64,000 nt of DNA, taken from contig JAULBX010023296.1 of assembly GCA_032358255.1 (NCBI GenBank), positions 186,001 to 250,000 of the forward strand, written 5' to 3'. The translations under genes were made by a program, and so were the position numbers. Origin of the DNA: Heterotrichella gracilis (lineage: Eukaryota; Sar; Xanthophyceae; Tribonematales; Xanthonemataceae). The notes under the pieces were generated by a model. The model was not told the DNA's origin. It made no database searches and saw only the letters and a list, made by a program, of their open reading frames with translations. This document shows, one piece after another, positions 1 through 64,000 of the stretch (position 1 is its first letter; the number at the start of each line of letters is the position of its first letter).

Positions 1-1150
1 GGCACCATGCTGCAAGGGGGGAGGCGAGGGGGGTTCAGAGGGGGGGGGGGGGAGGTGGGAGGGGGTGTTGGGGTGGTGGTGAGTCAGTGCGTGCAAGGGT
101 GTGGTGGGGTGATGTGGGTGAGGTTGTAAGAGCAGTGGTGCACAGGCATTGAATCTGCCGCCGCTGCTGCTCTGAAAGCTACGCCTTTTTACTAGGTTTG
201 GTAAGGGATGACTACCGGCTGAGCTTGGCTTTGGCAAGGGGAGGCTGTTTTGCCAAGGGATGAATACTGCCTGAGCTTGGTGGGTCCCGAAAGCATCGGG
301 TCCAGGTCAGAAGCAATAGCTTTTGACTGTACTACGTGGTGGTTCAATACTGCTGCAACTTCCTGTGCAGCTGCTGTAGGTGGCTGTGCCACTGAGCCCA
401 AAAAGCTACAAAATCTAGCTTAGCTGCTGCACTATCCCCTCAATATCCACAAAGTGGAACTCCCACGGCCCACTTGTTGCCACCTCAACTTCAAGTATTG
501 GAAAGAATCCACCCCAGGGAGCTGACGATGGGCTGGCGCCTTGCTGTGATTTTGCTGCCTTGCCTCTTACCCACCAACCATCCTGCCAATGGCTAAGAGC
601 TGACATGATGCAGTAGGCGTCTGCAGCTGTCACGACTCTGCCTTCAACTCACCCACGGATGGTCCTCCACAAGATCTTGGAGGGTGCACGGAAGTGATAT
701 GGCCCCTTGGTTGGGTTTGTGTTGTGCCTCTTTCTCAAGAACTGCTCATACTTCCGCTTCTGGCGAACCAGTCCTCCTGAGATGTTGATCTCCTCTGTGC
801 GGACGGCAACCTGCAGACGTTTGGCAGCAGTTGGCAAAGGCAACAGCCACAACACTTGAAGTGTATGGGCCATGATGTCAAGTCAGGTCACTCGAAACTG
901 GAGCCCAGCAGCAGCACGTACGATGTATGTGCCGTTCAAGAGCTCCTTGGCGATGACGGAGGCCAGCCGTCCGAGCATGTGCCCGCGGCAATCGATTACT
1001 ACTGCCTGCAACACACCAACAGAGGTTATGGGCCGAGATGGGCACTGCAATCACCATGCAAAGGAAGGATGAACGCCGTCATGCATCGATGGCGGCCAGG
1101 CACAACGGCAAGCTGCTGGGCGGGTGGGAACCAACGCGTACCTTGGGCAT
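1..1150 (-). CDS. RPL13A: 60S ribosomal protein uL13 (L13a), 5' part, runs off the left edge
   Basis: Structural protein of the large cytosolic ribosomal subunit. Exons on the minus strand: 1142-1150 (ATG CCC AAG), 922-1005, 653-810, and 1-9 onward. The spliced N-terminus reads [20 protein letters not shown], the uL13 start, followed by [36 protein letters not shown] and WRTIRG. The last nine bases at the window edge add MVP, matching the family's RGM(L/V/I)PHKT. All junctions are GT-AG and the phases agree. The remaining two thirds lie outside the window. The tiny nine-base first exon is unusual but is supported by a clean donor and the family start. The intron 10-652 contains only non-homologous open frames. 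Identification is from remembered family sequence and is very secure. Confidence 0.95.
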
Positions 1151-1534
1151 GGTGGGTCCTGTCACCAGCCAACCCCAAACAGAATGGAAAGAGGGAGAGG
1201 GTGGTGCGCCGCCGAGCTTATGACTTTTGCCTGCGCGCTGCGGGACAAGGGAGGTGGCAGGGGGAGTAGGATATGACTAATAAAACACATATGTCCCCGT
1301 TTTCAAATCTGCCAGATTTGTCCCCTTGTAAAGGATGGCCATCGTTTTCAAGCCTCTTTTCAAAGAAGCCTTGCCACGCTGTGTTTTTTAGGAGGTCTCC
1401 ACTATTGTAACATAAACTGAACATTTGGTCATACAGGTGCACGCCACTTCAGAACTGGTGGTTGAAAATGTCTGCATCGTGTGCACATGACTATGGCGCA
1501 GCCGTGACTACATGGCTATGGCGCAGCCGCACTT

Positions 1535-1690
1535 GTAAATTATCTACCTATCCATCTATGATATTGTCTGCCCTCTGTGATATTAACTATGGCATTTTGA
1601 CCCGAGTGAAAGGAGCCCCGGGGATGGCTACGCCACTGACACCGCTGTCAATTATCTATCTGTCTATCTACCTATTTATCTATGATTTTG
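1535..1690. repeat. TCTA/TATC-rich microsatellite-like stretch
   Basis: Imperfect runs of the tetramer TCTA/TATC lie at about 1541-1562 and again at 1650-1685, separated by a non-repetitive spacer. They fall between RPL13A and the duplicated segment at 1.77-2.01 kb. No coding frame here looks conserved. Confidence 0.6.
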
Positions 1691-1764
1691 TCCAAAGCCT
1701 GCCAAGCTTAATCATTATGATGATTTGTTTGATGAACAACTTGCCACTAGCAATCAGGATAATT

Positions 1765-2135
1765 GGTTCTACAACCTGATCGGAAGCAATGTCATGCACT
1801 CATTGTGCCATAACCATAGGGAGACAAGGCCCCCACACAAGCAGCCAGTTGAAGAGCAAAGGCTACATTGCACGCTCCACCCCGCTGGGCCTCGGGGTCG
1901 CTGTGCCACGACCTCCCCCGCCAAAGGCTTGATCACCATCCAAACCCTTCTCGAGGAGTTCCATCACAGCCCTGGCCTGCCAGGGCCCACCACCACTGCC
2001 AGGGCCCCACCAGCACTGGGCCAGGACCGCATGCGCATCTGCGCCACTTGCTTCCCCGCCATGAGGATGCCTTGTCTGATGCTGTTGCAACCTCACCCGC
2101 TGCCTGCCTGTCACTGCCCTCGAGGTCGTCATCAC
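1765..2135 (-). pseudogene. Decayed copy of the 3' exon of the coiled-coil gene
   Basis: About 250 bp at 1765-2012 resembles 3878-4125 at the DNA level. Shared blocks include CCAGTTGAAGAGCAA, TCGAGGAG(T/C)TCCATCACAG and CCCTGGCC(T/C)GCCA. The minus-strand translation keeps GSGGGPW(Q/R)ARAVMELLE(K/T)GL(D/V)GD(Q/R)AFGGG, so at least this part was coding. I see no matching upstream exons here, so I call it a partial duplicate of the last exon of the gene at 3947-10110 rather than a working gene. It could instead be the 3' end of a tandem paralog whose remainder has diverged. Confidence 0.55.
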
Positions 2136-2650
2136 AGGCTTGGTGCCTATCGCCCCCCGTCATTGCACGCCAGGCAGCTGTGTTCCACCTCGGACACCAA
2201 CCTGTAACGGAGAGTCACAATGGCAATCATTTCAGCAATAGTTCTTGTCCCTTGTTAATGCATCTACACACGGATGCAGTAGTGGGTCCAGCAGGGCACT
2301 GCAATGTAAAAAAGATGTACAGTGTACAGAAGTCGGCACCTAGTTGTAGTCTAAATACAGTGCATAATGGTAGACTTGGATCAAGAACAAGGGTGATGAC
2401 ATGCCATGCCATGGCCAATTAATTCCAATCATTCCGTCATATCAGCCGAACCAATCACTAATAGTATGATGTACAGCCTCCACATGGCCCAAACTAAAAG
2501 GCAGCACACAGCAGCAGATAGTTTGACAATTTTGCAACTTGCAACATCTGCACTTGCCACGGCAATGCAGTCAGTGCTACCAGCTCATCTCAGTAAGTTG
2601 TGCGTAGCTCCGCTTTTGGTAATGCTCCACTGTGTCCGCACCTCAGAGCT

Positions 2651-3499
2651 TCATACTCCACCTGTCCCCACAAACAGCGCAAAGCTGCGTCGTCGGTGAA
2701 CGAGGTTGTCTACTTGCTGGCCAAACCTTTCTCCATAGACGCCCTCCAGGTAGTTCAAGGCTGCGTTCCTCAGGGCGTTCAACTCTCCTCTGGTTGCCGG
2801 GAAGTGCGCCTGAGGTAAGAAAACAGTTGTCGTTTCAGTTGCGCCAAAAACATGAAACGTGTTGTTCTGAAGCAGACAAGTGAGTTGCTTATGAACCAAA
2901 AGCAGTACCTGTGGGATGCTTCCAACTGGAAGGTTCCCAAGTTGGTCTTCGACCTGTAGGGGCATCAACGGGTCCGTGTATGACCTCGACAATGAATTTT
3001 TGGTGCGCACTCTGCTGTTGTATGACAAGGCCTGGAAGGTAGTCGTCATGGTTGCCTGCTGCTGCTGCAGAGTGGCCTGCAGGTCGGCCACCTGCTTCTG
3101 CAGAGCACTATTCTGCTGATGCTGTGGCACCAAAACCGCAGGACCTTGAACTCCTGGCCCTGCTGCCTCTGCACAAAAGAAGGAGTCTCAGCAACCATAG
3201 ATAGGATGTAGGCAACCACACTACCATGCACTGCAGACTTTGCCAAAAGCGTCCCCCCTTTCCCAAGAGTACGTGAAAGAAGCAGCTGGAGCAAGCAAAC
3301 CGATGGGACAGGGTTTTAGCAGCACAAAGACTTTCAATTCCAAATAGTGTTTACAGACTCTGAGGGGCCAGTGCCAATACCCTGTCATCGAACTCATTTA
3401 AACCTGTTGATGTCAACATCAAATGTTTAACACACCTGCCATCGCGGCGCGCACCATGTTTCTTGTAGCCTGAGCCGTCTGGGATTGGGAAACTACTTC
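2651..3499 (-). CDS. Unrecognised coiled-coil protein, C-terminal part (three exons)
   Basis: Three minus-strand exons fit with consistent phase: 3436-3499, 2909-3168 and 2651-2809 (stop TGA). The translation has a Gln-rich heptad-like stretch (NSALQKQVADLQATLQQQQ). It is followed by a conserved-looking tail with NSRVRTKNSL, PLMPL, LPVGSIPQ, AHFPATRGELNALRNAALN and a Tyr-Gly before a basic RRRS segment. The HFPATRGEL pattern reminds me of a C-terminal motif seen in uncharacterised eukaryotic proteins, but I cannot name the family. The N-terminal exon or exons were not found; the first exon listed starts at a splice acceptor, not at an ATG. Removing the intron 2810-2908 restores a continuous PVGSIPQ-AHFPATRG reading. 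Function unknown. Confidence 0.6.
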
Positions 3500-3723
3500 C
3501 TGCAAGAAAGATGTCGGACTACAAACTAAACAACAAGCTTGTTTCACCGTTTTTCAACGTCAGATGTGTGTTCACTGACACCCAGAGTCACCAAAGCTTT
3601 TTGTTTACAGAAATTTTGCGAGTATATCATATCCAGGAAGTATCTCCTCCAGTGTATGTCTGCACTTGACCTCCCAAAAGTGTTATATGCATAGACTCGA
3701 GGTTGTACGAACGCTCCAATAAA

Positions 3724-3773
3724 ATGCATGCATAAATGCATGCATAAATGCATGCATAAATGCATGCATAAAG
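3724..3773. repeat. Tandem 12-bp repeat built on the TGCATGCA palindrome
   Basis: Four head-to-tail copies of ATGCATGCATAA lie here. Each contains the self-complementary core TGCATGCA. The same core occurs singly at many other places (for example 9835-9860, 11100, 16050, 22380, 31858, 37342, 42470, 48988), so it is a genome-wide feature that has been amplified here. Confidence 0.9.
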
Positions 3774-3946
3774 GCGTTGACTACATACTATGTGACATAG
3801 ACCATCCTTGCCACTGGACTATATCCCTAGCTCTCAAGTTTCTTATGGACCGTTTAATGATTATTTTGCCATTCTGGACGACTGGTTCCACAACTCAACT
3901 GAAGCAATCTCATGCATGCGTTCATACTGCCATAGCCACAGGGGGA

Positions 3947-6900
3947 CTACGACCCCCCACCACAAGCGGCAGCAACCAGTTGAAGAGCAAGGGCAACATC
4001 ACACACTGCATCCCGCTGGCCCACTGCGCCACGTTCTCCCCCACCAAAGGCTCGATCACCAACCAAACCCGTCTCGAGGAGCTCCATCACAGCCCTGGCC
4101 CGCCAAGGCCCACCACCACTTCCCAGTACCACACCTGCACCCTCATCGCAATCCCCAGATTCAACCAGTTCCAACTTCACACTCTCGACCTCAGGACGTC
4201 CAGATCCAGCTGCTTTCAGCTCCACATCCATCCTGCCCCAGCCCCACACAGCATGCCCTGCAGCGCTCAGCACCAGCGCTGCCTGGATCTCCCGCACAGT
4301 GCGCCTCGGCACATCGTCTGGCGCTGTGTATGGGCCAGAAACCGGTGCCAGGGAGGCGGCGTGGGTCAGGTCAGCGAGGATGGCGTGCATGGCCACCAGC
4401 ACCCAGCTGTGTAGGGTTTGGGGCCCTGGGGTTTGCTCCAATGGGGCTGCGCCGTACGGCGGCAGGCAGGGTGGAAATGGGGGCAGCGCTGCAGGCCAGG
4501 TGTCCAGAGCTGCTGTGGCCAGCAGGAGCAGCCTGGAGGGGTCGGCCCCTGGGGATGACCGCAGCCAATCATGGAGCATCACCCTGACACCCTGCAGGGG
4601 CACCACAGCAGCCTGGGGTCAGACCCTGGCCAACTAGAACCTCTTCTAGCACTCCGCACATGTGATGGGTCAGACCCTGGTCAACCCGGAAAGTCTTCCC
4701 CAAACATGGCCTTGCTGGAACAAACTCCACAAACATAGCTAATGACCTAGTCTATCCTTGGTGAGATGCAGTGCATGTGCTGCAGCATGGTTCATGAACA
4801 TGTGTACAAGTCCTAGCCTGCCGCTGTGTGTGTCCTGTGTGCCCTCAATGCGACCCTAGGTGAGACCCTACATCTAGTGTGCCCAAGGCGAGGCCATAGT
4901 TTAGATGGCAGAAATGGACCTAGATGATATCCAAAGGGGTGGCGCACCATAACATCCCCTCGCATCTTGCATAACGCCGCCGCACAGGTGGCCAGCGCGC
5001 ATGCCTCACTGGCCGCCAGGTGGCGCTCCCCTGTCAGGCTGGACATGATGCTGGACTGGAGCTGAGTCAGCAGCAGGCCTGCAACGCCCTCCTCGGCCTG
5101 CAAATTGTGCCAGGTAACGTCATGATGTCAAATTGCCATGGATCACACGCAATGACTTGCATGATGGTGTGTGGCGCTAATATGTTGTATGCTATTCCTG
5201 GTTAATAAACAAAAAGGGAGATTCCTTGATGGCGCATGAAGGGTGAGAGAGATAAAAGCATATAAACTGCAGATATTGTCAAGAGGAGGACCGCATGTGC
5301 AAGCAAAACTGGTCTGCAAAATGCAACATCAAAGCGTGCGAGTGGATAAATTATGTGTGCATCGTCATAAGCCTCGCAATTCATACCCTCACCAGCTGTT
5401 TATCAAGGTGGTGAACACAATGTAGTAGCCAGGGGAGGGCGTGGGTGGCCAGGCAGTGCGGCGAGGCCCACAGGGGCAGGAAGGAGGGCTGCCGCCACGT
5501 GGCAGCTTCTGGTTGGTCGGTATTCGACGGCGGACCAAGGTTTGGTGGGGGCAGGGGTAAGCTGCGGGAAGGGTCTTGCATCGAGGGCGTGGCCATCATG
5601 GGGTCAGCCTGCAGGCATGATGGAGCAAACCACACTCTGTCAAACCCATGCCCATGCCACGTTGAAAATATGCACACATGCGTGTCATTGCCACAACAGC
5701 ACCAGCAACATACACAAACCCACTGCAATAGGCCAACTTTTTCCATGGCCCTAGTTCCCTAACCCACACACCCCTTCGTCTTCCTTGTCCCCTGGGCGAT
5801 GCGATCAAATAGACACCCTGGTCCATAGCACGAGCACGATACGGGCACAGCCCTTCCTCCCGCTACCCACCTTGGCCTCGCCCCCAGCCGCACAATCCAG
5901 CACGCAGCTCTCCAGCGCCACCACCAGAGCCCTAATGGGGTATCGCTTCTCCCGCACGCCCTGCGCCACACCCGCAGCCACCTGCACTACCAGCTCCATG
6001 CTGATCTGACCCCCTCCGCTGCCTGACACCAGCGCCAGCTCAGCATCCAGCTCATCCAGGCTGTCATGGAGCGTCACTTGGCGCACACCCAGGGCGTGGG
6101 AGGCTTCGGTGTGCGCTGGCAGGCCCATGGTAGCGGAGCTGGGTACCGAGGTGGCGGGAGGTGGGTGGGGGGCGCGGGCAGCATCATCCTGCGCCACAGC
6201 AGGGTGTTCAGTGGAAGAGTAGACTGGTGGTCAACCGCCTCATGGCAATGGCATTACTGCTTGCTTCTCTGAGTGTGGTGTGCAGTTCAACAACTGCCAA
6301 AGCCAAAGGATTCACCCTCACCACAGAATCCAACTGGCAACGGTTTACATACACACACAAGCCAAGCAATACTGCCTTTCAACCACCAATCCTGGCGCAT
6401 TACCGGTTCGCTGAGCGACTGGAGCAGCATCTCCTCCAACTCATCCTCGTCATTAACACCCCCTTGCACCTCCGCCTCAGCAGGCTGATCCAGTGACACA
6501 GCCACCTGCACCCCCCTTGCAGCAGTGGGTGCACCACCAGGGGGGACTGGAATGGGTGCACCAGTAGGCAACGGGGTGGGCCCAGAACCCTTGGAGGGTT
6601 TGTCCGCGCGCGGCTTGCGTGGGCGCTTGACAGCTGGCACCCCGCCAGGTGGCACCGCCTGCTTGCGCTTGGAGGGGGGCTTGGCGGTGGTGCGCAGCGC
6701 AGCCGTCTTGACCTATGGGAGGCCACACAAAGCCCGTCAGCTCCCGCCATCTAACACTAACAATCTAATGCCACGAGACTGTCCGCGGCTGCTGTGGATT
6801 GATGCTATGGCATGCCTGCCTGCATTGGTTGCCACTCCAGTGCATCAGCCACGCCCAGTACGTTGGAAGGGTGGCACACAAGCAAGCCTGGATACCCCAA

Positions 6901-9900
6901 CCAGCACACTAACCACAGCAGCACACCAACCACAGCACCAACAACCCATCAAACAACCGCACCACCCGCAGCACCGCACCATCTCAAGGGGCAGCATCTG
7001 CGTGCGCATGACCGGCGGGGGCACAGGGTGGGGCGCTGGGGGCGGCCGCCAGCGCACATGTCCTGTGTCATGTTGCACCCCTGTGCTGCCACCAGTGCCA
7101 CTGTCGCTGCTCCCACGCGCGGCCCCCCCTGCCGGCAGCTTCCCATGCGAGCTCTGGTCAAGCTGGTCGGCGGCGCTGGCCGCAAAGGGCGGCCCTGTGC
7201 CATCCGGGTCATCCTGCACCAACGCGAGGTGTGGCTGTCATTTAAAAAAATTGTCAGCCATTTTATATGCCGTTGCTGCGGCCTCAATTTCTGGTAACCG
7301 TTGTGGTTGTGGTTGTGGTTGTGGTTGTGGTTGTGGTTGTGGTTGTGGTTGTGAGGTCCATCCCCTGGTTGCCAATGGTATCCGTCAGTTTGCTGCTGCC
7401 AGCAGTGAAGCCTCCCCAGGGAAAACACCTCTGATCAGGCTTATCCACCTCATGTTACACCATCCCTGCTGCTGGTGACATAGACAGCGACATGGTGGAA
7501 TAGACAATGACAATGGTCACCACAGCCCAGCGGGCCACACCCACCTTGTCATCGTGCTCCCCTTGCCCCCCCCGCTGCACCACCTCCCCATGCCCACCTC
7601 CCTGGGTGCGGCCCGCGTGGGAGGGCATGTTGGATGCCTCCAGCCCGGTGCCAGGTGGCGCGTGCAGGGGGAGCATGTCAGAGGCAGCGTGGGGGGGGCT
7701 GCCGCCCGCCAGCATGGCGAAGGAGCCCATCGCAGCACGCCACCTGCACAGTGCATGCATTGGACAAGTGTGATTCTAAGCGCCCGCATATTCTCAATTG
7801 CACAATGCCATGTTCTCAGAATTCACAAATATAGAGGGGCATAACCTGTTATGCTGATGGCAATGTGTTGTTTCCAGATTATGGATGCCGCAATTGGCAT
7901 TGAAATGCAGCATGCAGAGGCTGATCTTACTACCACTATAGACAAGGGGTTGGAACACATGTTCAGCAGGGGAACACATTATGTGAGGCGCGCAACAAGC
8001 CTGCAAATTGCAAATGGCAGGGATTTGCAGGGTTGTGCAGGGTTCCATGCCCTGTGCCCCACCTGCGCATCTCCTCTACCACCTCCGACTGCTGGTGCAT
8101 CAACATCTGAACCTGCTGCCGGAGCCGCACAACCTCCTCAGCACTCGCACCAATGCCACCACCGCCGCCGCAGCCGCCACCACCGCCACTCGTGCCCTCG
8201 GCAGGTGGTGGTGCGGGGACCGTGCAGCTGCTTTGCGGCGCACCAGGGCCGCCGCCGCCCCCGCTGATGCGCTGCTGGCGGGTGAGGTGCGACACCTGGC
8301 CCTGGAGGGACTTGACCTGCGCAAGGGGAGGAGTGCGATGGTAAAGAATATCGCGATGATGATATAATGAGATTAGCGATGATAATGACATTCACAAAGA
8401 TGATGATAATAATGATGGTGATGGCCATGGTGGCAGTGTTGATGATAGTGGTGGTGATAATGGTGACAATGGTGACGATGGTGGTGCCACTGCATCTAGT
8501 CATGTAAACCCCCCTTGCCCTCACCTGCATCTGCACCTCCTCCAGCTCCAGTGCCATCTCCTGCTGGAGGGGAGCTGCCCCGTTGCCAGCTGACGCCCCG
8601 TCGCGCACCCGCTCCTCAACCCACTCCAGCCGCTGTTCATGGGAGGACAGCTGGCGGGCAACAGCGGGGGGCAGGGCGGACTGCGGCGCGGGTAGCGCAG
8701 CCTGTGGGAAGGGGTGCCCCAGGGAAATATTGGCAAGTGCTAGCTGTGGAGTTATAATTTAACACAGCAGTGCGTCCGTGGAAAGGGTGCAAAGGATGGC
8801 TAGTCCTACAAGCTGCTTCAACATTGATATTTGTAATAATTTAGTTTGATCTACTTTACCAACATCCCCAATTTCCCTCCCCATGCCCCCCTCTGAATCC
8901 TCTTCCCTCGCACCCCACCACCCACCTTGCCCGCCGCCTGCAGCTGCTCCACCAGCCCCTTCAGCCCAGCCACTTCCCGCCGCAGCACCACCACATCCCC
9001 CGACCCGCCCCCGCCAGGTGGCGCGCCATGGGCCTGCCTCCTCATGGCCGCCACCTGGGACTGGGCATCGGCTGCCGCGGCTTGTGCACGCTCCGCCTTG
9101 GCATCAGCTGCTTGTATGGCCGACTGGAGGGACTGGCGCTCCCTATGAAGGGGTATGCATGGGTGTGAGGTTGGAATCCGGGTGTGGTCAAGGCTGCGGC
9201 GTGGTGATGCTGATGGTGGTGGTCATGGGGTTTGATGCTGTTGCGATGGTGGGGGTGGATTGCCCGGCTTTGGTCGGGGCAAGCATGACCGCAGCTGGGA
9301 GCGAGCAACTAGCTGTCATTAGGTCAATTGATGCATATCTACAACAATGGTTTACTGCACCACACATGCTATGACGTACACAGTAGCTCGCCGGGGAAGC
9401 CGTCTTGTGACTAGCTATGGTCCAGTGCCGGCATCCCCGGATGCACGTGGTGTGCGATGGGTGACACGCTGCAGGGACACTGCTGGAGCAGCCGTGCATT
9501 ACCACCCCCAACACCACCGACAGCAGCAGCCTGACAGAAGAGGCCGCCGCATCCAGGCGGTAATGCCAAGGCGAAGCAGTGTCCCCACAGTGCTGCGGTT
9601 GTGCTCAGAACCCTACCTTTTCTCTGCCGCCAGCGCCGCCTCAGCAGCTTTGAGCTTTGCTTGTGCCGCGTCATGCGCCTCCCGCTGCGCCTGCTGCTCT
9701 GCAGTGGCTGCCTTGTACTTGAGCTGCAGCTGCTGGTGGTGCTTGATCAGCTCGGAGGTGTTGAGCGCGCGCTCCTTAAGCAGGGTCTGTCGGGGTGTGG
9801 AAGGGTTAGACGGGCCGAAGGAGGTAACGTGAATGCATGCATGGAGCGCGCATATGCATGCATGGTCAGTTAAGGAGTGGCGCCGCTTGTATGAGGAGTC

Positions 9901-10110
9901 TTGCACGGCAGGCAAGGCGGTATACTAGAGAGGAGTACCCTGGTGGTTGTATGCTGTGTGCTGTGGTGCGTTGCATCCAGAGGTGTGCACAAGAGATGAC
10001 ATACGGTTGATGGCACTTACCAGGCTAGACCGCAGGCCCTGCCTCGCAGCCTCGCTGCTATCTAGCTTGGCTCGAAGCTCCTCATACGTTGGCTTGCCCC
10101 CTTCAACCAT
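3947..10110 (-). CDS. Large coiled-coil protein with AT-hook-like basic segment, function unknown
   Basis: Eleven minus-strand exons join without a phase break: 10021-10110, 9617-9786, 8926-9142, 8525-8701, 8063-8316, 7545-7743, 6980-7213, 6404-6712, 5871-6188, 4948-5097 and 3947-4591, giving about 920 residues. The start used is the ATG at 10110 (MVEGGKPTYEELRAKLDSSE). Residues ~1-250 are Ala/Gln/Glu-rich coiled coil (HHQQLQLKYKAATAEQQAQR; VVVLRREVAGLKGLVEQLQA). A Gly/Pro-rich low-complexity part follows, then a basic stretch KRPRKPRADKPSKGSG resembling an AT-hook. The C-terminal third is helical without a recognised domain. Further coiled-coil sequence at 10165-10240 (QRDDLMVTALEEQHAGW) suggests that upstream coding exons exist. 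An open frame at 5421-5587 may be an additional exon. Candidate roles (chromatin or meiotic scaffold) are speculation. Confidence 0.6.
7300..7353. repeat. (GTTGTG)n hexanucleotide microsatellite
   Basis: Nine or so uninterrupted GTTGTG units. They lie in an intron of the coiled-coil gene, just upstream (on the minus strand) of the exon at 6980-7213. On the minus strand an open frame would read poly(His-Asn), but the splice model places it outside the coding sequence. Confidence 0.9.
8335..8490. repeat. GAT/AAT-rich imperfect trinucleotide tract
   Basis: Dense, imperfect GATGAT/ATAATG repeats, followed by GGTGATGGT units, fill the intron between two exons of the coiled-coil gene (8063-8316 and 8525-8701). 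This is ordinary low-complexity intron sequence. Confidence 0.75.
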
Positions 10111-10934
10111 GAACGTGCCTCACGCTTGGTCATACCGAGCAGCCATCAGCTGAGTTTTGAACCACGCACACCCCTCCACCCGGCGTGCTGCTCCTCCAGC
10201 GCTGTCACCATAAGGTCATCACGCTGTTTCAAGTGCCCGAAGAGCTACAGTTGGCTATCATACTCTTGCATCCACCTTCCAGCTTCAGTTTGCCAGTTGA
10301 AAAGATGCATGCGGCTGCCCTGCTGATTGCTCATCAGCCAAGTTTGAAACTGAGTCCTCGCGGTATCGCCGTCTCGCAGAAACACGATAAGAATTCTTCA
10401 TCACTTTTGCAGTGCCATAGTCCTTTTGCAGCGAGTTTTGTAGTCAAAGTTGTATACAACCACGGCCGCAGGCGTTTGAGTATGAGATGCATGCATACGT
10501 TTTGTTCAACTGTCGTTCTTGTGTTCTTTTAAAGCGCCAATATACCCATCCTGTGACTATAGTGCGAGCTTTAATTTTCATCGTCACCGCGTTTGAAGCT
10601 GTAAACTGCACCTCTCATATTGAAGTTCTCTGCTGCAACCTGTAACAGCTTGCCTGGCAGACACACCAGCAGTGCACGGAAGGACCTGAAAGCAGTGCTT
10701 TTCCTATACTATTGTGCTGGCTAGAGGCCACTCAATTGCACATATAGGGGCAGTTGTGGTTGCTGCCCAAGTGCCTTTCACCCCTTCACTGAAAGTTTCA
10801 GCCCTACGCTGCGAGAAGTTGAAAGCCACTGAAAGCCACTGAAAGGCACTGAAAGGGCAGTAGGTTGATCACGGCCAGGCTCAAGGCGTAGCACAAACAC
10901 ATACTTCAGGAGCCGTTCCCGGAAGCCCAGCAAG

Positions 10935-13070
10935 ATGACGGAGGTAAGCATAACTTCCACCCGTTCTGGCGTCCCTGCATGCATGTATGTGTGTGGCACC
11001 ATCTCTGTGTGTTTTGATACTGCGTTCACGACTGACTGAAGTATAGTCGCTCTTTGTGCAATAGCAAACATGCAATGCCTTTTTGGGCCAAGTCCACATA
11101 TGCATGCATATAGAAGCGAGTACCTGTTTATGTGTGTGTGTGCAGTATTGGAAGTCCAATGCTATGCATTGGTGCGACTACTGTAAAGTATGGATGAACG
11201 ACAACACGTCAGCGAGGCAAACACATGAGCGAGGTGCCAAGCACTTGGAGAATGTGGCTCGAAGTAAGTTGCCGCCCTTGCATGGAACACCTGCATAGGC
11301 CATCACTGTGCCACATGCCACCACGCCTGCTTCCAAATCATTGATCGACCAGCCCATTAGACAGTGGCAAGCCATATTATAGAGTGAGTTTGTATAGCAT
11401 TCAGATGGTATTAGTGTAGCATAAGCGCGCTCGGCTTCGAGACTGGTTTTATGCATACGGTAGTTGTTCAGGATATGGTGCGTAGATTTCTGTTATCTTT
11501 TCTTTGTGAGGGCCGTGGTCTCAGGCCACTGCCTACATTGCAGAACTGCGGGACATGCGCAAGAATGCCGACCAAGAGAAAAAGGAGGCGGTACTCGCTG
11601 AGGCCAGCATCAGCGCCATCGAAGCAAGTGCTCAGAAGCAGTACCAGGATGATGTCAAGCAGGCCGCTGATGCGCGGCAACAAACATACGGGGAATGGGT
11701 GCGTGCTCATCATCACCTTGCTCTGATGCTGGTCATACTTGCTCCATGCATCGCATTTAAGAGAATGGAATGAGTACACATTGCCCTGTATTGTGGACTG
11801 GATTTAAATGCATCCCATCCATACACCTGCACTGTAAAAGCCCTTGTGTTATGCGTGATTTGATGGCAGCCATTTCTGTGTCCAGACGCTGGACGAGTCT
11901 GGCACTGGCTACTTCTACAATGCCAAGCAGCGGTTCTATTACGACACCAAGACGAAGATGTACTATGGCGGGGACCCTCCTGTGTGGACGGATGCACCCA
12001 AAATGCCGGCAGGGGCGCTGTACACAGCCTACCATCCGCCAGCTGTGGGGAGCAAAGCTGGGGCCAGCACCTTCGCACATGCAGGTGCGAAGCATTACAC
12101 TCTGCAACCTCAGCCTTCTGCATTTGCAGCCTGACATGGCCGGATTGCGATGTGCTGTCATGCACAGTGTGTGGCACATGCACATCATGTCATGAGCGCC
12201 AGCGGCATGGCCTGCATGGCGAATTAGCCATTCACCAGGTTGCCCTTGTGAGGCCAACCTCCTGCGTTGCTGTGGGAAACTTGTCGGCCTTCAACTGCCA
12301 AAGTTGCGGGTTAGGTGGAGGTGCTGTGGCAGGGGATATTATTTCATGATGGTGCCTGCTGTGCAGGTGCTGTGGCAGCTGCAAAGGGCAGCGCTGGCGT
12401 GGTGAAGAAGAAGAAGGCCATCGGCAGCCACCCAATGGCAGACATTGGCGGGTACGTCTACCTAGGCAGCTTTCCCGGATTGTGTGCTTCATGCTTGATG
12501 CTGAACTTTAGTGGAAAACATTGGGGTTTGGAACTTCGCAATGCTGCCGCAAGAGGGTAGTTCCCACCCTGGCCACTTGTAGTTCCCACCTTGGCCACTT
12601 CTACCCAACGCCAGCATTGTAGGCCATTTTGATGGACGCCGATGAAAATGCAACATGTTTATGGTTATTTTGTTTTCTGGTGTGGTGCAGGTTCAAGATG
12701 CCTGTGGCCGGGAAGCTGGGCGGTGCCAGGGGCGTGGGCTTTATGGGCGCACCAGATCCGGCTAGCAAGGTATGTTGCCTGCAACACTAATATTGTCACT
12801 GGCGATTGGGTGCCGTTGCCGAGTTTTCTGCTTGCTGCATATCACCCATGAAGCTTGTCAATGAGTGCTTTTTTGAGAAGTCATCACCCTCTGCCCAATG
12901 AGAGGTTGATCAAGATGTGCATCCTGCAGCGGAAGAGGGAGGATGAGCCAGCGAAAGGCGGCAACGGGGCAAAGCCCCCCTCCAAGGAGGAGGCGGAGGC
13001 ATTGGCCAAGCGGGAGGCAGCCCGTGCCAGGGTGGACTCGCGCACCATGCAATACTTTGGGTTGGGTTAG
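10935..13070 (+). CDS. ZOP1: ZOP1/WBP4-like zinc-finger pre-mRNA splicing factor
   Basis: Seven exons join in phase: 10935-10943, 11146-11263, 11544-11698, 11886-12084, 12367-12451, 12691-12769 and 12930-13070 (TAG), about 261 residues. Exon 1 encodes only Met-Thr-Glu; joined to exon 2 it gives MTEYWKSNAMHWCDYCKVWM, the start shared by plant ZOP1 and animal WBP4. The matrin/U1-type C2H2 finger is WCDYC ... RQTHERGAKH. A Lys/Glu-rich helix follows. The segment GTGYFYNAKQRFYYDTKTKM has the Tyr-rich character of the OCRE-like part of ZOP1. The C-terminus (KREAARARVDSR) matches the plant family tail. In plants ZOP1 acts in splicing and RNA-directed DNA methylation; only the splicing role is safe to transfer. 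Confidence 0.9.
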
Positions 13071-13312
13071 CCAGCCAACGGCATGTTGGCACACAGGCGC
13101 CGCAGTTGCGTTTTGACTTCACGATGTTGTGAAGCTCAGGTGTCAGCGGTATGCAAAACTGGGTATTGGGAGACACAATTTTTTGGGGCAGTGTGGATTG
13201 GGTCCTTATTACTGGACTCCAACGAGGATCTGATCCAGTTGTTCCTGAACAGACGGCTGCGCTGACACACTGACGTGCCTGCAACAACCAACAATTTTTT
13301 TTGCAATCTTTT

Positions 13313-14035
13313 CTATAATTTTACAGCTGAGCCCTCCTTGTGCTTCAACACATATATCCACACAGGCTGACACTTGGCAAACTGGTCTTGCTTGGTGACA
13401 TCTATCCGCTCCACGCTCAAGCCAAGCAGGTCACATTGCCTGTCAACATACTGGATGAGGTACTCACTGCGCTCCACAAAGGAAAGGATGGCAGAGCCAT
13501 CTCGTTGCAACAGGGTCTGCATTGTCCCCAGTGCCAGCTCGCATGACTCCTCGTCCCAAATAATGTCCGAGCCCAATACAAGGTCAAACGAGGTGCCTTG
13601 GAAGTGAGCGGCATCTTTCAGCACTGTTGACCAATCAAGAGGGGCAACTGTAACTCCTGTTGAGCAATCAAGTATGGAGGCAGCCCGCAGCGGCTGCAGC
13701 CCGTTCAATGCTAGGTTTTGCAACGCACAGTCAAGCTTTTGTTCAAAATCAGTTGCAACATACTGCGCTGGGCTGAAAGCTTGCAAGAGCAGGCAAGTGG
13801 GCAGCCCAACGCCTGTGCCAAGCTCCAACACGCTCTTGCCGTTGATCAGCCTGCTGAAAGGCGCTTGGCCCGCTGTAGGGTGCAGTCCAAGTGCAAACCT
13901 GCACAGTGGCTCCGCTGCAGGCCACAAGAAGGCTGCTTGGTCTGCTACCTGGAACTTTGTGCCCTCATAGCTGTGTATTGACTGGATTGTGACGCCGTAT
14001 ATCCCACCCTGGCTGTCTGTGAAGGTGAACTCCAT
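13313..14035 (-). CDS. METTL21-type class I lysine methyltransferase
   Basis: A single uninterrupted 240-residue frame, rare in this intron-rich window. It is a seven-beta-strand SAM-dependent methyltransferase of the FAM86/METTL21 (methyltransf_16) group. Visible features are a Trp-Pro-Ala approach (AAFLWPAAEPL), motif I VLELGTGVGLPTCLLLQ, the acidic post-I strand end VATDFEQ, and the DLVLGSDIIWDEES motif that replaces motif IV in protein-lysine methyltransferases. The substrate cannot be told from sequence; relatives methylate HSP70, VCP or eEF1A. No targeting peptide is evident, so it is probably cytosolic. The lack of introns may mean a retrocopy origin or intron loss. Confidence 0.9.
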   Translation of the reverse strand: MEFTFTDSQGGIYGVTIQSIHSYEGTKFQVADQAAFLWPAAEPLCRFALGLHPTAGQAPFSRLINGKSVLELGTGVGLPTCLLLQAFSPAQYVATDFEQKLDCALQNLALNGLQPLRAASILDCSTGVTVAPLDWSTVLKDAAHFQGTSFDLVLGSDIIWDEESCELALGTMQTLLQRDGSAILSFVERSEYLIQYVDRQCDLLGLSVERIDVTKQDQFAKCQPVWIYVLKHKEGSAVKL

Positions 14036-14673
14036 GTGCTTGTCTTGTGGTCAAGGTAAAGTACCTCACTGGGGTAAGGAGCTGCCACTGAGTTTGTGTA
14101 TAGCAACTGTATATATGAGGGTTGATGTATTGAACAATCAAGCTGTCAACGTGAAGGTAAACTGTATGCATGCATATAAACGGCAGACGCATTGCATCAA
14201 CATGAGGAATAGCCAGTCGTTAACTGATCATGTGAGGATACAAATGACCGCACAGCCGCTACAAGATATTCAAAAGCTCAGGAACGTATGTCAAAGTGTG
14301 GTTCAGCGTAGCTGCATTGTTCATCTATGAAAAAAACACTGAGAAGCACTGAGACCCACTATTGTAAACAGGCCTGTGGATGTTATGTTGCCACATTCAC
14401 TGCTTGAAGTGCTCCCATCGACCCCGCACATACTCTATGCAAGTGGGCGTTGGGTATATGGACAGCCCTTGCAGCAACTGAAGGCCAATATGCCACGCCA
14501 GCTGGCGCACTGCCTGCCTCATGAGACCCCATATGCACCTGAGACCCAGATCAGGACATGGATGAAATCGTCTTCGCCACCAAGCAGAAACTCACATCGC
14601 CACCCGCCTTCTCTTCCCACCCTGTTGTCCTACAGTATGCTGAGGTGCCGCCGGCCCCCCAGGTGACTTGGCA

Positions 14674-15181
14674 TCAAGTACTGTCTCCATGCCCTTTTAG
14701 CTCGCAGAAATCCTTGTTCTTGAATTTCCTCTTTGCCACCACTGCACGCAGCACAGGCTCAATATGTGATCTATATTTTTTACATGACAGTTGTAATGCC
14801 CAAAGCAGGAGTGAGGTACAGGTATCAACCAATTCACCCACATGTGGCTTGCGGGTCACTGGGTCATCTGTGCTTGAAGGCGCTGTTCTCCTGGCATTTG
14901 CCCGTAGCTGCTCTGTGCTCATTGTGTCTACCATCACAGGTGGAAGACTGCTGGAGGTGGTGTGGGTGTGGGCTGGCAATATTTCCCTTCTACCCTCGAA
15001 CATTGTCTTCCATCGCCTGTAGTTTGAAGCAAGTGACAAGTACAACCACAGTGAAACACAGAGCCAAGTCACGGCAAAACACAGAGTTTTTGAACCCACA
15101 GATGTTCAAGCCATGTCTTACCGAAATCTTCCACAATACCAGCACAAGCAGAGCAGCGCCCACCCTAAAGGAAGCACCCAT
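14674..15181 (-). CDS. Putative small single-pass membrane protein
   Basis: Exons 15122-15181, 14994-15016 and 14674-14950 join in phase on the minus strand. The first exon encodes MGASFRVGAALLVLVLWKIS, an N-terminal hydrophobic signal or anchor, followed by a hydrophilic part (LPPVMVDTMSTEQLRANARR). The last exon may hold one more short intron (donor near 14820, acceptor near 14743) that would remove a Cys/Leu-rich piece and keep a basic tail VAKRKFKNKDFCELKG. I recognise no family. The 23-base middle exon and the small size make the model tentative. Confidence 0.4.
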
Positions 15182-15309
15182 GTGGCTTGTTTTCCAAAGG
15201 CCCACAACTGCATTGCTAGCAACCTCCCAAGGGACTGAACAAGGCAGGTGGCACGATTATTTTTCCATGAATCGATCTACTCAAAACCCATCACGCAAAG
15301 CTTGTTGAC

Positions 15310-15915
15310 AGTCCATCCTGTGGGCGGAAGGGTGATCATGTCGCTTTGGCATGTGTAGGCATCCCTCACATGCGCAGTTTAAGAACCGACTACAGGGTTG
15401 TTATACAACGATGCATGACCTCTCGGTATTTTGTTGCGACTATCGCCCGTTAATATTGTATAAGAGGTACGTCCGTACAGTTCCACTTAGTGATACGACA
15501 TTACCACTGCTTGGGTCCAACCTGGAACTGGCTGGGCCCCCCCACACCATTCCCCACACTGGGACACCAGCTATTTACCCTGTCTTCGCGCGTCGGTGTG
15601 CGTTATTATCAACCACTGGCAGTTGTGGCACACCAAGACATCCATATGCCCAATATGCGTGTCACTTTGAGATAGGTATACGGGTTACGACTGCGGCATC
15701 GAATCATTGCTCGCTATGCATGCATATTGACAACCGTCGCCATGGGCAGGCGCAACCGTTAAGAATACTCTCCGAACTATATACGAGCCCTTAATATCCG
15801 TATTGAAGCACAACTACCACAGATTGCTAGGGTTGTAAGGGAACCCAACTTGGAGCTACCTGGCGGATCACACTGAACAGCGCTACCAGACACGCTCTAT
15901 TTCTTCGGCAACTCG
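15310..15915. other. No gene seen (intergenic)
   Basis: Between the small membrane-protein gene and TIP41. Open frames exist on both strands, but none shows conserved motifs or sensible splice partners. The right end is the presumed TIP41 promoter. Confidence 0.5.
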
Positions 15916-15917
15916 TG

Positions 15918-17874
15918 ATGACGAAGATAGTTGATGTGGAAGGTACACCGCGCAGAGTCTTAAGAAAAGTCGCCCCAATATACATATGCATGCATATGAG
16001 TGTAGTGTATTGACCATGTTTCCACTGCAATCTCTTTGTGTAGCTCTCAAGGCCGTCGGGGGGCACAAGACTTCATCTGGAAAAGGGGTGTTTGTGAAGG
16101 GGTGGCAGATTGAGACGAACAATGCGCCCATCAGCGGTGAGTGCCTGGCTGCAGCATTGCAATTGCGACAGCCATGATCACAGCACTTGAACTCAAGCTG
16201 ACACACTTCCAGGGGATGCCCAGCTAGAGGAGTGCAGAAAAGAGCTGGGGGGTGTCTTGAGCCTCCCGGAACAGACGTATGGGAACAGCTTTGTGGCGCT
16301 AACGCACCCTGAAACTGGCCTCAAACTGGAGTTCACGGCATTGGGCGCTTTGAAAGGTACAGCGCATCCAAAACCTGCATACCCACGAGCCCAGCAATCC
16401 AGATGTGTAGCATTATAGCATTATTATTATGTCTAGCATCCACTCGGCACATGCCACACACCCCGAGTGAGCCATCCATGCTGGTGCAGAGTGGCACGCC
16501 AGCAAGTTGCCTCCCGTCCAGGTTGGCTCAGCCTCTGAGTGGCTTCAGTCGAGGGTCAAAGAGGTGCAGCAGCACAACGCCGCTGTGCTCCAGTATGACT
16601 GGTATGGCTTTATGTTGAAATGCACTTTTCTTCTGTTGCCACTTGTCCATTGTACACACGTGTTGGTCATGACCAATGTGTGTGTGCACCCGCGCGGTAT
16701 CCACAGTTTGTTACGTGCGCCACTCAATTTTGGTGTATGCTGCAGGACGTACAGCAGTCCATACACAGGCACTGTGAGCAGCGGGGAGTCACAAGAAGGT
16801 GCGTGGGCTTGCAGTCACCCAATCACGTTACATGGGTTTCCCACTGTTCTGATGACTGTTCTACACGCAGGGCTGTCTTGGCGGGAGACCAGTGAGCAGA
16901 TGGACCGCACCATGCTGCTTGCGCGGGACCCCATCTTGCTGTTTGATGAAGTGGTGCTGTATGAATCGGAGCTGGATGACAACGGCATGTCCAACATGAC
17001 AGTCAAGGTACGCCCTGAAAAGTCAGCAGCCCTACACGTGCCTGGGCGCCGTCAAGCATTGGCCCCACTTCACCTGTCCTACTTGCAAAGTACCCATGCA
17101 GCAAGTTTAAGCCTAGATATGCCCGCTGCCACCTAGCAAAGCTGGTCACAGATCCCAATGCGTGATACACAAATGGATACATAATTGTTCTACATGTGTA
17201 TGTCCATGATCCATGAATGATATGCATCCACCACACTGTAGGTGCGCGTCATGCCCCGCTGCTGGTACGTGCTCCTTCGCTTCTTCCTGCGGGTGGACAA
17301 GGTGATGGTGCGCATGTGGGAGACGCGCATCTTCTGCCCCTTTGGCGCCGAGGACGGCAGCCTTGGCACCATCATCCGGGAGGTGCGGGAGTGCGAGGGG
17401 ACCTTCCAGGAGCTGAGCAAGCAAGGGGCACCGCCTGAAGGGGTACGTGCGCCTACGCATGGAGACAAACAATGCATTGGCTGGCTGGGCGGTGCCGCCG
17501 CCTGTTGAGGGATTAACAAATACTTGCTTAGGCCCTGAGTTCTTGAAATGATTTATAAAGGATATCGTAAATCGGCATGGTTTCAGTATTACATTTAAAA
17601 TGCAAATCATCATGACAAAATTGCCAGATCCATTGTGAGTAATGTATGCGGGCAGTACTTGTAGGCTCCCTGGGTGCAAATGTGAGGTATGCGGATGCCG
17701 TCTGGCAATATGCACTGTGAACCACTGAGATAGCTGCACAATCAGGTTATTTCTGTCATGCTGCAGGCTGCGTATTCGGATGCTGAAGCTGCGTCAGCCA
17801 TCATCCAGGCCATGGCGCCCATTGGCCTCAAATCACTGCGCAACGAGAAGTTGGTCCTGGTAGCAATTCAATGA
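15918..17874 (+). CDS. TIPRL: TIP41-like (TIPRL) TOR/PP2A regulatory protein
   Basis: Eight exons join in phase to about 276 residues: 15918-15942, 16044-16136, 16213-16356, 16532-16601, 16746-16798, 16871-17007, 17242-17442 and 17767-17874 (TGA). TIP41 proteins bind PP2A-type catalytic subunits or TAP42/alpha4 and modulate TOR signalling. Diagnostic stretches: GWQIET at the N-terminus, LPEQTYGNSFVALTH, the YSSPYTG counterpart of YTFTTPY, then DPILLFDEVVLYESELDDNG, VKVRVMPRCWYVLLRFFLRV, RMWETRIFCPFG and a final SLRNEKLVL. The tiny first exon (MTKIVDVE) was chosen because it ends in a GT donor and gives the right phase for the acceptor at 16043; it is the least certain part. Length agrees with plant TIP41 (about 280-300). 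Confidence 0.93.
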
Positions 17875-17879
17875 CACTC

Positions 17880-18435
17880 ACATTACCAACATCATGTGAC
17901 ATCCTGATGTATTTTTTCTAGATTCATTGTGGTGCAAGGGCACACAGAAGTTTCTTGGAGGACGCAATGGAAGTTATTGCCAGCTGTGATTAGCATAGAA
18001 AAAGCACGAGATGGATAGCATCATGGCTGCCAGCGGATAGCCACAATATGGTGGCATATTTTACTTACTATTATTTACAACGATTGCAGCAGCTGCCAAT
18101 ACACAGGTGATCAACACATCCAGACTGTGAACAGTAAGCTTGATTCAGGGCAATACAAGCCCTAAAAGGTTACCGCTTGCAAGTTATGACAGCCAATCAT
18201 TGTGACATGACAGAATGTAAGAAAAATAGAAAGAAATAACGCTTCTAAACACAGGAGTGCTGACGCAGTCAGCAAAGCAAAGCAGACTGAGTTTATAACA
18301 AAGAGACACTTTTAACATGAAAAGTCAAGATTAACGCTGGCTTGAGCTGCACAGCTGGTCTACGTAGACCAGCACCCATAATTCAAAACTAGGTCAAATT
18401 CTGTTTCAACAGGAAAAATGGAAAGAAAATTGTTG
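17880..18435. other. No gene seen (convergent 3' ends of TIP41 and the membrane protein gene)
   Basis: AT-rich sequence between the TIP41 stop and the stop of the minus-strand membrane protein. It presumably holds both 3' UTRs. No conserved frame or repeat was noticed. Confidence 0.5.
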
Positions 18436-18440
18436 ATAAT

Positions 18441-21400
18441 TCACTCCACCTTGCTGTGGTGCTCATTGGTGGAGGGGAATTGCAGAAGAGTTGCTGGCAC
18501 TGGCTCATATTTCCCGAGCACCTGATGAGCGCCCGCGCTTGCCCTCCTTTGCTGCACATCATTGCGGTCCAGCAACGCTTCTACCCCGCCTGATTGCACC
18601 ACCCCCACACAGCCCTCCCGGTCATCTTCAGCAGAGCCCCTAAAAGGTGCAGCAACCCCTTCCGCTGCGGCTGCGCCCGCCTCCCCCCTCCCACCACCCG
18701 CCTGCGCGGCAGCCGCCACCAGCCCCAGCCGCAGCACCCCACTGTACACCGCACCACCCACCACAGCCCGGGCCTTGCCCCCCGCCCTGGCCGCGCACCC
18801 CGTGACATACGCCGAGCCCCGGTTGGCACGCCTGCGCACCCGGTGGCCCCAGCGGGTGAGGCGGATGCTGAGCGTGAGGCGGTGCCGCGCAATCTTTGCG
18901 CACACATCCACAGTGAACTTGACGACCACCTGCACCGCCTTGAGCACCTTGAGCACGCTGGTGCGCAGCAGGTCGTAGGCGTCGGCCGGGATGATGTACC
19001 ACCAGGTGGCCTGCAAAACAAATTTACATTCAGATTTTGAATGCCTTCATACAGATTCAGATATGTTTTGTGCAAATTGTGTGCCAGCAACGCATGGCAT
19101 GAGATGAGGTTGTGGTTGACCTAGGCGCACACACCCAATTGCCGCTGGCTTTGAAGGTAAATAAAGGACAGGAGGGCAATGCCCTTGCAATGCCCTTGTC
19201 TTTGCTACCTCTTCAACCAGCGCGCCATTGCTACGACATGCTTGGCAACCACATTCATTCCGCCACACCTGGTTTCCCACAGCGCTCGCCGTGGACTTGG
19301 CCACCGGCACCACGCTGGCAGCCGCCCGTATCGTCTTCACGCCCGCGTGAGCCGCCCCCACCGCAGCGCCCGCCGCAGTGCCCAGCGTGCCTGTGCACAG
19401 GCGCACCACCCCTCCCAGCACCTGCGCCACCATGGCCAGCAGCTGCAAGGGGAGGACCACGATGGCCTTGCCCATCTGCGCAGGGGAGGGAACGCGTCAG
19501 CAGGGAGATTGGAGATGACACCAACACATTCCATAAAACAAGTGCGCAGGCTGGCTATGAACATGCGCGGTGGCTTTGACAAAGAGAAAGGCGTTGTTCT
19601 CCTTCATCCCGACATACGTATTCCTACAGATTAATCCAACAGATTTTATCCGGCAGGATAGAATTGCAAAGGCTTGCATTGCATTGCCGGAATGCACAAA
19701 ATTAATAATGCCCCCTACAACGCCAATGCCCACCTGGAAGACTGGCAGGCAGAAGCCCCACACGAGCGACGCCACCTGCCCCGCCGCCTGCAGCACCGGC
19801 CCCAACACCACCACCCCCAGGGCATGTGTGGATGAAGCCAGGTGGCGCAGTGCCCCCGCCACACTGGCGCCGCTGGCGCTGAGCAGCTGCCAGGTGGCGC
19901 GCAGGGGGGGCAGGACCACTTCTGCAACGGGCTGGACAGCAGACTGCAGCATCTGAAAAGCAACGCGGCAGTGTCAATAATGCCATCACAGCTTTGTGAT
20001 CATGCAATGTGGGCAATGACGCGTCCAGGCAAGCATCAGTCCTTTCTACTGCATGCAAGCCCCAACGTGCCGGACACTTCCATCGAGATCCCGATACAAA
20101 TTCTGAGGCAAGTCAGTTATGCGTGTGCATCGGTGGTGCCGCTGCGCCCCCACATCCCTCCAAACACACCTTCCCCATGAGCGACAGCCAGCGCAGCAGC
20201 TGCGTGAAGAGGTAGCTCTTGCCAAATAGGTATGTCAGCAAAATGGACAGGCGCAGCTGCGCGTGGCCCTCCAACCACTCCAGTATGGCGGCGCCGGGCA
20301 GCTTGAGGCTGCTGATCACCCGCTGCAGGACCTGCATGGGGGGCATGGGCCATGCGCATGGTAAGGGGGGGAGATGATACACTGAAACTTAAGGAAAATT
20401 GCTATTTAACTTTGCTAAGCAGGTTACATGCAGTATTTTCCGGGATGATTGCGCAAGAAACGGGTGTTCAAAGTGGTGCAGAGGTTGTGCCACAGGTCCT
20501 CATGATACTATCGTATTTTCCTGAGCTTTGCTGGGGACACTTCTCGTATGCACATAGCCACCATGCAAGGATACTTTTATAAACGTAATGCGGAGGGAAG
20601 TAGCCTCACTCACCCTCTGCAGGTAGGGCACATTCTTGTAGAGGTCGTAGAACCCGCATGCCAGCGAGAACACAGACACCGCCATGAACAGCAGCCACAC
20701 CAGCGTGCGCATCCAGGGCCGGTAGTAGCACCCATACTGAGGCAAAAACACCGCCCAGGAGGGCAGGCCGCTCTCGTACAGCTTCAGCAGCCGCTCGTCG
20801 TTCTGCACAGGGGCAGGGGTGGTTGACGTGCTGGTGATGCTCATGTGCTTGCACGTGACGCTATAGAGCACACTCGCAACTTGATGCATAGCCATCAAGC
20901 ACGATTTCCATAGGAGTGCCTTTAGGGGTAGGTTGCGATATCAGGTTAGGCTGCTCTATTAAACAAATGTTATGCAAGCAGACTCGTGTGCCGTGGCTAT
21001 AAGTGAGACGAGTACTCGCGGATGCCGGTCCAATAATCTGGGGATTCATATTCCCAGCCAGACAGTAACCTATAGATTGCAGGTCACTCTTGAAGCATGC
21101 AACGCAGGCACATTTACAGTCTCTGACCACCACCACGGCTGTAAACCCTACATAGTACCACAGCTCACCTTGATGACTGGTTCCAACAGGCCTGGCACAG
21201 CTGCATTGTTCCAGTGCAGCGTGAGGGTTCGGTACTCATACTGCTCCGACTGGGGGGTCCAGGCCACAAGGGGAGGAAAGGTAGAGGGAGGAATGGGAGG
21301 CGGGGGCTGGGGGCTGGCGTGGTAATGGTGGTGGAGGTGGTGGCTGGGGCTCGGACTGCCTGTGCGGGATCATGCAGGGTGCTGGTTACATGATGTATAA

Positions 21401-23554
21401 AAATCTTGTTACATCATCTATAAAAATGTAAACTATATAATAAAAAAACAGTGCATGTTTTAACTTGTGCCATTTATGCTGCTGAAACAAGCATGACCAA
21501 GTGTCGCAACATTTTGTGTTTTGCATTGAACCAGGAATGACCAAAACAGCATGCAGACAATGGTACAACACCAGCTCGAGGATCGACAACCCACCACTAT
21601 GGCACCAACTAATAACATACCTGGTGCCGAGCGAGGCGTGCCGAGCGTTGGCGTCGCACTGCCAGTGACGTCATGTGGATGCGCTCGCTGTGGCAACGCC
21701 ACATGGTGTGTATCGGTAAACCCATCCATTGCGCCATCCCCTCCCAACACCCCATCCTCACTCCCCGACAGCTGCGGCATGCTGCGCCGCTCCAGGCTCG
21801 GCATCACCGCACCCTCCTCTTCCCTTCCCTGCCCATCAGTCCCTTCCACCCCCTCCTCAAACCGAGCATGCAGCCGCTGCACCGCACTGCCTGCATCAGC
21901 GCCCCCCACCCCTTGCTTTGGATCAGCGCTTCCAAACCCTTGCTTAGGGTCTAGAGCCGCCTCTGTGTCCCGCTGGCGCACACCTGGCTCGGAGCACCGG
22001 GTGCAGGTGGGTGAAGCAAGGGGTTCTAAGGGAGTTCGGGGAGGGGGAGTTATGTCCGCCAATCCCAGGCTTCGCAATGTGGATCGCTGGAATGCGCTCT
22101 CTGGGACATGGTAGTAGGTGGCTGCATCATGTACCTGCAGTTCAAGGATCAACAAGTGCACATCACAAACGTGCGTTAAGCCATGCGTCGAGCATCACGC
22201 CCAGTGGGAGCACAATCTTATGCATCAGCCCAAGCATTGGCGAGCGTGAATGCAGAAATGGAGGGCATGGAGGCTAGAACGTCAGCCAATGTCAACGTCA
22301 ATGGAATATCTTTGGGGGGGGGACAAAATAAACGACTGCCGATGACCACCTTCCTGGCCGCCCATGTGCTCTGGTCCCATGCATGCATGCATCCCCTCCC
22401 CTGCGCCATGTCCAATATGCGCCGTGACCTTCCAGGCACAATGCATGTCGCCACATGACACACCTAGCCACTGCAGTAAACACATGCGCCCCCAGCATGA
22501 TGCCACAGCCGCTGCCACATCCACTGTGAGGACTAAAAGCAAAACTCTTCTCAACTCTGGTAAAATATACGGTAGGTACTTTTAGTCGTTTCAGTTGTAT
22601 CAGAATGAAGACCCACCGTGCTGAACTCCCGCTTGGCTGAATGCTTGGCCTCCAGCACCAGCCTCCCCGGTTGGCACAGGGGGTTGAGGTAGTCTATCCC
22701 CACGATGTGCGCCCATTCAACCTCAAATGCAACCACATACCCAGCGTCCCGTCGGCTGTCTGAGGCGTAGGGGTTGTGCCACCGCCAGCCCCAGGAGCGC
22801 ACCCACGTCTGCACCTTGGCGCGAATTCCCTAAAGAGGGTTTGAGCACGGTGAGGGGGACAAGACCCTAGCCAGGAGTGGATCCCGGTGCACTCGTGAGG
22901 TGTGCGCACACAACGCCTTGGTTAGGCAGGAGTTGTACACCATGAACCTCTCTGCAGCGTGTGCAACTCTCTGCAGCGTGTGCAACCAAGCCATGGCATA
23001 AACGTGGGAGTTTGGTGGGTGAAAACACAACCCCCAGGAACTGCCAGTGGTGGATGTAGGCAGCAGAGTACGCAGCGAAAGGGCTTTGGCATAAGCGTAT
23101 GTGCAGTGTGCAGCAACCAGTGCAGTGTGCAGCAAGTGGCATAGCACCTTCACCCACCTTGCGTGCGACTTTCCTCGTGAGGTCAACCACCACCGCGAAC
23201 ATCTGCGCCTGGTGCAGCACCAGCAGGTCCAGGGGCCACGGGGTGCGCTGGTCAGCTGCGTCACAGCTACCTGCACCATAGGTTTAAGGTGTTTAAACTC
23301 ATGACTGAGCATAGTCCTGCACCTTGTAACCATGAGCTGAAACCACTAGTGATGAGCTGCAATGTGTGGGGTGTCACGATACAGGTGGAGTTGATGGTAC
23401 AGACTGGAGGGGTGACTGTGGGTTCCCTGGGGGTTCTCTGTGCCTGGCTACTGGTCTTAAACGCACCAAATCTGAAGCGCAGCAGCTGCACATACTGGTC
23501 CGGGTGAGCTGGTGTAGGGTCCTGCGGCTCGGAGGAGTCCTGCCTACGGACCAT
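18441..23554 (-). CDS. Large multipass membrane protein, conserved-looking but unnamed
   Basis: Ten minus-strand exons close in phase to about 826 residues: 23452-23554, 23158-23270, 22617-22829, 21621-22134, 21169-21359, 20614-20802, 20170-20331, 19734-19952, 19269-19475 and 18441-19010. The N-terminal ~140 residues form a folded domain (PWPLDLLVLHQAQMFAVVVD; WRWHNPYASD). A Pro/Ser/Asp-rich disordered linker of ~200 residues follows. A middle domain (VAWTPQSEQYEYRTLTLHW; RLLKLYESGLPSWAVFLPQY) leads into a transmembrane helix LVWLLFMAVSVFSLACGFYD. Several Leu/Ala/Val-rich segments in the last half could be membrane or amphipathic helices (VVRLCTGTLGTAAGAAVGAA). The C-terminal ~90 residues are again low complexity. 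I believe land plants have related proteins but cannot name the family or a function. Confidence 0.75.
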
Positions 23555-24119
23555 AGCTTGGACAAAAACAGGACCCACAGAATGCTGAGCGCTCAGGCCC
23601 CTGCTGGGTGCTTGACCCCTTCAGTGGTCATATTCTGGTGCCATGAGGTGGGCAGGAACCCTCCAGACCTTGACCCAGCTGGGCCTTGATCACACAGCTG
23701 CCACCATCCACCGTTGGTCTTAGAGAAGAGTTGTTCAGGTGTTCACAGTGTCGTTAAGAAGGGTAAAATCCTGGGCCTTGGTAACAGCACTTGCAAAGGG
23801 CCAACGGCTATGCGTGTAAAAAACTACACTTTCTGTGCCAAAGTGCAGAAGCTGCAGGCAGTTTGCTCAGCAGGTGCAGTATGCATAGCTCAACAAGGTT
23901 TCCAAATAGTGCATGCATTGGTGAACGAGCATGCAGATTGCAACATCGCCAAGCAGTCTGTTCGTGACAACAGACTTGCATGCATGCTTTCAAGTTGAGT
24001 TGAGTGTTGGCATCAGCTGAGCTGATTCACCTCTTGACCCAGGCAAGAGTACGCCAAACTTTGCAAAGTTGGTCTCGGAAATGCCTTTTCCGCAATTGCT
24101 TTCGAATTTTGCTGAGTTG

Positions 24120-24175
24120 GGGTTTAGGGTGACACCTAGTAGGGTTCAGGTTAAGGGTTTTAGGGTACGTACGTG
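24120..24175. repeat. Degenerate telomere-like (TTTAGGG) tract
   Basis: GGGGTTTAGGGTGAC, then TAGTAGGGTTCAGG and GGGTTTTAGGGTACG form a decayed run of plant-type telomere units in the intergenic region left of DUS3. Confidence 0.75.
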
Positions 24176-24617
24176 CATTCCAACTTAGAAGCCAGGTAGC
24201 ACGCCTGGTTATGCCTCACCCCAGTCAAAGAGCCAAGGCTTAACTGACACTGTTTCCGCTGTGGCAGATGGTGGCCAACCAGTCGTGCCGCTTACCGCAC
24301 TTTCGTGCTACCCATTCTACCTCGTCGCAAAGGGTTTTAGGGGTGCAACTTGACATATCCAACAGCAGAGTGTTCCCTTACTTGTCTTGGCCACCTAGTA
24401 AAAAAACCTCGGAGGTTTGGTACGCAGTCGACCCTTCTGTATGCAATGTCATTTTCGGGCTGCCAGCAGTTGATAACGAGTCCATTCCAGAGTAACTCTT
24501 GCACGAGGAGGGGCTGCAGTGGTTGCAACTGCAAAGCGTGCAGGCAGGTGACTGTTACACACAAGCCCGCCTCGCATGTAGGTATGACGAATGACATATG
24601 TTTAGCCCGTCATGTTA

Positions 24618-24812
24618 AAATCTGAAAAGGGCACTATCAAAGTGAAGTCGTCCAAAACCAGCCTGAGTGCATTCACTGCCTTCGCCTACCTCGTGCGTCA
24701 CCTGCACAATTTTTTGCAAAGGCAGGTGGCACATGAGATTGGGGAAGGCAGCGGATGCTCTCAGGCTGGTTTGGACGACTTCAATTTGACAGTGCCCTTT
24801 TCAGCGTTTTCC
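24618..24812. repeat. Long near-perfect inverted repeat (hairpin)
   Basis: The left arm (about 24618-24700) begins CTGAAAAGGGCACTATCAAA and runs through GAAGTCGTCCAAAACCAGCC. Its reverse complement occurs at about 24728-24812 (starting from the far end: CTGAAAAGGGCACTGTCAAA ... GAAGTCGTCCAAACCAGCC). The loop is short (about 15-25 bases, around ACAATTTTTTGCAAAGG). By eye about 85-90 percent of the ~80 arm positions pair. The structure lies in a non-coding stretch between the membrane-protein gene and DUS3. It could be a small-RNA hairpin precursor or a MITE-like foldback element. Confidence 0.8.
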
Positions 24813-24927
24813 ACGGGACAGCAACTCACCCACCAGAGGACGGTCCACCTCCTTGCCTCCACAACCAAGAACAAGTTCCTTGCAGTGGACTATTTCTCCC
24901 GAGGACAAGAGTAAAACTATTTAAATC

Positions 24928-27900
24928 CTAGCCATTCTCCTGATCGTTGTCCTGTGCCTGCTTGGCCATCCCACCCTCCGAGGCATAGGCGTTGGACTTG
25001 TGCTTGGGCGCAAACACAAAGTTTGCAGGGGCAGGCCCCAGCAGCATCTCCGAGATGCGCAGCCAGTCCGCCGCATTGTCGCTCCCCATGAGGGTCTCGA
25101 GGTCATTGCGCCCGTAGAAGGCAGGGGGCCGCAGGTGCAGCTGCTGGGGCACCACCTCCAGCACGCCCACAGGCACATACCTACACATGGGGGATTTGGG
25201 GTTTAGGGTTCAGGGTTCTGTTAGGGTTTAGGTTTAGGGTTTACGGATTGGATGGGCACCACCTCCAGTACGCCCACAGGCACATACCTACACATGGAGG
25301 CCTTAGGGCTAAAGTTCAGGGTTTACGGATTTAAGGTTTTGAGTTTGGCTGGGGGTTCTGGCGAGTGCTGGGGCATCTGCCGGTGGGTGACGTGTGCGTA
25401 CAAGGTGACCCTCCTTGCATTTCACGTGCTGGCATTACCGGACAAGTCACACCAGTCCTGCACCCTGGCAATTCCCCCACCCCAACCACAATCACAATCA
25501 CAACCTTGAGTGCTTTAGGGTCATTGTTATCATATGAAAAAATTGTATGATGACTACATGCTACAGCTTTTAAAGTGGAACTACTGTTTATAATCAGATC
25601 ATGCCGCGGGGTTGTGCACACACCCACACCTGTACAGGAAGGACAGCCACTCCAGCAGGGATCTTTCTTAGGGTTAGGGGTTGGGGTTCAGGGTTTAGGG
25701 TTGTGCACACCCACACCTGTAGGGTCATTGTTATCATATGAAAAAATTGTATGATGACTACATGCTACAGCTTTAAAAGTGGAACTACTGTTTATAATCA
25801 GATCATGCCGCGGGGTTGTGCACACACCCACACCTGTACAGGAAGGACAGCCNNNNNNNNNNNNNNNNNNNNNNNNNNNNNNNNNNNNNNNNNNNNNNNN
25901 NNNNNNNNNNNNNNNNNNNNNNNNNNNNNNNNNNNNNNNNNNNNNNNNNNNNACTCCAGCAGGGATCTTTCTAGGGTTAGGGGTTGGGGTTCAGGGTTTA
26001 GGGTTGTGCACACCCACACCTGTACAGGAAGGACAGCCACTCCAGCAGGAACCTGCGCGTGGTCTCCACCCCCTTGCTGTCGCTGCCCCAGTGCTCAAGA
26101 CCGTGGGAGCAGAACTGGCGCAGCATGGCCAGGCGCTCACCTGCGCAAAGGGAACGGCTGAGCGTATTGGCAAACATCCTCTTCTGCTCAGCTGATATCA
26201 CATGCATGCATAATCTTGCATCGAGGCCTCCCAACGCAGTGCGCACTTGTAAGCCCAAGCACTCCAAGCGTGTACGCCTTTTGTTTACTGGCGGGTTTAT
26301 GGGTGAATAATTGCTTCACCCAATGGAAGTCGCAAATGTCAGTGCGCCAGCTGTGCCCTAGGTGTGTGCAAGCTGAGTCACCCACCTGCCGAGATGTCCC
26401 AGTGGCGCTGCTCCTTGATCTCTGTGAACAGCCACGGCTTGATGAGGGCGCCACGCGCAATCATGACGGTGGCAAGCTGTGAGCCCGACACGTGGCGGTT
26501 GTAGTCCTGAAAGAAGGGAATATCAGCAATTTGAAATAGTAATATAAATAATGGAGCGTATTCCAACATTTCCCTAGATGTAAGTGACTTCCAGACTGGA
26601 AGTCCCAGTATAAGTAACTACTTGTATAAAAAGCCGTTTCTGCAATTGCTGCAGATGATCTTCCTCACAACACTCCATTCCTCCTAAAACTGCTGAATGA
26701 ATGCATAGGATCAATACGACGCAGCCGTACCTCATAGGAGAACACATCCCCATTGCCTATCAGCTGCAGCTGGGGATCCAGGGAGGCGCAGTGCTCAATG
26801 TATTGCCAGTCAGCCAGCTTGCTGTACCTGCAGGGGAGGGGGCGGGGAGGGATGACATGGGATGCCGGCGCACATGGCCAGAGGGTATCGTATGCTCTAA
26901 TGCAGACCCAAGTGATTCATAATCCGCATATTTGGATGTATACGTCTTTGCATTCCTAAGAGCAATGCTTTGCAATGGATCAGATCTTCGAATACAAAAA
27001 TAAACTGCAGATTAATATATTTCAGTTGAATAGTTGACAATGCAGGGGTTTATGACCCGTTTAATCATGCAAATGCGCGACTGCCAAGTGTACCACGTGC
27101 AGCTCCATGTCCCACCACATGCAACCTCTGTAGAGTCACGATGTGCATGATGTTGTATGAGGGTGCCCAATACCACGCGCACCTCTGTTGTCGAGTTCGG
27201 CCGTGCAGCGTGACTGCGGCAGCTCCCCAGGAGCGCGCCTTGGGCACCAGGGTGTGCGCCATGTCCTGGTTGTCGCTGTAACCCTGTAGAGTAACGAGGC
27301 ACATGGATAGGGTGTGAACTCATCCTCGCGGTTGCTATAAGTCAAGGGTGCAGTACCCACGCATGACGAGGGCATTTCGAGGATTTATTTGAACAACGCA
27401 AGGCCTCTGTCCCATCCCTAAGGCTTTCTAGCCGCCTGAGCATGCCCTGTTCAGAGCACGTATTGATCACAATACACAAGCATCATGTGGGCCCCAGCGG
27501 GTCCATGTGCATGACAGCACCGAGCCAACCGGCAGGCAAGTGACTACCCATGGCCAGGCAGCAGGTCTCACCTTGCAGATCTTGAAGGTGAGGGGGCAGG
27601 ACACCACCACCTGCTCCAGCTTGAAGACATTTACCACACCCATTCCACCCTACTACATAAGCCAATTGGCACCATGCACTCACGACATGGCTAGGCTGGC
27701 TGCACTGCTCAAAAGCACGCAATTGGCCGCCTAAGTATGGCATTTTTTGTGTGATTAGGTCTCACCTTGCGGATCTTAAAGGTAAGTGGGCAGGACAGCA
27801 CCGATGCTGCCGCCTGCACGACCTGCTCCAGCTTGTTGGGTTTGAGCAGCAGGGATGCGCCCGCCCCCCGGCTGCACACCAGGTCAATGGGGCACCCCAT

Positions 27901-30900
27901 GTTGATGTCCACAAAGCTAGCCGAAACATTGTCCTCCAGCAGCTGCGCGCACCTGGCAATGGCGTCGGGGTAGCCACCACAGATCTGGGATGGGAGGGTG
28001 GGGGGTGGACGGGGGGGTCAGTTGCCAGGCAGGCTGGGTGAGTCAAGGGTAATGAGATAATAGGAGTCCTTCTATTATCTTAATACCCTGGTGGGGTACA
28101 GTCAGTACCTGTTGTTGGTAGGTGTGGTATGCAGAACTAAACACTACCACACTTGCAGTCACGCCCTTGTCTAATGTACATCTTTTCTTTCAAATTTTGT
28201 GTTTTTTCACCCTCTACCAAAACCCCACCTGCACCCCAAAGACGTCCTCGCAGGGGTGCCGCTTGAGCAGCGCCCACTCGGATGCCTGCCCCTGCAGCAG
28301 ACCAGTGGCCATGGCCATCTCCCCACAGGTGATGTCTGCGCCAAGGCCCTTGCACAGCCGCCTGCGCAAGTGGACAAAAGCTGAATGAGACAAACCGAGA
28401 CATTTGTGATCTTGATACAATATGCACACTACCACGTGTTACGTGTACGTGTAAGGTTTAGAAACTTCACATCTAGGAACTTCACATGTAAGGTTCTGAA
28501 ATAGGGTTTGGGGTCAGCGCAGCATGCAGATGTTGGTTTAGGGTTTAGGGTTTAGGGTTTGAGGGCTGCACCTGTAGGGCAGGTTGCCCACAGTGGTCAG
28601 CGGTGCCAGGTACAGCTTGCCCCTGAAGTCAATCTGTTTCTTCTCAGCGGCGCGCAAGGGAACCTCCACGTCCAGCGCGTTGCCATCCCGTTTCACGTCA
28701 AATATCTTCACCCCTGCCTGCTCCTCGTGGTGGGGGGCTGTGGATGCGGAGGGCACGAGAGGGGCGGCATCCGAAGCTGCATGTGTCACGTCAGCATGGG
28801 CCACATCCGCATCCATAGCTGCCACATCAGCATCTGTGGCTGCCACGACAGCATATGCCTCCTCAGACACCTCCGCCGCACCCTGAGCCACGTGTTCCTC
28901 CAACCCCGCAATCCATGTGGCATCCATTGCATCCACATCTGGCAAGACCGCTCTAGTGCTGCCACCCAGTTCTGATCGTGCCACTCCCTCAGGTGCATCC
29001 TGTCTCGATGCCCCTGGGCCAGTGGCGGTGCCTGCATCTGATGTCCCTGGTCCATTGCCAACCAAATCTGAATCCACGCTCACACCTCCTGCCCCGGGTG
29101 TGGACATCGGGATGTCAATCCCCATGACAGACCCAGCTTCGGTCTGAATATCTGCCTCGAGGGGCGTGGCAGCAGTGGAATCACCTCCCGCAGATGGCAT
29201 TGTGGCTGGCGCACTGCCGGGTTCCTGCTGTTGTCTATTCCCGCTGCCCTGCTGCGCCTCCACCTGAGGTCTGCCCCGCTTGTTGGGGCCCCCCAGGCGG
29301 ACTCCCATGTCCTCAAGGACCGCGTTTGCTCGGCTGTAATCATACGTGCCCCGCCTGCATGACAATCGTGTCAATGTAAGGTGCGTGCTGGATCAAGCGC
29401 AAGTGTATCGGCCGATGTTATTATGGTCATGGTTTTTTTTTGGTATGGGGATGGGTTTGTTTTGAAATAAGGGTCTTAAATGGATTTATTTTGGTATAAG
29501 CCCCCAAAGTGAGTTTGTTTTTGTATAAGCGCTGCACCAAGGGACAAGTTTGGTATGTATACCAACATTCCTGGTATAAGCCTGAAAACCCTACAAGGGT
29601 TAGCTAAACATAAACCCTGGGCAGCAGTGGAAAACCCTAACCATTTGGACCAGAGCAACCCCTAAAAGGCATTCTAGGTAAGTTACCCTAAACGCCCACA
29701 ATACTAAAACAGATCAACCCCATACCAAAATTATATTATTACCTTATCTCTAACGAGGACAAATGCCCACTTTACTATGATGCAGCTGATGCATGCTAGC
29801 ACTGATGCCCCCCTGGCATACTCACAGAATCCAGGCACCAACACCTGGGCTGCGCACGCACCACCATGCATGCCACGCCATCCCCCCACCTCAAATCACC
29901 TTACATCACCGTGGAAACCATGCCAGTTTCCTAACCCCAGGCTATCCTCCTCACCTCCAATCACCTTGGATCACAATGCATGCCACACCATTCTCCTCAC
30001 CTCAATCCGCCCCAAACAAACCTCACATCACATCGGATCACCATGCATGCCATACCATGCCCCTCACCTCAGGTGGCCCTGCAGCTCCTTGCCCATTGCA
30101 TTGCACTCCTGCTCGATGCTGCTGGGCACAGGGAGGGGAACTTGGGCTGTCGGGATGCTGCCGTCGCCATCAGCTGCCAGGGCCTCTGTGTCTGTCGTTG
30201 AAGCCTCACCCACCTCGGTGGCAAGGCCGTTGGTTACACTTGCACTGGTGGTGGCACAAGTAGAGGCGGAAGGTGCTGGTGCTGGTGCTGGTGCTGGTGC
30301 TGGAGCTGGTGCTGGTGCTGGTGTGGCTGTGGCTGCTGCTTCAGTTGCTGGTGTGGCCGCTGCTGGTTGGTCAATCAGGTGCTGCCTGGTGAGTTCGTCA
30401 GGGTTGGCATGTGAGGTGGCCCACCGGCACCCAATGCCTGCAGGCAATAGCAACAAACAATGCACTCAGACCCCGCCCACGCTTGTTGATGTCACATTCA
30501 CAGCGCACTGCAGTTGAAGCCCCCAAATCAATTAGGCTCGGTAATCCCCCAAACATGTACCAAGCTACACTGAGGGCGCACAAAGGCGTCTAGGGCGATC
30601 GCTTTGATTTCACGGGGTGTTACAAACCGTAACACCCCGTGCTACCTCAACCTTTCCAACCGCGTGTGCATTCCCTCGCTGGCAACTCACCGAAAGGGCA
30701 CGAGGGTGCCGACGAGAAGGGGCAGGCTCCCGGCAGGTCCTGGGGCTTGGTGGCCAGGTACTGCGCTACGTCGTGGTTGAAGCGGCACTTGTCGCCAAAG
30801 GTGCACTTGCCGCTGATGAAACCGAAGCACACGCCCTGCTTCTGGCGCTCTTGCTTGTCCTAGACCAAGGCAGGGCACCAGAATCGGGGGAGGGGTCGGC

Positions 30901-31512
30901 TAGTGTGGGCTAGGGAGGCAGAGGGTGCGCCGGGGAGGGTATTGGGCGCAAGGTATTGGGTGAGGGTGAAATGCAGGGACGGTTACCACTGCAACCCGTT
31001 ACCCTTTGTGAGCAACAGAGACGTGGCAATAAGTAGGGTCTCTCGTTTTTGTACAGGATATAAGGTACCACAGTTCACAGTGACCAGACAGACCTGGTGC
31101 ACTGCGTTGTCATATTGATAGGCCTGGTGCACTGCGTTGTCATATCCGTGTGCACGTTATCGTGGCAGCCAGCCCATGTCTAGCCACCGTGGCTTATGCA
31201 TACTTTCCACATGCATGGATATGCAGTTTGGGCTCAAGTGACGTCCGTGCCTTATGCCAATAGGTCATCCAACAGTTGAAGCATGGGGTTGCCAAAGCAT
31301 ACCTTTTTCTCCTGCTTCCGCGACTTCCGGTTTTGCGGGGCAGCATTGTTTGCGGCAGAGCCAGCGACCGCAGGCACTGCTATCCGCTTGGTGACAGGGC
31401 GCAGGAACTCCTTTTTGACAGGCAACAAGCCACGAGCTACCTTCTCCTCCGGGGAAAGCTCGCTGAGCGGCGTCTTGGTTGCTTCCATCGGCTCACTTGC
31501 ATTGGCATGCAT
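24928..31512 (-). CDS. DUS3: tRNA-dihydrouridine(47) synthase DUS3 with CCCH zinc fingers
   Basis: Reduces U47 in the variable loop of cytosolic tRNAs using FMN and NADPH. Eleven exons close in phase (~858 residues): 31303-31512, 30691-30859, 30068-30437, 28572-29354, 28229-28361, 27766-27984, 27183-27283, 26731-26827, 26386-26506, 26020-26140 and 24928-25180. Order: N-terminal KKEFLRP and a basic KSRKQEKK; two CCCH fingers ([21 protein letters not shown], then CPFSSAPSC...CRWATSH); an Ala-Pro repeat; a ~230-residue acidic insert; then the TIM barrel. Barrel motifs are [38 protein letters not shown] (FMN site), [20 protein letters not shown] and [17 protein letters not shown]. The tail [12 protein letters not shown] and [10 protein letters not shown] is typical of DUS3. 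The catalytic-loop Cys of the family falls in exon 5 ([10 protein letters not shown], with conserved Asp-Val-Phe-Gly-Val-Gln). The insert is longer than in animal proteins. Exon edges are repeatedly duplicated in the introns. Confidence 0.95.
25195..25300. repeat. Duplicated DUS3 exon edge with telomere-like tract
   Basis: The first ~40 bases of the last DUS3 exon plus its splice acceptor (25146-25190, GGGCACCACCTCCAGC... through ACACATGG) recur with one or two changes at 25255-25298. A telomere-like run (GGGTTTAGGG/GGGTTCAGGG/TTTAGGTTTAGGG) lies between the two copies. Confidence 0.9.
25515..26020. repeat. Tandem array, ~208 bp unit, interrupted by an assembly gap
   Basis: The block starting GGGTCATTGTTATCATATG at ~25517 recurs at ~25724 (period about 208 bp). 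The sequence after the gap continues the same unit (ACTCCAGCAGGGATCTTTCT, then AGGGTTAGGGGTTGGGGTTC). Each unit carries a copy of the end of DUS3 exon 10 with its donor site (ACCTGTACAGGAAGGACAGCC) followed by a telomere-like run. The genuine exon copy begins at 26020. The true copy number is unknown because the gap lies inside the array. Confidence 0.9.
25853..25952. other. Assembly gap (100 N)
   Basis: One hundred undetermined bases inside the tandem array of the last DUS3 intron. A round 100 usually denotes unknown length. No coding exon of the DUS3 model is interrupted. Confidence 1.
28500..28560. repeat. Telomere-like (TTTAGGG)n tract
   Basis: TAGGGTTTGGGG, a spacer, then GGTTTAGGGTTTAGGGTTTAGGG: three exact plant-type telomere units abutting the donor side of DUS3 exon 4 (28572-29354). 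It is the cleanest interstitial telomere tract in the window. A degenerate CCCTAAA-rich stretch also lies at about 29580-29700. Confidence 0.9.
30274..30330. repeat. DUS3: (GGTGCT)n hexanucleotide inside DUS3 coding sequence
   Basis: Nine or so GGTGCT/GGAGCT units on the plus strand encode an Ala-Pro repeat in DUS3 exon 3, between the zinc fingers and the barrel. It is probably a flexible, length-variable linker. Confidence 0.9.
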
Positions 31513-32111
31513 AGCATGCGAATAGCTAGATTCTGTCAAAAAAACAAAACCTTCAGCGAGGGAGTCCTAGTTCAAAGGATACGTCCGCTGCACATAGCGA
31601 GAGTGAAGTGATTGTGAGTCGCACGCGTGTTTTAAGCACCGTACGGCGGCGACACAGGCACCTGACAGGCAGAAGCAGGCGACAGAGTACGGGGTGCATG
31701 CACACAAAACACCTCAAAAGGACCTCACCTTGCTGTTTTTTGTCGTTGCCTTACCGATATCTATTTGCTCGAAGCGCACCCGCCGCACTCACTTTTGTAG
31801 CTTTGTTGCTGGTTTGTACAGAAGCGTACGTTGCGCATAATTGACATACGGGTGCATATATGCATGCATGTTGGCGGCTGCCTTTACTTTACCCACCAAA
31901 TAGCGGGCCTCCTGTGGTAGCGCGTCACAACGGAACTTCAAAGATACCCACGTCTAAACTGTAGTTGTTATCGTGGCCCGGTTCCTCTGCCAGCGCTGGC
32001 AGAGGAAAGTCTGGACTTGGTTCGCGGCCCAGCTTGCCCATACAAGTTACACCCGCAGCAATACAGGCAGGGAGGCCCTAACTTGTGCTCCTGCGTGAAG
32101 CACTTTGCGGT
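31513..32111. promoter_or_regulatory. Shared upstream region of divergent DUS3 and IMP4
   Basis: About 600 bp separates the DUS3 ATG (31512, minus) from the IMP4 ATG (32112, plus). It must hold both promoters. It contains a TATATGCATGCATG stretch near 31856. No coding frame is credible. A bidirectional promoter for two RNA-processing genes is plausible but inferred only from layout. Confidence 0.45.
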
Positions 32112-34707
32112 ATGATTCGCCGCAATGCCCGTCTGCGGCGGGAGTACCTGTACCGGAAAAGTCTAGAAGGAAAAGCACGCACACTGTATGAGAAGAAGCG
32201 CAAGATTCGGCAGGCGTTGGAAGGTACTGAGCCTGCTCTTTCTACTGCCTGCTCTTTCTACTGCCATGCAGTGGTACTGTCCATGCATCACCTGTCCACG
32301 TTGAACTCTGCACTGTGACCAGTAGACTGGGTTGGGCATGCATGCGGTGTGTCATGGACGCCCAGCTTTGTCACAAGGTTGTAACTGTATCCTCACAAAG
32401 CTGCCTGTTATCAGCCCTTTTTGCCGCCTTGATTTCCACACCCCGCACCAGCAACGCCCATTTTGACTTGGACCACTTTCATCCTCCAACCCCCACCCAC
32501 AACACTACCAACCAACCCTTCAGAGCGCAAACCCTCCCCCACCAAGCTGCGCCGAGAGAAGGCTGAACACCTGCATAAGTTGGCGGTTAAGAATATCCAC
32601 ACCGCAGACACCAAGAACCCTGTGCATATACCCTACCAGAACCCCATCAAAACCCTACCGAAACCCTGCCCCTACCCTCTTGCAGAGGGCAAACCCATCC
32701 CCACCGAGCTGCGCCGCGAGGAGGCTGAGCTGCGCCACGAAGTAGAGCTGGAGGATGACAACACCGCAGTCCCCAGGAGCCACGTGGACGACGAGTACGC
32801 GCACGCCGGGGAGCGAGACCCTAAGGTCCTTGTGACCACCTCGCGAGACCCTAGCAGCCGCCTGGTGCAGTTTGCCAAGGAGCTCAAGCTGCTGGTGCCG
32901 GGGTCCCAGCGGCTGAACAGGGGGAATATGGTGAGTGGGAGGGGAGGGGGGGAGGGAAAGAAATTGAGGGCTGGGTCGCACCGGCTGAACAGGGGTAATA
33001 TGGTGAGTCAGAGGGAATGCGGTGAGGGGAGGGAGGGGAATGTGCAGGGGTTCATGCCTCTGTCCCTGGGGTTGTTCAGGGGTGATTTGGTGAGCAGAGG
33101 GGAGGTGGGGGTGGTGGAGGAGGGTGGATGGGAAGGGGAAGTTGGAGATTGGGAAATGGAGGTGTCAAGCGGGCTTGTGCCTGAGTTGGGTGCAGGCTGG
33201 ACAGGGGTCACGTGCTGAGCAAGGGGTTGGGGGGAGGGGCAGGGGGTGTCAAGAGGGTAGGGTGGGTACCAGGGCGCCAACATGTGGGGGTAGGTCAGAA
33301 TATGGGTAGCCATGTCAATGCCATCAAAATGCCGCTGCATGCAAACTCCAAACCCCCCATTCCTGCCTCCCCAACCCCTTCACCCACACCTGAGCATCCC
33401 CCCATTTCCCACTTCCCATACCGCTCCTCACCCCACCTTGCACCCACCCCCCAGGTTGTGAAGGAGCTTGTGGACAGCTGCCGCAGCCACGACTACACCG
33501 ATGTGGTGGTGGTGCACGAGCACAGGGGGGAGCCAGATGGCCTAGTGGTGTGCCACCTGCCGTACGGGCCCACGGCCTACTTTGGGGTGTTCAATGCGGT
33601 GGGTGTGGGCGGGCAAAAACCCTGAACCCTAAACTGTGAGGTGTTAGATGCGGTGGGTGTGCGCGGGGGGGGGGGCAGGGCCGATAATGAGTTTTTACTG
33701 CGGTGGATGTGGGGACGGGGGAGGAGGGGCGGAGGGGGGGGGGGCTGTGTTCAGGATAAAGGTGCAGGGCGTAGGGTTTGTTAGGGTTTCAGGATGCCCG
33801 TGTTTGGGATATAGGGTTTAGGTCTGTCTTGCATTTCGCACCCCTCGTCAACAAAGCCAACTGTCTTGCCGGACAGCCACCACGCCAGGTGTTGACAATA
33901 AGAGCCCAATCGTAAACCCTAAACCCTACACATGTGCACCCCCCGCAGGTGTTGCGGCACGACATCGGCGACAAGAAGGCGGTGGGCACAGTCTCCGAAG
34001 CCAACCCACACCTCATCTTTGAGAAGTTCACCACCAGCCTGGGCACGCGCGTGTCAAACATCCTGAAGCACCTGTTCCCAGTGCCAAAGGACGACTCCAA
34101 GCGGGTGATCACCTTTGCCAACCAGCAGGATTACATCTCCTTCAGGTAAGCAGCCATGGGTAGTGATGAGCCGTCATTGCTGATGACATCTGCCAATCAG
34201 TAATGATGACCCAATCGCCAATCAGCAGGGACCTTGTAAATTGTGATGTGCCTTGACAAGTTATTCCATTTGCCAACCAGCAGGAACTACGTAACTAGCC
34301 TGTTATTAAAATATCGCTGGCCTTTGTGGCACCACCAACCAGTGTATGTGTCCTCATCCCAACCCATACATGTTCCATCCTAATCATACACGTGCCCACA
34401 CTTAACCCTACATTGCTGGCTCGTGGTGTGCTGCTGTGTGTGGGGGCGCTATGTTTCTTGCCTTCCCTCTCTAAACCCTTAACGGTACGCAATTGTTCCC
34501 TCCCCTAGGCACCACGTGTACACGCAACCCAAGGGGGTGAAGAGCATCGAGCTGTCCGAGGTGGGGCCCCGCTTTGAGCTCAAGCTGTACCAGATCAAGC
34601 TGGGCACCCTGGACCAGGCGCATGCACAGAACGAGTGGGTGGTGCGCTCCTACACCAACTCCGTCAAGAAGCCAAAGCTGGCTGAACCCGAGGGGGATGA
34701 GGCCTGA
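32112..34707 (+). CDS. IMP4: U3 snoRNP protein IMP4 (Brix domain)
   Basis: Component of the U3 snoRNP/SSU processome in the nucleolus, needed for 18S pre-rRNA cleavage. Five exons join in phase to 298 residues (human protein about 291): 32112-32223, 32686-32930, 33455-33598, 33949-34145 and 34509-34707 (TGA). Start [20 protein letters not shown] is diagnostic. Then come [22 protein letters not shown], the Brix-domain signatures [60 protein letters not shown] and YISFRHHVYT, and [19 protein letters not shown] near the C-terminus. Introns 1-4 contain decayed copies of adjacent exon edges, described separately. Identification is certain. Confidence 0.97.
32517..32610 (+). repeat. IMP4: Decayed copy of IMP4 exon 2 start within intron 1
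   Basis: AGAGCGCAAACCCTCCCCCA then AAGCTGCGCCGAGAGAAGGC parallels the true exon start at 32684-32740 (AGAGGGCAAACCCATCCCCA, then GAGCTGCGCCGCGAGGAGGC). The copy would translate as [19 protein letters not shown] against the real [19 protein letters not shown]. Identity is about 75-80 percent over ~90 bp. It sits ~165 bp upstream of the functional exon. Confidence 0.9.
32960..33100 (+). repeat. IMP4: Serial copies of IMP4 exon 2 donor region in intron 2
   Basis: The exon end CGGCTGAACAGGGGGAATATG and donor GTGAGT (32910-32936) are repeated at about 32979-33008 (CCGGCTGAACAGGGGTAATATG then GTGAGT). A weaker copy is at ~33070-33095 (GTTCAGGGGTGATTTG, GTGAGC) and a remnant at ~33190-33215 (GGCTGGACAGGGGTCACGTG). 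Confidence 0.85.
33600..33720 (+). repeat. IMP4: Copies of IMP4 exon 3 donor region with telomere-like spacer
   Basis: The exon end TTCAATGCG/GTGGGTGTG (33590-33607) recurs as TTAGATGCGGTGGGTGTG at ~33645-33662, and as ACTGCGGTGGATGTGG at ~33698-33713. AAACCCTGAACCCTAAACTG, telomere-like, lies between the first two. Confidence 0.8.
34180..34300 (+). repeat. IMP4: Three decayed copies of IMP4 exon 4 end in intron 4
   Basis: The exon segment TTTGCCAACCAGCAGGATTAC (34116-34136) recurs as TCTGCCAATCAGTAATGATGAC (~34190), as TCGCCAATCAGCAGGGACC (~34214) and as TTTGCCAACCAGCAGGAACTAC (~34268-34290). Spacing is about 25-75 bp. Confidence 0.85.
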
Positions 34708-35668
34708 TGTGGGTGGGGGGTGGGGGAGGGGGGAGCTGGAGAGAGTGGGCAGGGTCATGGGGTCAACTGACGGCCTGCATTCCTTGCCCAATTTGGAATG
34801 AATATTGTTGGAAGTCTGCGCGCTTTGTTGGAGAAGTAATTCACTGAGGCTACTAGCATAGTATGCTATTCCGTCCTTTGGATCAATCGCATGACCAAAG
34901 TTCCAATCTTGCTACAGTAGTAGTAACTACTATTGCCTTGGAACCAAGCAAACATTCCATTCACGAGTATTAGAACATATCAGATTTTGGGATCATGAAT
35001 TCGGAGTAAACAGACTTGAAACCACACGCGGCAAGGGAGAAATTCAGCAGCAACCCCTGTAGGGACTACCTGAAAATTTACTTGCCGGCATCTTCTCTTC
35101 AAATAACACTCATGGTCGATGTTCTGCTGGGTTTTGACTGGAAGAAGACGAGCTCCCCACTACGTATACGCTGCTCTCGAGACACTACTCCTCGAGCTCC
35201 ATGCGCACTGCCCGCAGTGCAACAATAACGCAAATCCCAGTCCTATTACCTATTGTACACTTGGGAGGTACACATGGTTTTTGGCCTTGTGTACCCTAAA
35301 CTTTAAACCCTAAAACTCGCTAACCCTAAAATGACTCCGCAAGTAGGGACACACCAGAAGCATAGTTCCCATCGCAAAGTCATGCTAATGGAGCTAAATG
35401 ATGGAGCTAGTAAAGAGCGTGGACAAGGCCAGAAACCAGCAGCTGCAGCCTGCAGGCGCTCCCTGCTGACTGCTACAGACAGGCACCACCCCTCGAGGTC
35501 AATGCGCACCGCCTGTGACAACCAACATTGTAGGTGACTGGACTAACTGGACCAGTCCCTATTTTCCTGACTGAAAACTGGGTCAACTCAAAAACTGGTT
35601 GTTAAAGCCATGCACGCGCTTGGGCGAGGAAATAGCGAGTAGCAACACGTGCACACCACACCACAGGC

Positions 35669-36968
35669 CTACACCGTGGTGACGTTGACGCGCACTGCCA
35701 CTGCCATTTGCAGCGCAGGGCTCAAGGAGTTGCCTATGCCCTTGAAGCAGGTGACTGGGGCCAGCTCCCCATCAGCCAGCTCCAAATCAACCGACACCAC
35801 CTTGCCATCCCCCAGCAGCTCTGGCGGGCAAACCCTTGCCAGAGAGTGTTGCAGGAATTTGGTCTTGTCTTGAGCGCCGCGCTTCAGGTCCTTGATGGTT
35901 CGGAAAACTCTGCCTGTATACGCTTTGTTGAGGTACACCTCCACCTGAGCAAACAGCCACACAGCTTCAGGTTGGATGATTTATTGCTGACGAGTGCAGG
36001 AACAGGAAAAACCAGGGTTGGTTTGGCGAGGTAGTCATTCCTATGCAACGGGTGGGGCTGTACAATGGGACCCACCGTTCTTTACCCACTGGCTCCGGCG
36101 GTGCTATAGTCTAGGTGCTATGGTCGGACGATGCTATGGTCTAGGTGCAGACTTGAGCATCGTAAGCCAAGCGCTTCACCCATGGTTCTCTTAGGTGGGT
36201 GGTGGGTGGGGTGCGTGGTAATTATGTGGTGGGTGGTGGGTGGTGCAATGGACATGTTGTCATGACAATAGGTGATAAGAAGGGTTGCATATGTGGGCGT
36301 TCAAGGTTGCTGAGGCAGAAAATAACCACCAGGGTTCACACACTCACCGGCAGTGCCCGTTGTGCATCTGTCCTCTTGGCCTGCTTGTACAGCGCATAGT
36401 ACAGGAGGAAACTCACTCCGATCCCAAACGCAGACGAGAGGGCATACTGCACACAAGAGAGCCAAGTAACAGTGAGTAACAGGACAGCAATATTTCTATG
36501 TGACAGAAGGTGAACACACGTTTTTAAAACCCTAATAGGGCATAGTGTACCTGCTCCAGAGTAGCTGTGGGAGGCGCCACCCACAGCGTTGTCAGAGTGC
36601 CATACAGCCCACACAGAACCTCAATGGAATTGGTGGAAGTGAACAGCTCGACTTGCGAAGGGGGCTGGGTGGCGTGCCGCTGGGGCATGTACCGCGGTAC
36701 AGGCTGAGAAGTGCGCACACCCTTCTGCACAAGGATCCAAATCGTGTTCCATTCAGTGCACGGAAAGGATTGAAACAGGAAGCAACAAGCCAGAATGGCA
36801 GCACCAGTTGCAACACATAACACAGCCCACCTTCTGGGTGCTTGCAGCCCTGGATGTGCGGGTGTCCACTGGCCCAGGGTCCATGCGAGTGCAAAACCTC
36901 GCGGGGGTGGAAGTACGTGCACACGGCATCCCATCACGGTGGAAGCTCGACAGGTGGCAGCCCAACAT
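35669..36968 (-). CDS. Small membrane protein, possibly organelle-targeted, unrecognised
   Basis: Four minus-strand exons join in phase: 36831-36968, 36551-36724, 36348-36446 and 35669-35944, 228 residues. The first ~60 residues are rich in Arg/Ser/Thr/Pro with few acids (MPCARTSTPARFCTRM), like a chloroplast or mitochondrial transit peptide. Two hydrophobic segments follow (EVLCGLYGTLTTLWVAPPTA; YALSSAFGIGVSFLLYYALY). A soluble tail carries VEVYLNKAYTGRVFRTIKDL and KVVSVDLELADGELAPVTCF. I recognise no family. The clean phase across three introns supports a real gene; the choice of start ATG is the weak point. Confidence 0.65.
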
Positions 36969-36974
36969 TGTTAT

Positions 36975-38340
36975 GTAAACAGCAGTTGTGCAGCTGTGGC
37001 ACGTGCAGCTGGGGCTAATGTAGCTGGTGTGGCAGTGAGGTTGACTAAGAAGAAGAGCAAGGTAGCCAACTGCACGTCCTCACAAAAGAGCAATACAAAA
37101 AGCTATGAGAGTATGGATATGTTTTCTTGTGGGGTTTCAAGCAACCACGAGCCTAGCATCCTGACCAGAGTTTATCTTATAGGGTGGTTTGCAAGAAGCT
37201 TCTTCAACAAGCTATCCTGCTGCTGCCAACTCCGCTGATACCGAGCCGACGTCCAACAAAGTGCCTAATCGGTGTGAATAAGGGTAGCGACACCTTTCCT
37301 TCCACTGTAGCGCCAGCCCTTCCTTAGTCACCGAGCCAGATGCATGCATGCATGCATAACACACAACCTTGAAAAAGCCTGGGTGCGTCCGAATGGCATT
37401 GGCCTGGCAAAAATTATGGGTTTCTAAGCAGCCACGAGCCTGGCGTCATTTCTTAGAGTGTAAATGAAGGTGGTGGTTTGCAAGCGAGATCCGGATAGCA
37501 AGTTGCCCCTGTGGCAACCCTACTGGACCCTAAGAACCCCTGCGACGGCAACCCTAAAGCCCTATAACCTAAACCCTAAGAATCCTCTTTGTAAGCTGAG
37601 CAATACTGGGGGATGTTGTGGGAGTGTTTGAAAGAGGAGGCAAACAATTCCATTTCAATGGAAAGGAATGGGTACTTGCGCGCATGAGATCCGGTGGTGT
37701 TGCTCAGTGGTTAACAATTGTGCATGTGGGTGATGTGGTTGTGTCCCTTGTAGCGTAGGAGAAGCTGGTAAAGGTGGCTTGGTAATGGAGTTACAGTATT
37801 CCTGCGCAGCGGCCATGTACTCGTTGTGCAGGCTGGTCGGTGTGCTGGTGGCATATGGGAAAGGGAGCTACCCATAGCTATTGTTGAAAAGGAGCAATGC
37901 TGTCACGCACATATGTTGCTATCGCAATGCCGAAAAATCGATGCAGGTGATTGCCTGAAAAGCCTTGGAGAGAAGCTTTGCTACAATTGCACACCACAAT
38001 GGTACAATACAGTAAAAAACTTCCATCAAATCACATGCAGAACCACTGAGTGAGCCAGGATTAAAACAACCTCAACACGTTGACAAGGACGCGTGTTGGT
38101 GGTGCTCAACACACTTAACAGTATGCGGTTTGTTGCACAAAACACCCAGGCCTGGAAAGCTGGCATCAAAGGTATTGAGTCACTTGCCTCCACCACAAGA
38201 ATCACCGTGGCCACTGCCTCCGTACATGCTCTGGGCCCAACCCCGACCCTGTCAAACCTGCCCCATCCGTCCCCAAAACAACCCTGTTTAAAACAATCCT
38301 TCATGCACCCATATCCACCTCCCTCCCTTACTCACCCCCT
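36975..38340. other. No gene seen (intergenic)
   Basis: About 1.4 kb between the small membrane-protein gene and NAD kinase. It contains a TGCATGCATGCAT run (~37342) and a degenerate CCCTAAA tract (~37545-37580). A plus-strand open frame at 36795-37238 has no recognisable motif. Nothing convincing was found. Confidence 0.5.
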
Positions 38341-38346
38341 GCCCCC

Positions 38347-41300
38347 TCAAACCCTCGGCGCCACCTCCACCCCAGCCCCCACATCCACCCCCACCACCCT
38401 GCGATCCACCGTGGCCTCCGAGGGCAGCTTGGTGGGCAGGTCGCCACGTGGCGTGACGTTCCACCTCAGCTTCTGCACGATGCCGTCGTACCAGTCCCTG
38501 TCCTGCACCGCCATGTTGACCATGGGCAGCGCGTAGTGTGCGGTGGTCACCCGGATGGAGCTGCCGCGCATCATGCGCATGGTGTGGCGCCCGTCAAAGC
38601 TGGCCCTGTGGAAGGGGGAGGGTAAGGGTCAGGGCTTAGGGTTTCATGAGCATGGTGTGGCGGCTGTCAAAGCTGGCCCTGCGGGTAGGGCGACTAGCAG
38701 GGCAACGGGTAGAGCAAAGGTTTACGCTGTGGGGCAAAGGTGTAAGGACTAAGCCTCAATGACCCCACACCCTAAACCGTTCACTCTAAACCCTTGACGC
38801 TAACCTTGCATGCGCCCGCGCTGTCAGGGGCAGGTACGCCTCGATGACCCCTCACCCTAAACCGTACACCCTAAACCCTAGACAACACTAACCTGGCATG
38901 CGCCCGCGCTGTCGGGGGCAGGTAGGCCTCGATGACCGCTGATTCGGGCACCACGATTGGCCTGAAGGACAGCGAGTGCGGCGCCACGGGTGTAAGCAAC
39001 GTGCATGGCACTGAGGGGGCCACCATGGGGCCGCCGGCAGACATGCTGTATGCTGTGGAGCCCGAGGGGGTGGAGATGATGAGGCCATCAGCCTGCGAGG
39101 GGAGGTCACGGGGAGATGGTTGGGCCACAGGGGTGCAAATTCAGGAGCCGGTTGAACTGTGTGATGTTGTGGATGTGGTGGGGTGGTTGCTGGAGCCATG
39201 CGAGGGAAGAGGTGAGGGGCCAAGATCCATCACATCGCGCATTGGCATGGCAGCGGTAGCTTGCATGAATGGCATAGAGGCCCAGGGTTTTGCATCGTGT
39301 GGCCGTAGGATGAACTCCACCATTCTGAGCAGCTGCCTAGCTAATCCGAAAGGTAGAGTTGAGGCGCCATGAGATCCAATGAACCCCGCATAAGGGTTTC
39401 CCACCTGCACCGTAGTGATGTGGCTGCCATCGATGTATGTCTCCACCTCCACCATGTGCGGCGATGACCCCCGGTCTATCAAGCACTCGTTCAGCACATG
39501 GTGCACGCGTTCAAGCTCGCCCTTCCTGGAAAATGAGAGCATAGATGTTGAAAATTGAAGGGGACTACCGATTTGCTGAATGGTTTTGATATGCACTGCC
39601 AAGCGTACTCCAGGCCTTGTGGTGCGCGCGAGGCATGGTGGCTATGATCACAGCATGGTGGCTGTTATTGCAAAAAACGTTTAGACTTTTTTGCTGATTG
39701 CCGTAGCCGCAGTGGAACAGCTTCAACTTTTGGCAATACTTTTCGTGTGATCGAAAAGTGATCAGACGTTCGTAATGCTCGATTTATCTGATCCAAGTTC
39801 GTCAAACGTCATCAAACTTCGATCCAAAGTCGTTACAATTCGTCCGACCGTTACGCAATCGAGTTTGATCAGTCCAAAACGGTTCTCAACAATATTTTCA
39901 AGTGACAATGTCTAAGCGTTTTTGCAATATCAAGGTGGCATGTGCCTTTGCTTTAATTTCCCATGTGCTATGCGTGCCATGGGCTGCAGGAGAAAGCCAT
40001 ATTATTACCATGCACTCGAAACCTAACACACCATGCGCATCAAGCTTGTACCCAGAGCTGTCCGATGTTGAGGCCATGAGGCTGAACATGCCAATGCTAC
40101 AGCTATGGCTGGAAGCTACCCACCCTTGCTTGTCAGCCACGCCATTTCCAACCAAGTTCCACCATGCATGGTATGCAAACCTTGATCCTTCCTACTGTGC
40201 CGCCTCCTGGTCTCCGCCCAACTCACCAGTGCACCTCGCATCGCTTGCGCGCCCTCAGCGTGCAATACACGGGGCTGTCTGACGTGGAGGCCATGAGGCT
40301 GGACAGGACGTAGGGGTACTGGTCAGGGTTGAAGGGGGTCAGGAACCCTAGGGTTCCCATGGCGAAGGGCACCACCGGCGGCAGGGGTGCGTCCTCGGTG
40401 AACAGCGATGCCAGGTGGAGCACCGTGCCATCCCCTCCTAACGTGACGCAGAAATCAACCCCTGTGCACCAGATAATCAGTGGTTCAGGTAGTTGGTCAC
40501 TTGTCCAGCGCGCTGCAGGTGGTTCTGTGGTTTAGGGTTTACATGGACCCTAACCCTAAACCCTCACAACTGCACGCACCCCAGTGTGAATGCGATGCAA
40601 TTGCATTATCAGCCATGTCCATCCATGCACAGTTCCATGCATGCCATGGCCTTAACCATGAGCGCTCACCGTGTTGCGTGGGGTCAAAGGCGGTGAAGTG
40701 GCGCGCTTCAGAGTGCCACACGTAGCGCTCCACCAGCACCGTCACCCCTTGCTCGGTCAACCTACACACCCCACAGCAACACAGTTGGCCACAGGAAACC
40801 CGCTACATTGCTTGCCCTTCCTTAGCACAGGAGGTTTAAAGGGTACGGGGTCTGGAATGCAACGTGGGTGTGTGGGTGCAAGGGGTGTGAGTGAAGCGGA
40901 GGCGGGTGGACTGTTGGGGGCACAAGGAGCCTCACCAGTTTCCTATGTTCATCATTTGTTTGGTGGTAGCTTCGCTCCCCGGCTTCTTGATGATCAGCGC
41001 GGTTTTGGGCCCTTCAGGGTCTTGCCATACCAGGGAAACCCTCCGCTGTAGCTTGAGGGACGAGGGCGTTGACGTGGAAACCTGGAACCCACAGGTTCAA
41101 GTCAGGGCCGTGAGCCCAGAAATCAAGCTGGGCATCTTGAGTTAACAAAAACCCCCGTTGGGTGGCCAGGTTGAGAGTGGCTAGGGCATGCATAAAATGG
41201 CGCTCAATGCATGCATATATCACCCAACACGCCTGCTACAAAGTAACGCCTACAGGCAAGACAACGCACCACATCGGCTCCCCGGACCACGCCAGACTCT

Positions 41301-41653
41301 GTCCTTGTCTCATCGTCGGCTGACAGGAGCACACCGGGCGGCCTGTACGGCTGGAGGAAGGTGGCTGTCCCGCCGTTGGGGAGGCTCGTCCCGTTCTGCC
41401 TCGTTTCCAAACCCGAGCTCTCGTTGATGTTACTCCCTTTCAGAGCCTGGACGACCGCCTTTGCTTCCCGTTTGGGCCTCGGTTTGGAACCGCCCCTATT
41501 TTTTCTGCTCCCATAGCTGATTGAGGTGATGATGGCGGGAGTGGGCTCCCCTGACAGCTCTCGGCGTATTTGGGGACGCTGGCTTGCAAATGAACACGCG
41601 ACCCGTTCCATCTTCCCAAGCTGCTTACTTAGATTTTTGGCCCACTTGGCCAT
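38347..41653 (-). CDS. NADK: NAD kinase
   Basis: Phosphorylates NAD to NADP using ATP. Seven exons close in phase: 41270-41653, 40936-41081, 40670-40761, 40227-40461, 39405-39525, 38893-39092 and 38347-38605, about 478 residues from the upstream ATG (464 from the ATG at 41611). Signature motifs: [20 protein letters not shown] (GGDG nucleotide-binding loop), [40 protein letters not shown] (NAD-binding/substrate motif), [13 protein letters not shown], and a C-terminal [17 protein letters not shown]. The N-terminal ~115 residues are low complexity and basic and could be an organellar transit peptide; this is inference. It is divergent from a NADPH-using peroxisomal SDR. Exon edges are duplicated in three introns. 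Confidence 0.95.
38620..38892. repeat. NADK: NADK exon-edge copies alternating with CCCTAAA-like runs
   Basis: Near 38645-38690, GAGCATGGTGTGGCGGCTGTC and AAAGCTGGCCCTG repeat the start of the last exon (38575-38605). At ~38800-38846, CTAACCTTGCATGCGCCCGC, GCTGTCAGGGGCAGGTACGC and CTCGATGACC repeat the 3' edge and donor of the preceding exon (true copy 38885-38938); CTCAATGACC at ~38754 starts a further remnant. Runs such as CACCCTAAACCG and CACCCTAAACCCT lie between the copies. Confidence 0.9.
40040..40090. repeat. NADK: Decayed copy of part of the NADK GGDG exon
   Basis: GAGCTGTCCGATGTTGAGG then CCATGAGGCTGAACATG resembles the exon piece GGGCTGTCTGACGTGGAGG then CCATGAGGCTGGACAGG at ~40272-40310. 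It lies in the adjoining intron, about 230 bp away. Confidence 0.75.
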
Positions 41654-42386
41654 ACACTTGGGATATGGCTGGCCCTTGAACAGGGGTCAAGAAGTGCCTA
41701 GGTGCAAGGCGCATTCCAGAGGGGGTTGCGGAGGCAGCTGAGCACCGTTGCAAGCACGAGGTACTTGGCAAAACGGCTACTGAAAGAGATGTTGCCAACT
41801 GTCGAGTAAGGAGAGGGGTTTGGGCAGGCGTTGCTTCGGGTTGCAGGCACCTTGGGTCAGTGGAATACACGCCTGGTGCAACCCGTTGGGCAAGGTGCGA
41901 GTCGAGGACTAGTACGTGAGCACTAAACACGACATGGGCGACTTCTGTTCGTGGCTTGCACCGCTGTGAGCTTAAAAGACTATGCATGCAGGGCACAACT
42001 GCGACAGACTGCTTCGGAACGAGCTGTACTCTGCACTCTCTGAGTCATGTTATTGGTACTCAAGGGTCTGATTTGCACTGAAAATTTGAGCTGAGCTGAC
42101 TCATCCTCCTCAGCTGAGCTGCGAGGCACCGCACTTACAACTTACCGAAACCACGAGAAAGGAAGTGGCCCCTTTACGCATGCAGCAATACCACTGATAG
42201 CGGGCGATTGGCAATAACGGGCGCAGGTTAAAGCAGCCCAATCCGGTAGATTGTATTACAGCCCTGTGTCACTGGACACTGGCACTGGACAATAGTAATT
42301 GGAGTGTGTCGTAAGTGTCGGAAGTCATTCACTGTACAGAGTTATCACTTGACCAGTCAGTAAGCTTTGCTATCATTCTTCGCAAT
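41654..42386. promoter_or_regulatory. Shared upstream region of divergent NADK and peroxisomal SDR
   Basis: About 730 bp between the two start codons. No credible coding frame. It contains both promoters by position; no individual element is recognised. The pairing of an NADP-making enzyme with an NADPH-using reductase may be chance. Confidence 0.4.
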
Positions 42387-45053
42387 ATGACGTCTTCGCC
42401 ATTCAAGGATAACATACTCCGGGGCAAGGTAGGTTGTCCTAAGCTCCAATATCTCCGTGACTGCATATGCATGCATATTGTGTGGGGCTGACATCCAATC
42501 CTGCACCGCAGGTGGCACTGGTGACTGGAGGGGGCTCAGGCATCGGCCTTGAAATCACCCGTCAACTAGGTGCGGCAATTTCTCTGTTTCAGTGGCATGC
42601 ATCGTTGCTTTGGCATCAACTGCTTGTGGGCAGTGGTCCAACAGCAAACAGTGCAAACTGGGCTATAAAGTAATAGCCACTGCCCCATCTACATTGTTAG
42701 TGCAATTTCAATATGTGTGTCATAAGTATTATCAGCAGCCACCATGCTGTGTCCTTGCACAGGCCTGCATGGCGCAGCGGTGGTGATCAGCGGCAGGCGA
42801 GAAGCTGTCCTGGCAGAAGCATGCTCCAGCCTGGCAGCGGAGGGCATACGGGCGCACAGCGTGCAGGGGGACGTGCGCAAGTACGAGGACTGCGAAAATG
42901 CGGTGCAGTCCACAGTTTCAACGTGAGTCCACGGCACTGCAGCAGCAGCACTGGCAAGACACCACATGCCATGGCGCGACACCACATGCCGTTGTGCCCA
43001 CTGTAGTGGCCACATACTGCCAATGAATGCTGACAAAAGAACAAAAATCTCATATGTATAAAGCCTGCATTCATCTCAGATTGTCGTCTGCACAACCCAT
43101 AGCATGGTGTCTGTGTTGCGCTGCAACACACTCCCAACCCTTCACTGCACCCACCTTTGGTTCAGGTTTGGGCGCTTGGACATCCTGGTCAACTGCGCAG
43201 CAGGCAACTTCCTGGCTGCAGCAGAGGAGCTGTCCAGCAACGGCTTCCGCACGGTGCTGGAAATCGACACCCTCGGCACCTTCAACATGTGCCGCGCAGC
43301 TTTCCCCGAGCTGCGGCGCTACGGGGATGGCGCCATCATCAACATCAGCGCCACGCTGCACTATGGTGCCACCTACTGGCAGGCGCATGCATCTGCAGCC
43401 AAGGCGGCAGTGGACAGCTTGACGCGCAGCCTGGCGCTGGAGTGGGGGGCTGCGGGGGTGAGGGTGGCGGGTGTGGCGCCTGGACCCATAGAGGGGACAG
43501 CAGGTGGGCTGCTGTGCGCATGGTCTGCTCCACATGTGATGGGGTACTCCAACATACCACAATATCACCTCCGAATTGCCGCACCCTGAGCATACCCACA
43601 TGAATGCACATGGAAGGCGGCGGAGCAGACCCATCTCCAATCTGCTGCAGGCATCACAAAGCTTGGCCCATCCTCTGCTGACGCCTTCACCAAACTGGTC
43701 ACGGAAACCATCCCCGTGGGGCGCATGGGGCGCAAGGCAGACATCGCCATGGCGTGCTTGTTCCTGGCGAGCCCTGCGGCAAGCTTTTTGAGCGGCGACA
43801 CGCTGGTGGTGGATGGCGGTGCATGGATGTGGCGGCCAGCAGTGGTGCCAAGGGAGATGGTGTTTAAGGCATCGAGAGGTGGGTGGGCGGGGCATGGGTG
43901 GGCGGGGCAAGAAGGGGGTTGCCGGGCAAGGGGTCAGGCAGTTTGGGAGTGTGCAGGAGCAATGATTGTATAATAATAACTTGGTGCAGATGGATGTAGC
44001 TTCTGCTGTGCTGTGCTGCACATGCAGTGGCGTGTGCCTGCATTATTGTTGTTAGCCATAGCATGTGGTACCACATTTCATCAGTCATGCGCTGCACCCA
44101 TGAGAACATCAGTATCCATGTCAAGTGGGTTTAAGGGCGTCCCAAGTTGGCATGCTGAGCCGTGGCAGGTAGACACGCATGTACTGCATTTTGTCTGAGA
44201 ACATTTGCAGTGTGGACATGTATGGTTCTTTTCCTCAAACTTGAGCGAATCTGTAGCTATGTCATACCAAAACACTTTTGACTGATGCACTGGCTCAGAG
44301 GTGTACCTTAGAAAGAAAGAAAGAAAGGGAACGCACAGAGGCGAAGTTAGGGGGCCACTGGCTCGCACCAGGGCACCACACCAGCCAGAACGGCTGGTCA
44401 GGGATAGGCCTTGAGGCCTACTTAGCCAATGCCCGCAGGCATGGCTTGCAAAAGGGTTTGGCGTTTAGTGTACACAGCATAGGAACCTTGAACAGCAAGG
44501 AGTTGCAACTCAGGAATCAGATTGGCAATCACGCTGGGGGCTAAACCAATAGCAGTCAGGGCGTCAAATGTAGAAACTGGGACAATGCCGGTGTTGTCAA
44601 TAGTTAGTGCATGGCAGGTTACTCTCCAGCCAGCGTTTCTAAGGTGGGAAGCCAGGCCAACAGGTCTGAGATGGGTGGCCAGTCCTGTGTGCTCCAACGA
44701 CTGTGCGATGAATTCCAAATTTATTGGGGCATTTGACCTCTAGGAGATGAATGTGGTGGTCCTTGCGGCGGGGTCGGGGCAGGGTCGTGGTCCGAGTATG
44801 CAGATCATTTTTGTCAGCTTGAGTGATCATGATAATATCAGGCTGGTGGTCTGGTGCTGAGGGGCCACTAGCCAGATTGGGAGCTGCGTGTAACGGGGTG
44901 GGTGAGTTTCTGCATCTGTGAGCAGCAGGCAATTGCCAACCTTACGTAATAAGTATCATGATATGTATTCAAGCTTGTGGTGGCCCTGCAGGTGTTGAGG
45001 CCAAGAGCAGGGCCATGGGATTGGCAGGTACTCAGCCGCGCAGCAAGCTGTGA
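42387..45053 (+). CDS. SDRB: Peroxisomal short-chain dehydrogenase, 2,4-dienoyl-CoA reductase-like
   Basis: Six exons join in phase to 295 residues: 42387-42428, 42512-42569, 42763-42922, 43166-43503, 43651-43878 and 44992-45053. Closest in memory to plant SDRB and mammalian DECR2, which reduce 2,4-dienoyl-CoA with NADPH during beta-oxidation of unsaturated fatty acids. Seen: MTSSPFKDNILRGKVALVTG start, GGGSGIGLEITRQLG cofactor loop, SGRREAV (Arg pair typical of NADP use), VNCAAGNFLAAAEEL, GTFNMCRAAFPEL, IINISATLHYG, SAAKAAVDSLTRSLALEWG, VAPGPIEGT and FLSGDTLVVDGGAWMW. As in the DECR group, the usual SDR Tyr-x3-Lys motif is altered (His/Ser-Ala-Ala-Lys). The last exon adds KSRAMGLAGTQPRSKL, ending in the canonical peroxisomal signal Ser-Lys-Leu after a 1.1 kb intron. 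Confidence 0.95.
44420..44940 (-). mobile_element. Broken mobile-element coding fragment inside the last SDR intron
   Basis: Minus-strand frames encode DIIMITQ..., then a HIHLLEVKC motif, then HLRNAGWRVTCHALTIDN and FDALTAIGL. I recall this LVE(I/V)K(Y/F)C ... VTLH order from a nuclease-like domain that accompanies reverse-transcriptase ORFs in green algal repeats. The pieces are in more than one frame, so the copy is broken. Orientation is opposite to the host gene. The family (LINE or other retroelement) cannot be settled from this fragment, and I found no clear ends. Confidence 0.5.
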
Positions 45054-45059
45054 GCTGGT

Positions 45060-45880
45060 GCATTGCAAGCAGCAGTTGCAGGAGGGCATTGTTATGGGAT
45101 GTCAGTCATGGCTGATCAGGTGGTCAATGGAAGCCGGCAAATAAGGATTACGGTAACTTGGGGGCTATGCGTAGCTGCTATGCCGCCTTATTTACGCCTT
45201 TGGCTTCTGTTTTCTTTTCTTTTCTTTCTTTAACTGCCACTGGCTAGCCTAGTCAAAGTCTTAGACGGGGGAGATATGATCAAGCGAGGGGACTCGCTCA
45301 AGTGATGGGGTCCTCAGGATTTATCCAAGGCTGAATAGTTCCATCACATTCGCATGCATACCACACTGTCAGTAAATTTCAAATGGTTATCAAGGAACAT
45401 TATTTACAGTTGCCGGTGAATGTGACACCCACATGTATGGACCTGACAAGCACTGCAGTTGTGTTGATGGAAGTTTTGTGATGCTAGCTACACAACATTT
45501 TTGGCAACGCCAGGGCAACCACAAGCTTGAGTACAGGAGTAGAGCACTCTTCCTATGTATAGGAGGTACGTTTGTGTAGTACTACTGAACACGCCACAAA
45601 AAGGCAGTCGAAAGAGGTAATACAATGAGCATGCGTTGAAGAAATAGTTGAAATTGAAAAACCTGGCTGCAACAGACCCCACTCACACGAGATGCATAGG
45701 CCGTAATTCTTGTAAATGTACGGTATGCAACATTGTACATTCAATTTTGGTTCTGAATCAATTCTGTACAAAATGAGCGAGTAAAATTCAAAATTGCACT
45801 ACTCCTGCTCCCTGCAACTGTCAAGTTGCAAGCACTAGCATGCCTACATACTTGCAAGTACACCCGGCGCCCTGTGGGTT
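45060..45880. other. No gene seen (convergent 3' flanks)
   Basis: Between the stop of the SDR and the stop of the TrmA gene. It includes a pyrimidine-rich TTTTCTTTTCTTTTCTTTC run at ~45210. It is presumably the 3' UTRs of both genes plus spacer. Confidence 0.5.
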
Positions 45881-45885
45881 GCTGG

Positions 45886-48570
45886 TCATTGCCGCTGCTG
45901 CAAGTAGACCCCGCACTCTGTGTGCTCAGAGTAGGGGAACTGGTCAAACATGGCAAAGCGTGTGATGGCGTGGGTGTCCTTGAGGTCCTCCAGGTTGCTG
46001 CGCAGGGTCTCGGGGTTGCACGAGATGTAGATGATGTTGCGGATGCTCTTCACAAGCTGGACAGTGGCTGGGTCAAGGCCCGCCCGTGGGGGATCCACCA
46101 GCACTGTTTGGGGGTTGAATGTGTCCCAGTCCAGTTCTGTAAAAATTGGACACAAAGCGCGCAATCAGTAACACCGTCTACCATGCACACAGTGATTGCA
46201 CACCAGGCGATGTATGTTCTAACAGCTGATTGCGTCCACTGGCATGCACTCTTAAGACATCTCCCACAATAGTACAGCCAGTACAGCCAGTGGACAGGCA
46301 AGCGACAATGTGCATATACACATTACTTACACAGAGTCCATGCAACACCCTTGTCATCAAGCAACGATCAATTGTATAAGTGCAGCCTGTACCTTGCAAC
46401 CGCTTCATCTTCCGCTTCTCCTTCCATGCCTCAGTGAACTCCTCACTTGACATGCGCCCCAGCAGCACATTGTGAACATCATTCACCTGCGCAACTAAGT
46501 AATTAAAAGCTGAATATCAACATCAAATGCAAATGTTTTTTTTTTAATTGGCAGGGTCACTGCTCGAGGGAGTGCATTACCCGGGGGCTATAACTATGAT
46601 TGGTACCTAGCAGGGCTCCCTCACATTTAATGCGCATATGTGAAGGTGCAGCAGAAGAGCAAACATGTCATGTACGCATGGCATAGCATGCGTCTGATTG
46701 AGCGTGTCAGTGTAACTATGACAAAAACAAAGGCATCGCTGAAGTCCCTCAAGAAATGAGGGCCATGCAGCTTCTGAATTTATTTCTTCATCATTCACAC
46801 CCAACCAGTTGCATGCAGCATATTCAGGTAAGCAGGCATGGCGCATGGGAAATCACATGGGATGTGTGATGCAATACAATGCAACTACAGTGAGGATCGG
46901 TGCACATGCACCATGCTGTTGTCATATAGCAAACCCAAATGGCTACACCCACTCTGGACCTACCTCCATATTGTACTTGGCTGCTGCAATGGAACCCTTG
47001 GACACCTCCGTAGCCACAACTCGTTTGAAGTTTGCTGCAAGCGGTATCGTGAAGTTCCCGTTGCCACAGTACAGCTCCAGCAGGTCGCCTTCGCTGTTTT
47101 TGCTCACGTCCTTGGCCCAGGTCAGCATGTGTTGACAGACAGACGCGTTGGGCTGTGAAAAGCACCCTTCAAGCTGCAAAAGGCCCCACCACTGTCAGCT
47201 GTGAGCAAATCAGATAACCGATGATGCATGATAAAACAAATCAACATAAATGGGCCAACGCCAAAGACATGAAGAATGCGGTCTGTCAAGTACACCCATG
47301 CGCGACAAACCCTTGAAAGGGTGTGCCGCACCTGTTTGTATGTGTAGTCCCGGCCATCCACATGTAACGTCTCCAGGACAAAGTCGCAGTCCATCATGAT
47401 CTTCTCCTTCCTGCTGCGGCCAATAATGACCGTCTTGCCGGTGGAGCTGGAGGGCGCTTCCTTCAGGGATTCCTGCAGCTTGGCTGCTGCCGCCTGCCAC
47501 GCTTCGTCCAGCTTCTTGTGGTACACCATGGTGATCATGGACTGGCCGCTGAAGGTGGTGTGGAAGGTGGCCTGCGCCAAAAAGGGTTTTAAAACTTGGG
47601 TCCAAGGGTTTTAACACCTAGGGTTTGGATTTTAGGGTTTAGGGTTTCCTATACTCGAGTAGCCTCAAATACCCAACGTGCGGTGCGCCACTTTTTTGTA
47701 TGCATCCACGTTTGTGATAAAAGCTGAGTGGAGAATCAATCTTGATCTAGATCTTATTAATAAGATGATGAGGCAGGCCACCACCCCGCAGCTATGGCGT
47801 GCGTACCTGGTACAATTTGGTCCGCAGGGAAACATCCTTTGCCACAGCTTGCATGACCAGGGCCATGAGCTCGTTGGTCAGCTCAGATGCCACGGGAAAC
47901 TGGTCAACCCTTCTCCTAGTCATCTTGCCACCCGGCCCCTGCCAGTGACACAAATCCATACTTGATGGCCAAGGAAATGGGCTTGTGGTGTGTTGCAGTC
48001 AACAGCACCTGAGGCAGTGCCAACGCAGCAAGCAAACAGATTATGCCGCACCTTCTCCCACATTATGTAATACGTCTCGTCTCCTTCGTGCCATATCCTG
48101 AACTCTGCCCTGCACAACATCAGCTCCATCAGGCGGCAATGCACTTCACCCTGATATACTGTACACAGCAAAGTGGCAAGTGGGTGCTGCTGCATGCTAC
48201 AGATACCACCGTTTGTCAGAGCTGGACTACCATACGTGAAGACAGGACCAAGTACAGTGGCTAGATTAAGACTACACTACGCCAATGCTCACCGCTGCCT
48301 GTAGTGCTTGCGCTTTGACTCAAACACCTCCAGCGAGGGTGGCTTGAAGTCTGCAAACATCTCCTTCAGCCTGTTCGCCTTCGCCTCAAACTGCTCCCCG
48401 TATTTATCCGTGTCTACCTCGATAGGCGCCGACATTTTGATCTCTGTAGCTGCTGCGCCGCACTGAATGGACAGGGCCCGCCGGGGAGTGCAGGAGTGGG
48501 CAGACCGGGCGCTAACAAGCAGTGGTGACTTGCAGCCTACCAGTCCCAACGTGCGTTGAAAGACTCTCAT
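45886..48570 (-). CDS. trmA: TrmA-type tRNA (uracil-54-C5)-methyltransferase
   Basis: Makes m5U54 (ribothymidine) in the T-loop of tRNA with SAM. Seven exons close in phase to about 420 residues: 48293-48570, 48052-48109, 47807-47938, 47332-47571, 46964-47173, 46393-46486 and 45886-46136. The match is to bacterial TrmA itself, not the RlmD-like type: [77 protein letters not shown] (SAM motif I), [27 protein letters not shown] (catalytic Cys) and [17 protein letters not shown]. The first ~45 residues ([20 protein letters not shown], Arg/Ser-rich) precede the bacterial-type start and look like a mitochondrial or chloroplast transit peptide. Bacterial ancestry is certain in character; donor unknown. 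Confidence 0.95.
47590..47652. repeat. Telomere-like tract in a TrmA intron
   Basis: AAGGGTTTTAACACCTAGGG then TTTGGATTTTAGGGTTTAGGG: degenerate TTTAGGG units next to the acceptor of TrmA exon 4. Confidence 0.85.
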
Positions 48571-49026
48571 GGTTGGTGGGGTGAACTGACTGAGAGAGGT
48601 GTTGCAGGCCCTTTTATAACCAATGCTAGCCCAGGGAGGTATCATAGACTCAAGCCCTTGTGTACACCTTGTAATAAGGGAACTACAAATTATGGTGTTC
48701 AAACTACACAATCAACGCAAATCTACCACCTGCAAACGTTCTCGCCTGCGTTTGCACCGACGTTATCAGGCATAGTCTGCTGGACGCTGAAGTACGGGTA
48801 CCCACTGACCGCATGCACGATGGTTGCCCTACGCAGTCCAACGGTTTGTGTTTGCGGCCAAGTTTGTCATACTTGAGCAGCATAGTTTGTTTTTGTTGTT
48901 ACTTTACAGCAAAATCTGCTGCAGTAGCTGGTGACCGCCTCGACCTGGACCGCACTGACTAGCATGTGCCTAGCCACGCCCGTGCATATGCATGCAATGG
49001 CAGCCTTGTAGTGGTGGGTGCTGGCA
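48571..49026. promoter_or_regulatory. Shared upstream region of divergent trmA and SUZ12
   Basis: 456 bp between the two start codons, no credible coding frame. It must carry both promoters and 5' UTRs; no defined element recognised beyond a TATGCATGCAATG stretch near 48988. Confidence 0.45.
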
Positions 49027-52000
49027 ATGGGTGGTATGGATAGTGTGACAGGCTTCTGGGTCTTTTGCCAACCCGTGGGTGTGTACGCCCACATCAGGGA
49101 GAGGAGCAAGGCCAACGTAAGCGCTGTACCTTACTGACCACCTTGTACACCCTTGTGAACAACCCAGCTGTGTGCCTGAGTGAATGAAAACTCTCATTCT
49201 TCTCCCTCAGACAGCCTCAGCCAGTCATACTCTACACGTTGATAGCAACAGTCCCTTGCTGTGCAGCCAAGCTTTGTGCCGCGCAACCTGTGCTACAAGG
49301 GACCAAAGCAGCGACCTGCTCCCGTTGAAAGGTAAGGCCTAGCCCACACACCCTACAGGGTTCAGTTCTATCTACCTGTTTGGTGGTGGTGGGTACACTG
49401 CAGTATGGGTCATATGTCATGACCACCCGCAATGCAACCTGCAGGTGTGATCAGGTGCTTGTGCAGCTGTCATGCACCAAGGCGCTGGAGCATGGGCTCT
49501 CTGTGTTTGTGGTCTTCTGCAAAAAGCTGCCTCCACAGGTAACACCTGCACCACCGCATCAACTAAACCATCCGTATGCAATATCGCAAGCACTTGACAC
49601 GGCCACACGCCGTCTCCGCAGTCAGCGTTCCTCCCTGGGGTTGAAGCATTTCATCCTGTGGGGGTGAAGCTTTTGACACTGCCAAGGGAGGACGTGCCGA
49701 GGATGCGGTCTGAAGCCAGGCCTAACCAAGTGTCGCTCAATGTACCCAACTCGCTTTGTGAAGAGGACTTGGAGGAGTGCGGGGTGCTGCTCATGGTCTG
49801 GGGTACGCAGCCTTGCTTGAATGAAATTAAGATGCATAATTTAATTTTAATTTGATCGATTTGTTTTATACACATATTCCTTAATATTTAGTACCCACAG
49901 CGGCTTGAAAAAGCATGTGCAACACGCTGGGACAGGGGCAGCATACCTTGCATGAATCCATTGCAGTAATCATCCGTCATTCCTATTGATTACATCACTG
50001 CAATTCGCAGCTCGTTGCAATGCTGTGCGTTGCAGTGATCGTGGCTGATCAGCACGGTGGTGTGCAGATCAGCACAAGGAGGTCCAGGCTTTCAACAAGA
50101 AGCATGGCGCGCAGCTGTACCCAGGTGAGGGATGCATGGGATCCACCCTTTGGCCCTTCCATGCTGCATGATCACGCCATCCCATGCAGTGATTGGCTGC
50201 CTGCAGGCGCATCCATCATCCCATTTTGTGCAGATTCATGGGGGTACGTGTGCATGGAGGTGCATCGTCTATGCAGTGTTGCAGGAGAATGCGCATGCTG
50301 ATCATTTCCATTGTATGGTAGGCGTGGTACAAGGCTGTGCCTTTGGCATCATCCCCTCAAGCAGCGTTGTGTTGTTGGAGTTCATCCCCTGGGAGGACCT
50401 TCAGCTGTTGGACAGCCAATATCAGGTGGGTGCCATTCATTGCGCAAGCATGGCCACTGTTCAACTGCACATGTGCCACCGCATAGCTGGCAGTTGAAAA
50501 GTTAGAATAACGTTTAAATGAAAAAGTAATCCATTTTTTCCCGCAATGTCTGTTGTGTGCTGCCCCATGATCCTCTTGCAAGCATAAAATCGTTGTTGTT
50601 ATAATCATAAAGCTTTACACCTATTTAGTCGGAAGGATACACATGGTTTAATGGGGACCAGCTTGGGATGACGACTGAACCTGTCTGCATGTGTATAGCC
50701 ATCCAATATTTGCACGGCATGTGCCTGAATGAAATGTGTTGCTGCCCAGCTCCGCGCGGGGACGATGCACATTGTGTCTGATGACGAGACCCATGGGCCG
50801 TGCACCTTGAGGGTTCTCCCGATCAGAGGAGGTGACGATGAGGAGCAGGCGGACGAGAGTGCATGCCCGCGCATGCAAGTCAGCGTACGCTTGGAGAAGG
50901 GCAGACCCCCGCACATGCAACGAGACAGAAAGGTGAATGTTGCTGTTTGTCAACTGGCATCATAAGGTTATGAGCCTGGTCATTTGAAACCTTGGCAGGG
51001 GCATGGCAGATTGCAAACGATCCTCTTTTCAGCCTTGGGGCATGTGCACTTGAAAAGGCTTAATTTCATCAAATTTGGTACACAACTGACTGAATGCATC
51101 GACACAGTGTACATCAACATAGTGTAAAAGATGCGAGGGCAATGCCGTTTAGCATTTTGACTTGGCGACAAAATGCTTGACGAACCTGCGCTGCTCATCG
51201 GAGCCAAATCCACCCTGCACCCCAAAAATCTCGGTGCGCGCATGCAGAGGTCAGACGCCGTGCATCGGTTACAAGAAGAATCTGGTACAGCTGACGTGCC
51301 CACCAATGGCCATGACAATGGGCTGGTGAACTTCCGCTACATGTATGACGATGATGAGCACCACTATCTGGAGCAGGTGCAGCACTACACATGCCCATTC
51401 TGCGATCTGCAGTGCTGCAACCTTTTGGTGCGTCGTGTGTACGGCAGTCTGCTATGTACCCCGCTGGCATGAGCATAGTGCATGCAGCGTGGACGAATCT
51501 ACTGGCATTGTTGTCAAAACATTGCTGGTGGGCAGTTTTAAGCTGATCATGCTGTTTCTGTTGCCACTTTTTGTGCTGGCGCTGCTGCTATGGATGCACT
51601 TGCATTGCCTGCGTGAATCACTCTCTTTCTATTTTAAAATAACGTTTGCACCTGTTTTTGTGGTGGGCAGGGGTTGCAGCAGCATTTGGAGGCCTCGCAT
51701 GACATGTTTGACTACGTCTTCCAGTATGATGATGCTGACCAGTATCTGGTGGATATCCGATGCCCTGAGTGCATGTACGACTCAGAAAATGAATTCCATC
51801 TGCCAGAGTCAGAGATGTACCATGACCCTGTCAGCAAGGTAGAATGACATTGGATTGCATTGCTGCAAGCATCGCATGTGGAGTGCAGTGTGCACTCATG
51901 ATTATGCAATCTAATGCTTGACATGCTATGCCAATCAGGTCATGCTGCATGACTCATGCATGAAGGTAATCATATAAAAATGTTAACGTATTGGAATGGA

Positions 52001-53416
52001 TTACGGTACATCATACTGAACCTTTTCATTAGGCTACGGCAAACAGAGTCATGGACCATAACCGTAATGGTGAAGTATCAATGGTCTGACAAGCATTGAT
52101 GGTAGCCGATGTCAGTGAGATTGAGTGCCCTTGCAGGAGTTTGTCCACATTGTGCCCAAATCAGAGCGGAGGTTACGGCTAGACCGGTACCGGTACCGGT
52201 TAGACAGCAGGGGCATGGCTGTCAGCGCAGCAATGTCCCTTCCTGCCGCGTTGCCACGGCCATCAGCCAGACTGGAGCCTGATGGCGCAGCACTGCCGCA
52301 CGCTTCTGGCCTTGTGGTGGGTAACTAGTGCGTCCCTTGTCTGAAATACTGGGGGTTTGTTGGACTGCATGCAAGTGATCTTGAAGGTGCATTCAAAGCG
52401 CATGCTTTCAGACTACTTGCACAAGGTTTCTTGAGCATGCTGATCGCTGGCTCTTGCTGGGGAACAAATCAGCAGTGCCCTCCACTTTGCGACAGCCTTT
52501 TTTTGGCATGTTGTTTTAGCAACATGCCAAGGCCAGGCCAATTATTCATCTTGATTTATTTAACAAGCACTGACCAAACCATTTGCCTGGCAGGACACCA
52601 CACCCGCCCGGAGGCAGGGGCCCAGGAGGCGGGTGCAGGCGCAGAAGACCAGGCATACTGGGCGCGCCATGCAGGGGTCACGGCAGTACTACCACTCGCG
52701 CAGCTGCATGCCGATGGCTGAGGATGAGGTTGTGGGTGACTACGACAGTGACGATGAAGAGGATCATGATGAGTGGAAGGTGGGTTGCCAGGAGGGTTTA
52801 GGGTTTACTGGTTGCCAAAGACACCTGAGGTTCAGAACTCGTTCGGGTGCATGTCATGCATGAGCACTGGCCGTGCTCCTGCCGTGTGTAGCGTCGATAT
52901 AGAAATGGTGTAAGCAACGACGTGACAGGGTTTGGCTACGTTTTGTTTCAACTGCCATTGTGCTGGGGGCAGCCCTGCCCGTCTATGAGTTTATAAGGCT
53001 GCGCTAGTGCACGTAATCAAATAACATATCAGTGTCCCAATGTGTGCCCTTCAAGGCAATAAGCCGATGACGGCTGGGAATGCCTTTTGTTTGTTTGTAA
53101 CAATCAGTGGCTGATGCAATGCTCTTGCGCTGTGCAGCGGCGGTGCAAGCGGCGCCTGGACCAGATACACGACCTCACCAAGGTGGAGCGCGAGTACATG
53201 TTCTTGTGGAACGTGTTCACCAAGGAGAACCCCATCAACGCAGACTCCCTGACGGGGGTGGCTGCCAAGCGCTTCACCATGCGCCACGCGAAGCAGTTCA
53301 AGGAGTCTGTGCCCCTGCGCCAGGTGTTTGTGGTGCACCTCATGGAGCTGTGGGACTTCAACCTGATCGATTCGCAAGGGGTGGATGACTGCATGGAGAT
53401 TGTGTCCAAGGCTTGA
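49027..53416 (+). CDS. SUZ12: Polycomb PRC2 subunit SUZ12/EMF2 (VEFS box)
   Basis: Core scaffold of Polycomb repressive complex 2, which trimethylates H3K27. Twelve exons close in phase to 588 residues: 49027-49116, 49267-49331, 49445-49538, 49622-49802, 50068-50124, 50322-50425, 50750-50932, 51248-51427, 51671-51838, 52137-52316, 52594-52779 and 53138-53416 (TGA). N-terminal FVPRNLCYKG matches the segment with which VEFS proteins begin their conserved part. The single C2H2 finger is YTCPFCDLQC...GLQQHLEASH, followed by MFDYVFQYDD. The VEFS box is YYHSRSCMPM, the acidic DYDSDDEEDHDEW, then EREYMFLWNVFTKENPINAD, HLMELWDFNLIDSQGVDDCM. Exons 5 and 6 are the least certain. The gene implies H3K27 methylation in this alga. 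Confidence 0.92.
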
Positions 53417-53419
53417 GCA

Positions 53420-54470
53420 ATTGCCAGTGACTTTTGTGCAGTGGCCTGCTCGGGATATTGGTTGAATCAGCGTGCGTGTAGGCAGGACTGGCAATGATGA
53501 TGCAAACGGTTACCTCTTCCTTCTTGTTATTTCCAGTTGAGGCTTAATCCAGCCTTCTCGACACCTATGGGCCAGGGCACCACGTTGTTACAATAGCGTG
53601 CCCAGCAACAGCAACAAGCTATGGCATTCTTCTATTTCCCCCTTATGTATACGATGTTAGAAGAGTGTTCTACTAATTACTTGGATTTGTACTTTCTTGG
53701 AATGTACTGGCTTGTCCAGGGCCTTGGTGGATGCAATATTATCCAATGGCCAACCTGGGGGGACCCGGTGGATTCCAACAACTTTCCATTGTAACAATGT
53801 CATGTCATGCGCATGCGGCATGCAAGTAGCATGCAAATAACAGTGGCCTCTGCGCACAGGATTGTAACTCAATCACTGACCCCGCTTTCTAATGTATTGC
53901 GGCTTTGGCCCTCTGGGTTACCAATGCCCTTATGTTTGCGATAGCACAGCAGCTGCTATTATGCTGCTACTGTCAGTGAGACTTCAGAAATTGCTGTGGA
54001 CCCATGCAGTCTGGACCTTGTACGTGACTTCGAAGAAAGGAATGGACATCAACCTGTGTGGACTCTTTGTGGCATCCTGCATCATCATGCATTGTGTAGC
54101 AAAGTTGCTACTGTAGCAGGGCCTGTCAAAAACCTCTATCTTGCTCATTCGTGATCAGCACAAATTTGATCCGAATGATGGTGCACCATGGCTGAGCCTC
54201 ACAGAAGGGCATTTTGACAAATACCACCACCAGATTAAGTAGACTTTGACAGTTTTGCTGTATAAACAGTGCACTGTAACTTCATATCTTATATCTGTAT
54301 TAAACTTCGTGCTCGTCTTTGGACTGTTTATGATGGTCTCAAAACGCAGCTCTCTGAACCTTCGCTACGAGGTGCAATAGCAGTTAACTCCCAACTTGAC
54401 TCACGGTGACCTGGTCCACAAGTTGAGCGTCAAGCCAGGCTCTGAGTAACAGAACCGCATTGACTAGTTC
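53420..54470. other. No gene seen (intergenic)
   Basis: About 1 kb between SUZ12 and the next plus-strand gene. A plus-strand frame at 53892-54116 is hydrophobic and Cys-containing but has no splice partners or known motif. Confidence 0.45.
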
Positions 54471-54475
54471 TAAAC

Positions 54476-56499
54476 ATGCAATACGTCAGTAAATTATGTT
54501 CAGCAGTCTTCAACACTGTTGGCAACGAGCTTCGGGCCAGGTTGGCTAAAAGGAAGAGGGAAATTGCAGACTGCACTTCTGGAGGAGCCACTGACAGGTG
54601 TTTAGTAGGTAATGGCCGGCCTCCACTGTGTGACACCATCATGGCATAAAACCACCATACAAAAGTGTTTCAAAACAATGTGGCATGGTGTTTTTTAGTC
54701 AAGCTGCTGCTTGCTATTCAGTCTGCCAGCTACTCAGCAGTGCACAGTGACTGTGCGCAATGTTTTCCATGGTGCAGGCTACAATGATAAGGAGGCTGTT
54801 GGGGGAAGGTGTTCCATGCCAGTGAGCTCCATGCAGGACTGTGAAAATGATGATGACTATGTGATACCAGACAGGCAGTCTGTTGGGGGACCTACACACA
54901 CCTACACAGATATGACAGATGAAGACAATGTCAATGCAGCGCATGACACATTGCCATCCTTGCAGCCAGACGAGTCAGCAGAAGCAAACCATTGCACTCT
55001 TGCAGCAGTGATTCTAGAAGCCTGCCAAGCACCTGAGCTGGTGAGGATATTCTATACAGAATTACCATACAAAAGAAATTGAGTACAGTGACAGAGAAGG
55101 CATTTCAGTCCGTCATTGTCTTTTCTGTTATATTGTATTATGCAAATTGTATTTATGCAAATTGTATGTATGTAATTTATGCGTGATAGGCAAGGTCGTT
55201 GTCCTTTCTATTTTATTGGCTGTTGCCTGTTGCCTGTATGCATGAGACACTCTCAGGCTGATACATGTTGATTGCTTGACGGAGTGATAGCCAATGGGCA
55301 TGCATCATATTAACACATGTGGTGGCAGCTGGTTACAATGATGGAGCATTGCAGGCTCCATCCTGCCTGTAGCTCACCATCTGCAAATGTTTCAGGTCAC
55401 GGCGTTATCACGACTGCAAATCTCGGTGCTTCTACCCATCCGTGACTCGCTGCCGCACACCATGGGGGGCCTTCTGGCACTTGCCACAAAAGGAAAATTT
55501 ATGCCTCATGAGATCACGAGTGAGATGCTTCTGGCAATGCTCTGGATCTTGGAGGCGTGGACATCCCAGTTGAGTATCAAAGTGGAATTGCTTTTTTTTG
55601 CTTTTGTGTTGGGCTTTTGTTCTGCAGCAGATGCCAAATTAAACAAATGAATCAAATTGCATCTCGTCTCATGGCATTGGTGGATGTGTTCAGTGTTCTG
55701 TGCCGGTCCAGATGAGTCATCCGGATGCTATATGGCAGGTGATGGCATCTGCGCTGATCTTTGATTTTCCTCTGCGCAGATACAGGTCATCATGTGATGA
55801 AGTGCTGCAGGACTACACTGATTACTGCACATTGACTCCTACCCGCCCAAAACCTCTCCAGTACTGGCGCACCCAATTGCTGCAGCTCCAACTACAAATC
55901 CTGACTCGCTGCCAGTGGAATTTGTGGCTTGACAATGAGGCAGGGGACCGGCAAAGTCCACTGGGAATAGCACTAGAAGGTCTACAACAGGCAGTCACCC
56001 AGGGAATGGACCTTACAGATGTGTGCAATGTCATTGAGGTTGGTATACTGTGCACAATGTGATGCATCAAGCAATTGCCAAAACCCTACGGTAGGGTTTT
56101 GGGCCTTTTTTAGTTGAAATACTACATATAAGGTGTTCATTCCGTCCCACGGCATCCTGTGACTTCAACTTTATTTTATAAGATGTTCAAAGCCCTGTAA
56201 CAGGATATACAATAAAGTGGATATACCAGTGGATACTGCATTAGTTATTGTAACGTTACTCAGTTAACCACATGGGTGCCTGTCTCAACACCACAATGTG
56301 CTGCATTTCTGCGCAGAAGGAGACAAAGAACAGGATGAAGAGAGCAGTGCAGATACTTGCCGGTCAAGGGCCCAGGATTTATCAAGATGCAGCAACATTG
56401 GTTTGCCCTGCAACAAGCACCATGTACGAGACCCCAGATGCAAGGTCTAGAGAAGCTGTATCACTAATGTCGGACAATCTTGGGAGTTACTGGCACTAG
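54476..56499 (+). CDS. Unrecognised protein with acidic N-terminal half
   Basis: Five exons join in phase to about 378 residues: 54476-54597, 54722-55040, 55396-55581, 55712-56038 and 56317-56499 (TAG). The start MQYVSKLCSAVFNTVGNEL is followed by a basic LAKRKRE, then a ~90-residue Asp/Glu-rich, low-complexity part. The C-terminal ~220 residues look folded and helical: ALSRLQISVLLPIRDSLPH, GKFMPHEITSEMLLAMLWIL, FDFPLRRYRSSCDEVL, QILTRCQWNLWLDNEAG, and a basic end KETKNRMKRAVQILAGQG. No family is recognised. The third intron uses a donor GTGGAA that is weak, so that junction is provisional. Confidence 0.6.
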
Positions 56500-56504
56500 A
56501 CAAT

Positions 56505-57440
56505 AAGTATTACTGACAGCTGCAGTTACTGATCAGCCTGATGCATACTCTGTCAACTTTGTCACTGTGACAGGGTATAGCTGTATACATTGCACGGGTG
56601 CGCCTCACCAGCGACTGCACCTACTGTCCCTCAAAGAGCTGCACATGTGATGTAGACATGATGCAGCATGAGTCATGCTGTACAGTGTGTCACATTGTTT
56701 GCAACAGTTCCAGCTCAAGCAGAAACTACACCTGGATACTAATGGTTACGACAAAGACTGGTGCATACCATTGTGGCAATAAAAGTAACCTTGGCAAGAC
56801 CGTGGCGGCTCTGGAATGATGGACGGATCTTGAGTTATTTTTAACAATTATTTCTGGGGTTGCCACGATTTTGAACATATTGTGGAGTTGTGATGATTGC
56901 AACCTTGCTGCAAGCTGCTGTGGTGAGATTTCGAGTCAACGGTACCCTGGCTATAACAAGTTTAAGATGTCTACGTGACTGTCCACAATTACAAGCAATG
57001 GTTCACAGCCCTTTTGGGAGCCAGCTTGATATTGCCTCCTATTCCCCTTTGTGCTGCAATCCATGTTGAACATTTCAAACCTTGTCATGGCGCAATGCTG
57101 CCTAGGAAATGTACAGTGTGATGGAAACGCTGATCAGACCAAGTTGACATATGTCACATGGCTTGAATGATACATTTAATGTACAAATGGCTTACAGTCT
57201 TCCTGCGGTGGCTGGCCTGTAAAAACATGCTATATTGCCCCACATGGACATTCAGATGCAAGTCTACACAGCTACAAGTGGAACTCTGGCAACAAGATTT
57301 GATGAGGAACACACTCAGGGAGGCAACAGGGCTTCAAGGCAGAATTACTGCCAGTGGGGCAGTCATCCATATTATGAATACCCACATGTACTATTTTTTG
57401 CACGTATGTATACTGCATAGCGTATCAATAGTATATACCG
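56505..57440. other. No assignable gene; one Cys-rich open frame
   Basis: A plus-strand frame (~56573-56819) after a possible acceptor contains a dense cysteine pattern (CTYCPSKSCTCDVDM, ESCCTVCHIVC). It has no start or known domain and could be an exon of an unseen gene. On the minus strand, the place where the paralog downstream has its Kunitz exons, I found no Kunitz-like sequence. Confidence 0.4.
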
Positions 57441-57444
57441 TCAT

Positions 57445-58554
57445 TTACCCGCCCTTAGCATTCTGGCACACTGGCTGAAGTCCCAAGGCGTACAGATACT
57501 CCAAGTTGCCATCCGTTGGGGGAACAGTTGCTGTTAAATTGTCGTTGTACAGAGGAGTGAATATGCAGTACTCCATAATGAGAACTCCAGGTGCTGCGCA
57601 CAGGGGAGCAAAGGTTTATTACTTCTACACGGTTTGCCAGTTATTTTCACCCGTAAGAATATGGTAATCATTGTCATTTCCTGCTGTGCATGAGATGTGG
57701 ATGCAAGCCATCTTGTAACTCTTTAAAAATTTGCTGCTCAATAGCAAGTCTTAAACTTCCTGTGCATACAGCAGAATGCCATGCCTCATGCGGCTTTAAT
57801 GCCGCAACACACCACATTACATTGGTGGGGCATTTGACGCACATTCCACATCAGTGGTGACACTGACTGTGTTGCCTTTTCACCTGTCAGACTCTGTAAT
57901 GGCCATTTAGACAAACACAAGAAGGTATCCATTATTTTGCAGAGATGGCAGATGTACTGTACTCCAGTCAGTGAGTACCAGTGGTCAGAGATCTCTTTAC
58001 GCACCGGTAGTAATTACTTTGATATGAGGTCTAGAGCACACTTACCAGGAGGCTTCAGGAAAAACAGAGAGCTCTGACCAACAGACACCAAAGCTTGGCA
58101 ACCAGAAAACCCGCTGTTGTAGGGACCAGCGGTGATGTTTGTTCCTGGCTGCAACACCCCTGCAGGTTGCATTCAGAAGATGAGCACTGCAAACTTGGCA
58201 GTTGACCTGGCTGTAGGCAACTAGTTCTAACGCAGTAACGGCAATGGTCAGCTCACCTCCACACAGTGTCATGCTCCCTTTCATCACGCAGTCTATGGCA
58301 ATGGTGGCCATGTCATAAAGCCCATTGAAGAGATCCCCTGCAGTGCCAAAGGTCTGCAGCTCCAGCACTGTGCCTTTTATCACGATGGGAGCATCCTCTA
58401 CTCCCTTAACCAATGCTGTCACAGTGGGTGTGTTGTTGGCTGGCCCAATGCAGGCGCTGCATTGCTCAGCAAGCAGCGATGCAGCAACCAATATGATGAT
58501 GGTTCTGGCTGTGCCAGTGTAACTGGGTGCAGGCAGTCTTTCATGCGCCATCAT
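57445..58554 (-). CDS. Secreted NTR/TIMP-like protein, Kunitz-less paralog
   Basis: Minus-strand exons 58257-58554, 58046-58144 and 57449-57593 have exactly the same lengths (298, 99, 145) and phases as the first three exons of the gene at 59627-61685. An N-terminal signal peptide (TIIILVAASLLAEQCSA) is followed by a Cys and an NTR-like module: DAPIVIKGTVLELQTFGTAG, MATIAIDCVMKGSMTL, SGCQALVSVGQSSLFFLKPP, and a third exon with IMEYCIFTPLYNDN and LGLQPVCQNAKGG. The frame then reads into the following GTAAAT, where TAA stops it (57445-57447), giving about 181 residues. No Kunitz or anchor exons follow. It may be a shortened secreted protein or a gene that lost its 3' half. Confidence 0.7.
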
Positions 58555-58799
58555 AGCTGGCAGAGGTTTCTACTTTGGTATTAGCTTGAAGATCGCTCAC
58601 AAGCTGTGTGCCGCAAAGTGCTATTGGATGGACTTCACCAATCTGGCTTGACTGGCTATATGTGTTGGTGCATGCAAAGCCTGACGCATTGTCACCCCCG
58701 TTCCGACAAACGCGTAATATACATATCAAGCCCTTCCTTTTGCTTTTGACAAACTCCAAACTGAGTGAGGACATGGCCAGAACAGAGACGAATTAGGCC

Positions 58800-59620
58800 G
58801 CGGCGTTGTGGTTTGCGGGCAAGAGCTGGGTAGTCACAAGCTGGGATCCAAATCCACACCAGTCAAGTCGACCAGTCACCTCCGAGTTGGTGCTGTGCCC
58901 GCGGCAGTCTGTCTCGGCTCATGATCGATGACCGGTCAAGGGCTTAGTATATGAACATTCGACACGTGGTGGACACCTTGTCGCTAGAGGGGTTGGCAAC
59001 TCCTTGCGACCCTAGCCCAAACCCTAAGGTTAACCTTAAATCCCGGACATTGAATCCTTGTCCCCGATGGATACCAGCCTCCGAGCTGGCTCCTTTCCAC
59101 TCCTTCTCTTCCTCATCCGGCGCCTTTATTTTTGAAACAAGGTTCGTCCCTTGAAGTTCATTATTTATTTACCTGTCCCCACATTGGTTATCAATGGCGT
59201 GAATCTGTGACATTCCTTCCTGAGGGCATGCGAATTGACCCCTCACCCCTCCCAACATGTGTACCATTTGTAGACTCCTCCCTCACAGCATAAACTGAAT
59301 GGGCCACCCACAGCATTTTCAACCGGCCCGCCCTCTTGCTCCTGTTCCTCACCAAACCCCAGCCCCACGATCAAAGTTTGATCAGCCCATCAGTTGACAC
59401 TGTAGCTAGCACTGCTGAAATCCTGCAGGGCATGCATGCCCCAAGGGGTTTACAGCAATATCCCACACATGCAGTACTGCTATACAAATCAACAAGTGCC
59501 GCAATGTTACGCAAACACCTCAATTATTTTTTTACTTCTCTACCTGAAGCATCCTGGTCAGCATATAGATGTGTCACAGCCTTGCATTAGTATTTGTGAT
59601 ATCCACAACAATTTAATCGT
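58800..59620. other. No gene seen between the two NTR paralogs
   Basis: About 0.8 kb. A degenerate telomere-like CCCAAACCCTAAGG piece lies at ~59017. Short plus-strand frames lack recognisable features. Confidence 0.5.
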
Positions 59621-59626
59621 CCCACT

Positions 59627-61685
59627 CTACACAGCAGCAAAAAACAGTGGAACGCTGCCGACAACCATGAATATGAGCATATTCAGAGAGGCACTCTTTG
59701 AGGCAAAGTTGCTGGCAGCTGGCGCCGGACCAGGTGGCAGGGTTGACAGCGCATCAGACAATAGTGTGCCGGCATTCAATTTTCCTGCATCCTGAGAGTT
59801 ACTTGCCGAAGTGTTTCCCTGCATCGTTGAGTTAATGGTCGTCACCCCCTCCACAACGTTCACTGTTGTGACACCATCAGGCGTGGCAGTCACTGATTGA
59901 AATACTGATTGATCATAGCGTTCCACTTTTGTTGCCTCACCATCGGTAATGCTGGAAGATGGTGCAGGGGCAATGAACAATCTGGCGCCTTGGAACCCCT
60001 CAGATGGATTGCAAAATATCTGGCATGCTTGCAGTGTTTCAAAATTGTTGTCGTTGCCTTCAACAGGGCAGCCTCCAAAGATGAACTCTTCGCACCTGCA
60101 CCATGCACAATGCACACTGTAAAATACACACAAAAGTGACATAGACATTACCGGTCTTGTTTGGTGGTAAGTGTGCAGGTTGCTTTTTTTTGGCAGTTTT
60201 TTTTGGCAGGTGCGCATGCATGTTCTGATACCGCATACTCATCACGCACCTTCCAGTTTCAGCGTTGAAGTAGTAGCCCAAGATTGCTGCTCTGCATTGA
60301 CCCGGTTCCATGGGTTGCAAGCAGATGGATGGCACAGTAGGCGACATGGGTTCTGGCTCTGCTGTCACTGCTGACCTGCGCATGGCATGCAATCATGGGT
60401 GAATGGCGTGATAATGCATGATTGACTCAGTCTGGTCTGACAGCTAACGCACACCATACAGCTGATTCGGCTGCTTGTCAATGATGAACAGCTCTGGACA
60501 CAGATGTGGGAACCTATGCATATATGTGTGTGGACTGCATGCCATGCGCAAAATATGTAAATTTACCCGTCTTTGCCATCCTGACACACGGGCTCAAGGC
60601 CCATGGCGTAAAGTATCTCCAAGTTGGTATCGGTAGGGAGAACAGTTGCTGTGAACTCATCATCGTAGAGAGCAGTGAAAATGTAGTATTCCATAGTGGT
60701 CACTCCAGGCGCTGCACAGCGGGGACGCAACATTATCAGTACGCCGTATAGTGTAAGTGTTTTTGGCAGTACAATTGTTGTTATTTACTTTTCACAGGTA
60801 GGCACTTAGAGGGAAATTAAACCAATAAAACAGCAATCTTGCAATGCAGAAGGGGACAAGCGCATGCACGCATGCTGACAACGCTCACATTGGGACCCCT
60901 CCTGCCAACGGATGGTACTTTCCTGGCTACCGTGGCACTACTACTCATGTAAACAGCATCACGCATATGCAAATAAATCATTCTTTGCAACGAGGATGAA
61001 AAGCGCATGCTCTTCACTTCTCAAGCCTTTGGCGATTATGATGGCAAAATTGTATACCCAATTTTGTATTCATTCTGTTGCAGCAGTGGCAGAACTGCAC
61101 GCTGCGAGTAGTAGGGGCCATAGCCCCACCAATGAGTGGGTTTGCACTGTCACCTAGAGCGCACCTGGTGGTTCCAGGAAAAACAAGTATGTCTCATTCA
61201 CCGACACAACAGATTGACATTGACCGGAAATTTTGTTGAAGGGAGTAGCCATAATCTGTGATCCTGGCTGCAGCATGCCTGCATGCGCATTGAGGTTACA
61301 CACCCATTCAGCAGAGTCAACATGATCATAAAGCAAGTCACTGCCAGTGGCAGTGGAATGGCACGCCATGGCACTTATCTCACGCACCGTCATACAGTGT
61401 CATGTTCCCCTTCATCACGCAGTCTACAGCAATGGTGGCCACGTCAAAAAGCCCTCCATTGAGATCATCTCCTGCAGTGCCCAAGGTGTGCAGCTCCACC
61501 ACTGTGCCTTGTATCACGATGGGAGCATCCTCCACTCGCTTTTCCAATGCTGAAGGGGTGTAGTTGGCTGGCAAAAAGCAGGCGCTGCCATGCTGGACAA
61601 GGATCGCTGCAGCAACCAACATGATGATGGTTCTGGTTGTGCCAAAGCCAAGGTTACTGGCTGCATGCAGCCTTGCACGCGCCAT
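59627..61685 (-). CDS. Secreted NTR-like + Kunitz/BPTI protein, probable GPI anchor
   Basis: Five minus-strand exons close in phase to 378 residues: 61388-61685, 61165-61263, 60567-60711, 60250-60375 and 59627-60095. (1) Signal peptide, IIMLVAAAILVQHGSA. (2) NTR/TIMP-like module starting at the next Cys: DAPIVIQGTVVELHTLGTAG, VATIAVDCVMKGNMTL, SGQCQSVVSVNETYLFFLEPP. This follows the netrin pattern (core strand, Val-x-Lys-Gly, later Cys, Tyr-Leu), but the assignment is by eye. (3) Kunitz domain, split by an intron: CLQPMEPGQCRAAILGYYFN, ETGRCEEFIFGGCPVEG, NNFETLQACQIFC. Cys spacing is 8-15-7-14-3 (standard 8-15-7-12-3). The P1 residue is Arg, as in trypsin-type inhibitors. (4) Ser/Thr/Pro linker. 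(5) C-terminal hydrophobic tail LNMLIFMVVGSVPLFFAAV after small residues, typical of a GPI signal or a membrane anchor. Confidence 0.88.
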
Positions 61686-61689
61686 GGCT

Positions 61690-63130
61690 AACAGCTACAC
61701 AGAGGTATCCTTGCTAAAACGTTGAGCTGGGCGTGGGCGTTGGTTAACGATCTGGCTATATATATGCACTGCCAATTTGAAACGGGGCGCGTCCTACTTA
61801 TGTATGTGTGCTGTCAACCTGACGGTGGACGCCTATCAGGTCACACCAAGCTGATACATATGTCAGTCTCGGCTTCGAGGCGAAGACCTGGTCAGAAAGC
61901 GTATGCAGGTGCCGTGCCCGCGGCGTGTGATTACCAATTGCGGCAGGAGCTAGGCAGATCACTGACACCGGGTGACCGGGCGCTCAGCCATCGTCATGTG
62001 TTCTCCACGGCGCGGGCAACGGGCTCATGATGCTTAATGCACATAAGCCCCATACCGCTCGCAGCTTGTCGCTGCAAAGTTGCACTGGGTCGGTCACCGG
62101 GGCCTGATCTGTGTTGCTCCTCCTAGGGTCTGCTGCGACCCTACCCAAATCCCCAAGTTGGCTTCAACCCCGGGGACCGGATAAGGGACATGTCCACCCA
62201 TGGCGTTAATTGAAACAATGTCCCTTGCCACCGTGGCCGCCCATGACCCTAGTACGCACGTACGGCGGATTATCCACTACAAGACACCAAAGTTACTTGT
62301 TTTGGTAAACCGTTACAGTAACCGACTTGGTGGGTGCATGTCGAAATCGCTTGCATAGCTGCTGCCGCATGTTGTCTAGACTTTCGAAGTTCACGCCTTA
62401 TCCAGCCGAGGTTTCATGTGTACCTACTTACCGTGTTGCCGTTTGGACTGTTAGCCCAGGACAACGGGTGCAGTAACAACCCGCGTAACTGTAGAGCCGT
62501 TCAAGCTCGCTACCTTTGGTACCTGTATACATAAAGAGGAGTGACTGGATTCAACTAGCTGGGGCTTGGCACTGCTGAAGGTATTGCAGCCCACTCGCAC
62601 CAAATGAAAACCTGGCCGTCTCAGAAAAAAACCTGCTCACTGAGTACCCAGTGAGCTAAGCAGTCACTCTAGCCACTGTGGGCTAACCCATGGACGTATC
62701 TAAATCAGTGGTATTGTAATCCGATGGGCCCACGCTGGCCAGCTTCACACCGCCAATACGAAGACTTAGTAAGCAAGCTGCTTAGGCAGAAGTGTAGCCA
62801 TGTGTTGACTGAACTTGCTGTATTGCTGCTACTGCAGGCTTTGGGCTTCCATTGCAGCAATACTGTGGACCCAGTGTGATCCAGCTCTAGCCTAGGAGAA
62901 TCATTGAAGCTGTGGTGGCTGTGTCATAACTTCACAGCTATCAGTTCAAGGCCCCTCACTGGAGCACATCGGCACACTGTGGCTGGGTCTCATCACAATA
63001 CGCTCCTACCCAGTGGTTGGGATCACTGGTGCAGCAAGGACCAGCACCACCACCACCTACAACCCAAACAGCGCGGTGCTGTGACACCCGCGCGCCCCCA
63101 CCTGGTGCCATAGTGGCTCACACCTCAGTT
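61690..63130. other. No gene seen (intergenic)
   Basis: About 1.4 kb upstream of the Kunitz gene and of the plus-strand gene at 63.1 kb, which are divergent. It contains TATATATATG near 61760, possibly a promoter element of the Kunitz gene. Otherwise nothing distinctive. Confidence 0.45.
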
Positions 63131-63140
63131 GATCACCAAC

Positions 63141-63780
63141 ATGAATAAAGGGGAGGTGCTTGGAGCGGCAGTCCTCAGCTTGATTGTGCTTGCGGGTATT
63201 GCTGACCCACTGCTGAAAGTAGCTAGGCAGTACCAGCCTCAACGCCACCAACAGAGCGTCCGCCTCCAACAGCGGCATATTGGTGAAGAGTACTACCACG
63301 CCGATGATGAAGTTGACTACAGCACCAGCAACAACCCACTTGTCAAGCGCCTGCTCAATGATGGCCATGCGGATGAGCAGCCTGCAGTGGAAGATTTGAC
63401 AGATGGAGAAATTGAGAGCAGCTCGGCTGATGACATTGAGCAGCCTACCAGCAACACCCAACTAGGCTTGCAGGACCTGGCGCATGATAATGAAGATAGC
63501 CAGGGGCAGAGCAACACACCCAGGAAGTCAGTCTCAGCAGAGCAAGAACTGGATGGCAAGCCACTCCCTGCCAGTCATCTTGTGCAGGCAGTGACCATCG
63601 TGTGCCCTGTTTCTGTGGGTGAAGTTGCCAGGTTCTTTGCGCTACTCAACAGCATCCAGCAGCACATGCGACCCAGTCAGATCGCTGAGCTGATCATGAT
63701 TGTACCCGATGCCGACGTCTCCATCTTTAATCTGATCAGGTACTGCAGGTACAACATGTACTACATTGGGGATCAGCAGC
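63141..63780 (+). CDS. Type II membrane protein, glycosyltransferase-like start, runs past the first exon
   Basis: ATG at 63141 begins MNKGEVLGAAVLSLIVLAGI, a short basic N-terminus and a single hydrophobic signal-anchor. A ~110-residue acidic, Ser/Gln-rich stem follows, and then a folded segment VTIVCPVSVGEVARFFALLN and IAELIMIVPDADVSIFNLIR. This layout, and the beta-strand-like VTIVCPVS and LIMIVPD pair, is what Golgi glycosyltransferases show at the start of their catalytic domain. A GT donor after NLIR (63739) or an in-frame stop at 63783 ends the visible part; I favour splicing into an exon beyond the window. The specific enzyme family is not identifiable. Confidence 0.55.
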
Positions 63781-64000
63781 TGTAGCAGCAACAGCTCTTA
63801 TTTCTTGTCTGCTAAAAAGGATTCCATTTGACTTCCTCCTAGTGAGTTGCATTCTGGCACTCTTGCATGAATGGGGGGGTTATGCTGGTTGGCAAGTATG
63901 TGCAGGATGGCGACTACACTTTACATGTCTTGTGCTGTCACAGCGGCTTAGCGGCTGCGCCTTGTCTCATTAGGTATAAAGTCAACTCCAGTAAGCATGT

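What the first reader, a model, noticed from the sequence alone, without database searches (positions are those of the whole stretch)
59627..61685. Algal secreted protein fusing an NTR/TIMP-like module to a Kunitz protease-inhibitor domain
Five in-phase exons give signal peptide, NTR-like module, a clear Kunitz/BPTI domain with all six cysteines and Arg at P1, a linker and a GPI-like tail. Kunitz/BPTI domains are mainly animal and rare in green algae. Pairing with an NTR module recalls animal WFIKKN proteins (established knowledge). The protein may be a cell-surface trypsin inhibitor; that role is inference.
Basis: partly seen in the sequence, partly recalled or inferred. Interest (0 to 1): 0.85.

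Follow-up and report, generated by a model that had tools for sequence, protein, structure and literature searches.

The report
Kunitz inhibitor fused to TIMP-like module

Summary
The gene is real as far as sequence can show. Five GT-AG exons on the minus strand (61685-59627) join in phase into 383 residues. The Kunitz domain is clear: Pfam E 8.2e-17, six cysteines, Arg at P1, plus a two-residue insertion after the fourth cysteine; its internal junction scores best of 248 GT-AG pairs. The N-terminal module is less certain: no NTR or TIMP match; best is agrin NtA, a TIMP-related OB-fold, E 0.0015 for the module, 0.013 for the whole protein, below the curated cut-off; 0 of 8 exact shuffles matched NtA. 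New: a tandem paralogue repeats exons 1-3 but shows no Kunitz exons; in both copies a TAA follows exon 3 if intron 3 is kept. The WFIKKN analogy is weak (opposite order, most modules absent). Kunitz-A (I2) is already reported from green algae (PMC4189545, passages). Organism and other algal proteomes could not be checked. Most likely: a surface-tethered inhibitor of trypsin-like proteases.

The parts
61388..61685 (-). Gene A exon 1: start codon, signal-peptide-like segment, first part of the NtA/TIMP-like module
   Evidence: hydropathy
61165..61278 (-). Gene A exon 2: middle of the NtA/TIMP-like module, including Cys120
60567..60711 (-). Gene A exon 3: end of the NtA/TIMP-like module with Cys180; an in-frame TAA follows at once if intron 3 is kept
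60250..60375 (-). Gene A exon 4: short linker and N-terminal half of the Kunitz domain (P1 Arg214)
59627..60095 (-). Gene A exon 5: C-terminal half of the Kunitz domain, about 100-residue linker (24 of 97 counted residues Ser or Thr), hydrophobic GPI-like C-terminus, stop codon
60455..60513 (-). Possible 59-nt cassette inside intron 3 that can be spliced in phase (with exon 4 then starting at 60370); no support from the paralogue
61752..61761 (-). ATATAGCCAG, 76 nt upstream of the start codon of A; the same exact 10-mer lies upstream of B and nowhere else in the window on either strand
58257..58554 (-). Paralogue B exon 1 (298 nt counted from the first of two adjacent ATG codons)
58046..58159 (-). 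Paralogue B exon 2 (114 nt, same phases as A)
57449..57593 (-). Paralogue B exon 3 (145 nt, same phases as A); TAA in frame if not spliced; no Kunitz exons detected downstream
58652..58661 (-). ATATAGCCAG upstream of B (107 nt from its first ATG)

Best explanation
Gene A encodes a secreted two-module protein held at the cell surface by a C-terminal hydrophobic (GPI-like) tail. Its Kunitz domain works by the standard mechanism: the exposed loop puts Arg214 into the S1 pocket of a trypsin-like serine protease and blocks it. The N-terminal module is a four-cysteine OB-fold of the TIMP/agrin-NtA type that most likely docks the protein on an extracellular partner. A tandem paralogue (B), or retention of intron 3 in A, would give the N-terminal module alone, without inhibitor or anchor. 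Shown: exons in phase, Kunitz domain, paralogy. Inferred: transcription and splicing, secretion, anchoring, fold of the first module, target class, docking role and the short form.
For: Five in-phase GT-AG exons, 383 aa. Kunitz_BPTI E 8.2e-17. The junction of the model (donor 60249, acceptor 60096) scores highest, 67.2 bits, of 248 GT-AG pairs tested with a Kunitz HMM built from eight PDB domains; the next best is 60.1. The two Kunitz halves are the only ones of 2673 six-frame pieces (12 residues or more) of the window with E below 0.01 for that HMM. No usable separate start: of 8 ATGs in intron 3 only 1 reads in frame into the Kunitz exon, and it gives MRRSAVTAEP..., not a signal peptide by eye, so secretion needs exon 1. 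Paralogue B keeps exons of 298, 114 and 145 nt with the same phases, 66% identity in the module and dN/dS of about 0.60 to 0.66. NtA match to module A E 0.0015; 0 of 8 exact shuffles match NtA, nor do a reversal and an inexact hand scramble. Smith-Waterman against agrin NtA exceeds all of 2000 shuffles for both A and B.
Against: NtA is below Pfam's gathering score (18.8 for the module and 15.8 for the whole protein, against 25.1), NRG2_N also matches the same stretch weakly (E 0.012), and full-length B matches no Pfam family up to E 10. Profile A1 reaches agrin in the PDB only at E 0.14; single-sequence A only at E 0.67, behind an unrelated chain, and B does not list agrin. Agrin was chosen for the Smith-Waterman test after the Pfam hit, and for B the margin is small (57 against a best shuffle of 55). 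The Kunitz domain has an atypical two-residue insertion by the secondary binding loop, which could alter or weaken inhibition. Constraint on the A/B module is modest. No transcript, protein, signal-peptide or GPI predictor was available.
Confidence: 0.6

Rival explanations
1. Exon 3 normally ends at the TAA just behind it, so both A and B encode NtA/TIMP-like proteins without a Kunitz domain, and the Kunitz exons belong to a separate or decaying transcript.
For: In both copies reading on from exon 3 meets TAA immediately after ...GG; B shows no Kunitz exons. TGTAA motifs lie 250 and 453 nt behind the TAA of B, but one also lies 173 nt behind the stop of A's exon 5; about one per 900 nt is expected by chance (own estimate).
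Against: The Kunitz exons are intact, in phase, behind an intron of only 191 nt, and show no signal peptide or usable start of their own; GGGTAAAT is also a plausible splice donor.
Confidence: 0.17
2. The Kunitz domain is not an inhibitor but a binding module (as some animal Kunitz domains are, recalled), and the protein is a surface adhesion or recognition factor.
For: Two-residue insertion beside the fourth cysteine; long linker and GPI-like tail.
Against: G-Q-C-R-A segment with basic P1 and all six cysteines.
Confidence: 0.15
3. A short cassette exon (60455-60513) lies between exons 3 and 4, so the real protein has six exons and a somewhat longer linker before the Kunitz domain (compatible with the main reading).
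For: It can be spliced in phase and reads FPHLCPELFIIDKQPNQLY without a stop.
Against: No match elsewhere in the window beyond itself (best other E 0.62), so no support from B; its acceptor ends in ATAG while the four acceptors of the five-exon model end in GCAG; it adds a fifth cysteine to the module.
Confidence: 0.12
4. The gene reached the alga from an animal by horizontal transfer, or the contig is animal contamination.
For: Kunitz-A inhibitors are mainly animal (PMC4189545, passages).
Against: An intron cuts the Kunitz domain at Arg228/Cys229 in phase 2 and no intron closes its 3' side, unlike the one-exon-per-domain exon-shuffling model cited in PMC3427181 (passages; the animal phase 1-1 rule is recalled). 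I2 is already reported in green algae. No animal or algal proteome could be searched.
Confidence: 0.07

Closest known systems
Kunitz/BPTI family (Pfam PF00014, MEROPS I2/I02)
   Same: Full-length profile match, six cysteines, Gly-x-Cys-Arg-Ala reactive-site segment, basic P1
   Different: Two-residue insertion between the fourth and fifth cysteines; domain split by a phase-2 intron; fused behind an NtA/TIMP-like module
Agrin NtA domain (Pfam PF03146), a TIMP-related OB-fold
   Same: Weak sequence match over residues 46-136 of A; Cys120 of A aligns with a cysteine of agrin in the stretch before ...VS...FF
   Different: Below the curated cut-off; predicted mature N-terminus is Cys1 where agrin has Asn1-Cys2 (PMC3439447, passages)
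TIMP (Pfam PF00965)
   Same: Cysteine inferred as first mature residue in both paralogues; one inferred disulphide in the TIMP/NtA position
   Different: No profile match; second cysteine of the TIMP C-x-C start is absent (CFL, CIG)
WFIKKN/GASP proteins
   Same: A Kunitz domain and an NTR-like domain in one secreted protein
   Different: Opposite order, one Kunitz instead of two, no WAP, follistatin/Kazal or Ig module found
Green-algal I2 Kunitz-A inhibitors (Chlorophyceae, Trebouxiophyceae; PMC4189545)
   Same: Same inhibitor family in green algae (passages)
   Different: The passages seen give no domain architecture for them, so whether they carry an NTR-like module is unknown

Membership tests
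Kunitz/BPTI (PF00014) | Profile score above the curated cut-off over the whole domain | tested here: met
   61.6 bits against 21, profile positions 1-52 of 53
Kunitz/BPTI (PF00014) | Six cysteines in canonical spacing | tested here: inconclusive
   All six present; the stretch between the fourth and fifth is two residues longer than in the eight domains aligned (alignments of 4 of the 132 matched sequences were shown)
Kunitz/BPTI (PF00014) | P1 residue fit for trypsin-like proteases | tested here: met
   Arg214 directly after the second cysteine; that this position is P1 is recalled
Kunitz/BPTI (PF00014) | Inhibits a serine protease | not testable with these tools
   Needs an assay
NTR (PF01759) / TIMP (PF00965) | Profile match | tested here: not met
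   Neither listed up to E 10 for whole A, whole B or the mature module of A (HMMER's filters drop most matches above about 0.1); accessions recalled
TIMP (PF00965) | Mature protein starts Cys-x-Cys | tested here: not met
   CFL in A, CIG in B; the first Cys as mature residue 1 is inferred, no signal-peptide predictor was run
Agrin NtA (PF03146) | Profile score above the curated cut-off | tested here: not met
   18.8 bits (module) and 15.8 bits (whole protein) against 25.1; so only 'resembles'
WFIKKN/GASP | WAP, follistatin/Kazal, Ig, two Kunitz, C-terminal NTR | tested here: not met
   Only one Kunitz passes a curated cut-off; order reversed compared with PMC3427181 (passages)
GPI-anchored proteins | Hydrophobic C-terminus without a cytoplasmic tail | tested here: met
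   Last 17 residues have mean hydropathy 2.46, the highest window of the protein
GPI-anchored proteins | Recognised cleavage and attachment site | not tested
   No predictor was available

The most novel reading that the evidence does not exclude
A bifunctional algal surface inhibitor of two protease classes: the mature N-terminal cysteine of the TIMP/NtA-like module chelates the zinc of a cell-wall-degrading metalloprotease (gametolysin type, recalled) while the Kunitz loop blocks a serine protease, with paralogue B or intron-3 retention supplying a metalloprotease-only form.
Probability: 0.06. Interest if true: 0.8.

Novelty: new variant of a known kind. Interest (0 to 1): 0.42.

Why it matters
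Kunitz/BPTI inhibitors are mainly animal (PMC4189545, passages). A surface-tethered algal one, built on a module that resembles animal matrix proteins and flanked by a copy without the inhibitor part, would give a handle on how algae control extracellular proteases of their own or of grazers and microbes, and on whether animal-looking extracellular modules predate animals or were assembled twice. Agrin NtA fails to inhibit MMPs, which its authors ascribe to a missing cysteine at position 1 (PMC3439447, passages); these modules are predicted to have one, which is directly testable.

Tried and rejected
No whole genome is held for the window (error), so neither paralogue counts nor organism could be checked. 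Scans for relatives gave nothing: full protein in viral contigs, 3 stretches matched a pattern, 0 confirmed; module alignment A1 in viral contigs, 43 stretches, 0 confirmed; A1 in bacterial and archaeal genomes, 38 stretches, 0 confirmed. By their descriptions these collections are viral or prokaryotic, so this says nothing about algal relatives.

Kunitz exons behind paralogue B: tblastn against 54000-57460 gave best E 0.75 for the N-terminal half, 0.17 for the C-terminal half and 0.11 for the tail in a very small search space, all short chance-like pieces. Rejected as hits.

WFIKKN orthology: rejected on order and content. TIMP membership: rejected (no profile match, no C-x-C). DNA similarity between 59100-62600 and 54500-59100 (E up to 0.01) is confined to three stretches overlapping the three shared exons, so no wider recent duplication could be traced.

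Twenty window ORFs away from the gene were scanned in Pfam for context: 6 of 10 had a family at E 0.01 or better, 0 of 10 at E 0.001 or better; none names the organism.

Literature: all ten searches used. No listed title or abstract start is about an NTR/NtA-Kunitz protein in algae; the searches were narrow, cover open-licence papers only, and one search listed 20 of 80 papers and one search listed 10 of 23. Papers seen: PMC4189545 (12 of 27 places), PMC3427181 (12 of 12) and PMC3439447 (12 of 19) as passages for the terms searched; all others as search listings only.

Weak points of controls: the first scramble was typed by hand and is not an exact shuffle (checked); the second is the exact reversal. 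The eight shuffles are exact; 2 of 8 matched some family (E 0.18 and 0.94), none NtA. Agrin was chosen for the Smith-Waterman test after it had come up as a hit, so that test is not independent of the discovery. The dN/dS estimate covers 182 aligned codons; codons opposite gaps were dropped.

Full report
What is there. On the minus strand five exons (61388-61685, 61165-61278, 60567-60711, 60250-60375, 59627-60095) have GT-AG introns of phases 1, 1, 2, 2 and join into an open frame of 1152 nt that ends at the stop codon at 59627-59629. It begins with a hydrophobic stretch ending GSA-C and ends with a hydrophobic tail without following charges; these are the only two places where a 17-residue window has mean hydropathy of 1.6 or more. 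Ten cysteines: 36, 89, 120, 180 in the first module and 204, 213, 229, 237, 252, 256 in the Kunitz domain. There are five N-glycosylation sequons. Signal-peptide cleavage and GPI anchoring are inferences; no predictor was available.

The Kunitz domain is clear. Pfam gives 61.6 bits and E 8.2e-17 for the whole protein (cut-off 21), and 65.3 bits for the 53-residue domain alone. Each half is significant before any splicing (27.6 and 24.1 bits). A profile built from eight Kunitz domains printed was run over all 248 GT-AG pairs between 60392 and 59941 with an intron of at least 50 nt; the pair of the model, donor 60249 and acceptor 60096, scores best (67.2 bits; next 60.1), and of 2673 six-frame pieces of the window only the two halves pass E 0.01, the next being 0.34. 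The residue after the second cysteine is Arg214, the P1 position by BPTI numbering (recalled). They sit by the secondary binding loop (recalled) and may shift specificity (inference).

The N-terminal module is probably, not certainly, of the TIMP/NtA OB-fold kind. No NTR or TIMP family is listed up to E 10. The best match of the mature module is agrin NtA, E 0.0015, 18.8 bits against a curated 25.1; in the whole protein NtA has E 0.013 (15.8 bits); NRG2_N matches the same stretch at E 0.012 (module) and 0.078 (whole), and Tir_receptor_C touches the linker at E 0.047, all below their cut-offs; full-length B matches nothing. In controls 0 of 8 exact shuffles matched NtA, nor did a reversal or an inexact hand scramble. 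The A/B profile finds five agrin sequences first among 7 PDB matches, but at E 0.14 to 0.44. Single-sequence A finds agrin at E 0.67, behind an unrelated carbonic-anhydrase-like chain, and B does not find it. Smith-Waterman scores to agrin NtA are 65 (A) and 57 (B); the best of 2000 shuffles were 48 and 55, agrin having been picked after the Pfam hit. A cysteine of agrin falls on Cys120 of A; agrin NtA has one disulphide, Cys2 to Cys74 of a loop (PMC3439447, passages), so Cys36-Cys120 is a plausible disulphide (inference; that the aligned agrin cysteine is Cys74 was not checked by numbering).

A tandem copy changes the picture. Copy B starts 3.1 kb further on (58554), 1.1 kb behind the stop of A, on the same strand. 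It repeats exons 1 to 3 with exon lengths 298, 114 and 145 nt, the same phases and GT donors. The modules are 66% identical. NG86, LWL85 and YN00 give dN 0.235/0.245/0.242 and dS 0.394/0.373/0.366 over 182 aligned codons, a ratio of about 0.60 to 0.66, and changes by codon position are 42, 31, 51: frame and splice sites are kept, but constraint is modest. DNA similarity is limited to three stretches overlapping the shared exons. Both copies have the 10-mer ATATAGCCAG 76 and 107 nt upstream of the (first) ATG, its only two exact places in the window; it was noticed by eye first. No Kunitz exon or tail was found behind B. In both copies an unspliced exon 3 runs straight into TAA after ...GG. So A could make a Kunitz-less secreted form by keeping intron 3, and B may make only that form; this is inference without transcripts.

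Do the first module and the Kunitz exons belong together? Intron 3 is 191 nt. Of 8 ATGs in it, one reads in frame into the Kunitz exon and it gives no signal peptide by eye. A six-cysteine domain needs the secretory route (established knowledge), so exon 1 is the only visible source of a signal. A 59-nt cassette (60455-60513) could also be spliced in phase; it has no counterpart near B and a less typical acceptor, and is listed as a rival.

How it most likely works. Secretion, then a surface tether; the Kunitz loop blocks a trypsin-like serine protease by the standard mechanism; the first module docks on a partner. Agrin NtA does not inhibit matrix metalloproteases, which the authors ascribe to the missing cysteine at position 1 (PMC3439447, passages). 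Both modules here are predicted to start with Cys, but lack the second Cys of TIMPs. That leaves a bold dual-inhibitor reading open at low probability.

Known or new. PMC4189545 (passages) lists I2 Kunitz-A for Chlorophyta (Chlorophyceae, Trebouxiophyceae) and says its BLAST found it only in C. reinhardtii, with MEROPS showing other algae. WFIKKN/GASP has a different module set and order, with NTR added at the 3' end (PMC3427181, passages). The Kunitz domain here is cut by a phase-2 intron at Arg228/Cys229, which does not fit a one-exon module moved by exon shuffling. The listings of ten literature searches showed no paper on an NTR/NtA-Kunitz pairing in algae, but they were narrow, partly capped, and no algal proteome could be searched, so how novel the architecture is stays open. 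I rate it a new variant of a known kind.

Noticed in passing
58554-57449 (-): Tandem paralogue of the N-terminal module with the same three exons and phases but no detectable Kunitz exons.
   Followed up: yes
53063-53416 (+): Fragment of a VEFS-box (SUZ12/EMF2-type Polycomb) protein, Pfam E 3.6e-19, in keeping with a eukaryotic source.
   Followed up: no
63114-63785 (+): ORF whose first Met is followed by a membrane-anchor-like segment (by eye) and with a weak DUF6492 match below cut-off (E 0.0064).
   Followed up: no
13316-14050 (-), 16471-17133 (+), 43062-43586 (+), 47125-47610 (-): ORFs with Pfam matches to lysine methyltransferase (Methyltransf_16), TIP41, short-chain dehydrogenase and tRNA (uracil-5-) methyltransferase.
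   Followed up: no
within 25742-26192: A run of unknown bases (read as X in translation), probably an assembly gap; its exact ends were not measured.
   Followed up: no
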